A program made the position numbers and the translations under genes. Shown piece by piece: positions 1 through 64,000 of a stretch of 64,000 bases of DNA. Within the stretch, counting starts at the first letter, position 1, and every line of letters starts with the position of its first letter. The stretch covers positions 548,064 to 612,063 of the forward strand of contig PASP01000004.1 of the NCBI GenBank assembly GCA_002712005.1, read 5' to 3'. The DNA comes from Halobacteriovoraceae bacterium. GTDB taxonomy: Bacteria; Bdellovibrionota; Bacteriovoracia; Bacteriovoracales; Bacteriovoracaceae. The notes beneath the pieces were generated by a model. It saw nothing but the letters and a program-made list of their open reading frames with translations, was not told the origin of the DNA and did not search any database.

Positions 1-2420
1 AAATTATCTGGATTAACTCTACTTACTTGCGCCGGACGTACTCTATTGGCCGTCCCCACATCATCAATTACAGCCGGTAACTGAATCGCATCGTCAGCTG
101 CGGCTGCCACTTCATCTGCACTTCGGCCAGCTAAAACAGCAGCTTCGTCACTTACCGCAATTGCAGTAGAACTCTCAGGAATAACGGCAGGTAAATTATC
201 AGGGTTAGTTCCTCTAATTGTATCAGGAACAGTCTTTGCTGCGTCAGAGACTTCATCTGCAGCTCTAGGAACTATAGAAAGAACTTCATCTGAGGCAATT
301 CTGGCAGCATCACCAACCTGTCCAAACATAGCTGGACCGATGGAGTCGACATCGACCTTGGCGACATCAGAAACAACTGCTGCTGCGGCAGCAGCTTCTC
401 CGGCATCTTCTAATCTTGCAACATTATTGGGATTAACTACTAAATCAGCATTTCGAACACCAAGAGTTGTAGTATCAACAGCTTCATCAATTGCACCTGC
501 TAACCTAGCTCCGGTACCAATGGCTCTTCGAGCTAGCCCTAAACCAACAGCATCAGGAATGGCCAATGCAGCTTCGGCAACAAGAGCATTTCTTGCATCC
601 ATTCTGTTTTCACGAGCTTGAATAGCATCACGGGCCGATCCCCAATCTGTTACGGCCATAGCGTTGGCATTATTTTCGAGAACTTTAGATTGTTGATGCT
701 TTAAATAAGCATCATGAACGATAAGTCCGGAACCACTTGCAACAGCTCCAGCCCCGGCAACAGCACCAACACCGGTAGGACTCGTGATAACACCACCAAT
801 AACCCCACCTAAGATTAGGCCTAAACCAACAACTTGCTTACCCGAAATTCCACCTTGTCCGGGAGGATCCTCTCTATAAAGAGAACAAATACCAGCCTGT
901 GTAGATTCAATTTCTTCTTCAGCTTGACCTGTGCTACTGGCACGAGAGGCCATACTCTTCAGCATTCCAGGCATCATAGCCGAATAATGATGGAGACTCT
1001 CCCCTTCATTATCGCAAATCGCACTTAAACTTGCATCTAACTGAGACAGATGACCTGAAACTTGATCTTTAGCAGATTGTTTCACATTCTCATCTTCCTT
1101 TACCTTAGAAAGATAATCTGCAAATCCTGCTTCTTCATCATCATAAACAGCTTGAAGAGCCTCTTGTCTCTTTTGAGCAAAACTCTTCGTTTCATCTGAA
1201 TTTCCATCAATACTAGCAATGAGTTTACTAGTAAGATCCTCCGAACCTTCAACATTGAGAATATTATCCATGAAAGGATTTGATTTTATTTGTAAATTAA
1301 CCCAATCAAATACTTCAAAATCATTCTCAAGTTTAAAGATGGTGGGAGCTTCATTCATAATATCTTCAAGCTTTGCCTCTGCTTGAAGTTTTTGAACTTC
1401 TAATTGCTTTTGGTCATCTACAATTTGATGAACCCGATTAATTTCTTCTTCAGATGGAATATAACCTAATCCGCTAAACGCATCGGCCATTTCATCATCT
1501 TTCGCTTCAATTTCACCTTGGATTCGGGTCACTTCATCTAGGTAATGTTTGGCAATGAGTGCTCTACTTGCGGAGTGAGCTAAATAAGTTTCTTGAAGTT
1601 GCTTATTTTCATCTTCGGACATTTCATCAGGAACTTCATCAATGCGACTTTCAACCAGCGCTGCATACTCGGGATATTTATCTTTTTTACTCTCAAGACA
1701 TGATTTAAATTCATCACTGATTTCTGGAAGACCTTCAAAAAGTCCTTCATACTTTTGACGAGAGTCGAGAACACCTTGAGCAGAGTGAAGGAGCATTTGC
1801 TCTCTTGCGCGGTGGCGATTTTCTTCGAGCATAATACTGTTAATTCTTGCGTAATCAGTAGCGATATCCTTAACTTCTACGGAAACTAGTCCAACACCTT
1901 CCACACAATCACTGTAGGCCATACTTTCATTTTCTTCTCCAAAGTAGGTTGCTACTGTACTCTCTTCGATTTCTGGATAATAAGAACAAAAATCAGGAAT
2001 CCCCTCGGGGTCGACATTATCGTCGAAATGAAAATAATCATCTGAACGAGACTCAGAAAATAGAGGTGCATTAGCCGGATTGTTTTGAAGTTCATCTATC
2101 TTGGCCAGTAACTCTGCCAAGTTGGTTTGAACTGTAGACTTATATTGGTCTTTCCATCCAATAAGACCTGAGTATGAGGAAACGCTATTTCTAAAGTTAT
2201 CAACGAGCTCTTCTCCTAATGCAGACTTAATCGGCTCTCTTTTAATAAAGTAATCTAAACGTCTTCTATCCGCTCTATCCATAGATGCATAATCTTGAGT
2301 TGCATCTGGAAGAATAAGTCTTCTTTCACTATTGTAGAGAAAGAAGTCACCGGCAAAAGCATTCATCCCCATCGAAAAGATGGTTAGAGTGCAAATTAAT
2401 TTTGAGATAAACTTTTTCAC
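1..2420 (-). CDS. Large exported protein, unknown function (C-terminus beyond window)
   Basis: The reading frame is open on the minus strand from a GTG at 2420 to the left edge, so about 806 residues are visible and the C-terminus is missing. The N-terminus is a typical signal peptide (KKFISKLICTLTIF, then an NAFA-like cleavage site). Residues about 30-520 are acidic and look helical. Residues about 527-565 are a Gly-rich hydrophobic stretch of the glycine-zipper type (GLGLILGGVIGGVI). The part after it is very rich in Ala, Val and Asp. A GGTGGG element lies 10 nt upstream of the GTG. I do not recognise the family. The order of parts (signal, acidic helical region, Gly-zipper, then a segment with EAxxxIPxxxGxxxR spacing) resembles the 1549-aa protein at 10616-15259, so the two may be distant relatives. 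The exported location is well supported; function is unknown. Confidence 0.75.
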   Translation of the reverse strand, partial: MKKFISKLICTLTIFSMGMNAFAGDFFLYNSERRLILPDATQDYASMDRADRRRLDYFIKREPIKSALGEELVDNFRNSVSSYSGLIGWKDQYKSTVQTNLAELLAKIDELQNNPANAPLFSESRSDDYFHFDDNVDPEGIPDFCSYYPEIEESTVATYFGEENESMAYSDCVEGVGLVSVEVKDIATDYARINSIMLEENRHRAREQMLLHSAQGVLDSRQKYEGLFEGLPEISDEFKSCLESKKDKYPEYAALVESRIDEVPDEMSEDENKQLQETYLAHSASRALIAKHYLDEVTRIQGEIEAKDDEMADAFSGLGYIPSEEEINRVHQIVDDQKQLEVQKLQAEAKLEDIMNEAPTIFKLENDFEVFDWVNLQIKSNPFMDNILNVEGSEDLTSKLIASIDGNSDETKSFAQKRQEALQAVYDDEEAGFADYLSKVKEDENVKQSAKDQVSGHLSQLDASLSAICDNEGESLHHYSAMMPGMLKSMASRASSTGQAEEEIESTQAGICSLYREDPPGQGGISGKQVVGLGLILGGVIGGVITSPTGVGAVAGAGAVASGSGLIVHDAYLKHQQSKVLENNANAMAVTDWGSARDAIQARENRMDARNALVAEAALAIPDAVGLGLARRAIGTGARLAGAIDEAVDTTTLGVRNADLVVNPNNVARLEDAGEAAAAAAVVSDVAKVDVDSIGPAMFGQVGDAARIASDEVLSIVPRAADEVSDAAKTVPDTIRGTNPDNLPAVIPESSTAIAVSDEAAVLAGRSADEVAAAADDAIQLPAVIDDVGTANRVRPAQVSRVNPDN

Positions 2421-2569
2421 GTTTTAAAATCCCACCAAGTAAAGAAGACAAATATAGTCTTCTATATTCTTATCGTATGATGGGACCTAAAAACTTAGGA
2501 GATCTTTTGAGCGACTCTTAAAAATCGTCCTCATTATAAGGACTTAGAGGATTTTTAACTTTTTTTCAT

Positions 2570-2589
2570 TTGCCCAATAAAATGGGCAA
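2570..2589 (-). terminator. Short hairpin downstream of creA, possible terminator
   Basis: TTGCCCA and TGGGCAA form a 7-bp stem around a 6-nt AT loop about 12 nt beyond the creA stop codon. No uninterrupted T-run follows on the minus strand, so a terminator role is only probable. A second imperfect hairpin (about 2519-2557, GTCC/GGAC with flanking AAAAATC/GATTTTT) lies further on, before the next gene. Confidence 0.35.
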
Positions 2590-2600
2590 TTTCACAGAAT

Positions 2601-3065
2601 TTATTTCCAAGGAAGAATGGGTACGGAGGAAATGGCATTCTTGGGTGAACCTTCAATGACTCGATCACTATAAACGAGATAAATGAGAGTATTTCTTTTC
2701 GAATCATAGAATCGAACAACTTGCATCGATTTGAATATGAGAGAAGTCTTCTTTGTAAAAACCCTCTCCCCTTGCTTTAATTTCTTTTTAAATGTTATGG
2801 GTCCAACTTGGCGACAAGCAATTGAAGCATCCGACTTATCTTCGGCCAGACCTAATGACCCCTTGATTCCTCCAGTTTTGGCCCTACTCAAATGACAGGC
2901 AACACCTTCTACAATAGGATCATCAAAGGCTTCAATGACGATTTTATGGTTTGCACCCAATAGTTTAAATGCAGTATCCACACTTCCTATTTCTTCCGCC
3001 TTCAGGCTATTAAGACTCACTAAGGAAAATAGAGACACGAAGAAAATTAGGCTTAAATAATTCAT
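2601..3065 (-). CDS. creA: CreA family exported protein
   Basis: The 154-residue protein has a signal peptide (about residues 1-23, ending LKA) and then a full CreA domain. Family hallmarks visible are [21 protein letters not shown]-like ([19 protein letters not shown]), [26 protein letters not shown] and the C-terminal [16 protein letters not shown]. CreA proteins are small periplasmic or secreted proteins found widely in proteobacteria. Their biochemical role is not established, although the Escherichia coli gene lies beside the creBCD regulatory locus. No creBCD neighbours are present here. The ATG at 3065 follows a GAGGAAA element. Length is normal for the family, so assignment to the family is confident while function stays open. 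Confidence 0.92.
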
Positions 3066-3150
3066 AAGGGGTTTCCTCTATTGCTAACTTTTGGTTAAAT
3101 GAGTGAATTAATATTAAATCAAACTCATAACGTATTTTTACAGGATATTT

Positions 3151-3570
3151 ATGGAAAATAAACTACTCGATCAAATAAATGCAGATATTAAAGAAGCCAT
3201 GAAGGCTAAAGAGAAAGAAAGGCTTCAGGCCCTTCGTTATTTAAAGTCCATGCTAATGGAGAACTCCACTTCCCAGAAACCAGTGCCAGAAATGGATGTC
3301 GTTATAAAGCATGACAAGAAATTAAAAGATTCTCTTCATAATTTTCCTGAAGAGCATCCCATGCATCAGCAGACTTTATTAGAAATAAAGGTCATGGAAA
3401 AATTTCTACCTCAACCCCTCTCGGAAGCGGAAGTTCAAAATATTATAAACGACATCAAAAGCAAGCTCGACAGTCCTAATATGGGAGCAATTATGAAAGA
3501 GCTACAGCCACAGATAAAAGGTCGTTTCGATGGAAAAAAGGCCAGCCAAATGGTGAAGGACTCTCTTTAA
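3151..3570 (+). CDS. GatB/YqeY domain protein
   Basis: This 139-residue protein matches the YqeY family in length and pattern: an N-terminal helix starting LLDQINADIKEAMKAKEKERLQALR, a middle helical part, the FLPQPLSEAEVQ motif near residues 90-102, and a C-terminal GRFDGKKASQMVKD segment. The domain is related to the C-terminal tRNA-binding region of GatB, the amidotransferase subunit, but stand-alone YqeY proteins have no firmly established function. The gene stands alone and divergent from creA (86-bp gap), and converges on the nuclease-like gene 3 bp downstream of its stop. The protein is presumably cytoplasmic. Confidence 0.85.
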   Translation: MENKLLDQINADIKEAMKAKEKERLQALRYLKSMLMENSTSQKPVPEMDVVIKHDKKLKDSLHNFPEEHPMHQQTLLEIKVMEKFLPQPLSEAEVQNIINDIKSKLDSPNMGAIMKELQPQIKGRFDGKKASQMVKDSL

Positions 3571-3573
3571 GAG

Positions 3574-5208
3574 TTAACCTTTACAAGAAAAATAAATGGG
3601 AAAATGATCGGAGACGACCTCTCTAAAATATCTATAGTAGCTGTCGTCTTCGAGTTGTTGTTTAAAAACTTTTGAATCAAAGTCTTCAACTTCCTCTTCG
3701 ATATTATTCTCTTCAACTTCTATACTATCTCTTTTGATCGTAAAGGTATTCTTTAGTTTTTTTGTATAATCAGATAGTTTCTTTTTTCTTACTCTTTCTT
3801 GAGAATAATCAACATTATTCGTTCCTCGAACCCGATAACGATAGTCCTTATCAATAATCTTACGAATATTACCTTTAAGAAAGCTTCCCACACGGGCAGA
3901 GAGCTGACCATTTGATTTTAAACATTCAGAAGTTTCAGACTCATCGAGAACAATGTGATCATAATCACTGGCCACTCCCTGCGTCTCCTGACCATCTGCT
4001 AGAAATCTCTTTGGACTCAAAGTCGTAGGCTCATCCACATAGAGCTTTCCTCCAGGGAAAGATTTTAAAAGTGTACTCCACTGCTCATTGGAAGATTCAA
4101 GGTTAGTATCCCCTAAGAAAATAATGTCCTTTTCTTTGGACTCTTCTCGAATCTTGTTCATCATTCCTAGTATAACTTTCATCTCGGCCAAGCGAGCGAA
4201 ATTAGCTTTATTAGCACCTGTCCCTAATTCCTTATAATCTGAAATTCCAAAGCTAGGTTTTAAGACCCTCTCCATTCCCCCTTCATCTACAGGAGTATTG
4301 AAAACAATATGAGAAGTAAGAATACTGAAATCAAAGCGACCAGCTTGAAAAGAACCTAAGAATGGACGACGGGAAAAAACCTGACGGATGCTTTCACCAT
4401 ACCAACTCTTCGTTAGTTTAGGATAACAAGCATATGAGGTACCGTGACTCTTCTTTTTAAATTTCTCACAGTGTTCATTAACAATGGGCTTAACGTGAGA
4501 AGCACGGTAATAGAAGCCTACCAGTTCCTGAGTATAGTTTTCATCTGCAGCTTCTCCGCTTGGTGCTAAAACGAGTGACCAACTAGGATCAATTTTTCTC
4601 AATTCATTAAGAACACGTAAATAACCAGGGTCTCTATAAAGATCACCAGCTTTTCTCACCTTTTCTTTAAGCTCTTTTAATTTCTGAGGATCTGTTCCCT
4701 TACTTTCGAGAACTTCAATTTCTTCACTGGCTTCTTTGATAAACTTGGCCACTCTTTCATTATTATCTTCATCATTAGAAATGACAGGTAGTAATTCCAT
4801 AGCTGCGACTAAGTCATAACCATTCATAATTTTAGCTATGATTTCATAGTCTTTATATTGAGATACACCAGATCCTGGATGCCATAGATTAAAAGCTGCG
4901 ATCTCAATATATTTTCCCCGAGCATTGCTTTCTTTATAGTACTGGCTAACCGCACTTGAATTAAAGTGATGATAATTGGTGAAGCAATCAACTTCGTAGG
5001 CGTTTTTTATAACTATCTTCTTAAGATTTTGGCAGACTTCAAAATAGTCTTCCGTTCTTCTCCAGTCGGCAAGACCAAGAGAGCGGTTAGCAAAACTTTT
5101 TGATGATAGGACGAGATTAATCGCCACGATAAGAAATAGCCCAAAGCATTTGGGTAAAGACTGAATATTTTGGGAGTCGAAATTTCTTTTCTCAAATCCT
5201 GTCAGCAC
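3574..5208 (-). CDS. Exported endonuclease/exonuclease/phosphatase (EEP) family protein
   Basis: The 544-residue protein has an N-terminal hydrophobic export signal (about residues 22-40, ending KSFA) and a DNase I-like EEP fold. Core motifs are IEIAAFNLWHP (strand carrying the first catalytic Asn), LVAAMELLP (metal-binding Glu), FLGDTNL (Asp/Asn pair), YDHIVLD, and the terminal VSDHFPIYFS carrying the catalytic SDH. Enzymes of this superfamily cut phosphodiester or phosphate esters (DNA, phospholipids, inositol phosphates); substrate cannot be told from sequence. An acidic insert lies between VLDES and the SDH motif. Export fits degradation of external or prey nucleic acid, but that is inference. 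The start is a GTG at 5208, because an in-frame TGA lies just upstream. The ribosome site is weak. Confidence 0.8.
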   Translation of the reverse strand: MLTGFEKRNFDSQNIQSLPKCFGLFLIVAINLVLSSKSFANRSLGLADWRRTEDYFEVCQNLKKIVIKNAYEVDCFTNYHHFNSSAVSQYYKESNARGKYIEIAAFNLWHPGSGVSQYKDYEIIAKIMNGYDLVAAMELLPVISNDEDNNERVAKFIKEASEEIEVLESKGTDPQKLKELKEKVRKAGDLYRDPGYLRVLNELRKIDPSWSLVLAPSGEAADENYTQELVGFYYRASHVKPIVNEHCEKFKKKSHGTSYACYPKLTKSWYGESIRQVFSRRPFLGSFQAGRFDFSILTSHIVFNTPVDEGGMERVLKPSFGISDYKELGTGANKANFARLAEMKVILGMMNKIREESKEKDIIFLGDTNLESSNEQWSTLLKSFPGGKLYVDEPTTLSPKRFLADGQETQGVASDYDHIVLDESETSECLKSNGQLSARVGSFLKGNIRKIIDKDYRYRVRGTNNVDYSQERVRKKKLSDYTKKLKNTFTIKRDSIEVEENNIEEEVEDFDSKVFKQQLEDDSYYRYFREVVSDHFPIYFSCKG

Positions 5209-5344
5209 TTCATTTCATCCTAGTCTGTAATTATTTCGGATGTGAAATGTATCAGCTATAAAAGGGGTTCGCAATGAAATTTGAGTCTATAAGTGTCTGA
5301 TATAATAGAGTATGTAGAAAAACTAATATCTTATATTATACGAA

Positions 5345-8300
5345 CTAATGTTCGTTTTCATCTTGTGCTTGGCGCATCAATTTTTCAAATTGAGTTTGAC
5401 GTAAATTCTCAATATAGGAACTTTGCCTCTGATCTAACATACGGGGAAGCATAATAAAGCGAGCGTAATAATTAAGGGCCACTTGACCACTTTCAGTTTT
5501 ACGAAGAGTGTCCCAATCAAAGTCACCATGGTCATAGAAAAGCCACTTTCCTAATGCCGAACGTGAAGCCTCTTCTTCATCCAAGGAATGCTGAACAATT
5601 TCTTCAACAAATCGTTCACTAAATCCTCCATCAGTATTATCAGCGAGAATAGTCTTGCCAACTGAGCGCATCAGATTCTCTTCACCTTGGATATGACCAC
5701 TTACACCAAATATTTCAGGAGCAATCACCACATCATGGGCCAGGCTTATAATTTCCTGTCCCTCTCTCGTTTCTGGACGAATAATTCTACGAAAATCATA
5801 GGATGCGGTCATTGTCTTAGTCAGCTCCAATAAATTGTCGTACTTTTCAATTATGGCATCATATTTTTCTTTAAGAAGAATATTCGAGTTTCTCCTTCTT
5901 CTTTCAAAGCAATTATAATAGGACTTACAATTTGATTGGGAGAAGAAGTCTTTTAATTCTTCTTCTCGCATAGTATTAATTCCCGACGTAAATCGTGTGT
6001 AAACTCGTTCACTTACAGCAGCCATGGCCAAATGCTCTCCAAGCTCTGACTCGCTAAAGAAAGACTTTGCTTCTCTTATGGTTACATCATCAGGATTACT
6101 CTTATACCATCTTAAAAAATCCTTAAGTTCAGATTTAAAGACAACGAGTTCCGTTCGCATCGCCGACTCGTCAAAGATGAAGCCTTTATCAAAGTATTGA
6201 CCAAGACTTGAGAGAAAATGACGTAGCGAGCTCGTTCCAAGACCTGTAGTCAGGACCCTCTCTTCTGCAACCACACCACCTAAGTCATATTGATCTTGAG
6301 TACGTTCTTGGTCACTATGATTAGTGAAGTCGATAAGCAAACTTATAAGCTCTTCATCAAAGAATGTATTGAGAACTTCTCTATTTTTTTCATTATCCAG
6401 ATGACCATCCATAGTATCTTGAAGTGCTGGTATCTGATCAACAAAAAAGGTCTTAACAGAGTCATTTAGAGTTTTTTCAACCCTACTTAAACAGGACTCA
6501 AAGTTTGATTGGATAGCCCCAGAATGAAGACTCAATTTCTCTAGAAAACGGGTTGCATCGCTTAGGTTCTCTTCTTTGGATAGATCTTCAAATGTCCATT
6601 GATTGAATAGAGAATCATCTTCTTCAATTTCAGTATCATTGAAAAGACTTACTTTACAAAGGGATAAATCCTGAAGTGATGCTGATCCAAGTTCTCCATA
6701 AGAATTAAGTTTTAATTTGAGAAGACTTGTTTCTAATGAAATTTTAGCGGCTATGAAACACCCTTTCATTAGATATTCGAATCGTTTGTCAGAGTAATAA
6801 GTTATTGCCTCATAACGATTTAAACACTCCTTTAGCTGAGGAATAATTTTAAGCTGCTCATTGGCTTCAATAGAGTTCAATTGAATTTGAGTTCCAACTA
6901 AATCTTCAAATTCTACTCTGGCCTGCTCAAGTTGAATTTTTGAAAAGGACTCCATTTGACAGAGTTTCATTTCATCAGAAAAAAGAGTATTCATACTGGT
7001 ATCGATATTTTCAATACAGGCCCTTCTCTCATTTTCCGTTCGAGTGTAAACTTCATCATCCAATTGATCTTCTGACTCTCTCAATTTGGCTTCGGTATAG
7101 TCAAAAGCAGTCAATTCAACTGTATTTATGAAGTTTTTAACAAAGCTCAACCGTGCGCGAGCAGGAATAGAACTTATCCGAGACTCTAACCTTCTTCCTA
7201 TACTCCGACTAGAGAGCCTCAGTGGCATGCCCATATTGGAAGAAGCTCCTTCCGCAGGACTAATATCCCCATTTTCAGTTAGTAGAAAGGATCTCATCTT
7301 TGCTTGAAATTCTCGATCATCTACATCTTGAATTTTATGCTCTAAATAATGAGAAAGAAGGATAGAATAGGTTGAAATCGCAATTTTCTCTTTTATTTCT
7401 TCATAATCCGAAAAATTAGTCCATTTTTCAATTTCTTGTGAAATCACTTCTCTCAATTCATGGCCGAGATCTTCCTGTAACTTAGGCTCTACCCAGCCCA
7501 TCAATTCATCAAGCTTAGATAAGGCAAGATGATTAAAACTTGTCTTAGCCTCTTGCTTTAAATTCTCTAGTAAGCAATATTGTTCGATCTGATACCACTT
7601 TTCTTTGATCGCCAAAGTTTGATTTTGCTTATCTAATTCTCCATTCATACACATTTTGAATTCATTACGAATCTTTTCATAATCTACAGATTCAGTTTGA
7701 TTGAGTTTGATAGAATGAAAGGCCTCTTTAAAGAAATAGTCTTCATATGAATCCAAAGCACTATTTTTTGCATTTTCTAAGCACGCTTCAAAAGAGTGAT
7801 TATTTTCTATATCTGAAGAATTACAGCTGAATTCAGTTTTTGAAACACCTTCTAAAAACTCAAAGGTTTCCTGAAAATCTAAATATCCCCTAGCTTGTTC
7901 TTCACACTCATTAGCTTCACGACTTTGCACACAAGTATCTAAGAAACTTGCAAGAGCTTCCCTTTGCTGTAGAGTTAAGCTTATTTTATTATTTTCCACT
8001 CTTAAGAAAAGTGCAGACTCAAGAGATTGAGCACTATTAACTTTGACACAACTAGAGACATCTTCACTAAATTGAGTATCGTTATATTCTTTTACAGCAT
8101 CATAGTTTAAAGACTCAAATCCTTCGACAGTAAGGAGAATTTTCTTTTCGAGGAGACAGGATCTAAAGGCCAGGTCTTCATTTAAATTTAATGAATTTAA
8201 AAGCGACATCCTTTCACAAAATCGGACGTTATCTCTTTCGTTAACATTTAGAACATCTTGACCATTAAGTCTTTGCTCAGAGTGAAGAGTTTCTCTTTCT

Positions 8301-9388
8301 CCCATACACTCATTATAGGTTTCTTGGAGTGGGCGATAATCATTCCATTGAAAGGAAGGGTAACGTGAAAGTAAATCTGATTCCTGAGCTAAAGGTGGAA
8401 AATATACCGATGATCCCTGAACTTGAACGACAGGAGTATGTTCAGCAAAACTTGATGATAAAGCCACCCCTTCTCTTGAAACGTTATCGTTAAATCGACT
8501 CATGCTATAACGTTGAATAGTCCAGTTTTTATCTGTTTCAGTAGTCTCACCGTAAGCCTGAGTATTTAAACGAATATAAGATCGTTGTTCACTTTCAATA
8601 AAATGTGGCCGTCTATTTCTAACGAGAATGAGCCCACCAGACTCCCCTGTTTCAGAGGATTCTCTTTTAAAATGATCTAGATTAACAGAGAGAACAATAT
8701 CACCTTTTTCATTTTTCAAATATACTGAGTTACCTAAGCTATACCAAGAATAGCCATCCATAGAGTTGCTAAGATTTCTTTCTCGACCTTGAACATTTTC
8801 ATTAGAGTCTTTAGCAAAAGAAAAACTCATGAACTTGCCATTTGAATCCAAGTTCATTCTCAATTGGATCTTAGTATCTTCATCTATTTTGAACGTATCA
8901 ATTAATTGCGAACGAATAGGATTTTCAGACTCTCTTTCAAAAGTAGATATACGAGTAACTTGATTCAAAAGAGATTCTATCGCATTTTTACTTTCATTCA
9001 ACTCACTATCTACTGAGAAATGGAGAGCACGACAACCAGTTCGACTAATATAATGAAATTCAGAAATTCTTTCACGAACGGCCAGCATATCATCATCAGA
9101 AATATTATGAGACTTTAAAACCGACTCAATTTCATCCATGCTTTTATTGATTTCATCGGGATTATTTACAGAAAAAGGACCTGAGGTAATATCAGAGTTA
9201 ATCAATGAATTTTTACTTAAATTAACCCTTAGTAACTCTTCATTAGAGCTATACTCAATTTCAAGTGAATATGAATCATTTTTAACCTCAAAGATCACTT
9301 CAGGAACTAAGCTATTTTCCTCAGCATAGATGGGGAAAAATCCCAAGAGGAAGGCGAAGAATGGGATTAAAATAGATCGTTTTTTCAA
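5345..9388 (-). CDS. Giant exported helical protein with repeated Cys motifs, unknown function
   Basis: The 1347-residue protein starts with a clear signal peptide (KKRSILIPFFAFLLGFFPIYA, cleavage near residue 22) from a TTG codon at 9388 with AGGTG 7 nt upstream. After a beta-rich N-terminal third (about residues 25-330), the rest is acidic and helical. It contains many short segments where a single Cys is followed by Leu, Met or Val inside a helix, such as YNECMGERE, FRSCLLEKK, VSSCVKV, LDTCVQS, FEACLENA, FKMCMNG and LKECLNRYE, spaced a few tens of residues apart. This suggests a degenerate helical repeat with paired cysteines. I know no family for it. It lies among other large exported unknowns on the same strand, and could be a periplasmic or surface scaffold. 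Confidence 0.75.
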   Translation of the reverse strand: MKKRSILIPFFAFLLGFFPIYAEENSLVPEVIFEVKNDSYSLEIEYSSNEELLRVNLSKNSLINSDITSGPFSVNNPDEINKSMDEIESVLKSHNISDDDMLAVRERISEFHYISRTGCRALHFSVDSELNESKNAIESLLNQVTRISTFERESENPIRSQLIDTFKIDEDTKIQLRMNLDSNGKFMSFSFAKDSNENVQGRERNLSNSMDGYSWYSLGNSVYLKNEKGDIVLSVNLDHFKRESSETGESGGLILVRNRRPHFIESEQRSYIRLNTQAYGETTETDKNWTIQRYSMSRFNDNVSREGVALSSSFAEHTPVVQVQGSSVYFPPLAQESDLLSRYPSFQWNDYRPLQETYNECMGERETLHSEQRLNGQDVLNVNERDNVRFCERMSLLNSLNLNEDLAFRSCLLEKKILLTVEGFESLNYDAVKEYNDTQFSEDVSSCVKVNSAQSLESALFLRVENNKISLTLQQREALASFLDTCVQSREANECEEQARGYLDFQETFEFLEGVSKTEFSCNSSDIENNHSFEACLENAKNSALDSYEDYFFKEAFHSIKLNQTESVDYEKIRNEFKMCMNGELDKQNQTLAIKEKWYQIEQYCLLENLKQEAKTSFNHLALSKLDELMGWVEPKLQEDLGHELREVISQEIEKWTNFSDYEEIKEKIAISTYSILLSHYLEHKIQDVDDREFQAKMRSFLLTENGDISPAEGASSNMGMPLRLSSRSIGRRLESRISSIPARARLSFVKNFINTVELTAFDYTEAKLRESEDQLDDEVYTRTENERRACIENIDTSMNTLFSDEMKLCQMESFSKIQLEQARVEFEDLVGTQIQLNSIEANEQLKIIPQLKECLNRYEAITYYSDKRFEYLMKGCFIAAKISLETSLLKLKLNSYGELGSASLQDLSLCKVSLFNDTEIEEDDSLFNQWTFEDLSKEENLSDATRFLEKLSLHSGAIQSNFESCLSRVEKTLNDSVKTFFVDQIPALQDTMDGHLDNEKNREVLNTFFDEELISLLIDFTNHSDQERTQDQYDLGGVVAEERVLTTGLGTSSLRHFLSSLGQYFDKGFIFDESAMRTELVVFKSELKDFLRWYKSNPDDVTIREAKSFFSESELGEHLAMAAVSERVYTRFTSGINTMREEELKDFFSQSNCKSYYNCFERRRRNSNILLKEKYDAIIEKYDNLLELTKTMTASYDFRRIIRPETREGQEIISLAHDVVIAPEIFGVSGHIQGEENLMRSVGKTILADNTDGGFSERFVEEIVQHSLDEEEASRSALGKWLFYDHGDFDWDTLRKTESGQVALNYYARFIMLPRMLDQRQSSYIENLRQTQFEKLMRQAQDENEH

Positions 9389-9590
9389 ACAGTTACACCT
9401 AGGGTCATAAAAAAGGCCATATTCTAGTTCTTACCTCGATATTCTCTATCAAGGACTTAAAACTTATCGGAGACTGATGTAAAATATTAAAGATATTTCC
9501 TCTAAAGCTTTTCCCCTAGCTTTCCGATATAGCAAAAAGAAAATTGTAATTTCACACTAACAAATTACTCATTAATAGGATTGATTCATT

Positions 9591-10562
9591 ATGAAAAAAG
9601 TTCTTGTACTTACAACACTCCTTTCCATTACACAGGTAAATGCAGCTGGTGGAAAAGTTATTGATCTTCTTTTAAGCGAAACTGGACTTATGAGGGTTTT
9701 AGCGAAGAGCGGCTTTGAAAAAGCAAATGCTAGAGCTGCCCAGTCGCAGATTGAACTTGCAATCAAGTCACTTATGGGTGATTCAGAAGTCGTACCTAAA
9801 GCTGCACTTCTTCAGGCGATTGGAGAAATTGAGAATACTCCAGCGAATAGAGAAATTAAAATTGAGCTGGCCAAAGTACTTAATAAGGAAGGAGATGAGG
9901 TTACAAAAGATGATCTTGTTTCTCTACTTAACAACCTTGTACTCTTAGCGGGTGTTAAAGGATCTCTTGTTACAGCATGTGGAGAATGTGCCGCAGGACC
10001 TCTTGCTGCTGAGGGTGTTACTGTTGCTCTTAAAGAAATTACCGATGAATCTATTCTTGAACTTATTAATAAGAATGTTATCCCAGATTCACCAAGGAAG
10101 CTAAATCAATTTATTTCTGACAGAATGGAGCGTTTAGGACTTGGTGACTTTAGTAAGGTATCAAGTAATGTCGTTTCAGAGGGAGATAAAGAAGCTCTGG
10201 CAATCTTTTTGGCGATGGCCGATAAGAGTTCACCCGCTACAGCTACTCAAAGAAAGTTCATTGAAGCTGTATTTAACTTCTCAAAAGGTAGTGGTGATCA
10301 GGTAGATCTTTTCAGTCCTTCGAATCCTCATAAATTTTGGAATTCTTTTAGTAATAGCGATATGGATAATGATCTACTTGCTGAAATGACTGAAGTTCTC
10401 AACAGGGCTGCTGACGATACAAGTGATCTTACTCAGAGAAAAGATGCCTTTTATTCAGTTCTCAACAAAAGAGCAGAAGCTATTGAAGATCCTAAACAAA
10501 GAGATATTGTACTTGCAAAGGTTAAGTCGATTGAAGAAAAAAGCTGTTTCTTTGCAAAATAA
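9591..10562 (+). CDS. Exported protein, unknown function
   Basis: This 323-residue protein has a short signal peptide (MKKVLVLTTLLSITQVNA, cleavage after residue 18) and a helical mature part without a family I recognise. A hydrophobic stretch with two cysteines (about residues 115-145, VTACGECAAGPLAAEGVTVAL) resembles a helical hairpin closed by a CxxC. The C-terminus ends SCFFAK. It is the only plus-strand gene among the giant exported proteins, divergent from the 1347-aa gene (202-bp gap) and convergent with the 1549-aa gene. Codon usage looks like the core genome. An extracytoplasmic role is likely, but function is unknown. Confidence 0.75.
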   Translation: MKKVLVLTTLLSITQVNAAGGKVIDLLLSETGLMRVLAKSGFEKANARAAQSQIELAIKSLMGDSEVVPKAALLQAIGEIENTPANREIKIELAKVLNKEGDEVTKDDLVSLLNNLVLLAGVKGSLVTACGECAAGPLAAEGVTVALKEITDESILELINKNVIPDSPRKLNQFISDRMERLGLGDFSKVSSNVVSEGDKEALAIFLAMADKSSPATATQRKFIEAVFNFSKGSGDQVDLFSPSNPHKFWNSFSNSDMDNDLLAEMTEVLNRAADDTSDLTQRKDAFYSVLNKRAEAIEDPKQRDIVLAKVKSIEEKSCFFAK

Positions 10563-10615
10563 GAAAGAGAAATAAATTCTTTACAATAGAGGAGAAGCTA
10601 AGCTTGTCCTTTTTT

Positions 10616-13600
10616 TTACATAATTTCGACTACACCTGGGTCTCTTTTAATCACAAGAACTTTAAAAGCATTGAGAAGTCTCTCATATTCCCCAACATTA
10701 TCATATTGAGCAAGTTCACGAATAACTCTATGAGCAAGGTCACCAAGTTCATCCATCTTAAATAACTTTTCAATTGGAAGGCATGACCAAACAACTGCAC
10801 CAAGTGCTTTTTCTTGCTCAGTTTCGGGAGAGAAGATTATTTTTCTTATCGCTGCATCATCCAACTCAGAAAATTCTTTAAGAAGTCTCCCCTTTCCACC
10901 TATCAAGCTCGTTTTTAGTTGAGATAACTTACCTGCACCGGCAACTTGGGCCTTAACAAGCTCAAAGATATCCTGAGATAATTTCGTCTCCAATTGAGCA
11001 TATTTCTCTAAAATTTCAGAGCCTACATTTTGTTGGGCTTTAGAAGCGGCATTTGCAACCGATTGTTGAAAGCTTCTAAACGTTTCTAATGCTGTCTCAG
11101 AAGAAACATATGTCGTTAATCCTAAAATCGACTTGGCTTCAGCTTTGGCTCCTTCATAAATCAATCGTGAACGAGCATTAAAGAATTTTCGCATAACTAA
11201 TCCATTAGATGCCCAATAAGTTGCTCTATTAACTCCTTTATAACCAATCGAACTCAAACTTTTTCCAAAGTGAGGTCCACCTTGAATAGCAAACATATAA
11301 GGAAGTTCTCTTTTTCTTACCGGTATATCTTTAAAAATATCTGTTAGTTCATCAACATTCTTTAAAATATATTCCTCAAGATTACCATTTTTAGCGACAA
11401 GTTCTGCAGCCTCTCTTTCGATTCGTTGAATTTGGCTGGCGTATTTTGAAAGATGAGAATTTCTAAGACTTCTTAAGCCATTTCTTATCCATGGAAGCAA
11501 AGTCACTTTCCCTAATATACCTGTTCCTCTCTCGTAGCGCTCCATGGACTTGATTGCACCAGGTACTTTAGCGGCATAAGTCTTCATTAGGTAATGAAAA
11601 CCTTTAGGATTATCACCAAAATAAGAAGCTACTGTTTTAGCTGTTTGGGCATCAATAGAGGAAGCAGATTCTGTTACAGCTACTTTTGATGTATATCGAG
11701 CAGCTGCCCCTTTTATACCAAAAGTAATCTTTCCAATCTTTCTCGTCATGGCTACGAGAGAAATCCTTCCCTGACCGTATAACCTATGGAGATTTCTAAT
11801 TCTCTTAATTGCACGAGAAATGATCTTTGGATCCATTCCCTTTTGACCAGCTCTTAAGAGTGCATTCCTTAGGGCAACAGATTTCTTTCCAACTGCATCA
11901 ACAATATGCTTTGCCTGAGATGCAGGAGTTTCTAAACCTAAAACAAGTCTCGAGAAAGCCACATCAGCTTCTGAATAAATCGTTCCAGAAGAACGAGCCG
12001 TTTGTTTGAAACCTTCTCTCAAACCACTTTTCAAGGTATTCTCGGCAAAGACGTAGCTCATTTTAGAGCCTACTTTTACAGATCGAGTTGTAATTCCAAT
12101 CAGAGGTATAATAGAAACAGCTTCGAAAATAGTCCAAAACCAACCTCTTGAAACATTTGATGCTGAGCCCACTGAAGCAAACCCCAGCTCTTCGAAAGTA
12201 TTTACTTTTGCTTCATTAATATCAGCAATTTGTTTTCTACCAAATTCTCTCGTAACAAGCTTCGCTTGCATTGTCATAGCACTTGCACCAGCTGCCATCA
12301 TCGCAACACCAAGTGGAGCACAGATCCCACCTGTTAATCCCGTACAAGCTCCACCAATAAGCATAGCGGCAACACCGAGTACACCTGCCCCAATTCCAAG
12401 CCACATGTCTTTTTTCTCATCAGCAGACATCTGAGAAACTTTTTCATTAATCTTCCCCATAACATCATCAGGAATGGTTGGAGCTCCCGTTAATTGATTT
12501 AATTGATTTTGAGATTTAGATGTTGAATAAAATAATGTTTTAAAGCTTTCTTGATCTTCTGGTTCTAGGTTACAAAGTGTTTCCATCTCCTGCATTATTT
12601 TCACTTTTCTTAAGTTTGCAGAACTTCTCAATAAACTCTTAAGAACATGAGTCTTAATATTGTTATCCATAACGAGAAATGTTCTTTTTACATCGTAAGA
12701 ATTATCAATACCAAAGTCTCCAGAGTATTGCTCAAAATACTCTAATTGCTTCTCTGGATTACCTTTTAGTTTGTATAGATCGGTAAAAAATCGCCCTACA
12801 TCAGCTTCATCTGTTTCTAAGAAATCTTCAATCCCTTCCCACGCCATATCTTGAAGCCCAGAAGGTAATTTTTCATCAACAAATTTTTCTACATCACTCT
12901 TTGAAAGTAATGTCCTATAGGTAACCTCTTCTAAGTCTTGATAAAAAGGATTTCCACTTGTATTTTTTTGTTTGAAAAGTGGACTTGATTTTTCAACAAC
13001 CGAAGAGAAAATTTGTTTTCTTTCTTTATCCTTTACAACGAGATTGGCATAACCTGGCTCTAAAGGATGATTGAGGCCTAGTTTTTTACCAGCTTTTCTT
13101 AATCTCGCCTCTAAATCAGAAATATCTTTATTTAGACAACTTTTTAGTGAGACAGAATTAAATTCTTCAGCAGTAATATTTGAATAGTCTGGCCTTTGGG
13201 AAGAAACAATATATTTGAGTTCATCCATGAGTACTAAGTAACTTACTCTCAATCTCGCCCAAGGATTACCATTCTGCATTTGTGATTTAAGAAACTCATA
13301 TTCAGTAGGTTTCGCATCATTCAGATAATTTTGTGTTAAAAGAAGCTCATTCCATAATCTCTCTAAAAGACGATAACCTTTACGATGTTCTTCTGTATTT
13401 AATCGACGCGTAGGAACGAACTCATCAGAAACTTTTAATTTCTTTAGATAATCTCCTAATGCAGCAACTCTATCTTCCACATTTCTACTTGGATTTAATT
13501 CATGCTGAACATGTAAATAGGCTTTATTAAAAGCTTGAGCGACAGCATAATCTTTCGTATCTACCTGACTTGCAAAGTCCTCGAGTTTTCTAAGGGCCCA

Positions 13601-15259
13601 CATTCTCCATACCGTTGCGCCATATAGAGAAGGAAACTTAATCTTAACTTGAGTTCTTTCAAGTCTTTCTTTCAATTCACCAGAAATTAATTTTTCCCAG
13701 TGATCCACATTATGACGTTGCATATGTTCAGTTAAGAACGTACTCAAGTTCTGCGCAGTATGATTGATTTCTTTATTTTGTCCATCTTCAGTAACAAACT
13801 CATAAATTTCAGAAGTATCAGGTTGAGATAGAATTTTATTAATTAAATTCGTACCTTTATAAACCTCATCCTCAGAGTCAATAAGTCCAAAAAGCCAAGA
13901 ATGATCATCATAGAAAACCCCTAGAGCTTTAGGACGTAGAATCTCAATCACCTCTTCAAAGTTTTCATAATCATCAAGATTGGCATTGAGTACATCTAAA
14001 GAACTCTCACCTTCAGAATTATAGAGTTCTTGCATAGCTGCTTTATAACTTTCAAAAGGCATAAGACCACTATAGCTTTCTTTCATCGGGTCTTTATTTT
14101 CTAGGTCATAGTAGAATTCTGAATAATCAGTATTACCTTCAGAGTAGATAAGACCATGATCTGCTAGAATTCTGTTTAATAGACCATCTCCATCCTCAGA
14201 AGAATATTGCATTTTCACTTCTTCAGGAAGATTACCATTTAAATAGCTTTGACATGAGCGAGGAATCTCAATAGGTTCCTCAATTCCCATCATAGCATCG
14301 TATGTTGCTACTTGAGTAAGCATCATTTGAAGAGTCATCCACTTTGATGCTCTGACATAGTTTTTCGCGGTAGGTGCATTGAGTAGAGCGACAATATCAC
14401 GTGCAATTACATCATTAGGATTATAACGTAATCCCACTTTTCCCCAGCTTCTCTCTTCTACTTCTAAATAGAAGTTCTCAACCATTTTATTTGGGCCAGA
14501 TTGAATGAGATCTTTAGAAATTTCATCTTCAATTAAACTTCCACTGAATTCAGGAAGAAGACTTTCATAAAAGTAAACTCCATCATATTCAAGTGGAGAA
14601 TAAGCTCTAAGCACAGTAACAAGGTCACGCATAGGAAGGGCAACGCTTCCTAAATACTCGACAAGAAGTCCTACTCTATCATCCTTAGATAAAGATTCGT
14701 CTACCAGATACTTTCTCAGTTCTTGCATAAGAAATTGAGCTTCACGATGAAATTCTCTAACTTCTTTATTTTCTAAACTAAATTCTGGACGAAAATCTTC
14801 TTCAACAGACTCTGCTTCAGCTTTCATTATTTTTTGGGCCATACTATCAATATACCCCTCAACCTTTTCAGCGACACAGTCTTGAGCTACAGCTTGAGGC
14901 TCATTTTCTTCAACAACTCCACATGCATTTCCTTCAAGTGAATCAATATATTTATTAAAGGCTCTATCTTCTCTAGTATAGACAGTAGAGTCTTCACCAA
15001 AGAGACTCATCATAAGAAGCTCTTCTTCAGAAAGACTACCTTCTCCATTTTCTTCAGCACAGTCTTCAGGTTGAACTTCTTTTCCTTTAATTTTTGTTTT
15101 GAATTCTTCAAGACGACTTTGAAGATCCTCTAATTTTAGCTCATGGCCGAAACTAGCAGGAGTTCTCTGAATTTTTTCACTGAGTTCAAACAGGGATGGC
15201 CCAAATAGAATTTGGAAGCAAAGGCCGTGAATGAATAAGGAATAAATAAATTCTCTCAT
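10616..15259 (-). CDS. Giant exported/membrane-anchored protein, unknown function
   Basis: The protein is about 1547 residues from the ATG at 15259. A second ATG at 15265 is possible, but the AGAG element is better placed for 15259. The N-terminus is hydrophobic (FIYSLFIHGLCFQILFG), consistent with an export signal. Residues up to about 940 are acidic and helical with scattered Cys. A Gly/Ala-rich hydrophobic hairpin sits at about 943-990 (GIGAGVLGVAAMLIGG, then GGICAPLGVAMMAAG). A second hydrophobic segment follows at about 1040-1060 (IFEAVSIIPLIGI), then a basic C-terminal 450 residues with many Arg/Lys-rich helices. No enzyme motif is visible. The layout is like the partial protein at the left edge of the window. 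Prey interaction or envelope architecture is speculation. Confidence 0.72.
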   Translation of the reverse strand: MREFIYSLFIHGLCFQILFGPSLFELSEKIQRTPASFGHELKLEDLQSRLEEFKTKIKGKEVQPEDCAEENGEGSLSEEELLMMSLFGEDSTVYTREDRAFNKYIDSLEGNACGVVEENEPQAVAQDCVAEKVEGYIDSMAQKIMKAEAESVEEDFRPEFSLENKEVREFHREAQFLMQELRKYLVDESLSKDDRVGLLVEYLGSVALPMRDLVTVLRAYSPLEYDGVYFYESLLPEFSGSLIEDEISKDLIQSGPNKMVENFYLEVEERSWGKVGLRYNPNDVIARDIVALLNAPTAKNYVRASKWMTLQMMLTQVATYDAMMGIEEPIEIPRSCQSYLNGNLPEEVKMQYSSEDGDGLLNRILADHGLIYSEGNTDYSEFYYDLENKDPMKESYSGLMPFESYKAAMQELYNSEGESSLDVLNANLDDYENFEEVIEILRPKALGVFYDDHSWLFGLIDSEDEVYKGTNLINKILSQPDTSEIYEFVTEDGQNKEINHTAQNLSTFLTEHMQRHNVDHWEKLISGELKERLERTQVKIKFPSLYGATVWRMWALRKLEDFASQVDTKDYAVAQAFNKAYLHVQHELNPSRNVEDRVAALGDYLKKLKVSDEFVPTRRLNTEEHRKGYRLLERLWNELLLTQNYLNDAKPTEYEFLKSQMQNGNPWARLRVSYLVLMDELKYIVSSQRPDYSNITAEEFNSVSLKSCLNKDISDLEARLRKAGKKLGLNHPLEPGYANLVVKDKERKQIFSSVVEKSSPLFKQKNTSGNPFYQDLEEVTYRTLLSKSDVEKFVDEKLPSGLQDMAWEGIEDFLETDEADVGRFFTDLYKLKGNPEKQLEYFEQYSGDFGIDNSYDVKRTFLVMDNNIKTHVLKSLLRSSANLRKVKIMQEMETLCNLEPEDQESFKTLFYSTSKSQNQLNQLTGAPTIPDDVMGKINEKVSQMSADEKKDMWLGIGAGVLGVAAMLIGGACTGLTGGICAPLGVAMMAAGASAMTMQAKLVTREFGRKQIADINEAKVNTFEELGFASVGSASNVSRGWFWTIFEAVSIIPLIGITTRSVKVGSKMSYVFAENTLKSGLREGFKQTARSSGTIYSEADVAFSRLVLGLETPASQAKHIVDAVGKKSVALRNALLRAGQKGMDPKIISRAIKRIRNLHRLYGQGRISLVAMTRKIGKITFGIKGAAARYTSKVAVTESASSIDAQTAKTVASYFGDNPKGFHYLMKTYAAKVPGAIKSMERYERGTGILGKVTLLPWIRNGLRSLRNSHLSKYASQIQRIEREAAELVAKNGNLEEYILKNVDELTDIFKDIPVRKRELPYMFAIQGGPHFGKSLSSIGYKGVNRATYWASNGLVMRKFFNARSRLIYEGAKAEAKSILGLTTYVSSETALETFRSFQQSVANAASKAQQNVGSEILEKYAQLETKLSQDIFELVKAQVAGAGKLSQLKTSLIGGKGRLLKEFSELDDAAIRKIIFSPETEQEKALGAVVWSCLPIEKLFKMDELGDLAHRVIRELAQYDNVGEYERLLNAFKVLVIKRDPGVVEIM

Positions 15260-15347
15260 AATCATCTCTCTAGTTATGTACTATAAAGATGCAAGAGTGA
15301 TACCACTTAAGAAGGCCATTTACGGACCTAAGTCCTTAAAAAATGGT

Positions 15348-15375
15348 AAAAAAAAGCGTCTAATAAATAGACGCT
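15348..15375 (-). terminator. Intrinsic terminator of the acyl-CoA ligase gene
   Basis: AGCGTCTA and TAGACGCT form a perfect 8-bp stem around a 5-nt loop, followed on the minus strand by seven or more T. It begins about 30 nt after the fadD stop codon, so it is placed to end that transcript before the divergent-looking gap to the 1549-aa gene. Confidence 0.85.
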
Positions 15376-15404
15376 CTCTAAAAAAAAGACATATTTTAAA
15401 GGGC

Positions 15405-17081
15405 TTAAGCGCTGGCCTGAACCTCTTTTCTTAACTCTTTTCTCAATATTTTCCCCACATTCGACTTAGGAAGTTCATCTCTAAACTCGACAAATTTTGG
15501 TCTCTTATACCCAGTCATATGCTCTTTACAATAAGCTTTGAGCTCCTCTTCTGTAAGGCTATCATCACTTCTCACCACATAAACTTTTACAACTTCACCA
15601 GAGTGATCATCAGGTACGCCAATGGCTGCAGCTTCGAAAACTTTTGGATGAGAAACGACAACATCTTCGACTTCATTCGGATAAACATTAAATCCGGATA
15701 CTAGAATCATATCTTTCTTACGATCTACAATTTGAAAGAATCCGTTCTCATCCATGAAACCAACATCACCAGTTTTAAAGAATCCATCAGCAGTCATAAC
15801 CTTTGCTGTTTCATCAGGACGGTTCCAATAACCTTTCATAACTTGAGGACCCTTAATCGCAATTTCCCCAATTTCACCAGTTGGCAATTTATTGTCATTA
15901 TCATCAAGAATACAGGCATCGGTTGAAGGAATCGGAAGACCAATTTTACTATTATAATCTTTTAGATCCATTGGATTGATACAAGCTGCTGGAGAAGTTT
16001 CTGTTAAACCATAAGCTTCAATAAGCGGAACTCCAGTAACCTTTTTCCATTTCTCTGCAACTTCTCTTTGTACGGCCATTCCCCCACCAAGAGTTAGCTT
16101 TAGTGAACTGAAATCAATATCTTTAAATCCTTCCGCATGAAGAAGACCGTTAAAGAGTGTGTTTACCCCAGTAAAAGCCGTAAACTTATGCTTCTTCAAT
16201 TCTTTAACAAATCCTTTCATATCTCTTGGATTTGTAATCAAGATATTCTTCGCCCCCATAATTGCAAAAATCATGCAATTCGCGGTCAAACTAAAGATGT
16301 GATAAAGAGGAAGTGGAGTAATAATCGTTTCCTCCCCTTCTTTTAATTCATTATCAATCCACGCTTTGGCCTGAACGATGTTGGCCACAATATTTCCATG
16401 AGTTAAAACAGCCCCCTTGGCCACACCAGTCGTTCCACCTGTGTACTGTAAGAATGCTGTATCATCTAAGTTACAGTCTACAGGCTTATAGTGATCGGCA
16501 TTAGCATCGAAGAGAACCGTTTTAAAATCAATAGTGTTAGGAAGGTCCCAATCTGGGATCATTTTCTTAACGTGCTTAATTACAAAATTTACGATCATCG
16601 CCTTGGGAAAACCTAATAAGTCGCCAATCCCAGTGGTTAGAATATTTTTAATTTTTGTCTTTGGCAGAGCTTCTTGTAATGTGTGACAAGAATTTTCAAA
16701 AATAAGAATCGTTTCACATTCAGAGTCATTGAGCTGATGCTCTAGCTCTCTAGCTGTATAAAGTGGATTTACATTTACGACAATTAGACCCGCTCTTAAA
16801 GCTCCAAAAAGTGCGATTGGATATTGAAGAATATTGGGCATCATCATGGCAAAGCGATCACCTTTTTTTAGGCCAAGATCATTTTGAAGATAACTTGCAA
16901 ACTTCTTGGTTAAGATATCCATCTCTCCCCAAGTAAAACATTTCCCCATACAATAAAAGGATTCTTTATCTGCAAACTTTTTAAAAGCTTGCTCTGTCAC
17001 CTCATTAATTGATGCATATTTTTTAGCATCGATTTCCGTAGGTACTCCCTTTTCATAATGTTTATGCCACACGCGTTCCAT
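15405..17081 (-). CDS. fadD: Long-chain fatty-acid--CoA ligase (AMP-forming)
   Basis: The 558-residue protein has all hallmarks of the ANL adenylating superfamily. They are the P-loop-like YTGGTTGVAKGAVLTHGN (about residues 213-230), the LIEAYGLTETSP adenine-binding motif, TGDVGFMDENGFFQIVDRKKDMI around the hinge, and the C-terminal GKILRKELR with the catalytic Lys. It activates fatty acids to acyl-AMP and then acyl-CoA for beta-oxidation or lipid synthesis, at the inner face of the membrane. Length and the GYKRPKFVEF segment fit bacterial FadD rather than acetyl-CoA synthetase. No beta-oxidation genes are adjacent. The ATG at 17081 is preceded by AAGGAT. Chain-length preference cannot be read from sequence. 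Confidence 0.92.
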   Translation of the reverse strand: MERVWHKHYEKGVPTEIDAKKYASINEVTEQAFKKFADKESFYCMGKCFTWGEMDILTKKFASYLQNDLGLKKGDRFAMMMPNILQYPIALFGALRAGLIVVNVNPLYTARELEHQLNDSECETILIFENSCHTLQEALPKTKIKNILTTGIGDLLGFPKAMIVNFVIKHVKKMIPDWDLPNTIDFKTVLFDANADHYKPVDCNLDDTAFLQYTGGTTGVAKGAVLTHGNIVANIVQAKAWIDNELKEGEETIITPLPLYHIFSLTANCMIFAIMGAKNILITNPRDMKGFVKELKKHKFTAFTGVNTLFNGLLHAEGFKDIDFSSLKLTLGGGMAVQREVAEKWKKVTGVPLIEAYGLTETSPAACINPMDLKDYNSKIGLPIPSTDACILDDNDNKLPTGEIGEIAIKGPQVMKGYWNRPDETAKVMTADGFFKTGDVGFMDENGFFQIVDRKKDMILVSGFNVYPNEVEDVVVSHPKVFEAAAIGVPDDHSGEVVKVYVVRSDDSLTEEELKAYCKEHMTGYKRPKFVEFRDELPKSNVGKILRKELRKEVQASA

Positions 17082-17463
17082 GGTGATATCCTTTCTTTTA
17101 GTTAATTAAGCTTTTATTATTATACGCATCTCAAATAAAATTTCACGTAGGAAGTCCTATCCCATTTGGATATATTCAATAACCCTCCTTGTTAAAAACG
17201 AACGACAATCTTTTTTTAACGCTCCTAGAGAATACACTTTATAGACACTTACTCCACCGCAAGAGAGTTAGTCAGAATTTTTCTATTCATAGGAAATTTG
17301 TTGTGGTAGAAGTCCTTCACCTTTGGGACAAGTTGGAATGGATGTTCTAACTTGACACACACAATGTTTCATTTATTGCCCCTTAGAATTAAGGGGCAAT
17401 AAAATGGCAAACTCCCCACAACAACAGCTATTCAAATGATTTATTTTAAGGCATTCTTTTATT
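17082..17463. other. 382-bp intergenic region with a perfect 14-bp hairpin
   Basis: The gap between the divergent fadD and DUF5522 genes holds no convincing gene. The only strong structure is the inverted repeat at 17372-17403, listed separately. A TTGACA lies at 17352-17357, but no matching -10 box follows at normal spacing. Confidence 0.6.
17372..17403. repeat. Perfect 14-bp inverted repeat (hairpin or operator)
   Basis: TTTATTGCCCCTTA and TAAGGGGCAATAAA are exact complements separated by GAAT. No T-run follows on either strand, so it is not a typical terminator. It lies about 60 bp upstream of the DUF5522 gene and could be a regulator site, an RNA stem in the 5' leader, or a remnant of a small repeat family. 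Confidence 0.75.
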
Positions 17464-17724
17464 ATGAGCGGTGATTTAAAAGGATTAAAAGAAGGAGAAG
17501 ACTACTATTTTAATGAACGTGGTCTTCTTGTTTTCACAGAAAGTTATCTTGAGAAGAAAGGGCGTTGTTGTTACAGCGGCTGCCTTCATTGCCCTTATGA
17601 TAAGAAGCTCAAAAATCAAAAGGTAAATCCAGATATTCCTCAAGAACTCCAACTCGATGGGCCAGACTCACCTTCCGATGAAGATCTCGAAAGCTTAGCG
17701 GATTACTATACTAAAAATCTATAA
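17464..17724 (+). CDS. DUF5522 small cysteine-rich protein
   Basis: The 86-residue protein shows the DUF5522 signature: EGEDYYFNERGLLVFTESY, then KGRCCYSGCLHCPYDK (about residues 36-52), with four to five Cys and one His close together. This arrangement suggests a metal or Fe-S site. The family is small, widespread and uncharacterised, and members often occur as short stand-alone proteins of about this size. The C-terminal 30 residues are acidic and probably disordered. The gene converges on the YihY-family gene, with 8 bp between the stop codons. Confidence 0.85.
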   Translation: MSGDLKGLKEGEDYYFNERGLLVFTESYLEKKGRCCYSGCLHCPYDKKLKNQKVNPDIPQELQLDGPDSPSDEDLESLADYYTKNL

Positions 17725-17732
17725 AATAGGAT

Positions 17733-18779
17733 CTAAGAAGCTTTTTTCACAGGCTCCAAAACCCCTTGCGAATCGACTGGTGGAATTCCAGGTAAAGGTT
17801 CAGCAGGAGAGGTTGAATGAGCCTTCCCTAAGCTTGCCTCTTTTAAGGGTTTCTTCTTTCTCATCATCACGGCAATTTGACCATTATAGAGCTCCTTCTC
17901 TCTTACACAGCTTACACTAGCTCCAAAGAAGAAGGCACACATCAAGAAGTAAACCCATAGGACAGCGACAACAAGGGTATAGAAATTCCCATAAGCTTGT
18001 CCCATCGTGTCCTTGGTGTAGAGATGATAGATCCAATAAAATGATTTTCCCATCGCAAAACAAGCAACAAAACTACAAGCTCCGTAAAAGCTCTTCTTGA
18101 GGTTAATTCTTTCAGGTGTTGACCATTGATAGAAGAAGGTAAAAAAGCCCAAAGAAAAAAGAGCCGGTATAAGATTATAATTAATAAAGAAAAGTGAGAT
18201 TGAATTGAGAGTCTCGTACTCACCAATCAGGCAGGCCTTCATAAAGGGCTTGTGACTTAAGGCCATGAACCCCGCCATAAAGAAAGCGACCGATAGACCC
18301 ATTCCCATAGAGCGAACATCTTCGATGAAGAAGCCACCCTTTGACTCGGATTTTGAAATTGTATTCACTCCAAAATAAAGGGAGGTCACAATTCCCAAAG
18401 AAGAGTAAACAAGAACGAGAAAGTTAATAAAACTAAATCCTGTATTTCCTTTTAACTGAGTCGTAACGATATTTTTAATAGATTCCAGAATCCATGGGGC
18501 AAGATTGGGAACATTGTTTTCAACTACGTTTAGGACAAAATCTCTGGCTTCTATAGGATTGGTAAAAAAGATTCCAGCGAGGGAGATCATCCATAGCAAA
18601 ATAGGACCAAAGCTTATAAGACAAAAGAAAGTAGCAGAGCCAGCGACAATTTCACCTTTTCTCTTTTTAAAGTGAAAGAAGCCATCTAATAAGCGATTGA
18701 CCACTCTCTTAATAAGTATAAAGCTATGAACTTCGGCAGTATTGCCCAATTCATTATAGTCGGCGGAGCTCTTTTTCAT
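17733..18779 (-). CDS. YihY/BrkB family inner-membrane protein
   Basis: About 348 residues from the ATG at 18779. An upstream TTG at 18797 in the same frame would add six residues. The protein has about six hydrophobic segments, beginning with the family's FFHFKKRKGEIVAGSATFFCLISFGPILLW region and including the LVVAVLWVYFLMCAFFFGASV C-terminal helix. The family was once misnamed tRNA-processing ribonuclease BN. It is now known only as a polytopic membrane protein, possibly a transporter. The cytoplasmic tail is Lys-rich and then Pro/Ser-rich. It sits 41 bp after the AlkC-like/GIY-YIG gene on the same strand, so the two could be co-transcribed. Confidence 0.88.
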   Translation of the reverse strand: MKKSSADYNELGNTAEVHSFILIKRVVNRLLDGFFHFKKRKGEIVAGSATFFCLISFGPILLWMISLAGIFFTNPIEARDFVLNVVENNVPNLAPWILESIKNIVTTQLKGNTGFSFINFLVLVYSSLGIVTSLYFGVNTISKSESKGGFFIEDVRSMGMGLSVAFFMAGFMALSHKPFMKACLIGEYETLNSISLFFINYNLIPALFSLGFFTFFYQWSTPERINLKKSFYGACSFVACFAMGKSFYWIYHLYTKDTMGQAYGNFYTLVVAVLWVYFLMCAFFFGASVSCVREKELYNGQIAVMMRKKKPLKEASLGKAHSTSPAEPLPGIPPVDSQGVLEPVKKAS

Positions 18780-18820
18780 GGATTCTTTATCGACCAAATA
18801 ACTTTAATACTTGAGTTCTT

Positions 18821-20206
18821 TTATATATTAAATAATTCCTTTAATAACGATAACTTATGACCGGAAAGGCTCTCCTTTTGATGGCGTGAAAGCTTCTTTA
18901 AAGCTGATTCTCTCTTTTGGGCGCTAGAACGGTCCTCAGCTCCCTCTAGGTGAATAAAAGCTAAAGGATTAAAGACCTTAGTATACTTCGCTCCTTTCTT
19001 ACCCGTGAGATGCTCTTGAAAACGCCTTGCCGGTTCAGTCGTCACTCCAGTATAGATCGTATTCTTTGAAGTATAGATCATATAAATATAATACGAATGA
19101 GATACTTGATTTAAAGTAAGGCTTAAGAAGAAGGGTTCTTTATGAAACGTTTTTCCATTAATAATAATCTCTAAGAAGTGAACCCCTTGATAGTAAACTC
19201 GGGTCGAAATTTCTTTGAAAAGATGTTCTTTCGTAACTTCATACTCACCCTTATCAAGCTCCATTTCAGAAAGCTTAAAAACTTTCCGTCCATAATCCCC
19301 AGATTTTTTCTTAAAATGAAGTGCGTATTCGATTCTCACTAAAGACTTTCTTTCTAGCTGTAAATCAAATTGAAACGAAAGCCTCTCTCCCATACCAAGA
19401 AAGGGTGTATGAAGCTTAAAGTGATTGAACTGGAGTCCTTCAAGTTCAGCTAATCCAAAAAGACAAAGGGCCTCTTGATGAGAAGCTTTGAGAAGAGTAC
19501 GTAGTCCGTGTTTTACAATCCACTGGGTTTCTTTAGAAGAACCTTTAAGCCATGCCTTTCCTATCTTAAGAGCAAGTTCAGGATGATCCTTTGAAATATC
19601 ATTTAGATTATTCGCAACAGACTTTCTTACATATAAGCTCGAGTCGTTTTTAAGATTCTCTAGTATCGGTAAAATTGAAGAAGGATTTTTTTTAAATTCC
19701 TTAAGGGCACTGGCCCAGGGTAAACGCGGTCGGCATCCCTCGCTAGATAATCTGCGAACATGATGATTTTCATGTTGGGACCAACTCAGCATTTTGCTCA
19801 TCGTCTGTTCAGGATACCTTTCAATGAAGGGGCGAATAGCGAACTCTGCAGAAGAAAATTCCGTCAGAACTTCAAGTGCATCCATCGAAATTTCCCAATG
19901 CTCAAGTCCGTTCCGTTCTATGTACTCAGGAAAGAAAAGACCCGCATAACCGCCAAAGTCTTCTCCCGCAACCTTGAGAATCTCGCAAATCTGTTGAAAT
20001 GAAAGTCCAGCTTTCACAGCAAGTTCCTCGTGAATACATCGACAAATATGAGAGGCGCGCTGCTTCAATTCATAACCTTGCCATTGGAAATTGAATATTT
20101 GCACCTGAAAAGACTTATCATCAAAGAGGGGCTCTACATTCTTTAACGAGACACCAAGCGTCTCTATATAGTTAGAATCATAAATATTTTTTAAAGGCTC
20201 GGCCAC
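18821..20206 (-). CDS. AlkC-like DNA alkylation repair protein fused to a GIY-YIG nuclease domain
   Basis: The 461-residue protein appears to have three parts. Residues about 1-250 are helical HEAT-like repeats like those of the AlkC/AlkD DNA glycosylases (for example HHVRRLSSEGCRPRLPWA and SSLYVRKSVANNLNDISKDHPELAL). Residues about 255-365 are beta-rich and match in position the Ig-like domain reported for AlkC proteins. Residues 372-455 are a GIY-YIG domain of the small UPF0213 type: YYIYMIYTSKNTIYTGVT, then RRFQEHLTG and the conserved Glu region. AlkC enzymes excise N3-methylpurines. A GIY-YIG domain could cut the abasic product or target DNA structures. The start is a GTG at 20206 with AGAGGGGA just upstream. 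The fusion reads through with no frameshift. Confidence 0.82.
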   Translation of the reverse strand: MAEPLKNIYDSNYIETLGVSLKNVEPLFDDKSFQVQIFNFQWQGYELKQRASHICRCIHEELAVKAGLSFQQICEILKVAGEDFGGYAGLFFPEYIERNGLEHWEISMDALEVLTEFSSAEFAIRPFIERYPEQTMSKMLSWSQHENHHVRRLSSEGCRPRLPWASALKEFKKNPSSILPILENLKNDSSLYVRKSVANNLNDISKDHPELALKIGKAWLKGSSKETQWIVKHGLRTLLKASHQEALCLFGLAELEGLQFNHFKLHTPFLGMGERLSFQFDLQLERKSLVRIEYALHFKKKSGDYGRKVFKLSEMELDKGEYEVTKEHLFKEISTRVYYQGVHFLEIIINGKTFHKEPFFLSLTLNQVSHSYYIYMIYTSKNTIYTGVTTEPARRFQEHLTGKKGAKYTKVFNPLAFIHLEGAEDRSSAQKRESALKKLSRHQKESLSGHKLSLLKELFNI

Positions 20207-20240
20207 AATCCCCTCTCACAAGCATAGACAAATGATTAAG

Positions 20241-20259
20241 GAATAGTTATAAACTATTC
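20241..20259. promoter_or_regulatory. 8-bp inverted repeat, possible operator of the AlkC-like gene
   Basis: GAATAGTT-ATA-AACTATTC is a perfect inverted repeat 35 bp upstream of the GTG start of the alkylation repair fusion gene and 59 bp upstream of tRNA-Pro. The position suits a regulator site. It is AT-rich, so chance is not excluded. Confidence 0.35.
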
Positions 20260-20317
20260 TCTAGTCTTTGAAAATTTATGAGTTTAACTCACCCTCATTT
20301 CAAAGCTTATATTTAGT

Positions 20318-20392
20318 CGGAATGTAGCGCAGGGGTAGCGCGTTCGTCTGGGGGGCGAAAGGTCGCTGGTTCAATTCCAGTCATTCCGACCA
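20318..20392 (+). tRNA. tRNA-Pro (anticodon GGG)
   Basis: The cloverleaf is complete: acceptor CGGAATG/CATTCCG, D-arm GCGC/GCGC, anticodon stem TTCGT/GCGAA with loop CTGGGGG (anticodon GGG), and T-arm GCTGG/CCAGT with TTCAATT. The CCA end is encoded. The 3' 12 nt belong to the 21-bp core that is repeated at 28682-28702, so the integrated element keeps the tRNA intact. Confidence 0.97.
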
Positions 20393-20401
20393 TTCTAAAA
20401 A
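20381..20401 (+). repeat. Left attachment core (attL) of the integrated element
   Basis: Twenty-one bases from TCATTCCGACCA to TTCTAAAAA are identical to 28682-28702. They cover the 3' end of tRNA-Pro and nine bases beyond CCA. Sequence before and after the core differs between the two copies, except for a shared GCC nearby. Confidence 0.92.
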
Positions 20402-20428
20402 GGCCAGTTTTAAGATCTGGCCTTTTTT
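20401..20428 (+). terminator. Intrinsic terminator after tRNA-Pro
   Basis: AGGCCAG and CTGGCCT form a 7-bp GC-rich stem around TTTTAAGAT, followed by a T-run. It lies just inside the element, so the element brings in a terminator for the tRNA transcript. Confidence 0.85.
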
Positions 20429-20491
20429 ATTTCTAAATATTCGATTTAATTACAAACCTGATAATCAATAGTTACTTAAGGTCTTCTTCTC

Positions 20492-20521
20492 AATATTTCG
20501 TTACATTTCGTTACATTTCAC
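20492..20521 (-). repeat. Three phased 10-bp repeats near the left end of the element
   Basis: Read on the minus strand, three adjacent 10-bp units are GTGAAATGTA, ACGAAATGTA and ACGAAATATT. They share the CGAAAT core with the four units at 27197-27236, which lie on the plus strand. They sit about 90 bp inside the left core, where integrase arm sites or Xis sites are expected. Confidence 0.75.
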
Positions 20522-20563
20522 TAATTGCTACCTTTTTGCTTCCTTCTCGCTACCAATACCCAG

Positions 20564-21547
20564 TTACAAAACACTAAGCCTCTCAACAAGCATAGAGCGG
20601 TCTGCTTTATGCTCTGTTTTGTATGCCAATAAGTACTTAACCCCATCTTTAGCAGCAATTATTATTCGTTTCTTACCACTCCTTCCATCCCCATTTCCAT
20701 TTACATTAGCAGGAACAACGTCGCATCTAGAAATACTATATCCAGATAATCGAGGAGGAGTATGATTATGCCAATCAATGCTATTTTTATGAAACTCATC
20801 ACCGTTCTGGCACGAAGGTAATACAGTTCCCCTTAAAGCACTCAAACATATCATTTTAAAATCAGAAGACTTTGTGCTTCTAATGTCATTCATAAAGCAA
20901 TCAGTAATAACCACATCTCTAAAGCTCTTTAGTAACTCATTCTCTATTCCAAGCATGAAAGCTTGAATTAAAGCATATTGGAAGAATAGTTCTTTAGTAA
21001 ACTCTCTTTTTCTTCCCAAAACATCTTCAATTTTTAAGTTATAAGTATTTAAAAGGTCGGTAATTTTAGTATTATTTGGAACAAGCGGCTGTTCTGTAAA
21101 AGCAAGTGAACAAGCATAGTTTGATAAACAAATATTGCAAATATTCTTCTCAACATTCTGGTTTAATCTATCAACAAAAATCGGTAATATTCTTTCAAAC
21201 ATAGTATTAACTATAAGCCTAGAAATAGTTTCACCTTTTACATCTTCAGGTAAGAGATCAATGACCTCCTCTCTATCACAGTCCTCCTTTTTCAAAGGAG
21301 TATCATATAGGATTATTCCACATTGATCATCTTCTTCAATCATTAGACACAGAGACCTTATGTGAGCGGGAAACATCATTGAAGACATAAGCTCCTTTGG
21401 AATTAATATACTAACAAAGTTTCTCCATGTACCTGCGAACTGATAAAGTTGCTCCATAAAAAAATAACTATTGTCGAAATCCAAACAGCTTTGAATTTCC
21501 TTAAATTGCCTTGGTGATATTAAAGCGATGACTTGATTAAAGGACAT
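20564..21547 (-). CDS. Unrecognised partner of the AAA ATPase (candidate defence effector)
   Basis: This 327-residue protein has no domain I recognise. It starts at the A shared with the ATPase stop codon (TAATG), so its translation is coupled to the ATPase. The N-terminal half is helical. A small Cys group (NICNICLSNYAC, near residue 140) could bind metal but is not a standard zinc finger. The last 80 residues hold DWHNHTPPRLSGYSISRCD and a Gly/Asn-rich turn followed by GKKRIIIAAKDGVKYLLAY, which looks like a compact beta-rich end. It is the last gene before the left att site. In satellites and prophages this place is often used for defence cargo. Nuclease or other effector activity is a guess; no catalytic motif is certain. 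Confidence 0.7.
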   Translation of the reverse strand: MSFNQVIALISPRQFKEIQSCLDFDNSYFFMEQLYQFAGTWRNFVSILIPKELMSSMMFPAHIRSLCLMIEEDDQCGIILYDTPLKKEDCDREEVIDLLPEDVKGETISRLIVNTMFERILPIFVDRLNQNVEKNICNICLSNYACSLAFTEQPLVPNNTKITDLLNTYNLKIEDVLGRKREFTKELFFQYALIQAFMLGIENELLKSFRDVVITDCFMNDIRSTKSSDFKMICLSALRGTVLPSCQNGDEFHKNSIDWHNHTPPRLSGYSISRCDVVPANVNGNGDGRSGKKRIIIAAKDGVKYLLAYKTEHKADRSMLVERLSVL

Positions 21548-23052
21548 TAGATTCCCATCTTCTGCTTTCGTATTTTGTTTAAATCAGCAGATAGTTTTTT
21601 CCTTTCATCCATAAACCCTTCTGGAGTATTTTCAAAAAACCCTAGAGAATCAAAATCCACTTTTCTAGAAATTGATGTACCTTTAGAGAATTCAATCCAA
21701 TACATTTTAAGAACACTTTCCAGTTTCGGATCTTCGATTTGTAGATTAATCAACTTTTGTAAAAAGGTCTCACTATGAGTCTCTATGAACATAATTTTCC
21801 CAATAGTCGACATCTCTACAAAAAAGTTCGCCAAAAGAGTTTGCATTTTAGGGTGTAAGTGAATTTCAGGCTCATCGATAATTGTAAAACTACCATGTGG
21901 GGCCGTTAAGATTTTAAAAATAATCGGAATTACTTGGCTAACCCCGAAGCCCATTTGATTAATAGGATGCAGACGTCCATTCTTCTTCAACATAATTTCA
22001 GTTGAGTACCCTTCAACCAATTCACGAATATGAATAGACTCTCCCAACTTAAAAAAGTCGCACACCCAATAAGTTAGAGCCTCCTCTACTGTCGCTTTTT
22101 CAAAAAGCTCAGCCCCGTCATCAGGTTTTCGGTATGAGATTAATTTATCCTTTATATCAATAAACTGAAAAAGAGGATTAGGATTATCTCCTTCTGTATA
22201 TACTCTTCGAGGAGCCCCTCTAAAAGCAGGTATATACTGAAAGCTATTCCCTAAATCTTGTAATAAATATACCTCATAATGATTTACTCTTAATGGAATA
22301 TCTTTTTTTAAAACTTCTTTAAAATCTTTAGAAGAAAAGAAACCTACATATTTTGAAACAATTATATTTTTAATATTTTCAGCATCGATCGAAAAAGAAT
22401 CTAAAAAAAGACCCTCCCTAAATCTCACCTTTCGAACGCCCCTGAAACTAACATCACTCAGAAATAATGAATCATAGTCTAGTTCATCAAGTAGAGCCTC
22501 TTTCTCTGTTTCCTCCAATGAGGACTTTTCAATACCTACTTCAATATTTCTTTTTATCTTTGAAAATGTAGAGGCATCTTCAAAGTAAAACATTCTAGCT
22601 CCATGAATATCGTAAGAGTCACTTGACTCTTCGTAACGAAAATAAAGGTTATCCTTATCTGATTGATATTTAAAATCTAGAAGGTGATATCCCATTTCAT
22701 TACTTTTATTCGATTTTATATAATCGCTATCTCTGAAGATAAATTCAAAGGTATTTTTCTTAGAACTTTCGATAAGGAACCTTAAGTTAGGATTGCCTTC
22801 ATCAGACCGTAACTCTAAGCGATTTCCCATATTTATGTAGTTACCATTTAAATTCAAAATGGCATTTGGCGTTTTAAAGATATTACTTCGTCCAGAAATT
22901 ATCCCCAAAGATTGAGCAAAAAGTAACAAGACTTGATACACAGAACTTTTACCAGAGCTATTTTCACCAGATACGACAGTTATATTTGAAAACTCTACTC
23001 TCGTCTTATTTTTGAAGGCTTTAAAGTTTTCCATCTCTATAGTGTGAAACAT
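21547..23052 (-). CDS. ABC/SMC-type AAA family ATPase (AAA_15/AAA_21, DUF3696-like end)
   Basis: The 501-residue protein begins with an RecF/SMC-like core (IEMENFKAFKNKTRVEF) and Walker A GENSSGKSS at residues 29-37. The ABC-like signature GFGVSQVIPII is near 368-378, Walker B FTIIDEPEIHLHP at 389-401, and the switch ETHSE near 426-430. The C-terminal NTPEGFMDERKKL resembles the DUF3696 ending seen in many AAA ATPases of mobile elements. The long middle part is the usual insert that replaces the coiled coil. Such ATPases are the sensor or motor part of many two-gene phage-defence systems, including Gabija-, Septu-, OLD- and PARIS-like ones, but the partner here matches none I know. The start codon follows GGGG at 6 nt spacing, directly after an intrinsic terminator. 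Confidence 0.88.
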   Translation of the reverse strand: MFHTIEMENFKAFKNKTRVEFSNITVVSGENSSGKSSVYQVLLLFAQSLGIISGRSNIFKTPNAILNLNGNYINMGNRLELRSDEGNPNLRFLIESSKKNTFEFIFRDSDYIKSNKSNEMGYHLLDFKYQSDKDNLYFRYEESSDSYDIHGARMFYFEDASTFSKIKRNIEVGIEKSSLEETEKEALLDELDYDSLFLSDVSFRGVRKVRFREGLFLDSFSIDAENIKNIIVSKYVGFFSSKDFKEVLKKDIPLRVNHYEVYLLQDLGNSFQYIPAFRGAPRRVYTEGDNPNPLFQFIDIKDKLISYRKPDDGAELFEKATVEEALTYWVCDFFKLGESIHIRELVEGYSTEIMLKKNGRLHPINQMGFGVSQVIPIIFKILTAPHGSFTIIDEPEIHLHPKMQTLLANFFVEMSTIGKIMFIETHSETFLQKLINLQIEDPKLESVLKMYWIEFSKGTSISRKVDFDSLGFFENTPEGFMDERKKLSADLNKIRKQKMGI

Positions 23053-23062
23053 AATTCCCCAT

Positions 23063-23095
23063 AAAAAAAAACCCCATACTTAATTGCATGGGGTT
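23063..23095 (-). terminator. Intrinsic terminator/attenuator directly before the ATPase gene
   Basis: On the minus strand AACCCCAT, a 10-nt loop and ATGGGGTT form a perfect 8-bp stem followed by nine T. It lies between the 35-codon ORF and the ATPase start, which is only 10 nt past the T-run. The first stem arm could also pair with ATGGGG at 23057-23062, which is the ATPase ribosome-binding region. Confidence 0.85.
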
Positions 23096-23128
23096 CAATA
23101 TTAAGATTAATTAAAAGTCATTGTTGAA

Positions 23129-23236
23129 CTATTCAGCTTCTTCCAAGAATAAAGATTTCAACTGCTCTTTCAACTCTTGATCTGCCTCACGAAGCATCTC
23201 TTCTTCTGTAATAGCATCACTGTTATAATCGATCAT
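23129..23236 (-). CDS. 35-residue acidic peptide upstream of the ATPase operon
   Basis: The short frame MIDYNSDAITEEEMLREAD... ends LFLEEAE and a TAG stop. It has a very good ribosome site (AAGGAG, 6 nt before the ATG). It is acidic and predicted helical, with no signal peptide. It is the first frame of the minus-strand transcript that leads, through an intrinsic terminator, into the ATPase and its partner. It could be a leader peptide controlling read-through, a small antitoxin-like or trigger component, or an unrelated small satellite protein. Its strong translation signal is what supports it; composition alone would not. Confidence 0.65.
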   Translation of the reverse strand: MIDYNSDAITEEEMLREADQELKEQLKSLFLEEAE

Positions 23237-23275
23237 GTTAAACTCCTTTTCTATATTCTACTGTATCGGCATAAA

Positions 23276-23357
23276 GCAAATTTAACCTTAGGGAAAATTT
23301 GCCTACACTTATCATTATATCAATAACTTATGCAAGAATTGTTAAATAAAAGTGTAG
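23276..23357. promoter_or_regulatory. Two inverted repeats in the ATPase/terS divergent gap
   Basis: GCAAATTT (23276-23283) pairs with AAATTTGC (23295-23302). Immediately after it, CTACACTT (23303-23310) pairs with AAGTGTAG (23350-23357). Both are perfect 8-bp inverted repeats. They lie between two divergently read gene groups, as expected for operators of a satellite master regulator, but no protein is shown to bind. Confidence 0.45.
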
Positions 23358-23478
23358 ATATTTCAAGTTTTGTATTACATTTCTTTCTCTGCATCACACA
23401 ATAAAAAACTAGATAAATTTCAATTACTCTATATTTTTGTTAAAATACAATGAGTTAGTCTCCTTCCCTGAGGTTTAT

Positions 23479-24015
23479 ATGACTCACTTAACAAAAAAAG
23501 AAACTGCGTTCAGTCAAGAATATATTATAGACTTAAATGCAACAGCGGCTTGCAAACGGGCTGGTTACTCAGAGAAATCAGCCGACAAAATTGCTCACCA
23601 ATTACTAGGGAAAACTAGAGTTCAAGAAGAAATTCAAAGACTCCAAAAAGAAAGATCAATCAGAACTCAGATTACAGCTGATAAGGTTCTTCAAGAATTA
23701 GCAGCTGTTGCCTTTGCGCGAGTCCCAGAAATCATGGCAGCCATAGAAGAAGGAAAAGAAGACTTCCCTGCTTATGCTGCATTAAAAACAGTTAAGAATA
23801 CGCAAAGCAAGAATGGGGAATCAACACTCAATATATCTATTGATGGAAAAGTTAAGGCTCTAGAGTTACTTGGAAAGCATCTTGGTATGTTTGATAAGAA
23901 AGATAAAAAGTCTCCACTTGATAGAGAAAGAAGTCTTGATCGAATCAGAGGGGCTATTCGTAGAGTCAAAGAGTCACATGCGAAAATTAACCAACCTTCG
24001 CAACCAACTCAGTGA
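23479..24015 (+). CDS. Phage terminase small subunit (TerS, Terminase_2 type)
   Basis: About 178 residues from the ATG at 23479, which has a GAGG at proper spacing. A TTG 42 nt upstream has no such site. The N-terminal domain is the DNA-binding part of the Terminase_2 family: LTKKETAFSQEYIIDLNATAACKRAGYSEKSADKIAHQLL, followed by the conserved VQEEIQ and a central helical oligomerisation part. The KVKALELLGKHLGMF motif follows near residues 130-145. TerS recognises the packaging site and brings the large subunit. No large subunit is near, so it must act with a helper phage's TerL or be a relic. The last 29 bp overlap the end of the convergent 353-aa-type gene. In SaPI/PICI satellites a lone TerS redirects packaging. 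Confidence 0.88.
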   Translation: MTHLTKKETAFSQEYIIDLNATAACKRAGYSEKSADKIAHQLLGKTRVQEEIQRLQKERSIRTQITADKVLQELAAVAFARVPEIMAAIEEGKEDFPAYAALKTVKNTQSKNGESTLNISIDGKVKALELLGKHLGMFDKKDKKSPLDRERSLDRIRGAIRRVKESHAKINQPSQPTQ

Positions 24016-25039
24016 GTCTTAGGTTTCCAGTCTCTAACCTTTCAGCATAATCCATTCTTTCTGATATTCTTGTAGCAAGACCCCTCGCGACCACAGCAAA
24101 CGCAATTCCAGCAACTGGAGAGGCAACACAAGCTAAAAACTCTAGCTCGGCTAACAAAGCCCCCTCTAAGACCAGAGAGCGGCCTGCAAATGCTCCGAGA
24201 GTTCCAATACTATTGATAGTTACATTTTTAGGAAGTGAGCTTAGAACGAGATTTAGATCCCTATAAGCATACCATTGGAAAAAGGATTGAATTACAGTAG
24301 CAATAGCAACAGGTCCAGCAATACTCTCAAAGAACTCACTATTGATCTCTGAGATTTGGCCGTTTAAACCATCTCTAATTTCTTCCCTTGATAAACCAAG
24401 GTCTTCAATCTTATTGGCCAAACCTAAACGAGCAGCCTTCTCTCTAACTTCATCAAATATTTCACTGTTAACAGCAAAGTTTGGATACTCTCCTACAATT
24501 TCGTGACTACCATCAGCATTTATCCAATTCACATCTTTAAGATCAATTTTCTCATTAACCTCATGAATCTTCTCAATAACCTTATCTGCATCTGAATAAA
24601 CTTTTATTTGAATATATTCTTTCCCTGTATCAGTGAACCTTACTGCATCTACAGCCTCTTGATTTGATACGTGAGCTAGGTTTATAGATCCATTAGAAAG
24701 ATCCTCAAATCTTAATTCTGCGATAGCTCCTTGTAGCTGATTAATCACTCCACCGATAGATTCATCACCATTCATCATTTTAGATATTAAGAATTCTTTG
24801 ACTTCATTTGTAGAGGAGAATGCCTCTCTTTTAATTAGCTCCACTGCACCGATGATTTCAGGATTAAGGTTTACATCAACAAGGCCATCACCAATTAGAA
24901 TATCTGCTAAAACTAGATTTGGAGCTAATGAATATCCAAGGACTTCATCAATGATTCTCTCATTTTCCCATCTTAATACAGTCTTTGAAATACCATTACC
25001 TCTTGAGGGATATTTCTTAGAGAACTTTTTTATGCTCAT
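23987..25039 (-). CDS. Unknown satellite protein: nuclease-like core plus hydrophobic C-terminus
   Basis: About 350 residues from the ATG at 25039, which has GGAAGG 8 nt upstream and overlaps the end of the 119-aa gene by 23 bp. The middle region contains GAIAELRFEDL, then EAVDAVRF and YIQIKVYSD. The order Glu...Asp...Gln-x-Lys recalls the PD-(D/E)XK nuclease core, but the match is short and unconfirmed. The C-terminal third has Ala/Gly-rich hydrophobic segments (AFAGRSLVLEGALLAELEFLACVASPVAGIAFAVVA) that could cross or insert into a membrane. With the small coiled-coil partner upstream it may be an effector/partner pair. No known toxin family is evident. It converges on and overlaps the terS end. 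Confidence 0.65.
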   Translation of the reverse strand: MSIKKFSKKYPSRGNGISKTVLRWENERIIDEVLGYSLAPNLVLADILIGDGLVDVNLNPEIIGAVELIKREAFSSTNEVKEFLISKMMNGDESIGGVINQLQGAIAELRFEDLSNGSINLAHVSNQEAVDAVRFTDTGKEYIQIKVYSDADKVIEKIHEVNEKIDLKDVNWINADGSHEIVGEYPNFAVNSEIFDEVREKAARLGLANKIEDLGLSREEIRDGLNGQISEINSEFFESIAGPVAIATVIQSFFQWYAYRDLNLVLSSLPKNVTINSIGTLGAFAGRSLVLEGALLAELEFLACVASPVAGIAFAVVARGLATRISERMDYAERLETGNLRLTELVAKVG

Positions 25040-25376
25040 GACCTTCCAACCTTTGTTCAAGTTCCTCAATTCTCTGAAGTGCTTCCTCTAGCTTAGTGGC
25101 CAAGATGTCATTATATGTATCTTGAATTGTTAAGCGCTCTTCTACTAAGGCCAAAAGTTTTTTCCCTGATATTTCATCTAGTGCATTTGAGGCATCACCA
25201 CTTAGCTTTGAAGCTTTCTTACCAACCTCTGTAGACATCACAGTTTTTGTAGCAGCATCTAGTCTCTCTGAAACCTTATGCTCTTCTAGGGCCTTTTTGA
25301 GCTCACTAGAACCCTTAGATAAAGTTTCTTCTGCAAAGTTCAAAATAGAACCTAGCCCATTTGATTTCTTGGTCAT
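25017..25376 (-). CDS. Small coiled-coil protein, partner of the downstream unknown gene
   Basis: This 119-residue protein is almost entirely helical and charged. Its last third has heptad-like spacing (LATKLEEALQRIEELEQRLEGHE), suggesting a coiled coil for dimerisation. The first part has Lys/Ser-rich amphipathic segments. It starts at an ATG with AGAGG 6 nt upstream, and overlaps the start of the next gene by 23 bp, so the two are translationally coupled. No family is recognised. It could be a chaperone, adaptor or antitoxin-like partner. The divergent XRE gene shares its promoter region. Confidence 0.65.
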   Translation of the reverse strand: MTKKSNGLGSILNFAEETLSKGSSELKKALEEHKVSERLDAATKTVMSTEVGKKASKLSGDASNALDEISGKKLLALVEERLTIQDTYNDILATKLEEALQRIEELEQRLEGHEHKKVL

Positions 25377-25395
25377 AAATACCTCTCAAAATACA

Positions 25396-25425
25396 TACTA
25401 TCGGACGTACTCCTGATCGGTAGTA
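25396..25425. promoter_or_regulatory. Imperfect inverted repeat between the 119-aa gene and xre (operator candidate)
   Basis: TACTATCGGAC and the complement of GATCGGTAGTA (TACTACCGATC) match at 8 of 11 positions around a short spacer. The gap of 66 bp between the divergent genes makes this the natural site for autoregulation by the XRE protein. Confidence 0.5.
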
Positions 25426-25442
25426 AATGAAAGAATATTAGT

Positions 25443-25676
25443 ATGTATTCCAAGAAACAGGATGAAGCCTTTCTCAAAGAGTTTGGACTTCGTATAAGAC
25501 AGCTAAGAACCGATAAAGGTTGGACTCTAGAAGAGACCGAGCTTCATGGTTGGCCATCTTGGAGACATCTTCAAAAGATTGAGGCTGGGAAAAATATCAC
25601 AATTCTGACGCTAAGAAAAATTGCTACTCTCTACAAAGTAAACTTTTCTGAACTCTTAGATGATCTACAAGATTAG
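25443..25676 (+). CDS. XRE/Cro-CI family regulator
   Basis: The 77-residue protein is a single HTH_3 domain: LKEFGLRIRQLRTDKGWTLEE, a recognition helix region PSWRHLQKIEAGKN, and ITILTLRKIATLYKVNFSELL at the C-terminus. It lacks a dimerisation or sensor domain, so it resembles Cro or the small regulators of satellites. It is divergent from the 119-aa/350-aa pair and convergent with the DUF559 gene, overlapping it by 4 bp. The inverted repeat at 25396-25425 is its likely binding site. Confidence 0.9.
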   Translation: MYSKKQDEAFLKEFGLRIRQLRTDKGWTLEETELHGWPSWRHLQKIEAGKNITILTLRKIATLYKVNFSELLDDLQD

Positions 25677-26275
25677 CAATATCCACAAGAACTGAAATAA
25701 TCATTAACAAATTGAAGATTGAGATTTTTATAAATCGTATGAGTATACAGCTTCTTTAGAAGATTCTTTCTTTGTGTGAAACTCTTCTTTTTACTTTGTT
25801 GAATGAGTGACTTTAATAACTCTTCAGCATTGTAAGTAATATCTTCATTTAAAATTACAAGACAATAGCATCCAAGATTATGAATAAGCTCATCTCTAGT
25901 TCTATCTTTACCCATTTTATTTTCATTATTATGAATAGACCCATCAACTTCAATGAAGATGCCATAATCAATTAAATAGAAATCAATAGATCTATGGCCA
26001 ACTCTAATAGAGGGAATAAACTTAATCTTTTGCTTCTTTAGTATTGCCTCTAAGTACAATTCACTCTCAGTCCTAACTTCATCTAGATTTAGCTCTCTTC
26101 TAAGTTTTCGACATGCAATTAGATAAAGTCCTTTCAAGTCTTCCAAGAATTTCTTATTTCTATTCTTACGACTCAAAGCGTTTATTAGCTTAATAATTTC
26201 ATCTTCATGACTCAGGATACTCTCTAGCTTGATTAACTCCTGATGCTCTAACCTTAGATCTCTTGAAATTCCCAT
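25673..26275 (-). CDS. DUF559-type (restriction endonuclease-like fold) protein
   Basis: About 200 residues from the ATG at 26275; a TTG nine nt upstream is an alternative. The first 80 residues are a basic helical region. Residues about 75-150 fit the DUF559/Vsr-like nuclease fold: ESELYLEAILKKQKIKFIPS, then VGHRSIDFYLIDYGIFIEVDGSIHN, and RDELIHNLGCYCLVILNEDI. The conserved Glu, Asp and E-V-D-G residues give the expected metal site. DUF559 proteins occur in mobile elements and near restriction genes, with mostly unproved function. The C-terminus has a Lys/Gln-rich segment and ends SSCGYC. It may cut DNA of competing phage or take part in element processing. Confidence 0.8.
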   Translation of the reverse strand: MGISRDLRLEHQELIKLESILSHEDEIIKLINALSRKNRNKKFLEDLKGLYLIACRKLRRELNLDEVRTESELYLEAILKKQKIKFIPSIRVGHRSIDFYLIDYGIFIEVDGSIHNNENKMGKDRTRDELIHNLGCYCLVILNEDITYNAEELLKSLIQQSKKKSFTQRKNLLKKLYTHTIYKNLNLQFVNDYFSSCGYC

Positions 26276-26457
26276 ACACAACAACCTATCCGTTACAAAA
26301 TGCTTAACGGCCCAAACAGTAATTAAAACTGATAGTTACAACAATCTCCAACTCAACGAGTCGCAAAAAAGTTTTATTCTCTCTTGCCCTTGAAATTGGT
26401 GGTTGATATGACCAGTGGAGCACAGATTTAACTTTAATTGTTGGTACTTTTAGTGAC

Positions 26458-27162
26458 ATGAAACTTTCAATCGAACCTGAACATTTTAAATATATCGACC
26501 CTAAAGATATTGGTGACTTTGAGCCACAAGAAGTCTCTACAATTCTCGATAATTATTGGAATAAGTACCTAGTTAATGAGCTTGAGAACCACAACCTAGA
26601 AGAAGATAGAGTGAAGAACTATATTCTATCGCTCTTAAGCCTAATGCATCCAAAATCCAAAACTGGATCACTAGAAGATAATGCAAAAAAGAAGCAAAAA
26701 GAGCGTATTCTCAAATCATTCAATCTTCATAAGACTCAACTAGAAGAAGTAAATAGCTCTATTCGATCACTCCCTCTAAAGCACTCAAGGGTATTAGAGC
26801 TTACTTACTATCTTCTCTATGGAAATAAGAATAAGTTTTCAAAAGAGCTAAAGTTCAAGTCATTGCACAAAGGCTGTATGTTCACAGCAAAACTTCTTTG
26901 CCTCCTAGGCCTTGATAACAATGATTCAGAAGAGAATCAAAAGTTTCTATCGGTTCTCTCTCAACTCGATAACCCTGAAATCGTCGACGAATACAAGTTA
27001 AACCTACTCAATGACAGGGCCATGATCACTTCACAATCCCTTAGAAAGAAGCTTAAAGACTATGACCCTTTTCAGACTGAAGGCTTCTACAAGGGATTTG
27101 CGCTATCCAGCACAAACAAAGTCATTAAAATCTCCAATGTCACTAAAAGTACCAACAATTAG
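26458..27162 (+). CDS. Unknown satellite protein upstream of xis (possible replication or regulatory role)
   Basis: This 234-residue protein has no recognised domain. It is mainly helical and charged, with a basic central part (LPLKHSRVLELTYYLLYGNKNK) followed by HKGCMFTAKLLCLLGLD. The mid-region resembles a helix-turn-helix or winged-helix arrangement but lacks a clear family motif. It lies alone on the plus strand, 77 bp before the excisionase-like gene, so the three may share a transcript. The place between the regulators and int is where small satellites often keep replication-initiation or induction genes; that role is only inferred. The 173-bp gap upstream (26285-26457) shows no clear gene. 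Confidence 0.65.
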   Translation: MKLSIEPEHFKYIDPKDIGDFEPQEVSTILDNYWNKYLVNELENHNLEEDRVKNYILSLLSLMHPKSKTGSLEDNAKKKQKERILKSFNLHKTQLEEVNSSIRSLPLKHSRVLELTYYLLYGNKNKFSKELKFKSLHKGCMFTAKLLCLLGLDNNDSEENQKFLSVLSQLDNPEIVDEYKLNLLNDRAMITSQSLRKKLKDYDPFQTEGFYKGFALSSTNKVIKISNVTKSTNN

Positions 27163-27196
27163 TTAAGAAACCTGCATATCCTCCATTTGTATCGAT

Positions 27197-27236
27197 ACGA
27201 AATATAACGAAATGCTATGAAATATAGCGAAATGGA
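27197..27236 (+). repeat. Four phased 10-bp repeats before the excisionase-like gene
   Basis: Four adjacent units are ACGAAATATA, ACGAAATGCT, ATGAAATATA and GCGAAATGGA. GAAAT recurs exactly every 10 bp, which puts the sites on one face of the helix. The last unit merges with the GGAG ribosome site of the next gene. The same unit occurs in reverse orientation near the left end (20492-20521). Confidence 0.85.
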
Positions 27237-27239
27237 GAT

Positions 27240-27458
27240 ATGAATATGGAAAGTATATTAAATTCGAATATTAGTGAAGAGTGGTTAGATTTTAAATCAG
27301 CTGCCAAGTACCTAGGGATAACAGAAAATAACCTCAGAATAAGAGTTCACAGAGGCCAAATGACCCCCTCAGGAAGACTAGGAAAGCTTTTAAAGTTTAA
27401 AAGAGAAGACCTTGATAATTATTTGATTATCTCTAACAAGGAGAGAATCAATGATTAA
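27240..27458 (+). CDS. xis: Excisionase-like helix-turn-helix protein (HTH_17/MerR-like)
   Basis: This 72-residue protein matches the small HTH_17 excisionase group: SEEWLDFKSAAKYLGITENNLRIRVHRGQMTPSGRLGKLLKFKREDLDNYL. These proteins bind repeated DNA sites and bend the DNA to steer the integrase toward excision. It starts at ATG 27240, right after the phased 10-bp repeats that are its probable binding sites, so it may also repress its own gene. It overlaps the integrase gene by 8 bp. Confidence 0.82.
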   Translation: MNMESILNSNISEEWLDFKSAAKYLGITENNLRIRVHRGQMTPSGRLGKLLKFKREDLDNYLIISNKERIND

Positions 27459-28608
27459 GCAATACACCTATCAAAACAAAAAATACTATATGGTTCAAAT
27501 AAGTGTAACGGGACCAAATGGTAAAAGATGCCAAAGAAAAGCTACAAAGAACCCTAGAACAAAAGCTCGATTTGCCTCTAAATTAGCTGCCTCCAAATAT
27601 GAATTTGAGTTCAGAAAAGAGGTTGAAGCAAAGCTTCTTGGTGAAATTGGTAATCCTACTTTTTCAGAGTGGCAAAGAACTTTCTTAAATCATTTTAGTA
27701 CACAGTTAAAAGTAGGAACAATGATGCAATACAATGGCGATCTTAAAAAATGGACTCCTCAATGGTTTATGAATAAGAGGATTAAAAATATCTCCAAGGA
27801 CGACTTAACGACTCTTATCTTTCGTGAGATGAAGCAAAAAGGTGCAACACAATTCACCCAAAAGAGAATTCTCAAAGGGATTAGAAGAGTGCTTCAGTAC
27901 GCATACGAAGAAGGAGTCATTGCCAGAAATCCATGCATAGGAATAAAAGTAGATATCCCTGAGAGAACTAAGGCAGTTCTAAACTCTTCAGAAGCGAGTA
28001 AGCTTCTTCTTGAAGCCAAACGAGTTGAACATAGGTTTTACTATATCTGGGCATTTGCTTTATTTTCAGGGCTAAGAAATGGTGAACTTTATGGACTTAG
28101 ATGGACTGATGTTGATCTAGAAGGAAGAAAGCTTCGTATTTCATCCCAATGGACAAATAAGGATGGCTATCATTCAACAAAGACCAGTAAGGTCAGAGTC
28201 GTACCAATAAATGATTCGCTTGAGAGAGTTTTAAAAGAACTTCGAAATATTGGTCCATTTGAAGAAGAGCTTAAAGGCCTTAAGAAAACAACAGTTTACT
28301 TTGATGACTTAGTTCTTCCTAGGCTTCGAGAATGGCGAAATGGTGAACAGGCCCAAGTTTTAAGAGAGTTTTGCAAAGCAATATGTATTACAAGTGTGAA
28401 GTTTCACGATTTAAGAGCAACGTTCATTACAAACCTCTTAAGTCAAAATACTCCTACTTCTGTAGTTATGGCGATTGCTGGACACTCAAAACTAAGTTCA
28501 ACAGAGCAGTATTTAAGATTAGCAGGTATTCCCGTACAAGGAGCAACTGATAACTTAAGCTTTGAGCTCCCCAAGCAAGTCTATGGCACAGTATTGAAAA
28601 TGATCTAA
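27451..28608 (+). CDS. int: Tyrosine recombinase (integrase)
   Basis: The 385-residue protein has an N-terminal arm-binding-like part (VQISVTGPNGKRCQRKATKN), a SAM-like core-binding domain (about 70-170), and the catalytic domain. The catalytic residues are in FSGLRNGELYGLRW (Arg), KFHDLRATFITNLL (His-x-x-Arg) and AGHSKLSSTEQYLR (His and nucleophile Tyr). It ends 73 bp before the right att core, as integrases do. It recombines the 21-bp core in tRNA-Pro. Translation is coupled to xis by the 8-bp overlap. The N-terminal arm-type domain suggests use of the 10-bp repeats as arm sites. Confidence 0.95.
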   Translation: MIKQYTYQNKKYYMVQISVTGPNGKRCQRKATKNPRTKARFASKLAASKYEFEFRKEVEAKLLGEIGNPTFSEWQRTFLNHFSTQLKVGTMMQYNGDLKKWTPQWFMNKRIKNISKDDLTTLIFREMKQKGATQFTQKRILKGIRRVLQYAYEEGVIARNPCIGIKVDIPERTKAVLNSSEASKLLLEAKRVEHRFYYIWAFALFSGLRNGELYGLRWTDVDLEGRKLRISSQWTNKDGYHSTKTSKVRVVPINDSLERVLKELRNIGPFEEELKGLKKTTVYFDDLVLPRLREWRNGEQAQVLREFCKAICITSVKFHDLRATFITNLLSQNTPTSVVMAIAGHSKLSSTEQYLRLAGIPVQGATDNLSFELPKQVYGTVLKMI

Positions 28609-28681
28609 CAATTGAAAATGTGACTTTGTGCTACCAAGTTTTTAAAAAGATCAATAAAGCTAGGTAGTTACAAAGTTACAT

Positions 28682-28702
28682 TCATTCCGACCATTCTAAA
28701 AA
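28682..28702 (+). repeat. Right attachment core (attR) of the integrated element
   Basis: Identical over 21 bp to 20381-20401. Beyond it, AGCCTAAAC differs from the left copy, so this is the old chromosome sequence that followed tRNA-Pro before integration. The stop of the next minus-strand gene lies 4 bp further on. Confidence 0.92.
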
Positions 28703-28705
28703 AGC

Positions 28706-29836
28706 CTAAACTTCATAGAATATTTGATAATATGAAACTTTCGAAATAATCATAACTCGTAGTATATAACTCATTATTAAAATTAAAATAAAACTCAAGA
28801 CCGGCCTTTTCCCAACCCTCTTTCCGATAAGCATCCCACCACTAGATATCAACCAGAATAATAGGGTGGAAAAAAGCATAGTAACTCCAAAACTCCTAAG
28901 ACCAAAAAAGTTGAGTTTTAATTGATGTACCAAAGAATTCATAATGAAATCAAAGTAAGGAATAAGTAGTAATAGAAGGTTGATAATAAAAAACTTCCCC
29001 TTTTCTGAAATAAACCTTTTAGTCCTCACTTTAAGGGGAAACTTAGAATGTGTATAAATATGTAAAAAGATCAGGGGAATTATGGAGAAAAAAAGCCAAG
29101 TAAACTCTGAAACTGCTGAATACCAACAACCTAGATTCCTAGAATTAGTCAAACGAATATCTTCCAACTGCTCATTTTTAGTTTTAAATTCAGAATTGGA
29201 TATATGAATAAGGTCTATATCTATATTATATAGTTCGTTTCCATATAAAATCTTAAACTGAAACCTTTTGGGACTCGGAGGCTCAACATCTTGCTCCCAG
29301 CCTTTTTCCTCAGAGTAGGACTCTTTAATGGTCTTCATCCCCATAGTATAAGAAAAAAAATTATAATCTAAATTATCATTTATCCAACGCTTTCTAATTT
29401 CATATTTTTCAGGAAAAGCCTCTGGACTCTTTTTAAATCCAAATAAATTTTCAAAAAAACCTAACTCTACTCGCTCGCCATAAATCCATACACCATTGTT
29501 ATAAACGAACCTATCTTCTCCAGAAATATATAATTTTGGAAAATAGCCTTCTGGACTATACTTATCCCACGTTTTGAGATTTGATGAGAAAGACTCTTTA
29601 TCAGTTTTCTTCTTGAGAAACACAATCGGCTTACCTAAACTTGATCTTAACGTTTGTGTACTAGATATATCAAAATAGCTTTTTTCTTTTTTTATATATA
29701 GACCCCTCGGAAGGCTTTCTTCTACAATTTTAATTTTTGGTTTCCATAATAAATTCTTATATGGCCGAATCTGAGGAGAACAAGAGAAGCTTTTGTTACA
29801 AAAAATCGAGACGATTAAAAATATAAGTACCTTCAT
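28706..29836 (-). CDS. Membrane protein of unknown function
   Basis: The 376-residue protein begins with a signal peptide (MKVLIFLIVSIFCNKSFSC). A soluble beta-rich part of about 220 residues follows, then about four hydrophobic segments in the last 140 residues (AVSEFTWLFFSIIPLIFLHIY, FFIINLLLLLIPY, VTMLFSTLLFWLIS, VLSFILILIMSYILRVM). No family is recognised. It is core chromosome, not element, because it starts beyond the right att core. Its 3' end used to lie next to tRNA-Pro. Low GC and high Phe/Lys/Ile make it look close to the element in composition. Confidence 0.7.
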   Translation of the reverse strand: MKVLIFLIVSIFCNKSFSCSPQIRPYKNLLWKPKIKIVEESLPRGLYIKKEKSYFDISSTQTLRSSLGKPIVFLKKKTDKESFSSNLKTWDKYSPEGYFPKLYISGEDRFVYNNGVWIYGERVELGFFENLFGFKKSPEAFPEKYEIRKRWINDNLDYNFFSYTMGMKTIKESYSEEKGWEQDVEPPSPKRFQFKILYGNELYNIDIDLIHISNSEFKTKNEQLEDIRLTNSRNLGCWYSAVSEFTWLFFSIIPLIFLHIYTHSKFPLKVRTKRFISEKGKFFIINLLLLLIPYFDFIMNSLVHQLKLNFFGLRSFGVTMLFSTLLFWLISSGGMLIGKRVGKRPVLSFILILIMSYILRVMIISKVSYYQIFYEV

Positions 29837-30145
29837 ATGGTAAATTATAGATCAAGTTCGTAATCGTTTAAAACGCTTTCAAAAAAAGCCTTAGTCGTGA
29901 ATATCGAAATACAAGAATTCTTAATATATAGATAAATCAGAGAAAATGGCATTGAAAGTATGTTTTATAAATCTGAAGAAAGCATCTTCAGGAACAAGAT
30001 TTCCTTATGTTTTCTTTAAACTTGAGTAAATCTCTTTTTCCAAATGTTTAGAAAACTAAAAATAAACTACTCATCTCCAAGAATTAAGCTTACGTCATTT
30101 TTTTTATAAATGAGTTAACGATAATCATAAACTTATGGAGTAATT
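29837..30145. other. 309-bp intergenic region
   Basis: No gene is supported. A perfect 7-bp inverted repeat, CTGAAGA/TCTTCAG around AAGCA (29973-29991), lies about 155 bp before the ferritin-like gene and could be an operator or RNA stem. No certain -35/-10 pair is seen. Confidence 0.5.
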
Positions 30146-30580
30146 ATGAGTACAAAATCAGACAAAATTAAAGAAATCATTAAAGGCGAAAGAGCTGCAG
30201 TTGAAACTTATGGACAAGTTTTCGAAAAATATGGAGCTGATTCTCAAATCGATAAGCTGAGATATTTTTCTAAAGACCATAAAGAAGCAGTAATGGAGCT
30301 TAACAACATTGCTCGTCAAAATAATATTGAAATTCCAGAGTCTTCCGGAGCATGGGGATCATGGAGTAAATTAGTTACAGGAACAGCAAAAATGCTCGGC
30401 GAAAAGTCAGCTCTTAAGGCACTAAAAGAGGGTGAAGAGCATGGACTTAAAGAATATGAAGATCTTCTAAGTTCTTCAAGTGTTCCAACTCAACTTAAAA
30501 CAATGGTTCAAGATAAGTTTATCCCAATGCAGAGAAAGCATATCCAAGATATTGATTCTCTTATGTCTAGAGTGAGCTAA
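30146..30580 (+). CDS. DUF2383 (PA2169-type) four-helix protein
   Basis: The 144-residue protein is a ferritin-like four-helix bundle of the DUF2383 type: IKGERAAVETYGQVFEKYG, then LRYFSKDHKEAVMELNNIARQNN, GAWGSWSKLVTGTAKMLGEKSALKALKEGEEHGLKEYEDLL, and a final helix DKFIPMQRKHIQDIDSLM. The repeated Glu and His residues (ExxH-like positions) suggest a metal site, although iron binding is not shown for this family. It is followed 53 bp later by the PfpI-like gene on the same strand, and such pairs often occur in stress loci. Confidence 0.8.
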   Translation: MSTKSDKIKEIIKGERAAVETYGQVFEKYGADSQIDKLRYFSKDHKEAVMELNNIARQNNIEIPESSGAWGSWSKLVTGTAKMLGEKSALKALKEGEEHGLKEYEDLLSSSSVPTQLKTMVQDKFIPMQRKHIQDIDSLMSRVS

Positions 30581-30633
30581 GAGCGACAAGCTTTATTTTT
30601 TGAGCAATTTAAAATCATAGATATGGAGGTTAC

Positions 30634-31191
30634 ATGAGTATAAAAAATAAAAAAGTAGCAATTCTTGCAACAGATGGATTTGAAGAGTCAGAACTTTCAA
30701 GCCCTAAAAAAGCTTTGGAAGAGGCTGGAGCTACTGCTGTCATTGTTTCTCCGAAAAGTGGCTCAATTAAGTCATGGAAAGGAACAGACTGGAGCAAGGA
30801 ATATCAAGTCGATATGACTTTATCAGAAGCGAATGCTGATGATTTTGATGCCCTCGTACTTCCGGGTGGTGTGATTAACCCTGACCAGTTAAGAAAGGAT
30901 GATAAAGCTATCTCTTTCGTAAAAAGTTTCTTTAACGGAAAGACTCAACGTCCTGTTGCCTCAATCTGTCACGGTCCATTGACTCTTATCAATGCCGATG
31001 TTGTTAGAGGACGTAGAATGACCTCTTATGATTCTATTCGTAAAGACCTCGAAAATGCTGGGGCCAAGTGGATGGATGAAGAAGTTGTTTGCGACCAGGG
31101 TCTAGTGACTTCAAGAAATCCTAACGATCTAGATGCTTTTAATAGCAAGCTAATCGAAGAGATTGATGAAGGTAGACATAAAATTGTCTAA
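30634..31191 (+). CDS. DJ-1/PfpI family protein (YhbO/GSP18-like)
   Basis: The 185-residue protein has the PfpI layout: KKVAILATDGFEESEL with the conserved Glu, FDALVLPGG, and the nucleophile elbow ASICHGPLTL with Cys. The C-terminal RRMTSYDSIRKDLENAGAKWMDEEVVCDQGLVTSRNPNDLDAF is typical of the YhbO/GSP18 subgroup. Members are stress proteins with glyoxalase, deglycase or protease activity reported for different ones; which applies is unknown here. It is preceded by the ribosome site GGAGGT and the DUF2383 gene, with which it probably forms an operon. An intrinsic terminator follows directly. Confidence 0.9.
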   Translation: MSIKNKKVAILATDGFEESELSSPKKALEEAGATAVIVSPKSGSIKSWKGTDWSKEYQVDMTLSEANADDFDALVLPGGVINPDQLRKDDKAISFVKSFFNGKTQRPVASICHGPLTLINADVVRGRRMTSYDSIRKDLENAGAKWMDEEVVCDQGLVTSRNPNDLDAFNSKLIEEIDEGRHKIV

Positions 31192-31205
31192 TCACTGATC
31201 AAGAG

Positions 31206-31240
31206 AAATAAGGCGTTTCGGCGCCTTATTTCTTTTTCTT
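31206..31240 (+). terminator. Intrinsic terminator after the PfpI-like gene
   Basis: AAATAAGGCG and CGCCTTATTT form a perfect 10-bp stem around TTTCGG, followed by CTTTTTCTTT. The stem overlaps the stop region of the convergent 161-aa gene, so it may end both transcripts. Confidence 0.92.
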
Positions 31241-31711
31241 TGTTAAAATTAGGTTTTCTGAGGATTGAAGATGTCCTTCATAGCAATCAACAATTTCTAA
31301 GGCACCTGGTGTATCACAGAAACTTTTTCTATCTACAACTTTTAAAGTCTTTCCCATTACATCTAAGCATTTCATTTCTTCTATAAAAAATTGACTCTTT
31401 TCAAGTACTTCTTTCTCGATTTTCTTGTAACGAGATAAATCAATCTTTTGTTCCTCATAGCATTTCAAGGGCTCAGTGCTTACCACTTGAACCTTGGTAA
31501 GAACCCCTTTCAGAACGACTTTCGTGTGGTCGAGATTTCTTCTTTTTAAATATGAGAGATTGGAGAATTCTCTTTTTTTGCAACTTAGAACTTTAACTTC
31601 ATAAGAAGTACAGGGGATATGATTTACCCACGAAGCAAACTTTGCTTGCGCTGAAGAAGATAATCCTAAACATAGTAAAAAAACCTTTAAAGCAACAATC
31701 CTAACCATCAT
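31226..31711 (-). CDS. Small exported Cys-containing protein, unknown function
   Basis: The 161-residue protein has a signal peptide (VALKVFLLCLGLSSSAQA, cleavage near residue 23). The mature part is basic with six or seven Cys (PCTSYEVKVLSCKKRE, LKCYEEQ, MKCLDV, FCDTPGALEIVDCYEG), enough for three disulfides. No family is known. An in-frame second Met follows the first, so the exact start is open. It ends inside the bidirectional terminator and starts 5 bp after the stop of the 428-aa gene, with which it may form a transcript. Confidence 0.7.
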   Translation of the reverse strand: MMVRIVALKVFLLCLGLSSSAQAKFASWVNHIPCTSYEVKVLSCKKREFSNLSYLKRRNLDHTKVVLKGVLTKVQVVSTEPLKCYEEQKIDLSRYKKIEKEVLEKSQFFIEEMKCLDVMGKTLKVVDRKSFCDTPGALEIVDCYEGHLQSSENLILTKKKK

Positions 31712-31715
31712 TACA

Positions 31716-33002
31716 TCACCCCTTCTTTGAATCCTTTAATCCCTTTGCACGAATTGGCAAATAACCTGCCTCACCATCAAATGCTAAGTGTAATAAGTCG
31801 CCTTTCTTTAATATCACTTCTCGATTCAGACGAATTCCTCCTGGTTTTTCACTGGGAGTAACTCGAATGGGATATTCATCATTTTGTCCCATTAAACTAA
31901 TAATATGACCTCTTCTTTGCTTGAAAAAAGATTTCTCACTTTCACTATAGAAAAAAGGACTTTCTAAAAGGGCGACCTCTGTCTTGGCCTTAAGAGGTAT
32001 AAGTTGAATGGGGATATTTAGAAGCTTAATAGACTCACCTTCTATAAGAACTTGTTCTTCTTGTATTTGAAAAAAACCATTGTGAGTAGAATGCCCATCA
32101 CCTACAAAATAAGAGGCTTCACAGTTTTCCTTTTTGAAAATCCTTATCTCCTGAAGTTTATTATGTAAGGAAACTTTCTTTTTAATTTCTTGAGCGCTAA
32201 GTTTTGAATCTAATTTCCCTAAGCACAGATGACCTAGGGCAAGGCCCGGATCATTGGGATCTTTCCCATAGGTCTTTAGAAATCTAAAAAACTCATCTTT
32301 TGTATCAACATCTATTTTTTGATGCCCAAAATGAATATCAAACTCTCCACTAAGCACATCTAGTGGTCTAATCGCCGACTCGAATATTTCCTCGTCTTTA
32401 TCAAGAAAAACTTCCCACCAAGTCTTACCAATAATCCCGTAATGTAGAACGAGATCCCCAAAGTCTATATCCATTGAAAAATCATTTAACATTTCAGGAG
32501 AGAGGCGAAACTGCTGACGTTCTAAGAACTCAACAATAACTGCAGAAAAGGCATCCTTATTCTCTTCATTACGATACAAGCTTTCAAGATCATGAACACA
32601 ATGATTAAGACGAGTAATCGCGCTTTGAACTAAGGGAGAAGAGTTCAAGTAAACTTCACTTGGGCTATGAGCCTCTCCATATAAAACTTCAAAATGGTGG
32701 TGAATCACATTGGCAAAGTCTTGATCAAAATAGCCCTTTCCCCTTTCTTCTATTTTATAAAGCCCTTCAGCGTTAATTATATCGATCGCCTTATTTAATT
32801 GATCAAAAATTTTCTTCTTTTCATCTTCCTCTAGTCTAAAACCTGTAAAACGTGCAAAAAGAGGCTCCTCTTTTATCATGAGTTTCTTTAATTCTTGAAT
32901 CCAAATCCATGCATAGTCTCTGTTTAAAATATTCCACTTTAAAGTGAAGACTTCATTCTTTGTATTTGCAAAGTCAATTTCAACGACAAAAGCGCTACTC
33001 AT
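31716..33002 (-). CDS. Unknown protein, longer member of a tandem paralogue pair
   Basis: The 428-residue protein is related over its first 300 residues to the next gene. Matching segments include FTLKWNILNRDYAWIWI against IHLSWKILDHEISFYWI, ARFTGFRLEE against SRFIGFIEGN, and VIHHHFEVLYG against KIHHHFSFLIG. LNHCVHDLESLYR also matches LNDYVHELESWDR, and FGDLVLHYGIIGKTWWEVFLDKDEEI matches FGDLCLHYDQIGKTWLEVLVDEDEVI. The HHH motif and the HxxxG-x-TW part are shared and may be functional. The extra C-terminal 115 residues are beta-rich and unlike the paralogue. No signal peptide is visible. The two genes overlap by 8 bp. Function is unknown. Confidence 0.72.
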   Translation of the reverse strand: MSSAFVVEIDFANTKNEVFTLKWNILNRDYAWIWIQELKKLMIKEEPLFARFTGFRLEEDEKKKIFDQLNKAIDIINAEGLYKIEERGKGYFDQDFANVIHHHFEVLYGEAHSPSEVYLNSSPLVQSAITRLNHCVHDLESLYRNEENKDAFSAVIVEFLERQQFRLSPEMLNDFSMDIDFGDLVLHYGIIGKTWWEVFLDKDEEIFESAIRPLDVLSGEFDIHFGHQKIDVDTKDEFFRFLKTYGKDPNDPGLALGHLCLGKLDSKLSAQEIKKKVSLHNKLQEIRIFKKENCEASYFVGDGHSTHNGFFQIQEEQVLIEGESIKLLNIPIQLIPLKAKTEVALLESPFFYSESEKSFFKQRRGHIISLMGQNDEYPIRVTPSEKPGGIRLNREVILKKGDLLHLAFDGEAGYLPIRAKGLKDSKKG

Positions 33003-33951
33003 AAAAATATCGCTCCAAATTACGATCGATCACTCTTTCTATCATAATTTTATCATTCTTTTTAAGTCGTATCTTAGTAAGACATAAATCTCTCGAAATC
33101 ACCTTAAATTCCTCTTTTATCTTTTCGGCATTCTCTAACTTGCCAATACAACACTGACCTAAACGTAAGGCGGAGTCCCTTAAATCAATCTTTAATTTTT
33201 CAGAGTGTGCCGAAATATCATTCAAAATCTCTTGGGAAGAAGTTTCAAAAAAGTTTATATTAAAAGATCCGGTTAGCCTTTCAAGTGGCCTTATATCCTC
33301 ATCATGAATCACTTCATCCTCATCGACTAAGACCTCAAGCCATGTTTTGCCAATTTGATCATAATGCAAGCAGAGATCTCCAAAATCTCCATCTAGAGTA
33401 AAAAGATGATTCCAGTCAGAAGAGATCTTAAGACCTCGTGCTTCATAGAATTCATTTGTTACATAGGCTTGAAAAGAATTCTGACTACTACTGGCTTTTT
33501 TAACTGAGCGATCCCATGATTCTAGTTCATGAACATAATCATTAAGTCCACAAATTGCCGATCTTACTTCTCGAGAAGATTCATTCCAAAATTCAGACTG
33601 AAAGGTTTCATTGCCAATAAGAAAAGAAAAATGATGATGTATTTTGTTCAAAATTTTTTGATCTATAGTTTCTACTTTCTCTTCAATACAATATCGCCCA
33701 TCGCTATTAATAACCTTTATACACTCATTGAGTTTTTTGATAATGAATTCTTCATTTCGATTTCCCTCAATAAAGCCTATAAAGCGTGAACGAAAAGGTC
33801 GTTCTTCTTTTAAAGAATCAAAAATAAGTTTTATCCAATAAAAAGAGATTTCATGATCTAAGATTTTCCATGACAGATGGATGGGGTTCTCTCTTCCCCA
33901 TAAAATCTCTAAAGACCATTGCGTGAATTCACTCTTTTGCTGTTTGACCAT
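32995..33951 (-). CDS. Unknown protein, shorter member of a tandem paralogue pair
   Basis: The 318-residue protein is the shorter copy of the pair and ends about where the shared domain of the 428-aa protein ends. It keeps KIHHHFSFLIG, the LNDYVHELESW helix, and GDFGDLCLHYDQIGKTWLEVLVDEDEVI. The C-terminus is Lys-rich (IRLKKNDKIMIERVIDRNLERYF). The 8-bp overlap with the downstream paralogue suggests they are made together and perhaps form a heteromer. No domain name can be given. It is not a recent duplication, because identity is patchy. Confidence 0.7.
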   Translation of the reverse strand: MVKQQKSEFTQWSLEILWGRENPIHLSWKILDHEISFYWIKLIFDSLKEERPFRSRFIGFIEGNRNEEFIIKKLNECIKVINSDGRYCIEEKVETIDQKILNKIHHHFSFLIGNETFQSEFWNESSREVRSAICGLNDYVHELESWDRSVKKASSSQNSFQAYVTNEFYEARGLKISSDWNHLFTLDGDFGDLCLHYDQIGKTWLEVLVDEDEVIHDEDIRPLERLTGSFNINFFETSSQEILNDISAHSEKLKIDLRDSALRLGQCCIGKLENAEKIKEEFKVISRDLCLTKIRLKKNDKIMIERVIDRNLERYFYE

Positions 33952-33994
33952 AGATTTGATTATAACCTAGAGTCCAAACACAAAAAACTGACTT

Positions 33995-34834
33995 TTATTT
34001 TTTAAACCAACATCTGGGACGTTCTTGATCGAATAGCCCGGCTAAGAAGGTATTGATTCGGCATTGGTTCTTAGGGTACGAATTATGTAGAGTTTCAGTG
34101 GCAGGCTTAATTTCAGCCCAATTGAGAGAAAACTCCCCCTCATCGGGCTTGAGTAGCTTCATAACAGAGGAGAAACCTCGAATGGCGCTAATCGTTCTCA
34201 GGCATATGGCCTCCTCCCATGAGGATATATGAGAGTGGTGACATAATTGTGACCCAGGATAATCAATGGCCTTATTCAAGTAATCTAACGTTTCCACCTG
34301 GCGTGAAAAGTATTTCTTCAAGCATACTTGAGTGGCAAAATAGTCAGCCTGCCCTTCACTAGATACTCCATCATACATAGGATGAGCAATCCTGATATAA
34401 GGACTCCCTCCGAGAATATGTCCCACCTCGTGACATGTAATTAAAGCGACAGCGTCATCATTCATCCCAGGAATCCTCGCCATTCCTCCCCAAAATCCTA
34501 ATTTCATAATTCCATCGACATTTGCGGTATAAGCTGTCAAATAAGGATTACTCCATTCCGGCACAGGAACAACAGGAACTCTAAAGCTTCTCATATCATC
34601 TTGATAAAGAGAGAAAACTCCATAAAAAATCTTATGAAAACTCTCTTCAGTTACTGTTGAAGTTGTCGGGTCATTTATTTCATACGAATACTTAGGTGCT
34701 CTCTGCTCATCTACGCTGGCAATGAGTGAGGGGGACATGAAAACAAAGCTCATCATGAAAATAACTAAAACTTTGTCTATTTTCTTGAGCAGCAATTGAA
34801 AGGGAGAGAATATAAAATAAGACTTGGGGTCCAT
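33995..34834 (-). CDS. Exported zinc metallopeptidase-like protein (HEVGH)
   Basis: The 279-residue protein has a hydrophobic N-terminus (VLVIFMMSFVFMSPSLIAS) that should act as an export signal. The active-site motif ALITCHEVGHILGG gives HExxH, and downstream SSEGQADYFATQVCLKKYF offers the third ligand Glu/Asp and the usual ADYFA helix of gluzincin-like peptidases. The rest has several Cys in the last 100 residues. It likely acts in the periplasm or outside the cell, possibly on cell-wall or prey proteins (inference). It stands alone, tail-to-head with the PilZ-like gene upstream (58 bp). Confidence 0.78.
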   Translation of the reverse strand: MDPKSYFIFSPFQLLLKKIDKVLVIFMMSFVFMSPSLIASVDEQRAPKYSYEINDPTTSTVTEESFHKIFYGVFSLYQDDMRSFRVPVVPVPEWSNPYLTAYTANVDGIMKLGFWGGMARIPGMNDDAVALITCHEVGHILGGSPYIRIAHPMYDGVSSEGQADYFATQVCLKKYFSRQVETLDYLNKAIDYPGSQLCHHSHISSWEEAICLRTISAIRGFSSVMKLLKPDEGEFSLNWAEIKPATETLHNSYPKNQCRINTFLAGLFDQERPRCWFKK

Positions 34835-34892
34835 GACCAGATATTGCCTTATATGGTCTATGACTACAATCAGCCCCTATAAATAATTCAAT

Positions 34893-35564
34893 TTAGATAA
34901 GTTGCTCAATAACTTGATCTTTGGAAAAGCGGATCCCAACTTTTATATATTTCTCGAATTCACCAGAGACGACCACTTTAGCGGAGCTCTTATGGACAAC
35001 AGAACCTTTAACTCGGGAAAGAGCTGCTACTTCTTCAGAGATATTGACTTCAACTTGGTCGCCTCTATAGAGCCCATCCAACCTTCTCGCCTTAATCTTT
35101 AAAGACATACCGGTAGTAGAAATATCTAAAATTTCTCCCTCATATTGAGACTTTTTTGTGAGTCCGTCCTCACCATAGGAAATAATCCAGTTATTCGGAC
35201 TTAGGTTTCTTGTTGGTTTATATCTTTGCCCTATTCTTAGATTTACAACCTTCAGCTCTGAAGGAAGATTAAAAGTAAGCCACTTATGAGCGTGATTTTT
35301 ATGAACAACTGTATCTAGAAAGACATTACTGGACTCATTAGTTATCGTAACTTCACTTCCTACAGGAAAGTCACTTGCCTGTTCAGATTCATCGTAAGGA
35401 ACGAGAGCAAACTCATTGAGTCCATCATTAATATGCTTAAGTTTGGCCAAAATCTTAGCCCCAGATTCTTTATGAGAGATAATAAAAAGTGAACCAAAAG
35501 ATAATGCTTTTTCAAAATAGTCGAGAATGATTTCTCTTGATTGAATAAATTCTTTTTCTAACAA
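34893..35564 (-). CDS. PilZ-domain-like protein
   Basis: The 223-residue protein has a first half like a YcgR-N or similar beta-rich region (SGAKILAKLKHINDGLNEFALVPYD, FPVGSEVTITNES). The second half fits PilZ: RIGQR and RYKPTR as the basic motif, and GEILDISTTGMSLKI as the DxSxxG motif, followed by RGDQVEVNI and KVGIRFS. PilZ domains bind cyclic di-GMP through the Arg motif and DxSxxG. With the HD-GYP gene at 53330 it suggests cyclic di-GMP signalling in this organism. The long spacing between the two motifs is a little unusual. Confidence 0.75.
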   Translation of the reverse strand: MLEKEFIQSREIILDYFEKALSFGSLFIISHKESGAKILAKLKHINDGLNEFALVPYDESEQASDFPVGSEVTITNESSNVFLDTVVHKNHAHKWLTFNLPSELKVVNLRIGQRYKPTRNLSPNNWIISYGEDGLTKKSQYEGEILDISTTGMSLKIKARRLDGLYRGDQVEVNISEEVAALSRVKGSVVHKSSAKVVVSGEFEKYIKVGIRFSKDQVIEQLI

Positions 35565-35720
35565 ATCTCAACTCCAATGAATTGTTCTCTACTCTTATTA
35601 GAACCTGTATTGGCGGGGAAATGAAGCCGGTCAAGATTGCTTTCTCTTTTACAAAAGTAAGACTTCCTTATTTACGGCCGTTTAAAGTTTTTACAGCTCC
35701 CTTTATTTCCCTAAGAAACA

Positions 35721-35738
35721 TCACTGTAATTACAGTGA
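35721..35738. promoter_or_regulatory. 18-bp perfect palindrome upstream of a sigma-54 promoter (enhancer site candidate)
   Basis: TCACTGTAATTACAGTGA is its own complement. Its centre is 27 bp before the -24 box of the sigma-54 promoter at 35757. A bacterial enhancer-binding protein or another dimeric regulator could bind here, though enhancer sites are usually a little further upstream. Confidence 0.65.
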
Positions 35739-35756
35739 CTTACACGCGGAAATAAC

Positions 35757-35772
35757 TGGCACGCCCTTTGCT
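35757..35772 (+). promoter_or_regulatory. Sigma-54 promoter (-24/-12)
   Basis: TGGCACGCCCTTTGCT matches the RpoN consensus TGGCACG-N4-TTGC(A/T) exactly, with the GG and GC at the needed 10-bp spacing. The start of transcription would be near 35783, giving a leader of about 30 nt with AGGAG before the ATG at 35814. Confidence 0.85.
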
Positions 35773-35813
35773 CTATTAAATAGTGAAATTCCAATTAGAG
35801 AGAGGAGAATGGA

Positions 35814-36170
35814 ATGAAAACTTTAAGAAACTTATTTAGCTTATGCTTATTTCTAACATCGACTATGGCCATGGCGGCTCCACAGATTATATGTACTACA
35901 CCGAGAGAGTCCAAAGTTGTTCTCATTAAAGATACTTCGGTAGCACTCTCTACCCCAGAGAAGCTTATCAACCAAAGAACAGTGGCCAGTGTTTCTTCTG
36001 TAAGAACTAAATTACAAGGAAAGGGATTCACTAAGATTATCTTTTTAGATGGAATAAAGCACACCATTCATATTGAAAATCAAAATGATTTTTCTGACGT
36101 TAATGACTATATGGTGATGCGCTCACAAGAGGGTCATGAGATTACCTATCCTCTAACCTGTAATAAGTAA
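35814..36170 (+). CDS. Small exported protein behind a sigma-54 promoter
   Basis: The 118-residue protein has a signal peptide (MKTLRNLFSLCLFLTSTMAMA, cleavage after residue 21) and a beta-rich mature part with two Cys (APQIICTTPRESK and the terminal YPLTCNK) that could form a disulfide. No family is recognised. It is the only gene directly after the sigma-54 promoter at 35757-35772, so its expression should depend on an RpoN activator. Short exported proteins under RpoN control can relate to envelope or attack-phase functions in predators, but this is inference. The downstream gene is convergent. Confidence 0.72.
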   Translation: MKTLRNLFSLCLFLTSTMAMAAPQIICTTPRESKVVLIKDTSVALSTPEKLINQRTVASVSSVRTKLQGKGFTKIIFLDGIKHTIHIENQNDFSDVNDYMVMRSQEGHEITYPLTCNK

Positions 36171-36176
36171 TTTTCA

Positions 36177-36983
36177 TCAACGACCAAATTTAAATTTCTT
36201 TATACTGTCGCCCTTTCCTCTCTCGGGCACAATATAATTTTCGCACCCTTCCACAGCAACAACTTCTTCCTTATCAAGGGAAACGACTTTTTCGAGTTCA
36301 ACAAATGAACTCAATCGTCTTTTAGATTTCTGATTATAAAAAGCAAGTTCAATTGAGTAGTCACCCTTTAACTCCATCCCACCATTAACTGTTACAGGAC
36401 TATAGCTAATCAATTCTACCTTTCTATTCACTTTAATATCATCAGCACCACTCACGACCCAATTCTGCTTAGGCTTAATACTTTGTGCTTTAAGCGATAA
36501 ACTGGAAATGATATAGCGATGATTTAAAGCGGGACAGGGTAACTCATTCAGACGCATCGAAATCGAAGAAGCCGCATAATTTATCCCAATAGAACCTTTT
36601 TTTGGCGAACTAAATCGTAAATTCTGACTATCTCTAGGATCAGGAGATACCAACATCATAGAATAGAACCCTAGTGTCTCAGTTCTCAATCCTTGCTTAC
36701 GAGAGAGTTTAATAAGCCAAGAGTCTATACCTTTTTTACTATAAAGAACTTCCAGGGCCTGATCTTCAATATTAGGAAGTTCAAAAGAAAATCTCATACC
36801 TCTTGAAACTAAATCACGCGCCCCTTTACCAACCTTCCAAGGAATTTCTCTCACCTCATCAATAGCAACACCAGAAGTAGAAATATAGGCGGTATTACTT
36901 TCGTATCTAAAATCAGCTGTTTTTGAACAGCTCATAAAAAGAGAAAGGATTAGTAAATATAAAGAAACTTTTTGTCTTCTAAT
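36177..36983 (-). CDS. Probable lipoprotein, unknown function (proposed ATT start)
   Basis: The frame from ATG 36935 gives 252 residues but begins MSCSKTADF, cutting off an apparent lipoprotein signal. Reading upstream in frame gives RRQKVSLYLLILSLFMSC, a normal basic n-region, hydrophobic core and lipobox-like FMS-Cys. The only possible start there is an ATT at 36983 with GGAG 7 nt before it; no ATG, GTG or TTG exists before the upstream stop. ATT starts are rare. The extended frame overlaps manA by 34 bp. The mature part is beta-rich and unknown (RYIISSLSLKAQS, ELKGDYSIELAFYNQ). If the ATT is not used, the protein would be cytoplasmic from 36935. Confidence 0.6.
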   Translation of the reverse strand: MRRQKVSLYLLILSLFMSCSKTADFRYESNTAYISTSGVAIDEVREIPWKVGKGARDLVSRGMRFSFELPNIEDQALEVLYSKKGIDSWLIKLSRKQGLRTETLGFYSMMLVSPDPRDSQNLRFSSPKKGSIGINYAASSISMRLNELPCPALNHRYIISSLSLKAQSIKPKQNWVVSGADDIKVNRKVELISYSPVTVNGGMELKGDYSIELAFYNQKSKRRLSSFVELEKVVSLDKEEVVAVEGCENYIVPERGKGDSIKKFKFGR

Positions 36984-37885
36984 TTTTCTTCTCCGGAGGT
37001 TGCTTGGATGATGAGTCTTTCCTCATCTTTTATAAGTACCGCTTCAAAAGGAGCGATTAAAGTATCATTTACTTGAATGGGATAATCTAAGTTTAATAAA
37101 GTTGAAGGTCTTTGCTTATTTGATCTATTAATCTCAACTTTAGAGTTTTTCTTTAGCTGATAATAATCGAGACTGAAGTCACGATGTTCAATCAAGGTCG
37201 ACAAACTCTCACTTTTCAAATGAGGTTTAGGCCTAAAGCAATCAATCCTATTATCTTCCGAGGAAAAATTGATGACATCCATTGCTTTTTTCACATGGAG
37301 CTCTCTGGACTTTCCTTCTTTATCTACTCTATTCCAATCCCAAACTCTATAGGTTACTCCTGAGCTTTGCTGAACCTCGGCCAGGGTAACTCCTTTACCG
37401 ATAGCATGAATCGTACCCGCCGGAACATAGAAGAAGTCGCCTGCTTTAACTGGATAGAAATTTAAGAGTTCATTTAAGTTCTCTTTTTTCTCAATGGCTT
37501 CCTGAAGTGCAACTCGAGTGACTCCTTCTTTTAGACCAAGATAAATTCCTTCTCCTTCGTTAGCATCAAGAATAAACCAACACTCTGTCTTGCCTAGACT
37601 ATTTTCATGCAATTGAGCGTATTGATCATCAGGATGAACCTGAACACTTAGATCATCACTGGTATCAATGAATTTAACTAAATATTTGAAAGCATCTTCT
37701 TCTAATTGTTCCGAGAGAATATTTCCCTCTTCAGTATAACTTGGTCCATCTTTTAATAGTGAGACTTCCCAAGTCTCTCCAATCTGATCAAGATTGAGGC
37801 CCCAATCAGCAGAGATATTCTTCATTGTTTTTAATTTTATTCCCCCCCAAATTTTTTCAACAACATGGGGCTTAAGCTTCAACAT
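36950..37885 (-). CDS. manA: Mannose-6-phosphate isomerase, class I
   Basis: The 311-residue protein is the short bacterial type-I phosphomannose isomerase. Zinc ligands are visible in SVQVHPDD (Gln and His), GKTECWFIL (Glu) and VPAGTIHAIG (His). It begins LKLKPHVVEKIWGGIKLK, typical of the family. It interconverts mannose 6-phosphate and fructose 6-phosphate, feeding GDP-mannose for surface polysaccharide or using mannose as a carbon source. The C-terminal half is a cupin-like beta region. The 3' end overlaps the proposed extended start of the next gene. Confidence 0.93.
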   Translation of the reverse strand: MLKLKPHVVEKIWGGIKLKTMKNISADWGLNLDQIGETWEVSLLKDGPSYTEEGNILSEQLEEDAFKYLVKFIDTSDDLSVQVHPDDQYAQLHENSLGKTECWFILDANEGEGIYLGLKEGVTRVALQEAIEKKENLNELLNFYPVKAGDFFYVPAGTIHAIGKGVTLAEVQQSSGVTYRVWDWNRVDKEGKSRELHVKKAMDVINFSSEDNRIDCFRPKPHLKSESLSTLIEHRDFSLDYYQLKKNSKVEINRSNKQRPSTLLNLDYPIQVNDTLIAPFEAVLIKDEERLIIQATSGEEKLEDKKFLYIY

Positions 37886-38064
37886 ATATAATCCAGATCT
37901 TTAAATATCTTTAAAATTTAACACCATAAAAAATGGTCACTTACAGTTTAGAAACTCTATTGGACCAATGCAAGCCAATTGAGCTAACTCACTAATATTA
38001 AAAGAATGAAAATCAGAAAAAGAATAGTCTTTGAGCCAAAACAACCTCAAGTTATTCTATATCT

Positions 38065-38760
38065 ATGAAAAAGTTCCCCTTACCTATTCTTCCTTTACCG
38101 GAATTGGTTCTCTTTCCCCATACGGTTATCCCCATGCTAATCGTGGAACCGACCTATGTGAAAATGATTAAGGACTGCATTCTAACCGACCAATCTATAG
38201 GAGTGGCCTTAGCAGAACCCATAAATGATGAAAAAACAATCGCAAAGTATACACCTCAGAAGGTTGCGACAATGGGAAAGCCTGTCCTTCTGGAAGAACT
38301 GGATGATGGCTCGATAAAAGTTCTCATTAGAGGAGAAGAACGAATCGAACTTTTAAGGGTAGAACAAAATATTCCCTATCTTATATATCAAGTCAGAGAA
38401 TTACCCGATATTAAAGAAAGCTCACAATTTCATTTTGATGGACCTAAGATTGAAAGACTAAAAGATATACTTTTTCAATGGCTTGATGACACTGTCTCAG
38501 ACTCTGTTGAAAGAGATACTTTTATCGACTCACTCGAGTCTCTCCATCACTTTATCGATTATCTCTCTATGTTCTTGGTTCATGATAGATCCATGAGACA
38601 ACTTCTTTTAGAGAACTGTTCACTCCATGAAAGGATTCAAGTTTTGAGTACTTTACTCAGGGGCGATTACCCTGACTGTGAAGACGAAATGGTCTTAGAG
38701 GCCATCAAAGAATTTGAATATGGCGGTACCTCAGAAGTTTATGGAAAAGTCGTACACTAG
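38065..38760 (+). CDS. LON substrate-binding domain protein
   Basis: The 231-residue protein is a stand-alone N-terminal LON domain (PF02190): FPLPILPLPELVLFPHTVIPMLI at the start, then the IGVALAEP and KPVLLEELDDGSIKVLIRGEERIELL strands, and a helical C-terminal part. It lacks the ATPase and protease domains, so it is not Lon itself. Such proteins are widespread with unknown function, perhaps as adaptor or regulator of protein turnover. It converges on the dolichol-kinase-like gene, with 4 bp between stops. Confidence 0.88.
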   Translation: MKKFPLPILPLPELVLFPHTVIPMLIVEPTYVKMIKDCILTDQSIGVALAEPINDEKTIAKYTPQKVATMGKPVLLEELDDGSIKVLIRGEERIELLRVEQNIPYLIYQVRELPDIKESSQFHFDGPKIERLKDILFQWLDDTVSDSVERDTFIDSLESLHHFIDYLSMFLVHDRSMRQLLLENCSLHERIQVLSTLLRGDYPDCEDEMVLEAIKEFEYGGTSEVYGKVVH

Positions 38761-38764
38761 TGAA

Positions 38765-39430
38765 TTAGTTAAAATAGAGAAAGAAGTAATTCAATACTGT
38801 AATCCCCAATCCAGATACCAAAGGAATCGTTAGATTATCATCTAAGAAGATAGACAATAACTCACTAAATACCCCGATCATAGCTGCTATCATAGCAAAC
38901 CAAATCAGATCAAATTCTTGAATGCCATGACCCAAAAGATAAACAAGAGTGATTAAGTAACAAGTGACAAAACCCGCTAAAGAACCTTGCAGAGATTTAT
39001 TAGGAAGGATTTTATCCTTTCCATAAAGAACACCAAAAATACTTGAAATAGGATCACTAAAAATAAGAAAGAGTACGGAGAGAATCGCAATCTTTTCGGA
39101 GAAGAAAAATAGAGATAGGGATGCGCCAAGAGCATAGAAAGGAAATCCACTCATAGAATTTCTTTCGGACTCTCTCATGAATGGGCCCATAGCTTTAAGA
39201 ACGACTTCGTTCATTTTTTCAAACTTCATTCTCAAAAATTCTACTGCAAAAGCACTTAAGGCCAAGGTCAATAAAATAGTCGCTGTCTCTTCTTTGGCCA
39301 TATTCAATTGAATATGAGCCCCTAATCCAATCAGGCCAGTTCCCATGTGCCAGGCCTTACGAAGAAGATGAAGATCTCCTCTAAGTTTAAGTTGTGACTC
39401 AGTTTCTATAGCCGATATATTTCGTGACAT
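38765..39430 (-). CDS. Dolichol/phytol kinase-like integral membrane protein
   Basis: The 221-residue protein has six or seven hydrophobic helices and the CTP-dependent lipid kinase motif region: FSDPISSIFGVLYGKDKILPNKSLQGSLAGF. The first helix has LRKAWHMGTGL, with the conserved His. SEC59/VTE5-type enzymes phosphorylate polyprenols or phytol using CTP. Bacterial members are common, but their lipid is unknown. The closing helices (AAMIGVFSELLSIFLDDNLTIPL) match the family's SE-x-LS...DDNLTIP ending. Confidence 0.87.
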   Translation of the reverse strand: MSRNISAIETESQLKLRGDLHLLRKAWHMGTGLIGLGAHIQLNMAKEETATILLTLALSAFAVEFLRMKFEKMNEVVLKAMGPFMRESERNSMSGFPFYALGASLSLFFFSEKIAILSVLFLIFSDPISSIFGVLYGKDKILPNKSLQGSLAGFVTCYLITLVYLLGHGIQEFDLIWFAMIAAMIGVFSELLSIFLDDNLTIPLVSGLGITVLNYFFLYFN

Positions 39431-39808
39431 GGATTCTCCAAGCTCTTTAAATTATTTACTTTAACCTTATTTGAGAATTAAATCTAACCCTTCAAACCCA
39501 TTCCAGTCCAGACAAAAAAGATCAGGTACTCTTATTTACAACAGGTGTCAAAATAATATTTAAGTAAAACTCAGCTTATGAGGTCAATTTTTAATCTTTG
39601 CTATGGGACTTAAAAACGCAAAGATAACTCCCCTTACCCCTTACATTAATTGAAGAACTCGTTATAATGGAGGAGCTAAAATCATTATGATTTTAGGAAA
39701 TTAGATATAAAATCCATAGTGAATGATTACTAAAAAAATTCACTTTATATAAAGGGTTCTCCTTGTGGTTTGCATGGCCAAAGGATTGCTCAAGAAGAGT
39801 AGAAATAA
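39431..39808. other. 378-bp intergenic region with one promoter candidate
   Basis: The gap between the divergent dolichol-kinase-like and ParA-like genes contains a good promoter at 39641-39668 and a 7-bp inverted repeat AGTGAAT/ATTCACT near 39718-39743. A 12-codon frame at 39774-39812 ends on the ParA-like start codon, but without a convincing ribosome site. Confidence 0.55.
39641..39668 (+). promoter_or_regulatory. Sigma-70-type promoter for the ParA-like operon
   Basis: TTACAT (39641-39646) and TATAAT (39663-39668) are separated by 16 bp, about 140 bp before the start of the ParA-like gene. The -10 box is perfect; the -35 box matches four of six bases. Confidence 0.65.
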
Positions 39809-40762
39809 ATGAATTGGCCTGAAAATAGCTCCTCATTTCCCGACAATCTGAAAGACCGCTTCTCTGGTCACAACCAAAAAATTTGGGCCATAGGTGGCGG
39901 AAAAGGTGGAGTTGGAAAAAGCTTAGTTACTGCAAATCTTTCGATTTGCCTCTCCCTTATGGGATATCGTGTGATTTCAATTGACCTCGACTTAGGAGGG
40001 GCCAATCTTCACACCTGTCTTGGAGTTCCGATTCCAGAGAAAACTCTTTCTGATTATCTTACTAAGAAAGAGCGGTATCTCCAGGATCTGGTTACCCCAA
40101 CACCGATTCCCAACCTATCTATAATTAGTGGGGCTCAAGATGATGTAGGAATTGCAAATCTTAAGCAAATGCATAAAGCAAAGATTTTAGCAAAAATGCG
40201 CGAACTCGATGCAGACTACGTCCTTCTCGACCTTGGTGCGGGAACGACTTTCAATACTCTCGACTTTTTTATCTCAGCAGATCAGGGTATTTTAACAGCT
40301 TTGCCTGAGCCTACTTCAATTGAAAATACTTATCGCTTTATCAAGTCGGTTTATCACAGAAAACTTAAGATGGCCGAAGACCTCCTTGAAGTTGGTCCGC
40401 TAATTGATCAAGCGATGAATACAAGAATTACTAATAATTCAACCCCTGCCGATTTAATCAACCGAGTAATCGAGATTAACCCCCATATGGGTAAGAAGCT
40501 TCAAGCAGAAGTTAACCGTCTCGTTCCCAAGCTCATTATTAATCAGGTAAGAACTCAAGCTGATATTGATATCGGATTCTCGATGAAAATTATCTGTAAG
40601 AAGTACTTTGGAATCAATCTCGATTACGCTGGATACTTAGAGTACGATGCTTCTGTATGGCAAAGTGTAAAAAAGAGAAGACCACTACTGATGGAATTCC
40701 CTAATTCAAGCTTAGTAAGCAACTTTGACCGAATTATTCATAGACTATTAAATCTAAATTAG
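39809..40762 (+). CDS. MinD/ParA-like P-loop ATPase
   Basis: The 317-residue protein has the deviant Walker A GGGKGGVGKSLVTANLSICL (about residues 29-48), the switch ISIDLDLGGANLHTCLG, and a Walker B-like ADYVLLDLGAGT. This places it with the MinD/ParA/FlhG (FleN) group of partner-activated ATPases that position structures at poles or membrane. No MinC, MinE or FlhF is next to it. Instead the next gene encodes a J-domain/HTH protein, so the pair may make one positional system. The gene starts the co-directional run that continues to TatD. Confidence 0.88.
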   Translation: MNWPENSSSFPDNLKDRFSGHNQKIWAIGGGKGGVGKSLVTANLSICLSLMGYRVISIDLDLGGANLHTCLGVPIPEKTLSDYLTKKERYLQDLVTPTPIPNLSIISGAQDDVGIANLKQMHKAKILAKMRELDADYVLLDLGAGTTFNTLDFFISADQGILTALPEPTSIENTYRFIKSVYHRKLKMAEDLLEVGPLIDQAMNTRITNNSTPADLINRVIEINPHMGKKLQAEVNRLVPKLIINQVRTQADIDIGFSMKIICKKYFGINLDYAGYLEYDASVWQSVKKRRPLLMEFPNSSLVSNFDRIIHRLLNLN

Positions 40763-40782
40763 ATTGAAGGGCAGACATAAAC

Positions 40783-41460
40783 GTGCAAGAGAGTATAAAG
40801 AACTATTACGAAATTCTTGAAGTTCCTGAAGATGCGGATGGGGATACCATTCATCGCGGATATATGAGGGCCAAGAATGCCTATACTCAGGATTCCCTAG
40901 CTCTCTATTCTTTAATGTCTCCTGAAGAATGCGCGAAGACTTTAGAGCTTATTGAAGAAGCTTACTCTATCCTCTCCAATATAAATAAAAGAAAACAATA
41001 TGATCAAGCTCGTGGATTAAATAACCAAGGCGTCTATGGAAGCTCACAAGCAAAAGGCAGTGCAGAAGATATGACCATGGGTTATAATCCCGACAAAAAA
41101 TACGACGAGAAAAGGGCTACATCAGGCTCTATGTTTAAGATCATGGCCAATATGCGCTACACTCTTGATTACAAAGTAAATGCTGACTTTGAAAAAGAAA
41201 TTGAACAGGCCAGTGATTACTCAGGAGACTTTCTTAAAAAGATTAGAGAATACAAAGGTGTTGAAATTTCGCGAATGGCAGAAATGACAAAAATCTCTAA
41301 GACCTATATACGTTACATTGAAGATGAAGAATTTGATAAGTTACCTGCAGCTGTTTATGTAAGAGGTTTCGTTTATCAATATGCTAAGACATTAAAACTT
41401 AATCCTGAACTGGTTGCGAATTCTTTTCTTTACCGTCTAAAACAAGCCACAGAAAGCTAA
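40783..41460 (+). CDS. J-domain-like protein fused to a RodZ-type HTH domain
   Basis: The 225-residue protein starts at a GTG. Residues about 5-75 look like a J domain (NYYEILEVPEDADGDTIHRGYMRAKNAY, then SILSNINKRKQYDQAR), but the HPD motif needed to activate DnaK is missing (the loop reads YTQDSLAL). Residues about 145-220 form an HTH_25 domain as in RodZ: YKGVEISRMAEMTKISKTYIRYIEDEEFDKLPAAVYVRGFVYQYAKTLKL. No transmembrane helix follows, unlike RodZ. The combination next to a ParA-like ATPase suggests a cytoskeletal or polar-positioning role rather than chaperone work. Confidence 0.82.
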   Translation: MQESIKNYYEILEVPEDADGDTIHRGYMRAKNAYTQDSLALYSLMSPEECAKTLELIEEAYSILSNINKRKQYDQARGLNNQGVYGSSQAKGSAEDMTMGYNPDKKYDEKRATSGSMFKIMANMRYTLDYKVNADFEKEIEQASDYSGDFLKKIREYKGVEISRMAEMTKISKTYIRYIEDEEFDKLPAAVYVRGFVYQYAKTLKLNPELVANSFLYRLKQATES

Positions 41461-41464
41461 AACG

Positions 41465-42466
41465 ATGATGGATAGTGAAGATAATGAAGAGTCCATTAGC
41501 TTAACTCTCAATGAAGATGATCTCTCTGAGCACAAAAGACTTGATCTCTTTCTTTCTAAGAAAATAAAAGACCTGAGTAGAAACTTTATTAAAAGTCTCT
41601 TCCAAAAAGGTTTAATTACGGTTGATGAGGACAGCCCTTATCAAGGTAAATTAGAATTAAAGAAAATGCCTCCAGCAGGAACTCGATTACGAATAGAAGT
41701 CCCTCCTCCTGCTCCAAGTGATGCCATAGCTGAAGATCTCCCCCTTGAAATTCTCTTTGAAGATGAGCATTTAATTATTGTTAATAAAGCGGCAGGGATG
41801 GTTGTGCATCCAGCACCAGGACACCCGACAGGAACACTCGTGAATGCCATTTTACATCACTGCAAAGATCTCAAAGGAGTTGGGGATCAAAAAAGGCCCG
41901 GTATAGTTCACCGACTCGACAAGGGAACTAGTGGAGTCATGGTCGTGGCCAAAACTCAAAAATGCCATGAGGGACTCGTTCTTCTCTTTTCTGAGCATAA
42001 TATTATTCGTGAGTATCAAGCCCTTGTTATGAAAACAAAGTTGAGGGATTCTGGAGCGGTTGAATCCCATATAGGACGTCATCCCAATAATCGATTAAAG
42101 ATGGCCTCTGAGGTAAGAAATGGAAAATGGTCCAAGACTTATTATAAAGTAGTTGAGTTATTCCAGCACTGCACATTAGTCTCTTGCACACTTGAAACTG
42201 GAAGGACTCACCAAATTCGTGTTCATATGTCTCAGGACCTCAAGGCTCCCCTCCTCATGGATCCTCTCTATGGGAATCCAAAAGAAAATATAAAGCGCTT
42301 ACCAGGTGAAGTCGCCAAAGTTTTCAAAGAATATCCTCATCCCTTTTTACACGCAAAGAAATTAGGATTCATCCATCCTATCACCAAAGAAGAACTTCTA
42401 TTTGAAACAGAACTACCTGCAATTTTTCAAGAAACCCTACAGGCTCTAAGAGAGTTTGATTCATGA
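41465..42466 (+). CDS. rluD: RluA/RluD family pseudouridine synthase
   Basis: The 333-residue protein has an N-terminal S4 RNA-binding domain (LDLFLSKKIKDLSRNFIKSLFQKGLI, about residues 25-90) and the catalytic domain. The key motif is GIVHRLDKGTSGVMVVAKT, with the catalytic Asp. Further motifs are EDEHLIIVNKAAGMVVHPAPGH and LETGRTHQIRVHM. RluD makes pseudouridines in helix 69 of 23S rRNA. RluA-type relatives with other targets cannot be excluded, although the S4 domain and the length favour RluD. It overlaps the next gene by 4 bp (ATGA). Confidence 0.9.
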   Translation: MMDSEDNEESISLTLNEDDLSEHKRLDLFLSKKIKDLSRNFIKSLFQKGLITVDEDSPYQGKLELKKMPPAGTRLRIEVPPPAPSDAIAEDLPLEILFEDEHLIIVNKAAGMVVHPAPGHPTGTLVNAILHHCKDLKGVGDQKRPGIVHRLDKGTSGVMVVAKTQKCHEGLVLLFSEHNIIREYQALVMKTKLRDSGAVESHIGRHPNNRLKMASEVRNGKWSKTYYKVVELFQHCTLVSCTLETGRTHQIRVHMSQDLKAPLLMDPLYGNPKENIKRLPGEVAKVFKEYPHPFLHAKKLGFIHPITKEELLFETELPAIFQETLQALREFDS

Positions 42467-43053
42467 CAAAAGTCTACGAACACAAGCTTCCTGTGGGTAA
42501 GTTTGAACTTTACAATGCTCGGCCGAACTTTGATTTCACAGAGGTATCTCAAGTTCACGGAAACCATGTTCTAGAAACGAATAAGAGTTTAAAAAATAAT
42601 AATCAAGAAGCTGATGGACTCTATTGCCTAACCCATGAATTCACTCCTATGGCCATCAAGACTGCCGACTGTCTTCCCATTTGTGTTTGCGGAGAAAAGG
42701 GAGTGGCCCTCCTTCATGCAGGATGGAGAGGTGTGGCCTCCAATATTTTTTCTTTGGAAAACCTAAAGGCCATAGTGCCTTTCTATTTCTTCATTGGACC
42801 GGCCATTGCTATTGAAAACTATGAAGTCCAACCCGACTTTAAAGAACATTTCTCAGCACTTGACCATTGCTTTACAAAGAGAGGACAAAGAATTTACTTT
42901 GATCTCAAAGGCGCTGCAGAAAGCTTAATTTTACACCAATTTCCTTCAGCACAGATTGAGAAATCCCCCATGGATACTTACTCTACCCCTGAGCTCCATA
43001 GTTTTCGCTTAGATAAGACGAAGCTTAGAAATTGGAATATTTGGCAACCTTAA
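42463..43053 (+). CDS. pgeF: PgeF/YfiH family (peptidoglycan editing factor, multicopper-oxidase-like fold)
   Basis: The 196-residue protein has the family motif KTADCLPICVCGEKGVALLHAGWRG, with the Cys and two His of the metal site, then FFIGPAIAIENYEVQPDF. It is shorter than most (about 240). The N-terminal part is reduced, but the active-site residues are kept. PgeF removes wrongly incorporated amino acids from cell-wall precursors. Relatives show purine nucleoside phosphorylase or adenosine deaminase activity. The location right after rluD, with an ATGA overlap, is the same as in many genomes and supports the call. Confidence 0.88.
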   Translation: MTKVYEHKLPVGKFELYNARPNFDFTEVSQVHGNHVLETNKSLKNNNQEADGLYCLTHEFTPMAIKTADCLPICVCGEKGVALLHAGWRGVASNIFSLENLKAIVPFYFFIGPAIAIENYEVQPDFKEHFSALDHCFTKRGQRIYFDLKGAAESLILHQFPSAQIEKSPMDTYSTPELHSFRLDKTKLRNWNIWQP

Positions 43054-43139
43054 TTATTACCATCTCTAGAATTCAAGTACGCTTCAGTTTATAATCTAAC
43101 AATATTTGTAAGTTAATCACTCATTAAGGGGAACTCTAT

Positions 43140-44282
43140 ATGACAGAGAATCAAAGTTTCTATCGCGGTAAGAATCTTACCCAGCATATCCTAGGTGGAC
43201 TAGGTGCTATCTTTATGATCGGCCTATCCCTCTATTTAACAAATTATTATTTTAATACAAAGTTTCCAACCGGAATTAATTCAGGTGGTCTTTGTGACAT
43301 CAACTCATTTTTCACCTGTGATCTTACAACAAACTCTATGGCCTCAAATATTGCCGGAGTTCCTATTTCACTCCTTGGTGTTCTCATGGGGACCTTTGTT
43401 CTCTTTGGCTTTCTTTTTAATAATGAAAAAGTTGAAGGAACCATCCACTCTCTTCTCATTGTGAATGGAATTGGTTGTCTTGTTCTTTTTCTTTATTCTC
43501 TCATCGCCCTTGGAGGACTTTGTCCTGCTTGTACCCTTTACTATATCGCTTCATGGCTGACTCTTTTTGCCTTTTTTAAAGGCAGTACAATTCGAACTCC
43601 CGATATCCTTACTCTCATTTGTTATGGAGCTGCATTTGGAATCATCTTTGCGATAACTTTTAATTATGTTCAAGGAAAGCAAAAGAATGTCAGTAAATTA
43701 GCACAGAGTTTGATATCTCAGTATGAAGGTCTACCTAATCTAGGTAATCCTAAGTTTGAGTCCGATTATAAGCTTGCTAAAATTGAGGGTACTTCATTTG
43801 CTGAAGCGCCGATACGAATTGTGAAGTTTTCAGATTTTGAGTGTCCAGCTTGTCGCATGCTTTCAGATATTCTTCATACTGTTGAAAAGCAATATAAAGG
43901 AAAGGTCGCAATTGATTATTTCTTCTATCCGCTTGATCACAACTGTAACCCTGAAATGACTCGTCCTATGCACCAAAATGCTTGTTATGCAGCCTATATG
44001 GCAGCCTGTGCTCCCGAAAAATTTCAAGAGATAGAATCTAAAATCTTTTCTAATCAACAAAGTCTATCAAAAGATTATATTGATCAATTGGCCAAAGAAT
44101 ACGGAGTAACCGAATGTATGGCCAAGCCAGAGACAAAAGAAAAGGTTGTAGAGTATATTAAGCAGGCTAAACCATTTGGTGTTAAATCAACTCCTACTTT
44201 TATACTTAATGGTGTAAAAATTGAAGGAGTACTTCCTTTAGACCAACTTAAAATACTAATTGATCACCTTTTAACTAAATAA
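43140..44282 (+). CDS. Vitamin K epoxide reductase-DsbA fusion (disulfide oxidation)
   Basis: The 380-residue membrane protein has a VKOR domain with four or five helices and two Cys pairs (CDINSFFTC and the active CPAC in GGLCPACTLYY). A DsbA-like thioredoxin domain follows from about residue 200, with FSDFECPACRML and the cis-Pro region KSTPTFILNG. In such fusions the VKOR part re-oxidises the thioredoxin part using quinone, so one protein makes disulfides in the periplasm. That fits the many Cys-containing exported proteins around it. It follows pgeF by 86 bp and precedes tatD by 8 bp. Confidence 0.92.
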   Translation: MTENQSFYRGKNLTQHILGGLGAIFMIGLSLYLTNYYFNTKFPTGINSGGLCDINSFFTCDLTTNSMASNIAGVPISLLGVLMGTFVLFGFLFNNEKVEGTIHSLLIVNGIGCLVLFLYSLIALGGLCPACTLYYIASWLTLFAFFKGSTIRTPDILTLICYGAAFGIIFAITFNYVQGKQKNVSKLAQSLISQYEGLPNLGNPKFESDYKLAKIEGTSFAEAPIRIVKFSDFECPACRMLSDILHTVEKQYKGKVAIDYFFYPLDHNCNPEMTRPMHQNACYAAYMAACAPEKFQEIESKIFSNQQSLSKDYIDQLAKEYGVTECMAKPETKEKVVEYIKQAKPFGVKSTPTFILNGVKIEGVLPLDQLKILIDHLLTK

Positions 44283-44290
44283 TTAAGTTT

Positions 44291-45097
44291 ATGAGCAAGA
44301 AAAAAAAGCGCGAGATCCCCATTTTTGATCACCCAATCTTTGAGACTCATTGTCATCTTGACTACCTCAAAGAAAGATCTACTGAAGAGACTCTCGCGCT
44401 CTCTTGCGAAAAAGGAATCAATAAGTTTATTACGATTTCTGTTGCGCCAGGAAACCTTGATAAAGTCATTGAAATTTCCAAAGCTCATGAAAATGTCTAT
44501 TGCACTCAAGGTCTTCATCCTCACGAGGCGAAACATTGGACTAGCGAAGTTGAGCAAAAAATCCTCAATCATAGCACTTTTGAAAAGGTCGTGGCCATCG
44601 GCGAAATAGGCTTAGACTTTCATTACAATAATTCTCCTAAAGAGAAACAAATCGAAGTTTTCAAAAGACAGCTTGAAATTGCGACAGAAAAAGAGCTCCC
44701 CGTTGTTATTCATTCACGGGATGCTGATCCTGAGACGATTGAAGTTCTATCTGAAATGGCTCCACAAATGAAGAAGAAAGGTGTTATTCACAGTTTTACT
44801 TCTGGACCAGAGCTTGCTCAGACAGCAATTGATTTAGGTTTTCATCTTGGATTCAATGGAATTATAACCTTTAAGAATGCTCAGGCCGTGAGAGATATTG
44901 TAACTCTCACACCTTTAGAGAGAATACTTTTAGAAACAGACTCTCCCTTTCTAACCCCTACACCTTATAGAGGTATGGAGAATGGACCTCAGTATCTCCC
45001 CTTCATTGCAGAGAAAATTGCTGAAATCAAAGAAGTTTCCGTAGATGAAGTCCTTGTCCAAGCCTATAAGAACAGCACTTCCCTCTTTCTCTCGTAA
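44291..45097 (+). CDS. tatD: TatD family metal-dependent DNase
   Basis: The 268-residue protein has the full TatD/YcfH set of metal ligands: FETHCHLDYL, VAIGEIGLDFHY, PVVIHSRDA, GVIHSFTSG and LLETDSPFLTP. TatD enzymes are 3'-5' exonucleases or deoxyribonucleases that act in DNA repair or breakdown. The YcfH-type proteins may act on D-aminoacyl-tRNA or other substrates, so exact substrate is open. It closes the co-directional run that starts with the ParA-like gene. Confidence 0.92.
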   Translation: MSKKKKREIPIFDHPIFETHCHLDYLKERSTEETLALSCEKGINKFITISVAPGNLDKVIEISKAHENVYCTQGLHPHEAKHWTSEVEQKILNHSTFEKVVAIGEIGLDFHYNNSPKEKQIEVFKRQLEIATEKELPVVIHSRDADPETIEVLSEMAPQMKKKGVIHSFTSGPELAQTAIDLGFHLGFNGIITFKNAQAVRDIVTLTPLERILLETDSPFLTPTPYRGMENGPQYLPFIAEKIAEIKEVSVDEVLVQAYKNSTSLFLS

Positions 45098-45211
45098 ATC
45101 ACCTCTACCTTAGTCTTTTCTTAGCCTTTACCAAAAAAGGTAGATCTTACCACTGGGTAGGTTACTTCGATCTTTAAGTAGTCTCTTGCCTACACAATCC
45201 GATAGATAAGA

Positions 45212-45580
45212 ATGAATAAAAAAATCCTGCTATTAGGGTTAATGAGTTTGGCCACAGGGCTTAATGCCTATGATACCTTTCCTATTACCCGATTTACTCC
45301 TAGCGAACGTGATGGAGTTATCAATTTCTACTCTAGCTATCGCCCTCAAATGACGGCCACACTAGATTGTAGTAGCTTTTTAATGGGAGTAACTTATTAC
45401 TACCCTAAAGGGCAAAACCAGTTTCTTCATCTTTTTGAAGATGAGTGTCACGAGATCTTTGAAACTGTAGATTATTGGTTTAGCTATAGTGAGACGGCCT
45501 GTCTGGTAGTTGATTTTGATCAGAAGAATTGGAATCTCATTAAGGGCGCTGATCGCTGTCCAAATATCCAACCTAGATAA
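45212..45580 (+). CDS. Small exported protein, unknown function
   Basis: The 122-residue protein has a signal peptide (MNKKILLLGLMSLATGLNA, cleavage after residue 19) and a mature part rich in Tyr and Phe with four Cys (ATLDCSSF, EDECHEIF, ETACLVVDF and DRCPNIQ). No family is recognised. The ATG is preceded by a purine-rich AGATAAGA rather than a strong ribosome site. It sits alone between tatD and the ThDP-fold gene. Confidence 0.7.
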   Translation: MNKKILLLGLMSLATGLNAYDTFPITRFTPSERDGVINFYSSYRPQMTATLDCSSFLMGVTYYYPKGQNQFLHLFEDECHEIFETVDYWFSYSETACLVVDFDQKNWNLIKGADRCPNIQPR

Positions 45581-45717
45581 CTCAATAATTCAAGCTACTT
45601 ACAAATACTTGAGCTATTTATTTAGGAATCTACACATTTAATAAGCGAAACATAGATGCCGAGCATCATTTTTTTCTCTATTCTAGTTTTAATCGTAAAA
45701 CTGGCAAGGAGATCATC

Positions 45718-47382
45718 ATGAATATTGCTCAGGCCATAATTGAAACCTTAAAAAAGTACGAAGTTGATCACCTCTTTGGGACCCCTGGCGACTCTGTCCA
45801 CTTCCTTATGGAAGCTTTAAAAAAGTCTCAAGAGTTGGAATTTATCCAAGTCGGACATGAAGAGGGAGGCGCATTAGCTGCAAGTGCTCAGGCCAAATCT
45901 GGAGCTAAGCTTTCTGCCTGTATTGGTTCATCTGGCCCAGGAATTATTCATCTCCTAAATGGTCTCTATGATGCAAAATTAGACGGAGCCCCAGTACTGG
46001 CCATAACTGGCCAAGTGGAGACATCACAGATTGGTCTTAAAAAGGGTCACGAAATTGAATCTGAGCGACTCCTTGATGATGTTACATGCTTTAATCAAAC
46101 GATTCTGAATGCAGAATCTGCTGTGAAAATTATCGATCTTGCTTGTCGTACCGCCATTGAAAAAAATGGAGTGGCGCATATCTCTCTTCCGCTAGATATG
46201 GCCTATCAAAATGTTGAACTCATCGATCATTTAGAAACCCCTATTTTTAACCATGGAAAATTAGAACCCAACCATGAAGATGTTAAGCAAGCTTTAAGAA
46301 AAATCGAAAAGGCTCAAAAGCCCGTTGTTCTCGCTGGTAGAGGATGTTTATGCGCTCAGGACGAGTTTGAACTATTCATTAATAAGATCAAAGCTCCTGT
46401 GATCAAAACGCTTAGAGCAAAATCTCTAATCGATGATGAACATCCCCACTCACTAGGCGGTCTTGGTCGATTTGGAATAAGACCAGCGTATGAAGCCCTT
46501 CAAAATTGTGACCTTCTCATTGTCCTAGGAACTGATTTTCCCTTTCAGGACTATTTAAAAGAGCCTAAAGAAGTTATTCAAGTTGATACAAGTACAGAAG
46601 TCCTTACCGCAAGTAGAAGTCACCCTATTGAACTTCCCATTCATGCACATATCAAAGACTTCTTGCAACTTATGAATGAGTTCGAATATATGAGCGAAGA
46701 TTATTTTTTGAATAAATCTCATTCACATATGAAAGCCTATCATAGGCTCATGGATAAGATTGACCTTAACTTTGAAAAAAATATTATCCCTCAAAACTTC
46801 ATGAGAGTTCTGGGAATGAAAGCCGACGATCAAGCCCTATTCACCTGTGACTCAGGACTGATTACATCACACTTTGCCAAGAGTATGAGGATGAGAAAAA
46901 AACAAAGAGTTTATTTTTCTGGCAATCTAGGAGCAAAGGCCTTTAGCGTTTCAGCAGCGTTAGGATTACAGCTCCAATCTCCTAAAAATCAAGTGATCAG
47001 CATCATCGATGCAGAGAGCTTAAATATGCTTCCCAGTGAGCTTGGAACGATTTCAAGTTACGGGTTGCCTATAAAAATCTTTATAGTAAATCGAGCCGGT
47101 CCAAATCAGTCCGCCATTGAAAAACCAAATTATGAAATGCTTGCTAAAGCTTATGGAATTGAAGCAAAGAGTATCCAAGACCCGAATTCGTTAGAAGAGG
47201 CTGTAGAATTTGCTCTTCAACATGATGGTCCTTATATTTTAAATGTTGAAGTCCATGACTATAAGAATAATCAATATCCTATTCTAGAATTTGATCCAGT
47301 ATACGGGATTAGCAAAGAGGCCTTAAAAGAGATCTGGGAATCTATTCAGGATACAGTAACTGTTAATTTAAAAGTTGCTTGA
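45718..47382 (+). CDS. ThDP-dependent enzyme homologue (acetolactate synthase/pyruvate oxidase fold) with altered cofactor motif
   Basis: The 554-residue protein has the three-domain fold of the AHAS/POX group. The PYR domain contains HLFGTPGDSVHFLMEAL and the conserved Glu in QVGHEEGGALAA (about residue 50). The middle domain follows from about 190, and the PP domain from about 370. In the PP domain, the usual cofactor motif GDG...NN is not kept: the region reads VISIIDAESLNMLPSELGTI then IFIVNRAG, so the metal-binding Asp and second Asn are replaced. The rest of the PP domain aligns well. This could be an inactive or differently working relative. GGAG lies before the ATG. It overlaps the end of the convergent next gene by 20 bp. 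Confidence 0.8.
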   Translation: MNIAQAIIETLKKYEVDHLFGTPGDSVHFLMEALKKSQELEFIQVGHEEGGALAASAQAKSGAKLSACIGSSGPGIIHLLNGLYDAKLDGAPVLAITGQVETSQIGLKKGHEIESERLLDDVTCFNQTILNAESAVKIIDLACRTAIEKNGVAHISLPLDMAYQNVELIDHLETPIFNHGKLEPNHEDVKQALRKIEKAQKPVVLAGRGCLCAQDEFELFINKIKAPVIKTLRAKSLIDDEHPHSLGGLGRFGIRPAYEALQNCDLLIVLGTDFPFQDYLKEPKEVIQVDTSTEVLTASRSHPIELPIHAHIKDFLQLMNEFEYMSEDYFLNKSHSHMKAYHRLMDKIDLNFEKNIIPQNFMRVLGMKADDQALFTCDSGLITSHFAKSMRMRKKQRVYFSGNLGAKAFSVSAALGLQLQSPKNQVISIIDAESLNMLPSELGTISSYGLPIKIFIVNRAGPNQSAIEKPNYEMLAKAYGIEAKSIQDPNSLEEAVEFALQHDGPYILNVEVHDYKNNQYPILEFDPVYGISKEALKEIWESIQDTVTVNLKVA

Positions 47383-48367
47383 GATGAGCACTTGAGGGAT
47401 TGAAATTTAATTGATGAGAATTCATCATTCTTTCTCTGAAGTTTTGATCCAGTTGTTTAGAAAAATTCTTCTTGGCAACTGCTCGCATAAGAGTCTGATT
47501 TATTTTTTCATAAACGAGAAATTGCACCTCAGGTGAACTTTCTAACTCATTATGATTTTCCGTTCTCAATTCATTGCTAACAAAGGTCATCTCTTTCTTG
47601 CGAGCGACATTGGGTCCATCATTAAAGAAGTTATCTTGATCACTGATCAAATTGAAATTTTCTTTCACATTTTGAGGAATAATATCGTTATCTGAACCAA
47701 TTGAATCTAGAGTAACAAGCAAGTCTATATTTCTAAATCCATGCTCAACTCTATTCAGTTCATTTGCGACATCTACAATGGTATCGCCACCCATTCCGTG
47801 GCCAACTAAAATTATAGGTTGCCCATGGGGTCTCGACTTCACGGCTTCTATAATGTCTTCCTTACCATCCCAATTGAAAACTTCTGAATAAGGAATATTT
47901 CCAGACATTTCACCTAGGCCTTCATTCTCTGCTTCAAAAGGGTTAAAAGAAAAACCTTTGACAAAGAAAATACCTGGCTTATCCACGCGCTTGCTATCGC
48001 TTTGAACAACCTCTTGAGCAGAGGCACTTCCCTTCTCACCAGCTGGAATTTCTACACCTATTGAGGGCAGAGAGGGACTAACGACACTCGCCAAGCCTCG
48101 AACGAGAGAACTTCCCGCTTGTCCAAGAAGATGCTTTCCTGCACTTCCCGTCTCAGCAACCTTCGACTGAACTTTGTCTTTAATATCTTTTCCTACTTGA
48201 GAGAGATCTTTATCTTGAAGAGCTGTAGGGTTTTGGGGGGCTTTCTTCGCTGTATTTTCCACAACTTCCGCCCCCTTATCTTTGAGCGCTGACGAAACTT
48301 TGGTAGGTCGGCGATTCAAATAATCCTGTTTAGAGGCATAACGAATTGTAGAGTTCGAGCTTTTCAT
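47363..48367 (-). CDS. Alpha/beta-hydrolase-like protein lacking the nucleophile Ser
   Basis: About 334 residues from the ATG at 48367; a GTG 15 nt upstream is possible. Residues about 1-120 are low-complexity and probably disordered. Residues about 120-300 resemble an alpha/beta hydrolase: PGIFFVKGFSFNP, then PIILVGHGMGGDTIVDVANEL, IDLLVTLDSIG, and a late His (NHNELESSP region). In active lipases the elbow is GHSxGG; here it is GHGMGG, with Gly in place of Ser. It may therefore be a non-catalytic binding protein. No export signal is obvious. It converges on the ThDP-fold gene. Confidence 0.68.
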   Translation of the reverse strand: MKSSNSTIRYASKQDYLNRRPTKVSSALKDKGAEVVENTAKKAPQNPTALQDKDLSQVGKDIKDKVQSKVAETGSAGKHLLGQAGSSLVRGLASVVSPSLPSIGVEIPAGEKGSASAQEVVQSDSKRVDKPGIFFVKGFSFNPFEAENEGLGEMSGNIPYSEVFNWDGKEDIIEAVKSRPHGQPIILVGHGMGGDTIVDVANELNRVEHGFRNIDLLVTLDSIGSDNDIIPQNVKENFNLISDQDNFFNDGPNVARKKEMTFVSNELRTENHNELESSPEVQFLVYEKINQTLMRAVAKKNFSKQLDQNFRERMMNSHQLNFNPSSAHLKQLLN

Positions 48368-48545
48368 GATTCCATCATACACTGCAACGCAAGATAATCA
48401 CGGCCTAAGGAAGAATTGACCTAGGCCTGATCCCCTTCTCAAAGTGAGTACAATTTTCCCACAATATTGGTCAGTTATAGTTAAAAGGGTGTGCGAAGCC
48501 TATTAACTATGATAGAAGCATTAAATCTAAAATTTGAATTATTTC

Positions 48546-48577
48546 GTACCCCAGAGTGTCCTTACGGCCAGGGGTAC
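48546..48577 (+). promoter_or_regulatory. Stem-loop in the gapA leader
   Basis: GTACCCC and GGGGTAC form a 7-bp GC-rich stem around an 18-nt loop, ending just before the AGGAG ribosome site of gapA. It could control mRNA stability or translation. No T-run follows, so it is not a terminator. Confidence 0.45.
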
Positions 48578-48597
48578 ATTCATTAGGAGTCCGTCAA

Positions 48598-49614
48598 ATG
48601 GCAAAAATAAAAGTAGCAATTAATGGAATGGGAAGAATTGGTCGTACATTAGTTAGAGAATTCTTTTCTCGTAACGACTTAAACTATGAACTTGTTGCAG
48701 TTAACAATCCGGGAACGCCTACTCCCTATATTCACCTCCTCAAGTTTGATTCAGTTCATGGACCATTTCGTGGACAAATTGAATACAAAGAAGGCGATAA
48801 TACTTTTGCTGTTAATGGAAACACAATTAAGTTCTACAACTTTAGAGACCCTTCAGAAATTCCATGGGGTGCTGATAAAGTAGATATTGTTATTGATGCC
48901 ACTGGAAAATTTAAAGATAAAAATTCTCTAGGACTTCATAAAAGAGATACAGTTAAGAAAGTAGTTATGTGTGCTCCTGGAAAAGACCTCGATGGTACTT
49001 TTGTTATGGGAATTAACCACGAAGACTATAATCATGAAGAACACGACATTGTAAGCAACGCTAGCTGTACAACAAACTGTCTCGCTCCAGTGGCCAAAGT
49101 TCTTAATGACAGCTTTGGTATCGAAAGTGGATTTATGACAACAGTTCATGCTTACACATCTGATCAAAAGATCCTCGATAACAGCCATAAAGATTTACGT
49201 CGTGCTCGTGCCGCTGCTGTTAGTATGGTTCCAACGACAACAGGGGCAGCTAAAGCCGTTGGACTTGTCATCCCAGAACTCAAAGGAAAGCTTGATGGAC
49301 TTGCTATTCGAGTTCCTACTCCGAATGTATCGATGGTAGACCTCAACGTTGTTCTCAAAGAAAATGTTGATATCGAAACAATCAATAACGCTCTAATTGA
49401 AGCAGCCAATGGACCACTTAAAGGAATTTTAAAAACAGAAAGCCTACCTCTTGTAAGTTGTGACTACTTTGGAATGCGTGAATCTTCTTGTGTGGATTTA
49501 GAGCTTACAAATAAGATCGACAATATTTACAAAGTTATTACTTGGTATGACAACGAAGCAGGTTTTTCAAATCGTGTTCTTGACCTCGTTAATCATATGG
49601 GAAGTAAGTTTTAA
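48598..49614 (+). CDS. gapA: Glyceraldehyde-3-phosphate dehydrogenase
   Basis: The 338-residue protein starts at ATG 48598 (AKIKVAINGMGRIGRTLVRE) with AGGAG upstream; an earlier in-frame codon at 48556 lacks a site. It has the NAD-binding NGMGRIGR, the active-site ASCTTNCLAP with the catalytic Cys, TTVHAYTSDQ with the His, and the C-terminal WYDNEAGFSNRVLDL. It converts glyceraldehyde 3-phosphate to 1,3-bisphosphoglycerate. It is the first gene of a gapA-pgk-tpiA-secG cluster, common in many bacteria. Confidence 0.97.
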   Translation: MAKIKVAINGMGRIGRTLVREFFSRNDLNYELVAVNNPGTPTPYIHLLKFDSVHGPFRGQIEYKEGDNTFAVNGNTIKFYNFRDPSEIPWGADKVDIVIDATGKFKDKNSLGLHKRDTVKKVVMCAPGKDLDGTFVMGINHEDYNHEEHDIVSNASCTTNCLAPVAKVLNDSFGIESGFMTTVHAYTSDQKILDNSHKDLRRARAAAVSMVPTTTGAAKAVGLVIPELKGKLDGLAIRVPTPNVSMVDLNVVLKENVDIETINNALIEAANGPLKGILKTESLPLVSCDYFGMRESSCVDLELTNKIDNIYKVITWYDNEAGFSNRVLDLVNHMGSKF

Positions 49615-49649
49615 TTGAGATAAAACGATTTTTATAAGGATAAGGTTTT

Positions 49650-50846
49650 ATGGCCATTCAATATATAGATTCTGAAATGATGGAAGTTGAAGGAAAAAGA
49701 GTAATTGCTCGTTTCGACTTCAATGTTCCTCTAGACAAATCTACAGGTAAGATTACGGATACAACTCGTCTTGATCGTGCTCTTCCAACAATTCAATATA
49801 TTCTTGAGAAAAAACCAAAGAACCTTATTCTTATGAGCCACTTGGGCAGACCTAAAGGTGAAGCTAAGGCTGAACTCAGTCTTGAACCTGTGGCAACTTA
49901 CCTCGCTGAAAAATTGGGAGAAGATGTCATCCTCACAGAGTCATGTGTTGATCGTGCGATTAAGCCTCTTCTGGATCTTCCAAAAACTCGAATCGTTCTT
50001 CTACAAAATTTACGTTTTCATCCTGAAGAAAAAAATAATGATCCTGAGTTTGCTCGCAAACTTGCTAGCTATGCAGATGTCTATGTAAATGATGCCTTTG
50101 GTACTGCCCATAGAAAGCACGCAAGTACATACGGTATTATGGCGTATTTCAAAAAAACAAGCTTTGCCGGCTTTTTAATGAAATCAGAAATTGAAGCCCT
50201 CTCTCATGTGGTCAATAGTCCTAAATCTCCATTCACTGCCATTGTCGGTGGCGCTAAGGTCAGTGATAAAATTAAAATCATCGATGCTCTTTTAGCCAAT
50301 GTTGATCATCTTCTTATTGGTGGTGCGATGGCCTACCCCTTTCTCAAAGCAAAAGGCTTTGAAGTGGGAAGCTCACTTTGTAGTGACGAAGATGTAGCGC
50401 TTGCAAAAAATATTTTAGGCCAACCCATTGCCAGAAGAATCGTTCTTCCTAAAGATCATTTGATTGCATCAAACCCAGACTCCGCTCCTTCTATTACGGA
50501 AGATCAGAATATTCCCGAAGGGCAAATGGGTCTCGATATTGGTCCTCAAACGATTGAGCTTTTCAATGAAAAATTAAAAAGTTCGAAAACCGTACTTTGG
50601 AACGGGCCTATGGGGTTCTTTGAAAAAGAAAGCTTTGCAAAAGGTACCTTTGCCATGGCCAGAACCCTATCAGACTTAAAAGATGCTTTCACTCTTATCG
50701 GTGGTGGGGATAGTGTATCAGCAGTCAATCAAAGTGGTCTTGCTGATAAGATGTCCCATGTCTCTACCGGTGGTGGAGCAAGCTTAGAGTTTATTGAAAA
50801 TGGTACTCTTCCAGGAGTACAGGCCTTAAAATTCGGACTTGATTAA
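49650..50846 (+). CDS. pgk: Phosphoglycerate kinase
   Basis: The 398-residue protein shows the PGK pattern: [37 protein letters not shown]-like [52 protein letters not shown] and the terminal [11 protein letters not shown]...[19 protein letters not shown]. It makes ATP and 3-phosphoglycerate in glycolysis. It follows gapA by 35 bp and precedes tpiA by 15 bp, so the three are clearly one transcript. Confidence 0.97.
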
Positions 50847-50861
50847 TTCAAAGGAGTTGAA

Positions 50862-51614
50862 ATGAAAAAGTTTATGATTGGAAATTGGAAAATGAATCAA
50901 TCTCTATCTGAGATAAATGCTTTTTTCAATGACCTCAATCTTACTGGTGTAAATTGCGAAACTTGGATTGCACCTCAAGCCCTTCATCTTTCAACTCTTT
51001 TACTAAAAGCCTCTGGGACGAATATTAAAGTAGGTGCCCAAAATATTTCTGAAGAAAAGTCAGGAGCTTTTACAGGAGAAATTTCTCCCGTTGCCTTAAA
51101 AGACCTAGGTTGCTCATTCTCTCTTATCGGACATTCTGAGCGTCGCTCTCTTTTTAATGAATCCAATGCAGTATTAAATAAGAAAGTTCTTCTCAATCAG
51201 TCTCTAGGACTAACAAGTGTTTTCTGTGTTGGAGAGCAACTCGAAGAAAGAGAAAATGGCATGACGGATGCTGTTCTCAAGCATCAGATCGTAGAAGGCC
51301 TTAAGAATTATCCAGAAAGTGCACTTGATCAGCTCATTATTGCCTATGAACCCGTTTGGGCCATAGGAACTGGAAAAGTGGCAACACCTGAACAAGCAGA
51401 GGAAACCCATTATGGAATCCGCACTGTTCTTGTTGAACTCTTCAATCGCGCCGGAGCACAGATTCCTCTACTCTATGGTGGATCTGTAAAACCAGCAAAT
51501 GCGGAAGGCCTTCTCTCTCAAGAAAATATTGATGGAGCACTTGTTGGTGGAGCTAGTCTCAAAGGAGAGGACTTCTCTAAGCTTTCTCAAATAGCCTCAA
51601 AACTATCAAAATAG
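50862..51614 (+). CDS. tpiA: Triosephosphate isomerase
   Basis: The 250-residue protein has the TIM-barrel motifs: FMIGNWKMN (with the catalytic Lys), VGAQNISEEKSGAFTGE, LIGHSERR (His), VCVGE-like SVFCVGEQLEERE, the catalytic Glu in IIAYEPVWAIGTGKVA, and LLYGGSVKPANA. It interconverts dihydroxyacetone phosphate and glyceraldehyde 3-phosphate. Third gene of the glycolytic cluster; AAGGAG lies before its ATG. Confidence 0.97.
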   Translation: MKKFMIGNWKMNQSLSEINAFFNDLNLTGVNCETWIAPQALHLSTLLLKASGTNIKVGAQNISEEKSGAFTGEISPVALKDLGCSFSLIGHSERRSLFNESNAVLNKKVLLNQSLGLTSVFCVGEQLEERENGMTDAVLKHQIVEGLKNYPESALDQLIIAYEPVWAIGTGKVATPEQAEETHYGIRTVLVELFNRAGAQIPLLYGGSVKPANAEGLLSQENIDGALVGGASLKGEDFSKLSQIASKLSK

Positions 51615-51731
51615 GCTAAGTGCCTAATTTTATATAAGTCCTTGGCCATGGTACCCCACTCTTTTCTTGCCATGTCCTTGATTTTTAGTTAAAAAATGGG
51701 GTTGCTTTTAAAAATATAAAGGAATGCAAAA

Positions 51732-52118
51732 ATGACAGATATTCTCATGATTCTTCAGGCCGTAGTCTCTATCCTCCTTATCGTTGTAGTTCTTCTTCAA
51801 TTTGGTAAAGGTGCAGAAGCGGGACTTTTCTCTGGTGGCGGCGGAGATAACCTTATGACTGGTGCCCAACAAGGGAATATTCTAGTTAAGATCACTATTG
51901 TTCTCTCGATTCTTTTCATGGGAAATTCAATTCTCTTAGCTAAGCTAGAAGGGAAGAAAGCAAATAGCTCACTTCTCGACTCAGAAGCTCCCGTAGCTCG
52001 TCCTCTTAATTCAGATGCGACATCAGCTCCAGCTGCTCCTGCTACACCTCAGGCGGAAGAAAATGCTGAAGCAACTACTCCTACAACCAATGAAACGACA
52101 CCTAAAGCAGAGAAGTAA
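51732..52118 (+). CDS. secG: Preprotein translocase subunit SecG
   Basis: The 128-residue protein has two transmembrane segments (ILMILQAVVSILLIVVVLLQ and ILVKITIVLSILFMGNSILL) joined by the conserved cytoplasmic loop KGAEAGLFSGGGGDNLMTG. This is the SecG signature. The C-terminal 45 residues are rich in Ala, Pro, Thr and Glu, an extension common in this group of bacteria. SecG helps SecYE and SecA move proteins across the inner membrane. Its place after tpiA is a frequent arrangement. GGAATGC precedes the ATG. Confidence 0.93.
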   Translation: MTDILMILQAVVSILLIVVVLLQFGKGAEAGLFSGGGGDNLMTGAQQGNILVKITIVLSILFMGNSILLAKLEGKKANSSLLDSEAPVARPLNSDATSAPAAPATPQAEENAEATTPTTNETTPKAEK

Positions 52119-52154
52119 TTAAACTCTGTTTTTAGATTTTAAGGTGGTGTGATT

Positions 52155-53300
52155 ATGAAGTTTGAAACTGTTGAACTGATAAAAAAAGAATTCCACCACC
52201 TTGATACTATCTTTTTTAATAGCGCCTACTTTGGACCTTCACCTTATAGTGCCAAACAAAAAGTAAGTCGTGCCCTTCACAAAGAACTTGATCCTTCCTT
52301 TTTCAATTACAGTACCTGGATGGGAATTCCTGAAAGAGAAAGAGAGCTGATAGCCAAGTTACTCAACTGTTCTGCAGACAATATCACTCACTCCACTTCA
52401 ACCTCAGATATAATCAACATCGTTGCCAATGGAATTAAACTCGAAAAAGATGACGTGATCTGTTCTATCAATCACGATTATCCCTCTAATGTTCTTCCTT
52501 GGATGAGAGCTGTTGAAACGAGAGGCCTTAATTTTGAGTTGATTGAATTAGGCGATGAACCTTTTCCTACTCGCGAATGGCTAGAGAAGAAACTCCCTAA
52601 GAACTGTAAAGTCTTTGATATGAGCTACGTTACCTTTGATACTGGTAAACGTATGAATATTCTTGAGATTGGAAAACTTTGTAAAGAAAGAGATATCTTC
52701 TTCATTGTTGATGCGACTCAGGCCTTAGGAGGAATGCCTATTAGCCCCGAAGAGCTTGAAGTCATCGATGTTCTGGCCTGCAGTTCCTACAAGTGGATGC
52801 TAGGCCCATACGGACATGCCTTCGCTTATTTTAGTGACTCTGCTTTAGAGAAGGTTGAGCATAGAAATGGTAACTGGGTCGTTTCTCCAAATTCTAAAGT
52901 TGTCTACAACCTCTTAGACTACACTACTGAAACTCTTCCTGGCGCACGTAAGTACGATCGTGGACAGTCTCCTAATATGCTTGTGAATGCCTGTCTTGAA
53001 GGGGGGCTTGAATTTCTTGCAGCCGTTGGACTGGATGAAATTCAAAAACATAATAATGAATTAAGAGACTACTTCTTAGAGAATTATCCAAAGAAAAAAT
53101 TCAATCTGATAACTCCTAAAGAGGCCATGGCAAATATCCTATGCTTAAAAGCAACGACTTCAGATCCTATCGAGCTAGAAAGAGAACTTAAGTATAGAAA
53201 TGTAGATGTAAGTATACGCCAAGGAAATATCAGACTAAGCTTTCATATCTTTAATACGATTGATCAAGTGGATGAACTTATCAGGGCCCTTGATATTTAG
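52155..53300 (+). CDS. Class-V aminotransferase (PLP-dependent, cysteine desulfurase-like)
   Basis: About 382 residues from the ATG at 52155, with AAGGTGG 7 nt upstream; the GTG two codons earlier is too close to that site. The fold-type I features are FFNSAYFGPSP at the start, THSTSTSDIINIVANGI, the Asp-containing FFIVDATQALGGMPI, and the Schiff-base Lys in CSSYKWMLGPYGHAF. The family includes cysteine desulfurases, kynureninase-like and isopenicillin-epimerase-like enzymes. The FNSAYFGP start and GPYGHAF region suit the epimerase/desulfurase-like group, and the exact substrate is unknown. It follows secG by 36 bp, so it may be read with that cluster. Confidence 0.85.
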   Translation: MKFETVELIKKEFHHLDTIFFNSAYFGPSPYSAKQKVSRALHKELDPSFFNYSTWMGIPERERELIAKLLNCSADNITHSTSTSDIINIVANGIKLEKDDVICSINHDYPSNVLPWMRAVETRGLNFELIELGDEPFPTREWLEKKLPKNCKVFDMSYVTFDTGKRMNILEIGKLCKERDIFFIVDATQALGGMPISPEELEVIDVLACSSYKWMLGPYGHAFAYFSDSALEKVEHRNGNWVVSPNSKVVYNLLDYTTETLPGARKYDRGQSPNMLVNACLEGGLEFLAAVGLDEIQKHNNELRDYFLENYPKKKFNLITPKEAMANILCLKATTSDPIELERELKYRNVDVSIRQGNIRLSFHIFNTIDQVDELIRALDI

Positions 53301-53329
53301 ATCAAGTTGTATTTAAGCAGCCATTTTTA

Positions 53330-54520
53330 CTAAGAGGCTCTTCCTTTTTTATTGTCCTTCTTATCCGTTTTTACTCGACCAAAATCTTGCTCATCTTTTT
53401 TTAGAAAATCAGACCGTTGAATTTTAGGACCAATCTTATCGAAAGGGAGTATATTTTGAGGCTGACAGGGATCAAAATCATCTGGAAGCTGGATCTTGCT
53501 CTTTCCTTCCAAAATAATATTTACATTCTTCTTAAACACTTCAAAAATCTTCGGATCAATCTTTCTGCCTACCGAATGGGACATAACTTCTAGGGCGTCT
53601 TGAGTACTCAAAACTTCGTGGTAAGACCTCTTCGTCGTAATGGCATCATAGAAGTCAGCAATGGCCGTGATACGGGCATAGACACTTATTTCTGTTCCCT
53701 TTAAATTATTGGGGTAACCTGTACCATTATAGTTTTCATGATGTTCATGAACGACTCTTTTAATAATATCAAAGTCCACACCTTCATGATGAGAGCAATC
53801 ATGATCACAGAGTAATCCATAACCAAAGTCAGGATGATCTTTGATGACTTGAAAGTCCTCATCTGAGAGCTTTCCAGGATTATTAATGATTCGAGTAGGG
53901 ATTTTTATTTTACCTATATCATGAAGGAGTCCCCCCATTCCCGCCACTACAAGATCTTTACGATCAGCTTTTGGATTTAGGGCCTTAAGAATAGAAATGG
54001 AGTACATCGCTACATTAATAGAATGGTCATAAGTATAAAAGTCATGAAAGCTTAACTGCCCAATCAACTTATGGACATCTGTGATGTCATAATCTTCTAT
54101 AACATCCACCATAGACTCTACAGATTCTCGGCACCCTTCGATCGTTTCATCGAGAACTTCATTAGTAAATTCATGCTCACTATTAAATACTGATTTGAGA
54201 TAGCTGATTGCAGAGTCTTTAATGACTTCTGCTTTTTGAACATCTTCTGCACCGTCTACTTTAACTAAACTTTGCAAATAAAGATCTCGTTCAGCTTCAT
54301 CAACATAAAGCTGATGATACTTTCGTCTGAATTCTTCTAAATCAGTTCCCTCTAGGAGATTACCTTTGTGAAAAATTCGAACAAACTTCTCACGTTTGGC
54401 GTGAGTAGAAGAATTAATATAGAGATCATAAGGAAGCATCTTATCAATTAAGACAAGGCCGAAAGATACAGAAAAATAGCTTTTTACCTTGCGGCCGGCA
54501 CTATTTTCTTCTTGGGACAT
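53330..54520 (-). CDS. HD-GYP domain cyclic di-GMP phosphodiesterase
   Basis: About 396 residues from the Met at 54520, which has AGGAAG at good spacing; an ATG at 54583 would add 21 residues but has no ribosome site. The N-terminal part (VSFGLVLIDKMLPYDLYIN) resembles the small DUF3391-like domain. The HD-GYP domain has LSFHDFYTYDHSINVAMYS, GGLLHDIGKIKIP with HD, and HEHHENYNGTGYPNNL with the GYP motif. It should hydrolyse cyclic di-GMP, which fits the PilZ-like protein elsewhere in the window. The C-terminal tail is Lys/Asp-rich. No membrane segment or receiver domain is present. Confidence 0.9.
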   Translation of the reverse strand: MSQEENSAGRKVKSYFSVSFGLVLIDKMLPYDLYINSSTHAKREKFVRIFHKGNLLEGTDLEEFRRKYHQLYVDEAERDLYLQSLVKVDGAEDVQKAEVIKDSAISYLKSVFNSEHEFTNEVLDETIEGCRESVESMVDVIEDYDITDVHKLIGQLSFHDFYTYDHSINVAMYSISILKALNPKADRKDLVVAGMGGLLHDIGKIKIPTRIINNPGKLSDEDFQVIKDHPDFGYGLLCDHDCSHHEGVDFDIIKRVVHEHHENYNGTGYPNNLKGTEISVYARITAIADFYDAITTKRSYHEVLSTQDALEVMSHSVGRKIDPKIFEVFKKNVNIILEGKSKIQLPDDFDPCQPQNILPFDKIGPKIQRSDFLKKDEQDFGRVKTDKKDNKKGRAS

Positions 54521-54865
54521 AGGGATGGCTTCCTCATTTAAATTCAAAAACTTATCTCCATTCTTATCGGATTTTCCGTGCATATATTTAAATTTTAGAC
54601 GTTTTTAATAAGAGGGTGGTCGACTTTTTCTATTTTTAAGAAGACCTCTACTCTAAGTGATGAATATCAAGGAGGATTTAACTAAAAAATTCATAATTTC
54701 AAATAAATTTATCCTAAGTCATTTTAGCCAAAAATACGTCTCAGAAAAGACACACCCATCCCCTATCTGACCTATTTGTCCTATTAAGTTTACAGACCAA
54801 ATTGCTTCACTGCTTCATTTTTGATACATCCTCTTCAAATAAAGTTTTATTAAGGGTCTAAACTT

Positions 54866-57064
54866 ATGAAGAGTCAGATTTTCTCACTCAGTATTCTAGC
54901 TATACTTTTCAGCTCTCCGGCCATGGGAGCGAAGGTCTCGGCCAAGCATTTAAATGCTATCTTTTCAGGTACTTGTAAAACACAAGGTCAATTTACTGTA
55001 AAAGCATTAAATGATGCCGAATCTCTCATTTCCATTATTGAAGAGGTTCGCGACGATGAAGATTGTAAATCGGTAGGCGCTACCCTGGCCAAGCTTAAAA
55101 CCCTAGAACAAACACTCTATGAAATCGAGCAGGCCAACCAGTCTCCCCTAGAACTTCAAAAGCTCAAAGCAAAAGAAAGTGAGATACTGAGCCAAATTCT
55201 AGAATCCAATGACTCTCAAACCACTGCTCAGCTAGAATCTATTTTAAGATCAATACAGGTTGAAATTGCATCCCTTGAAGCTCAGATCGATTTTGAGAGA
55301 AGCTCTGGAGTGAGCTTACGTTTTCTCTACCAAAATGTAGTTGAATCCACCGAGACTGCCCTTTCTACCCTTTCGAGTAATACTCAATGCTTGAATAAAA
55401 ACCCCAGCCTCCTCTCTTCAGTCGTTTCATTAGGTTCAAGCATAGCTGCAGCAACTTATACAACTTTCCCAGCCTACGCTCTGGCCTTAAGTGCCGCTAC
55501 AGATATCCTAGGCTCCACCATTGAGTACTTTAGAAAAAAACCTTATCAACTCATCATTAGAAGAATTACAAATTCGTCTCTCGCTCTTGAAGGATATCGA
55601 TGTGCTCTTGAATCTCTATCCGATACATGGTGCTCTTCAAAAGACGCGGAAAGAATCTTGAATCTAAAAGCAAAGCTTCGTTCAGAAAATATTAATCATC
55701 GCTTTAACTCCCAGGATATCATTGTTCAAAATGATCAGGAGATACCGGCGTTTATTGACTGGCTTAACAAAGTAGATGCAGGTGTAACCCCATCCTCCAC
55801 TTCAGAAGGAGAGAGGCAAAGTCGAGTCCTTTATCGTCAAGCAGAAGTTGAATCTAGAGAACGGATTGGTCTTGGAATTATTCAAGAAGAAGAAATACGT
55901 TTCTTACAATCAGCACCTGCAAGAAAACTTGATGCTCTCAAGTTGGTCGTTCAAAAACTTGTAGGATTTAGTTGCGGAGGCTCAAGCTCAACGGGACCAA
56001 GTGAAGTTCTCAATGAAGTTTTTGCAGGAGATTCCACAAGAGCTGCCTTCTATCTGATCGGAATTGAAAATGAATTAACGGATAATAACGGTAATAGAAT
56101 TGGCTTTTGTAGTTTTCAAGCCAGTGATTTTCCAGGATATATTCCTGATTATAATCTTTTAAGAAGCCAGTTCAATAATTGGATTACAGAGGCGAGAGAT
56201 CTTGTTTCAAGTGAAAGAGTAAGAGTCATGCAACCAGATGCTCTCAGTACACTCACTCTCGCTTTTGATTCTAGCAGTAATCCTTACCGAATCGCTCCAC
56301 TTGATGCGATCAAGAAAATCAGAGACTTCCTTCAGTTAAAGGAAAATATAGAATCCATTCAAAATGGAAATGCCTTTAGCCTTATCTACAATGATACAAT
56401 TAAACGTCTTAATAAAATCATCCAGCTCGTTGAAGAGTCTATTCTCCAATTTGATAACCGCTCTATGGAGACAGCCTTACAAGAAATTGCCCGTGTCGCC
56501 AATCTCGAAAATGGTGTTTATCTATTTCAAAACCGTTTAGAAATGGTGGTAAGAAATACGATTCAAAACTATCTTCAAAATAGAATAAATGATGATGAAG
56601 AGCTCTCTTCTCAATTATTAGCAGCCGACTCTTTTATCGACACACTTAAAGTCATAAAGGGAAATGATAACCTAGCTCTCATTATGAATGATATTTCAAA
56701 CTCTCAACATATTTCTCTCAATAATATGAATGCTCTTGTGGATACTTTTGGGAAAAATATTAGAGACGTTTTGAAAGCTGTAGATAAAGATGCAAATGAA
56801 ACTAATGATCCTCAATTGAGAAAAGTCTATAAGAGGACGACAGCTCAGTTTTGCCTCTTACTTTCTTCGATGCCGTCATGGCCAGAGGATATTCCTAAAA
56901 AATACTGTATTGGATCTTCGATTGCTCCTGTACTTACTGGTGGGCCACAATCACCCACAATTGACTGGAACTATCTCAATCGTCCATTTTCAAAAAGAAG
57001 CTGTGGCTATAGAAATTTTATTCGAGAATCTAAGATTTATCAGGACTGGGGTATAAAACTTTAA
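54866..57064 (+). CDS. Large exported helical protein, unknown function
   Basis: The 732-residue protein has a signal peptide (MKSQIFSLSILAILFSSPAMG, cleavage near residue 21). The first 180 residues are helical and coiled-coil-like (LQKLKAKESEILSQIL, QVEIASLEAQIDFER). A hydrophobic Ala/Ser/Gly-rich hairpin lies at about 190-235 (VVSLGSSIAAATYTTFPAYALALSAATDILGS). Cys pairs flank it (NTQCLNKN, YRCALESL, TWCSSKD). The rest is helical with a few Cys (FSCGGSSSTG, GFCSFQ) and ends KSRSCGY-like RSCGYRNFIRES. No family is known to me. Overall layout (signal, helical part, Gly/Ala hairpin) is like the giant proteins at the left of the window. Confidence 0.72.
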   Translation: MKSQIFSLSILAILFSSPAMGAKVSAKHLNAIFSGTCKTQGQFTVKALNDAESLISIIEEVRDDEDCKSVGATLAKLKTLEQTLYEIEQANQSPLELQKLKAKESEILSQILESNDSQTTAQLESILRSIQVEIASLEAQIDFERSSGVSLRFLYQNVVESTETALSTLSSNTQCLNKNPSLLSSVVSLGSSIAAATYTTFPAYALALSAATDILGSTIEYFRKKPYQLIIRRITNSSLALEGYRCALESLSDTWCSSKDAERILNLKAKLRSENINHRFNSQDIIVQNDQEIPAFIDWLNKVDAGVTPSSTSEGERQSRVLYRQAEVESRERIGLGIIQEEEIRFLQSAPARKLDALKLVVQKLVGFSCGGSSSTGPSEVLNEVFAGDSTRAAFYLIGIENELTDNNGNRIGFCSFQASDFPGYIPDYNLLRSQFNNWITEARDLVSSERVRVMQPDALSTLTLAFDSSSNPYRIAPLDAIKKIRDFLQLKENIESIQNGNAFSLIYNDTIKRLNKIIQLVEESILQFDNRSMETALQEIARVANLENGVYLFQNRLEMVVRNTIQNYLQNRINDDEELSSQLLAADSFIDTLKVIKGNDNLALIMNDISNSQHISLNNMNALVDTFGKNIRDVLKAVDKDANETNDPQLRKVYKRTTAQFCLLLSSMPSWPEDIPKKYCIGSSIAPVLTGGPQSPTIDWNYLNRPFSKRSCGYRNFIRESKIYQDWGIKL

Positions 57065-57065
57065 A

Positions 57066-57096
57066 GAGAACGACACCTAAAGGAGATGCCGTTCTC
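57066..57096. terminator. Hairpin between two convergent genes
   Basis: GAGAACG (57066-57072) and CGTTCTC (57090-57096) form a 7-bp stem between the stop codons of the convergent 732-aa and VWA genes. There is no T-run, so a terminator role is likely only from its position. Confidence 0.4.
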
Positions 57097-57103
57097 AAGA
57101 AGA

Positions 57104-58339
57104 CTAGAGGGAGAAGCCTTTATCTTCAAGTTGTTGAGTAATGATCTCTTTGAAGGCTGCATCAAATGTTTTTGTTTCACCTTCTCTTTGTTCACGTTCA
57201 TTTTCAACGAAGAGCTTTCTCTTTTCTTTTAGTTCTGCAATATCATTTTCAATATCCGTTCTCTTTTGAACAAAATCTTTCACGAAACTAACTTTCTCAC
57301 TGAGTGTTTTATTTTTCAAAAGATCAGGTAATTCTTCATAACTAAGTTTAGAAAGGGTTTTCATAAACTTTTCTGAAGAGTTTTCCTCTGACTCTATAAA
57401 TAAACTCACTAAATCCCAATCTGACTGAGAACCAACTCCAAAATTTCCTCCTCGGTAGTCTCCCCAGTCCATGTAGGAACCTGCACCGGAGTTTCTAATA
57501 TTTCCATCAAGGTCGACCATTCGATCATATTGTGATTGGCCATTCTTACCAAAAGGTAGAAAAGTTTCATTAATGGATGTTGTTTTTTTAATTATTTCTT
57601 CATCAAAAGGTGAAGGAATATACGGAGCTGACTGGTTGTGATCAATGTTTAGAATTTTTCCACCACCTGCATTGGCCATTTCAGTCCACTCTAAAAATAT
57701 GGGATTCGCCACAGGCTCAGTTTGAACAGGGGGCTCGTTAGGTACAGGAGTAGGATTAGGACAAAAGAATCCTCCACATCCAAAATGACCTCCTCCGAAG
57801 GGTCTAGGTGCAGCTTGAGTCTGAGATCCGGCAAAAATTGTATTTACAATTATATCTTTACCGAATGCTACCTTAGCAGCATCAATAGGTGCCTGTGGCC
57901 CTTGGTGAATCGTCTCATTTCCTGCAATGACTATAGACTTAAAATCCTCTAAAGAATCACTCCATGATAAATGATCCGTAGCTCGTTGAATTGCAAGCCC
58001 TGAGAACTCATTTGAACCCGTTGTCGTTGTTGCAAATAATGCTTCTGCAACTGCTGTATGGTCCGTACTTAACTCGCTTAGAAGTTGAATATGACCTGCT
58101 TCTCCAGAAACAATACCACTTCCATACTCAAATAAAGCTAGCCTAACTCTGGCCTTTTCTCCATCTTTCTTAAGTTCGCCAAGACTATTTAAAGTTTTCC
58201 ATAGTCCATCTCTAACTTGGTTTATAAGGCCTTGCATACTTCCTGAGGTATCAAGAACAATGGCCACATCTGCTGTGGGCGTAGCTGCCCAATTAAGGTT
58301 TGCACTCAAAATAAGTGATAATAATAAAGACTTCTTCAT
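57104..58339 (-). CDS. Exported von Willebrand factor type A (VWA) domain protein
   Basis: The 411-residue protein has a signal peptide (MKKSLLLSLILSANLNWA) and a VWA domain with the MIDAS motif DVAIVLDTSGSMQGL (about residues 24-38), the middle Thr (TTTGSNEF) and the KSIVIAGNE strand. A Gly/Cys/Pro-rich insert (FGGGHFGCGGFFC, then PTPVPNEPP) breaks the domain at about residue 200. After it comes IFLEWTEMANAGGGKIL, which completes the domain. The C-terminal 90 residues are a charged helical tail. VWA domains bind proteins through a metal ion. The role here is unknown, probably periplasmic or surface. AGGAGGAG precedes the ATG. Confidence 0.85.
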   Translation of the reverse strand: MKKSLLLSLILSANLNWAATPTADVAIVLDTSGSMQGLINQVRDGLWKTLNSLGELKKDGEKARVRLALFEYGSGIVSGEAGHIQLLSELSTDHTAVAEALFATTTTGSNEFSGLAIQRATDHLSWSDSLEDFKSIVIAGNETIHQGPQAPIDAAKVAFGKDIIVNTIFAGSQTQAAPRPFGGGHFGCGGFFCPNPTPVPNEPPVQTEPVANPIFLEWTEMANAGGGKILNIDHNQSAPYIPSPFDEEIIKKTTSINETFLPFGKNGQSQYDRMVDLDGNIRNSGAGSYMDWGDYRGGNFGVGSQSDWDLVSLFIESEENSSEKFMKTLSKLSYEELPDLLKNKTLSEKVSFVKDFVQKRTDIENDIAELKEKRKLFVENEREQREGETKTFDAAFKEIITQQLEDKGFSL

Positions 58340-58510
58340 AGCTCCTCCTTTGTGAAATCTCTAAAGAGGTTCTATAAATAGCCTGACGATAAATAAAATA
58401 ATTAATTTACCTAGCTGTAATTAAATATTTTTATTTCTAATCGGTGAAAATTTTAATAGCCTTTATTTATGCTTTATCTGATAATTTACATTTAAATTGG
58501 AATAATTCTT

Positions 58511-58942
58511 ATGAAAAAAATATATTTTGAAATCACTAAATCGTCTCTAAAAGAAGCTAAATGGTTCTACTTCTCAAGGGTTTCTTTATGGCGACTCTTC
58601 TTTGCTTCCCTTCTTATGGGAACAGGTATTTATTTGCTAACCGATATTTCACTCCCCCTATGCGCAGGAGTTTTCTTCTTATTCTCGACTTTCTTGTGGT
58701 GGGTATCTGTAATTAAATTTGGAGTCTCTAAACAATACAATACTTTAAAGGCAAATAATCGCACTAAAGGTTTTATTCAAATTCAAGACCCAATGATTGT
58801 AGTTCAATTAGGTAACGATTCATTTGAAGTGAAAAAGTACAATACTTTTATGGCCAAAGACGATGTCTACTTCTGTTTTAAGTTAGGAAAATGGAAGAAG
58901 TTTCTAGTTTCTATACCTAAAGGTGCTTTGTCCGCCCAGTAG
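58511..58942 (+). CDS. Small membrane protein, YcxB-like ending
   Basis: The 143-residue protein has two hydrophobic segments (LWRLFFASLLMGTGIYLL and LPLCAGVFFLFSTFLWWVSVI) followed by a soluble part with FIQIQDPMIVVQLGNDSFEVKKYNTFMAKDDVYFCFKLGKWKKFLVSIPKGALS. The end resembles the YcxB-like C-terminal domain, a small family of membrane proteins with unknown role. It is divergent from the VWA gene and converges on the 120-aa gene with 1 bp between stops. Confidence 0.65.
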   Translation: MKKIYFEITKSSLKEAKWFYFSRVSLWRLFFASLLMGTGIYLLTDISLPLCAGVFFLFSTFLWWVSVIKFGVSKQYNTLKANNRTKGFIQIQDPMIVVQLGNDSFEVKKYNTFMAKDDVYFCFKLGKWKKFLVSIPKGALSAQ

Positions 58943-58943
58943 C

Positions 58944-59306
58944 TCAATAACAGAGCATATCCATTATTGGATAATTATAGAATCGCAACTTGGATTTAAA
59001 TCTTCCCTCACTATCTTGTTCAAATGTGTCTACTTTAAGCTCAATATTTGAATTTGAATATTTAAAGTATCTAAGATTCGAAGATTGAGAGAACTTCACA
59101 TAATTGAAGGCCATAGGTGCTCTGTATCCATAATCATCATCGTCGAAATAATCAAACTTCATAATATATTTTTGAGCTCGTTCTTTAATAGAAACAAAGT
59201 AATAGGAACTTACGTACTCCTCTCTCACCTGCTCACAATGAACAAAATAATCTGTAGCACTAGCTTGGAGCGCAATACTGAATAGCATTCCAATTTGAAG
59301 TTTCAT
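58944..59306 (-). CDS. Small exported protein, unknown function
   Basis: The 120-residue protein has a short signal peptide (MKLQIGMLFSIALQASA, cleavage after residue 17) and a beta-rich mature part very rich in Tyr and Phe (YFVHCEQVREEYVSSYYFV, MKFDYFDDDDYGYRAPMAF). Two Cys (residue about 24 and the C-terminal LCY) could form one disulfide. No family is recognised. It converges on the YcxB-like gene. A purine-poor leader precedes the ATG, so the ribosome site is weak. Confidence 0.62.
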   Translation of the reverse strand: MKLQIGMLFSIALQASATDYFVHCEQVREEYVSSYYFVSIKERAQKYIMKFDYFDDDDYGYRAPMAFNYVKFSQSSNLRYFKYSNSNIELKVDTFEQDSEGRFKSKLRFYNYPIMDMLCY

Positions 59307-59401
59307 TCGACCCCCGTTGAATTATCTTCACTCTGAATAGAAGGAGTCTAAATTCCTATTTTTACTAGACTTAGTAAAACCCAATTGTAACTTTTACGCT
59401 C

Positions 59402-60613
59402 TTATTCCGATGAGTTACGTACAGGCTTCAATACTTGTATTCCAATACTTTTAAGAGAACTCAAACAAGTTTTAAAAACATTTGCATTAGGATTTGGCCT
59501 CTTTCCTTTTGCCATTCGATGAAGCTGATCGGTGTACCAAATAATCTCTAAGGGAAAAATTTTATCTAAGGTCTTAAAGCCTGTACTTAAAGGCTTCACC
59601 GGAGAATCAACATTCATATCGTTTAAAAGCTTATGAGCAAAATCAGGGTCAATCGCCATAGAACGGGCCAAACCAATAAGATCACAGGCATGATTCTCAA
59701 GTGCTTCAATCATTCCCTTCTGTGTTCTGAAGCCACCAGTTAAAACTATGGGAGTTTGCGTATGCTTCTTTAATTCTTTAGCATAGTCCAAAAAGTAAGC
59801 TTCCCTTTTTAGGGTCGACTCTTTCTTTCCCTTCATCATAACAGGAGCTTCATAAGATCCCCCGGATACTTCAATAAGATCCACTCCCAACTCAGAAAGC
59901 TTCAAAATGACATCCATTGATTCTTCTGTACTGAATCCATCTTTTTGAAAATCTGCGGAATTCAATTTTATACCTATAGGGAAATGTTCTCCAACAGACT
60001 TTCTCATCGCCTTATAAATCTCAATAACAAATAAAGATCGATCCTTTCCCCACTTATCGCTACGCTGATTATGTCTTGGGGATAAGAATTGAGAAATGAG
60101 GTATCCATGAGCTCCATGGATCTGAACGCCTGTGAATCCGCTTCTTTTAACCATCTCTGCAGCATAGGCAAATCTTCCAATAATATCCCATATCTCTAAT
60201 TCTGATAGCTCACGAGGAGTATTGAACATATTTTTTAAATGGGACTTATACCCAATAGCGGAAGGAGCAACAGGCACTTTGCTTAAATATTTTGGAGATT
60301 GCTTCCCTGGATGATTAAGCTGGACCCACAAATGACAATTCTTTTGAGTCCCGGCCTTAGCCCAAGAGCTTAAAGCCTCTAAGTTCTCTCGCCCTTTCTC
60401 AATAACAATATTATTAGGCTCTCCAAGCGCAGAAGAATCCACCATTACATTTCCAGTAATGACTAGACCTGCATCAACCCATTGAGAATAGAGTTTATTA
60501 AATCCAGACCAAGGGGCATGATCTGATTTCGCGAGATTTTCACTCATTGCAGATTTTACGATACGGTTCTTAAGGATCTCACCACATGGAAGTTCTAATT
60601 TTGTATTTATCAT
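59402..60613 (-). CDS. NADH:flavin oxidoreductase (Old Yellow Enzyme family)
   Basis: The 403-residue protein has an FMN-binding TIM barrel of the OYE family. Motifs are LWVQLNHPGKQSP, GFTGVQIHGAHGYLISQFLSPRHNQRSDKWG (substrate/FMN site), DLIEVSGGSYE and PIVLTGGFRTQKGM. The LSPRHNQRSDKWGG-type motif is that of the NemA/YqjM-related class. These enzymes reduce activated alkenes or nitro compounds with NAD(P)H. The C-terminal 60 residues extend beyond the usual barrel. It is alone on its strand, 57 bp after the AsmA-like gene. Confidence 0.9.
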   Translation of the reverse strand: MINTKLELPCGEILKNRIVKSAMSENLAKSDHAPWSGFNKLYSQWVDAGLVITGNVMVDSSALGEPNNIVIEKGRENLEALSSWAKAGTQKNCHLWVQLNHPGKQSPKYLSKVPVAPSAIGYKSHLKNMFNTPRELSELEIWDIIGRFAYAAEMVKRSGFTGVQIHGAHGYLISQFLSPRHNQRSDKWGKDRSLFVIEIYKAMRKSVGEHFPIGIKLNSADFQKDGFSTEESMDVILKLSELGVDLIEVSGGSYEAPVMMKGKKESTLKREAYFLDYAKELKKHTQTPIVLTGGFRTQKGMIEALENHACDLIGLARSMAIDPDFAHKLLNDMNVDSPVKPLSTGFKTLDKIFPLEIIWYTDQLHRMAKGKRPNPNANVFKTCLSSLKSIGIQVLKPVRNSSE

Positions 60614-60670
60614 AATAGGAGTATGACATAGAAAGTATTATTTGGTGATACTTTCTATTTACTCTAGGCA

Positions 60671-61693
60671 TTAATCAAAAATATTCACCAAAGCATTGTA
60701 GACAACTGTTCCAAAAGCCCCAATTGCATTGATCTCAGGATCTTTTCTCATCCCACTAATTTCTACCTTTGTTTTAATTATTTCCTTTTCACCAGTCTCG
60801 AATAAGGAAAGGAAACCAGCAACAACAGACTGCCAAATATTATTAATAATTCCATCCTCACTTTTAATTTCCATAACTTTAACATTTCTTAACACGGGCT
60901 CAATATAACCCTTTATTTCTTTACCTTCTGTCTTGAGCTTCCCATGTATATCCAACATACCAGCTTCAAAATCGAGGTAAGCGTATTTTCGAGCAAAATA
61001 ATTCAGATTATTAAGAGGTAGACTCTGTATATCAACAGCATAATCATATTGGGGATAAGTTTTATGCAAATCCATCACACCCTTTATACTTAAATCCCCT
61101 TCTTTAAGTACTTTTCCAGTCAACGAAAAATCAGAAGGGCTTTGTTGATCAACATTTCTTAAATTGGAAAAAGATCCATCTAAATGATCAAATGAGAAAA
61201 TAACCTCATTGACCCGCTCTCCTTTAGCGATAATGACTTCACCTTCAACAAGGGCAATCACGTTAATTCGGAGAGGAACTAAAGCACGTAGACTTTTCAA
61301 CCACATCGTTTCATCCGTTTTCTTGATTTCCTCAATATTCTCTTTGGCATTAGCTTCACTTCTAGGACCAGCATCAATATCGACAAAAAAATCATATAAG
61401 AAAATTTCTGCCACTAATTTTCCCTTGAGTAAGCTTAACCAATGTATGGACACATCAATTTCTTTCGCTTTGAAAAGCGGATATTTCTGACCCCCTTGAT
61501 GTTTTGAAAGTTTAATATTTTCGAATTGGTAGGCACCTCTAAATAAAGATAGACCCATGTGCTCTACGTTGCCTGAATAACCTTGAATATCTCCTATAAC
61601 GGAGTTTACATATTGAGTAAAAAAAATAGGTAGTGATAGCCTTATCAAAAATATGGCCAAAAGAATATATGTATAGGTCTTCTTCCATCTCAT
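60671..61693 (-). CDS. AsmA/DUF748-like membrane-anchored protein
   Basis: About 340 residues from the ATG at 61693, which overlaps the stop of the RND gene by 4 bp (ATGA); the longer frame from 61747 is unlikely. One N-terminal transmembrane helix (TYTYILLAIFLIRLSLPIFF) is followed by a long beta-rich periplasmic part of the AsmA/DUF748 kind: LFKAKEIDVSIHWLSLLKGKLVAEIFLYDFFVDI, LDGSFSNLRNV, SDFSLTGKVLKEGDLSIKG. AsmA-like proteins help lipids or other molecules cross the periplasm. The coupling to the RND-type transporter suggests a shared lipid-transport job. Confidence 0.78.
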   Translation of the reverse strand: MRWKKTYTYILLAIFLIRLSLPIFFTQYVNSVIGDIQGYSGNVEHMGLSLFRGAYQFENIKLSKHQGGQKYPLFKAKEIDVSIHWLSLLKGKLVAEIFLYDFFVDIDAGPRSEANAKENIEEIKKTDETMWLKSLRALVPLRINVIALVEGEVIIAKGERVNEVIFSFDHLDGSFSNLRNVDQQSPSDFSLTGKVLKEGDLSIKGVMDLHKTYPQYDYAVDIQSLPLNNLNYFARKYAYLDFEAGMLDIHGKLKTEGKEIKGYIEPVLRNVKVMEIKSEDGIINNIWQSVVAGFLSLFETGEKEIIKTKVEISGMRKDPEINAIGAFGTVVYNALVNIFD

Positions 61694-63813
61694 GTACGAG
61701 AAAACCCACTCAAACGGCTTATTGGATATAGAGTTGGTATCACGCAAAGAACAAGGGGAAGAGACAGCAACGCTCCAAGTAAGATAATTCCTCCAAATCT
61801 CTGACTAGGTAAAAAGCTTGAAAAGATAAAAGCACTAAAGCCTACAATAATCGTAAAACTTGAAGTAAGCAAACCCGTCATCTGAGAGTTTAAACCTTCT
61901 TTCCAGGCTTCAATCTTATCGACTCCTCCTTCTTCTTTCACCGCCCTAATCAAATGAATAAAACCATCAATCGTTATCCCCAGTGTAATACTAATCCCTG
62001 GGGATGAAATCAAATCAAGCGGAACTCCTGTAACTCCCATTAGTCCAAAAGTCATTATTACAATTGAACTTAAACATAGAGAAATACAAGCCGATAGAAG
62101 AAATGACTTGGATATCCAAAAAACGACAAAGAAGAATATCCCTACTATAAGCGAAACCCCTGTTATCAAACTCATCTTTACAGACTCTGCTAATCGCCCT
62201 TGGAGATAATATGGCCCTGCAGAGGTTAACCACTTAAAAGAGGATGTATCAACCACTTTTTCTAACTCATCAATGATCGTTAAGCGTTTTTTAGATTCAT
62301 CTTTTGATTCAATCATCTTCAATAGTAGAACCGTCTGACTATGATCTTCACTGACAAATCCCTTTCCTATATTGCCCAACATATCAGTAGATAAGAGTTC
62401 TAAGATCCAGTTCCAAGTTAGAAATTGCCCCAACCAATGCGTATCCGCTTCTTTAAGAAGTACAGGTAATGAGATAACGGTTCCTACCTTATCGTGAGAC
62501 TTCAGTTTTTCTTGTAGGTTCCATAATTCTTTATAACTTTTTTCATCATCTAAAGGTTTGCCATTCTTTCTCTTAAGTACAACTCTGAGAATATTACTTC
62601 CTCCATGATCATTCAAAAAAGAAAGTTGTTTATAAATCTCGGACTCTTTCTTAAAATAAGAAAGTAAACTTGGATCAGTATTAAGTCTACTAAGACCACC
62701 AAGCCCGAGGATAAGAGTTGCTCCAACATAGAGGATAACGAAAGAACTTCCCCATATCTTTTTATTTCCAAGAGAAGAATTTTCTTCAATAAACTTATTC
62801 ATATTATTTTTATTTTTTGTTTTTTGAAAATTCAATAAACTTGGTAAGAGTAGATAACAAATCAAAAAGGCGGACAATGTTGCTACCGTCCCCCCAATTC
62901 CTAGTTGAACAAGAGGCTTAGCTTCGACAAAGATCAAGCCCGCAAAGCCCAATAAAGTCGTCGCCATACTCCAAAATGAAGCCGGAAGAGTTTTTATGAG
63001 AGCTTTTTTTGTTGATTTCAAGTTTTGAAAATTAGAAGAGTAGAAAATGAAATGTGACTGAGTCAAGACATAAGCTATAACCATTAAATTGGCCGTTAAG
63101 ATACCTACCGGTTGATCTAAAAATGACAACACCAGTAAAGAACAAGCGGCGGCGGTCAAGCTCACAATGACAGATAGAATCATCAGAAAAAACGATCGAT
63201 TCACGATCAATATGACAATACTACAAAGTATAATCGCTATCTTTAGAAACGTACTCATATCCCTTTTAAGATTTCGTTTCATTTGCTCTCTAAAATAAGG
63301 AATTCCTGCAATCTTAATCGGAATATTAACTTTCTCATACTCATTAATGATGTCTTCAATCTGCTTAATCGTTTTAGAGTTATTTTGATCTTCTAAGTAA
63401 ATACTAATGAAAGTGACATCCTTACTATTTGCAGCAACCAACCTCTTCCACAGAGGATGATCAAGAACATCCTCTGGATCAGATGGTCCATGAGTCATGC
63501 TCACAACTCTTTTAATGCCCTTATAACCAGACAGAGCATCACTTATCCTTTTAATACGATTTATATACTTTTCAGATGTGATATCTTTATCAGGAAGACC
63601 AAGCAGAATCTGATTTCCATCAAAAGGAAATTTTCGAGCAACCTCTTTATTTTCTTTATAAATTTCACTGTCTTTCGAAAAGAAAAAATCTTGACCAACT
63701 TCAGGAGTCAAGTCTACGAAGATAAAAAATAGGGACCATATGATTAGGATAATCGGTATCGTAATCGATAAGATTTTCTTATTACATAGAAATTCGCCTT
63801 TGAAACTTTTCAC
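61690..63813 (-). CDS. RND/MMPL-type transporter (SSD-like, patched superfamily)
   Basis: The 707-residue protein has twelve predicted transmembrane helices in two sets of six, with two large periplasmic loops: TM1 at IIPIILIIWSLFFIF-like residues 15-33, loop 1 to about 200, and TM2-6 with ASFWSMATTLLGFAGLIFVEAKP. A second loop and a second set then end in GVPLDLISSPGISITLGITIDGFIHLIRA. This Gly-Asp-like GITIDGFIH helix is the proton-relay region of the MMPL/RND family. It likely exports lipids or hydrophobic compounds. Starts at a GTG with GGGGGAG 7 nt upstream. It overlaps the AsmA-like gene by 4 bp. Confidence 0.88.
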   Translation of the reverse strand: MKSFKGEFLCNKKILSITIPIILIIWSLFFIFVDLTPEVGQDFFFSKDSEIYKENKEVARKFPFDGNQILLGLPDKDITSEKYINRIKRISDALSGYKGIKRVVSMTHGPSDPEDVLDHPLWKRLVAANSKDVTFISIYLEDQNNSKTIKQIEDIINEYEKVNIPIKIAGIPYFREQMKRNLKRDMSTFLKIAIILCSIVILIVNRSFFLMILSVIVSLTAAACSLLVLSFLDQPVGILTANLMVIAYVLTQSHFIFYSSNFQNLKSTKKALIKTLPASFWSMATTLLGFAGLIFVEAKPLVQLGIGGTVATLSAFLICYLLLPSLLNFQKTKNKNNMNKFIEENSSLGNKKIWGSSFVILYVGATLILGLGGLSRLNTDPSLLSYFKKESEIYKQLSFLNDHGGSNILRVVLKRKNGKPLDDEKSYKELWNLQEKLKSHDKVGTVISLPVLLKEADTHWLGQFLTWNWILELLSTDMLGNIGKGFVSEDHSQTVLLLKMIESKDESKKRLTIIDELEKVVDTSSFKWLTSAGPYYLQGRLAESVKMSLITGVSLIVGIFFFVVFWISKSFLLSACISLCLSSIVIMTFGLMGVTGVPLDLISSPGISITLGITIDGFIHLIRAVKEEGGVDKIEAWKEGLNSQMTGLLTSSFTIIVGFSAFIFSSFLPSQRFGGIILLGALLSLPLVLCVIPTLYPISRLSGFSRT

Positions 63814-63856
63814 CCAAGAACTCCCCCAATTGATTTAAGCTATGAAACATTTATCT

Positions 63857-64000
63857 CTACTTACGTTCTCGAGCTTTAAATTTACCGTTTCTAAATATTT
63901 GATCCGTTGGATGTCTACTATTCATCTCTTCTTCATCTTGAAGATCCTCACTTAATTCTTCTGGTGATGCTTTTTTTCCAACGGTAAACGCACAAATCAC
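63857..64000 (-). CDS. C-terminal end of an unidentified protein (partial)
   Basis: The minus strand is open from the right window edge to a TAG at 63857-63859, giving 47 residues. They are charged and include VICAFTVGKKASPEEL, a Glu/Asp-rich part, and the end GKFKARERK. The start is outside the window. It lies 43 bp before the RND gene on the same strand, so it may belong to the same transcript. Too little remains to name it. Confidence 0.55.
   Translation of the reverse strand: MICAFTVGKKASPEELSEDLQDEEEMNSRHPTDQIFRNGKFKARERK

Follow-up and report, generated by a model that had tools for sequence, protein, structure and literature searches.

An AlkC-type alkylpurine DNA glycosylase fused to a UPF0213-type GIY-YIG domain in the Bacteriovoracaceae

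Described fusions of repair proteins with GIY-YIG domains

The fusion of a DNA glycosylase with a GIY-YIG domain has been described for the Methanococcales, in which endonuclease III is joined to a COG1833-type GIY-YIG domain (MJ0613 and MMP0538) and a coupling of base removal and strand cutting was proposed (PMC1564403). The authors of the same survey warn that GIY-YIG domains are mobile and form fusions of doubtful meaning (PMC1564403). Plants also have GIY-YIG domains of the Slx1 cluster on MutS homologues, and Lactobacillales have them on methyltransferases. Slx1 alone is weak and requires a targeting partner.

The protein described here is encoded in a stretch of 64,000 nucleotides from a Halobacteriovoraceae bacterium (contig PASP01000004.1), termed the window in the following. 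It resembles MJ0613 in having the glycosylase at the N-terminus and the GIY-YIG domain at the C-terminus. However, MJ0613 consists of a bifunctional HhH glycosylase/lyase and COG1833, whereas the window protein combines a HEAT-like, monofunctional AlkC with a GIY-YIG domain of the Slx1-like UPF0213 group; neither the HhH domain of endonuclease III nor the His/Cys-rich tail of COG1833 was found in it by Pfam. A sequence-only reading of this DNA had stated that the fusion is not known from described repair enzymes. This holds for AlkC with GIY-YIG, a combination not found in the literature searched, but not for the general arrangement, since endonuclease III-GIY-YIG is on record (PMC1564403). 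As far as we have seen, it is the AlkC and UPF0213 families that had not been joined before.

The plant CHM/MSH1 and Lactobacillales COG4123 fusions likewise carry a C-terminal GIY-YIG domain of the Slx1 cluster on a DNA-repair or DNA/RNA-acting protein, but there a mismatch-repair protein or a methyltransferase takes the place of the glycosylase. Slx1-Slx4 is comparable in concept, a weak GIY-YIG nuclease depending on a partner for activation or targeting, although it comprises two chains in eukaryotes and has no AlkC part, while the window protein is a single chain. According to Pfam, the RING/PHD zinc finger of Slx1 is absent, with 13 residues following the GIY-YIG domain, and the Cys-rich linker and the UvrB-binding or Cho C-terminal domain of UvrC/Cho were not found, GIY-YIG and DNA_alkylation/HEAT being the only significant matches. 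UvrC and a DnaQ-GIY-YIG protein are encoded by separate genes of the same genome. The latter is a DnaQ-type exonuclease-GIY-YIG fusion of 438 aa and of the Cho-like+Exo type (L154, G000:C15:128705-128923), and two further small proteins of the genome (L151, L152) belong to a different GIY-YIG subfamily.

Taken singly, the two halves are closest to AlkC (Pseudomonas fluorescens 5VHV/5VI0; Bacillus cereus AlkC) and to the UPF0213 proteins YhbQ and YazA (1YWL, 1ZG2). AlkC aligns end to end with residues 1-362 at 35% identity and has the same HLR plus Ig-like layout and the same acids, but known AlkC stops after the Ig-like domain, whereas the window protein has 99 extra residues carrying the predicted nuclease. 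UPF0213 proteins agree with the GIY-YIG domain of the window protein in sequence, fold and catalytic residues; however, they occur as separate proteins, about 100 aa long and of unproven function, and the domain studied here is joined to a glycosylase.

The glycosylase half and the GIY-YIG half

The fusion gene is located on the minus strand at 18821-20206 and encodes 461 aa from a GTG start to a stop codon at 18821-18823. A purine-rich putative ribosome-binding site, GAGAGGGG, was read from the sequence at 20210-20217 (minus strand), and the GTG start is supported by its alignment with the ATG or GTG of relatives that begin MAEPLKN. The sequence-only reading had placed the uninterrupted frame correctly without giving its strand; the plus strand of the interval contains many stops, and the open frame, of 461 codons, is that of the minus strand. 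Its residue numbers for the GIY-YIG domain, 372-455, agree with the minus-strand protein, and the architecture it had proposed, HEAT-like repeats followed by an Ig-like part and a UPF0213-type GIY-YIG domain, is fully supported by Pfam, phmmer against PDB and AlphaFold2.

The HEAT-like repeat glycosylase domain (19442-20206, minus strand, residues about 1-255) and the Ig-like beta domain (19121-19441, minus strand, residues about 256-362) make up the AlkC half. A phmmer search against all PDB chains aligned residues 3-359 with Pseudomonas fluorescens AlkC (5vhv/5vi0, E 7.5e-65, 222 bits), and Pfam reported a DNA_alkylation match at residues 118-212 (E 1.2e-5). The AlphaFold2 model, built on the window protein together with 32 relatives, has a mean pLDDT of 91.3; residues 1-250 are helical and residues 258-362 all-beta, and the linker near 363-370 is weaker. 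As in AlkC, a HEAT-like solenoid is followed by an Ig-like domain, and VIA-align superposed the model on 5vhv/5vi0 with Z 37.7-37.8 over 355-357 residues; the comparison with the AlkC-DNA structure containing an abasic site gave Z 37.8 and an rmsd of 1.7 over 355 residues. Residues E121, R152, E156, W164 and D203 are invariant across 33 AlkCs from many phyla as well as in all fusions, and the alignment ranges indicate that they bear the same numbers in PDB entry 5vhv. The five are taken as the active-site residues of AlkC, and E121 and D203 are reportedly active-site acids of PfAlkC (Shi et al. 2018). Judged by sequence and model, residues 1-362 are predicted to form a complete AlkC alkylpurine DNA glycosylase. 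In G038, G047, G129-G131 and many Bacteroidota genomes, AlkC-like matches end at around residue 250, and the frames that hold them measure about 260-290 aa; these are AlkC forms without the Ig-like domain.

A short linker of about 8 residues (19097-19120, minus strand, residues about 363-370, pLDDT 69), which in the alignment exceeds those of the other fusions by four residues, leads to the GIY-YIG domain (18863-19096, minus strand, residues about 371-448). Pfam PF01541 matched residues 372-444 with E 1.6e-15 and 57.6 bits at a cut-off of 22.6, phmmer against PDB aligned residues 370-446 with the UPF0213 protein EF2693 (1ywl, E 1.1e-13), and the profile comparison with UPF0213 entries of the PDB reached E 5e-23. 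NCBIfam gave no match for the AlkC half or the GIY-YIG half. The alpha/beta pattern of GIY-YIG (beta-beta-alpha-beta-alpha-alpha) appears at 372-448 of the main model, in which only two alignment rows covered this part, the short GIY-YIG fragments not being alignable with the full-length AlkC rows. Since the VIA-align rows barely extend past residue 365, the assignment of the fold is based on the sequence and on the domain modelled alone with eight rows (pLDDT 83). The best Foldseek matches of this domain model were the UPF0213 structures 1zg2/1ywl, which also ranked first in the sequence comparisons, followed by the GIY-YIG domains of Slx1 and UvrC with insignificant E-values.

The catalytic residues, on which the sequence-only reading had made its proposal depend, are present: Y375, Y385, R394/R395 and E433 are invariant in 6/6 fusions, and G387, H399, K404, K407, K437 and K438 are identical in these six proteins as well. 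By sequence and model, residues about 371-448 are thus predicted to be a UPF0213-type GIY-YIG nuclease with intact catalytic residues. Between fusions, the identity of the GIY-YIG part (47-81%) is at least as high as that of the glycosylase part (44-74%), which argues against a decay of the nuclease part; these values suggest that the domain has been kept under selection after the fusion.

In the GIY-YIG tree, the fused domains of the genus of the window (L001-L005, genus g1) are set on a long stem branch, and their loop motif reads KGAKYTKAN in place of KGAKFFRSN in the standalone relatives, which suggests that substrate contacts changed after the fusion. The same long stem and the replacement of KFFRS by KYTKAN would also fit a GIY-YIG part that has become a catalytically dead DNA- or RNA-binding add-on. 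We regard this as very improbable, given that every canonical catalytic position is invariant, that the domain is strongly conserved and that the KYT variant also occurs in UPF0213 proteins of phages and Firmicutes.

Relatives, locus and the route to the fusion

The same uninterrupted fused frame is present in the congeners G002, G003, G005 and G006 (52-55% identity), and a fused frame without internal stops was also detected in G040, which belongs to another genus (43% identity). The absence of the fusion in relatives, with a stop or frameshift between the two parts, had been named as an outcome that would speak against the proposal; instead, the fusion is common to these five relatives, with no internal stops. 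An artefact of assembly or frameshift, or a chance product, was ruled out by the occurrence of the same fused frame in independent genomes. The contig of a further congener (G004) ends within the fusion gene, and no match to the gene was found in congener G001, the assembly of which is 99% complete. One carrier of the fusion is the public contig CATLOT010000015.1.

Outside the Bacteriovoracaceae, no fusion was found among 368 Bdellovibrionota, 274 Gammaproteobacteria, 218 Bacteroidota and 199 Bacillota genomes, and a linkage of separate alkC and giy genes was not seen among the matches listed. UPF0213-type matches as separate genes are common in the groups sampled. A GIY-YIG frame within 3 kb was present at one of the 80 nearest AlkC loci of GTDB genomes, namely in the public copy of the G005 fusion, and at none of the other 79. 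No fusion was found in plasmids and phages; a Rhizobium plasmid match covering 88% of the query (H5) corresponds in the annotation to a normal AlkC gene ending short of the extension. A reading as a defence or phage gene was rejected, as PADLOC gave no match for the fusion and the phage and plasmid searches found none.

The surroundings of the gene are conserved in part. Upstream lies tRNA-Pro(GGG) (20318-20392, plus strand), which occupies the same position relative to alkC in the fused relatives G005, G002, G003 and G040 and in G026; one ORF separates the two in G119, and in G013 the tRNA adjoins cl14-giy. On the downstream side, a YihY/BrkB-type membrane protein (17733-18797, minus strand) is followed by a DUF5522 protein (17464-17724, plus strand) and an AMP-binding enzyme of the acyl-CoA ligase type (15405-17081, minus strand). 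In most of these loci the latter two are found beyond giy, and this includes the locus of G008, where giy is present and alkC is absent. An unrelated location of the G040 fusion was considered and rejected, as the same tRNA-Pro lies upstream and only the downstream side differs.

The tRNA-Pro also borders an island. Mobile-element-like in character, it extends from the tRNA-Pro 3' end over 20393-28608 and is closed by a phage-type integrase (27451-28608); a small terminase subunit (23437-24015) is encoded in it, and a second copy of the tRNA-Pro 3' end was not found within the window. A two-gene unit of the island (20564-23052) consists of an AAA_15/AAA_21 ATPase matching NsnB in PADLOC (E 5e-52) and a partner of 327 aa that has no Pfam or PADLOC match, and looks like a defence gene pair. 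Beyond the island, at 31226-38760, are genes that in G003 lie directly near the tRNA. Relatives of two of the window-island genes, namely a small terminase (49%) and a 203/231-aa protein (32%), occur near tRNA-Pro at the fusion locus of G040 (L143 1566-2812), so that related elements seem to use tRNA-Pro in both genomes.

Several relatives have the two genes side by side. In G054, G119, G120 and G121 (genus g3), a separate giy gene lies directly behind alkC and overlaps it by the four bases ATGA, and in G127 (g17) the frames of two separate genes overlap. G026 has the same-strand order alkC, adenine-deaminase-like gene, family cl14 gene and giy. The adenine-deaminase-like gene, a name that we assigned from our own reading of its sequence instead of a database match, sits in the interval from alkC to giy in G026 and immediately precedes giy in G020 (L130 2395-4149 and L136 1418-3184); its presence may be tied to adenine-type bases released by repair or be due to chance. 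G119 has, besides its alkC-giy pair, a second and more distant AlkC that is unlinked to giy (L149, G119:C11).

With overlapping pairs and a four-gene run beside the same tRNA-Pro, the route to the fusion becomes visible in the relatives. The simplest history would start from an ancestral cluster of tRNA-Pro, alkC, ade, cl14, giy, DUF5522 and ligase; a deletion of the middle genes would have made alkC and giy adjacent, and translational coupling followed by loss of the stop would have produced the single fused gene. A tree calculated for 126 AlkCs places every linked one in a single clade of 15 rows (SH-aLRT 87) that also contains three unlinked AlkCs, and the fused state requires two changes. 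The weakly supported GIY-YIG tree is compatible with two fusions, so that one and two fusion events cannot be separated for certain.

A history of this kind may also have left two independent domains on one chain, a by-product of operon deletion and stop loss in which the fusion is tolerated and not used, AlkC repairing methyl adducts and the GIY-YIG domain retaining its old UPF0213 function. Standalone giy in many genomes of the family, its occurrence without alkC at this same locus (G008, G013), the four g3 species retaining two genes with ATGA overlap, and a linkage confined to one family in the genomes sampled are in line with this explanation, as is the caution that GIY-YIG fusions may be accidental (PMC1564403). 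We nevertheless consider it less likely than a coupled repair protein. One genus has retained the fusion in five species that share about 53% identity, and a second genus has it too; the fusion may also have arisen twice, according to the two state changes on the alkC tree, and has a short linker throughout.

Proposed function and meaning

We propose, with a probability of roughly 45%, that the gene encodes a two-domain base-excision repair protein whose nuclease would cut at or near the abasic site made by AlkC. On meeting a small cationic methyl adduct, most of all 3-methyladenine, AlkC would kink the DNA and cleave the glycosidic bond, so that an abasic site remains. The GIY-YIG domain tethered to AlkC, which in the family members studied is a metal-dependent phosphodiesterase, would then cut at or near this site, and the toxic abasic intermediate would be handed over in place. 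AlkC would in this way do for the GIY-YIG domain what Slx4 does for Slx1, serving as a targeting partner, which small Slx1/UPF0213 nucleases do not have on their own.

AlkC is a monofunctional glycosylase, so that another activity is needed to cut its abasic-site product, and its Ig-like domain takes part in kinking the DNA, so that a nuclease attached to this domain is well placed for cutting near the product. However, the genome also encodes an Xth AP endonuclease and an EndoIV-like protein, and cutting of AP sites by the GIY-YIG domain is therefore not required. Moreover, neither partner depends on the other, since giy occurs without alkC in the two genomes mentioned above and alkC without any giy match in G133. 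In a more specific version of the proposal, which we put forward with more doubt than the general one, a single polypeptide would pass the abasic site from the kinked-DNA product complex of AlkC to a metal-dependent GIY-YIG nickase, giving a 3-methyladenine-specific incision without AP lyase or a separate AP endonuclease.

Alternatively, the GIY-YIG domain might act as an Slx1-like structure-selective nuclease on branched DNA arising from replication stalled at 3-methyladenine, with AlkC bringing the nuclease to the damage and the abasic site itself staying uncut. UPF0213/YhbQ/YazA proteins are the bacterial relatives of Slx1, 3-methyladenine blocks replication, and AlkC reportedly bends DNA strongly (Shi et al. 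2018). A structure-selective activity of UPF0213 proteins was, however, not found in the literature searched, and the neighbourhoods seen have no linkage to recombination genes except an SMC gene adjoining the G040 fusion. We therefore consider processing of forks or flaps unlikely.

Incision at or near the abasic site being our preferred reading, the series from neighbouring over coupled to fused genes suggests, without proving it, that base removal and strand cutting are performed by one repair protein. UPF0213 proteins such as YhbQ and YazA are present in all bacterial groups surveyed, and a tested function or activity was not found for them in the literature searched. The fusion, together with its two-gene and four-gene precursors in the relatives, provides a lead that UPF0213 acts in base excision repair of alkylation damage in this family, and the locus is a clear example of stepwise domain fusion. 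It also points to a possible way in which the action of a glycosylase could lead to strand incision with no AP lyase step. If true, the handover to a GIY-YIG nickase would be the first defined pathway for the small UPF0213 nucleases.

Follow-up and report, generated by a model that had tools for sequence, protein, structure and literature searches.

A possible terminator valve ahead of a defence-like ATPase operon in a Halobacteriovoraceae bacterium

In the window analysed here, the whole stretch of 64,000 nt from a Halobacteriovoraceae bacterium related to predatory bacteria (GCA_002712005.1, contig PASP01000004.1, positions 548,064 to 612,063), a short leader ORF and an intrinsic terminator precede a two-gene operon encoding an ATPase and a partner protein. 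We consider it fairly probable that this 5' leader acts as a terminator valve, keeping expression low by requiring read-through. The reading is based on the anatomy of the region, on its statistical significance and on the retention of the layout in one close homologue. The ways in which bacteria silence potentially self-harming defence proteins until they are needed are little understood. Placing a terminator after a tiny ORF and ahead of a defence-like ATPase, an arrangement kept in a divergent relative, would be a simple and testable expression brake, and the layout gives a sequence signature by which similar control could be spotted in other operons.

Anatomy of the leader and the operon

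The leader ORF, the terminator, the ATPase and its partner are all on the minus strand of the window. The ATPase (21547-23052, 501 aa) is a DUF3696-like AAA_15/AAA_21 protein, with NsnB as the best PADLOC model (5e-52), and its start is well supported, M1 being aligned across homologues. The partner gene (20564-21547, 327 aa) overlaps the ATPase stop. No family match was found for the partner in Pfam, PADLOC, NCBIfam, PHROGs or PDB, and its structure prediction is poor (pLDDT 45). Its family is common only to the window and to Bdellovibrio bacteriovorus kdesi, with a C-x2-C cluster and a C-terminal SIDWH...RCDVV...SGxKR motif as conserved features. From family resemblance only, we infer a defence function and toxicity for this operon.

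The leader ORF (23129-23236) has 35 codons, encoding the acidic peptide MIDYNSDAITEEEMLREADQELKEQLKSLFLEEAE before its stop. It is entered through AAAAGGAG-TTTAAC-ATG (23250-23234), with a strong Shine-Dalgarno (SD) sequence, AAAAGGAG, at 23250-23243. Downstream, there is a stem-loop (23069-23096, -16.6 kcal/mol) with 8 pairs, or 11 considering the flanking pairs, and a nine-T tract (23063-23071). A GC-rich stem-loop with a T-run at once after it is what characterizes intrinsic terminators. The weak ATPase ribosome site ATGGGGAATT (23053-23062) and the ATPase ATG at 23052 follow, the distance from the T-run to the ATG being exactly 10 nt. A preliminary description of this DNA had reported the 35-codon frame with its strong ribosome site, an 8-bp stem with nine T and the ATPase start 10 nt further on, and all of these elements were recovered, with the stem extendable as above.

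When the 250 nt ahead of the ATPase were dinucleotide-shuffled, an equivalent terminator at 40 nt or less from the start never arose (0 of 3000, in the window and in kdesi alike), while an SD-led ORF arose in 33 of 3000 shuffles for the window and 15 of 3000 for kdesi. Compared with 174 terminators from 464 kb of the same genome, the window terminator is placed in the top 5% by its energy and in the top 8% by its T content. Since the 10 nt between the T-run and the ATG are too short for an ordinary promoter, the ATPase mRNA must pass the terminator, as previously proposed, and the kdesi layout is the same. It is possible that a leaderless ATPase transcript starts from a promoter within the hairpin.

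By accessibility, the ATPase SD in the window ranks within the bottom 0.3% of 329 genes, and that in kdesi only within the bottom 10%. In the predicted fold, the ribosome site pairs with early ATPase codons or with far-upstream sequence. The preliminary description had proposed translation control by an alternative stem, with the first arm of the terminator pairing with the ATGGGG that holds the ATPase ribosome site. The complementarity between CCCCAT and the downstream ATGGGG is present, but the pairing probability of this stem is 0.00, and it is half as stable as the terminator (-8.3 kcal/mol with the proper 3' arm blocked, versus about -17). Only part of that proposal is retained: the ribosome site does look buried by prediction, through pairings other than the alternative stem.

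The kdesi cassette and other homologues

Among 369 genomes of the phylum, B. bacteriovorus kdesi is the sole other one whose ATPase is comparably close (34-36% identity), and the only one with a clear homologue of the partner (25% identity, E 2e-29). No further close homologues were found in these genomes, in viral contigs, in plasmids or in phages. The kdesi ATPase is preceded, in order, by AAGGAGG-TAAA-ATG opening a 23-codon ORF, a gap of 34 nt and the hairpin ACCCTGCTTTTAGCAGGGT, which has -12.2 kcal/mol and carries nine T; the GTG of the ATPase is located 21 nt past the stem. The leader stop is separated from the ATPase start by 75 and 73 nt in the two cassettes, and from the stem by 32-34 nt, while the stem sequences are unrelated. 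Thus, the only close homologue has both the leader frame and the stem, the absence of which from homologous loci had been named in the preliminary description as the result that would speak against its proposal. The layout was kept while the sequence changed, which argues for function in these two cassettes of one phylum and suggests that the shared layout is a real expression brake.

Of 715 genes in 864 kb from both genomes, 17 have a terminator-like hairpin whose distance to their first possible start is 5-40 nt. Within these 17, the hairpin is combined with an ORF that opens with ATG and has a strong SD, defined as five or more consecutive SD bases, at the two ATPases alone; several of the others have SD-like matches that are weaker and stand ahead of short GTG or TTG frames. 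The leader and terminator layout was present in none of 53 viral ATPase loci; 18 further ATPase loci contained one weak 5-bp stem only, on a Pseudoalteromonas plasmid. The more distant ATPase homologues without the layout are seventy-odd, the one with the weak stem included. The layout is also absent in the other defence-type ATPases of the phylum, among those with a readable start.

The arrangement could be a product of chance or a relic: the terminator may once have served an upstream gene, since lost, with the ATPase landing behind it as the island was assembled. The cassette is mobile, as indicated by an integrase and tRNA-Pro attachment repeats, most ATPase homologues do not have the layout, and about 2-3% of genes in the window and kdesi genomes show some hairpin of terminator type close to where they are predicted to start. 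We nevertheless regard this origin as highly improbable, since the only close homologue keeps the layout at almost the same spacing while its sequence has diverged, and none of the shuffles mentioned above reproduced the terminator.

The window leader peptide has no relatives in the 369 genomes of the phylum, and the kdesi one, with 23 aa and rich in N, T and K, is unrelated to it. By inspection, neither peptide has a regulatory codon run, and no tandem repeats are found in either leader. In Rfam, there is no match above the gathering score, with sub-threshold matches only, mostly driven by the terminator. A frameshift fusion between leader and ATPase was discarded, as the leader frame relative to the ATPase differs between the two cassettes, and so was stop-codon read-through of the leader, given the tandem stops TAA TAG in kdesi.

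It is conceivable that the short ORF is a gene on its own, encoding an acidic small protein (an inhibitor or antitoxin), and that the terminator only sets its ratio to the ATPase. The strong SD and the good ORF are in line with this, and type III toxin-antitoxin systems follow such logic. Terminators internal to operons, between cotranscribed genes whose products are needed in unequal amounts, also seem to be present in the same genome as the window, before EF-G and DnaB-like genes. On the other side, the product of the kdesi ORF is not related and the window peptide is without relatives, and we consider this explanation rather unlikely. The hairpins concerned are terminator-like, lie 31-35 nt before the EF-G-like (fusA) gene (L103:3302, minus strand) and the DnaB-like gene (L121:11476, minus strand), and are probably intra-operon.

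Proposed mechanism and comparison with known systems

Under the terminator valve, a promoter located in the gap between the leader and the divergent small terminase gene would start the leader transcript. This transcript would carry a short and presumably well-translated ORF, followed by the strong intrinsic terminator, at which most transcripts would end. The ATPase and its partner would then come from the read-through fraction alone, resulting in low expression, and the buried ribosome site would dampen their translation further. A potentially harmful, defence-like effector composed of two proteins may be kept scarce in this way.

In equilibrium folds of the nascent RNA, the terminator has a mean probability of 0.92-0.99 in both cassettes, whether the leader is empty, has a ribosome at its stop or is fully covered, and no antiterminator was found in either cassette for the modelled ribosome states. 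A switch operated by leader translation, as suggested earlier, is not supported by this analysis, since the probability of the terminator is at least 0.92 with the leader empty or covered by ribosomes. Because the terminator forms in every ribosome state and there is no antiterminator, a passive valve is the best-supported mechanism.

We also considered a regulated attenuator, in which stalling at the leader or loss of its translation would let the polymerase pass or expose the ATPase ribosome site, the operon being induced on demand, for example by phage-induced translation stress. In both cassettes the terminator comes after a short, strongly SD-led ORF, which is compatible with this, as is the predicted occlusion of the ATPase ribosome site in the window, and there is a precedent in the E. 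coli topAI-yjhQ operon under the uORF toiL (PMC12121999). We judge it unlikely, however, given that the terminator would form with or without leader ribosomes, that no antiterminator is found, that the proposed alternative stem is not predicted to form and that there is neither a regulatory codon run nor peptide conservation. In addition, a ribosome at the leader stop cannot cover the stem, since this stop is 32-34 nt before it. Quite doubtful is the more specific case of a phage-responsive attenuator, where infection would raise read-through, by translation loss or by phage antitermination activity, and switch on the ATPase-partner operon, with the terminator working as a defence sensor.

By analogy, the nearest architecture to the proposed valve is the type III toxin-antitoxin operon (ToxIN, AbiQ, TenpIN, CptIN), in which a Rho-independent terminator between the antitoxin RNA and the toxin gene modulates toxin expression (PMC5086642). 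Both have a short upstream element, a Rho-independent terminator and an effector gene under one promoter. In the window, however, the upstream element is an ORF without tandem RNA repeats, and the effector gene encodes an AAA ATPase that is accompanied by a partner matching no family in Pfam, PADLOC or the PDB, with no ToxN-like family reported. Membership in the type III systems was ruled out by the lack of repeats and of a ToxN-like endoribonuclease. The best reading would be a known logic, a terminator between an upstream element and an effector, here with a putatively translated ORF replacing the RNA repeats.

The nearest uORF precedent, also by analogy, is toiL, which controls the E. coli topAI-yjhQ toxin-antitoxin operon via occlusion of the ribosome site and Rho termination; ribosome stalling opens the occluded site and prevents Rho termination (PMC12121999). 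The topAI-yjhQ-yjhP leader shares with the window a uORF in the 5' leader, an occluded downstream ribosome site and premature termination. In that operon, termination depends on Rho and occurs within the gene, and it is toiL that pairs with the ribosome site, whereas the window terminator is intrinsic and lies between the uORF and the gene. In amino-acid attenuators of the trp/his type, an intrinsic terminator likewise comes after a leader ORF, but the window has neither the antiterminator nor the regulatory codon run, and classical amino-acid attenuation was rejected on these two points. Other DUF3696/AAA_15 ATPase-plus-partner cassettes (NsnB-like or AriA-like) have the same ATPase family and two-gene order. 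They differ in having no upstream leader and terminator, and profile comparison detected no relationship for the two partners to which it was applied. In the literature searched, no report of a leader-terminator layout for a DUF3696 cassette was found.

Island context and upstream promoter region

The ATPase-partner cassette sits in an 8.3-kb tRNA-Pro island (20381-28702). The left attachment repeat (20381-20401, plus strand, 21 nt) lies in the 3' end of the tRNA-Pro gene (20318-20392), and an exact copy of it is found as the right repeat (28682-28702, plus strand, 21 nt). Homology with the same genus ends at 20401 in one genome (G005), in others it stops inside the tRNA end or close to it, and two same-genus genomes show a weaker similarity (75-77%) continuing to 20441. 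Two minus-strand ORFs of 360 and 119 aa, mutually overlapping, occupy 23987-25376; nothing in Pfam, PADLOC, NCBIfam or PHROGs matches the 360-aa ORF, and the 119-aa ORF gave no match in PHROGs, the one library used for it. The island also encodes an integrase, an excisionase-type HTH protein, an XRE-type regulator (25443-25676) and a small terminase subunit, which is the sole phage packaging gene found in it. This gene content suggests that the island is a candidate phage satellite of the lineage, and a defence function of the ATPase-partner cassette is therefore plausible.

The leader DNA has six short DNA matches within the family. Two of them are in leader or terminator sequence and were judged to be chance, one in a UvrD-like coding region and the other near a membrane-protein region. 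The remaining four, inspected as alignments, cover the AT-rich promoter region only. There, TGATATAAT (23314-23322, minus strand) is a candidate extended -10 element for the leader transcript, with a poor -35, and it is absent from the sigma-70 scan list. Close to the putative transcription start and next to this element, we found the perfect inverted repeat GCAAATTT-N11-AAATTTGC (23276-23302, minus strand), a possible operator of the leader promoter and perhaps a target of the XRE regulator of the island.
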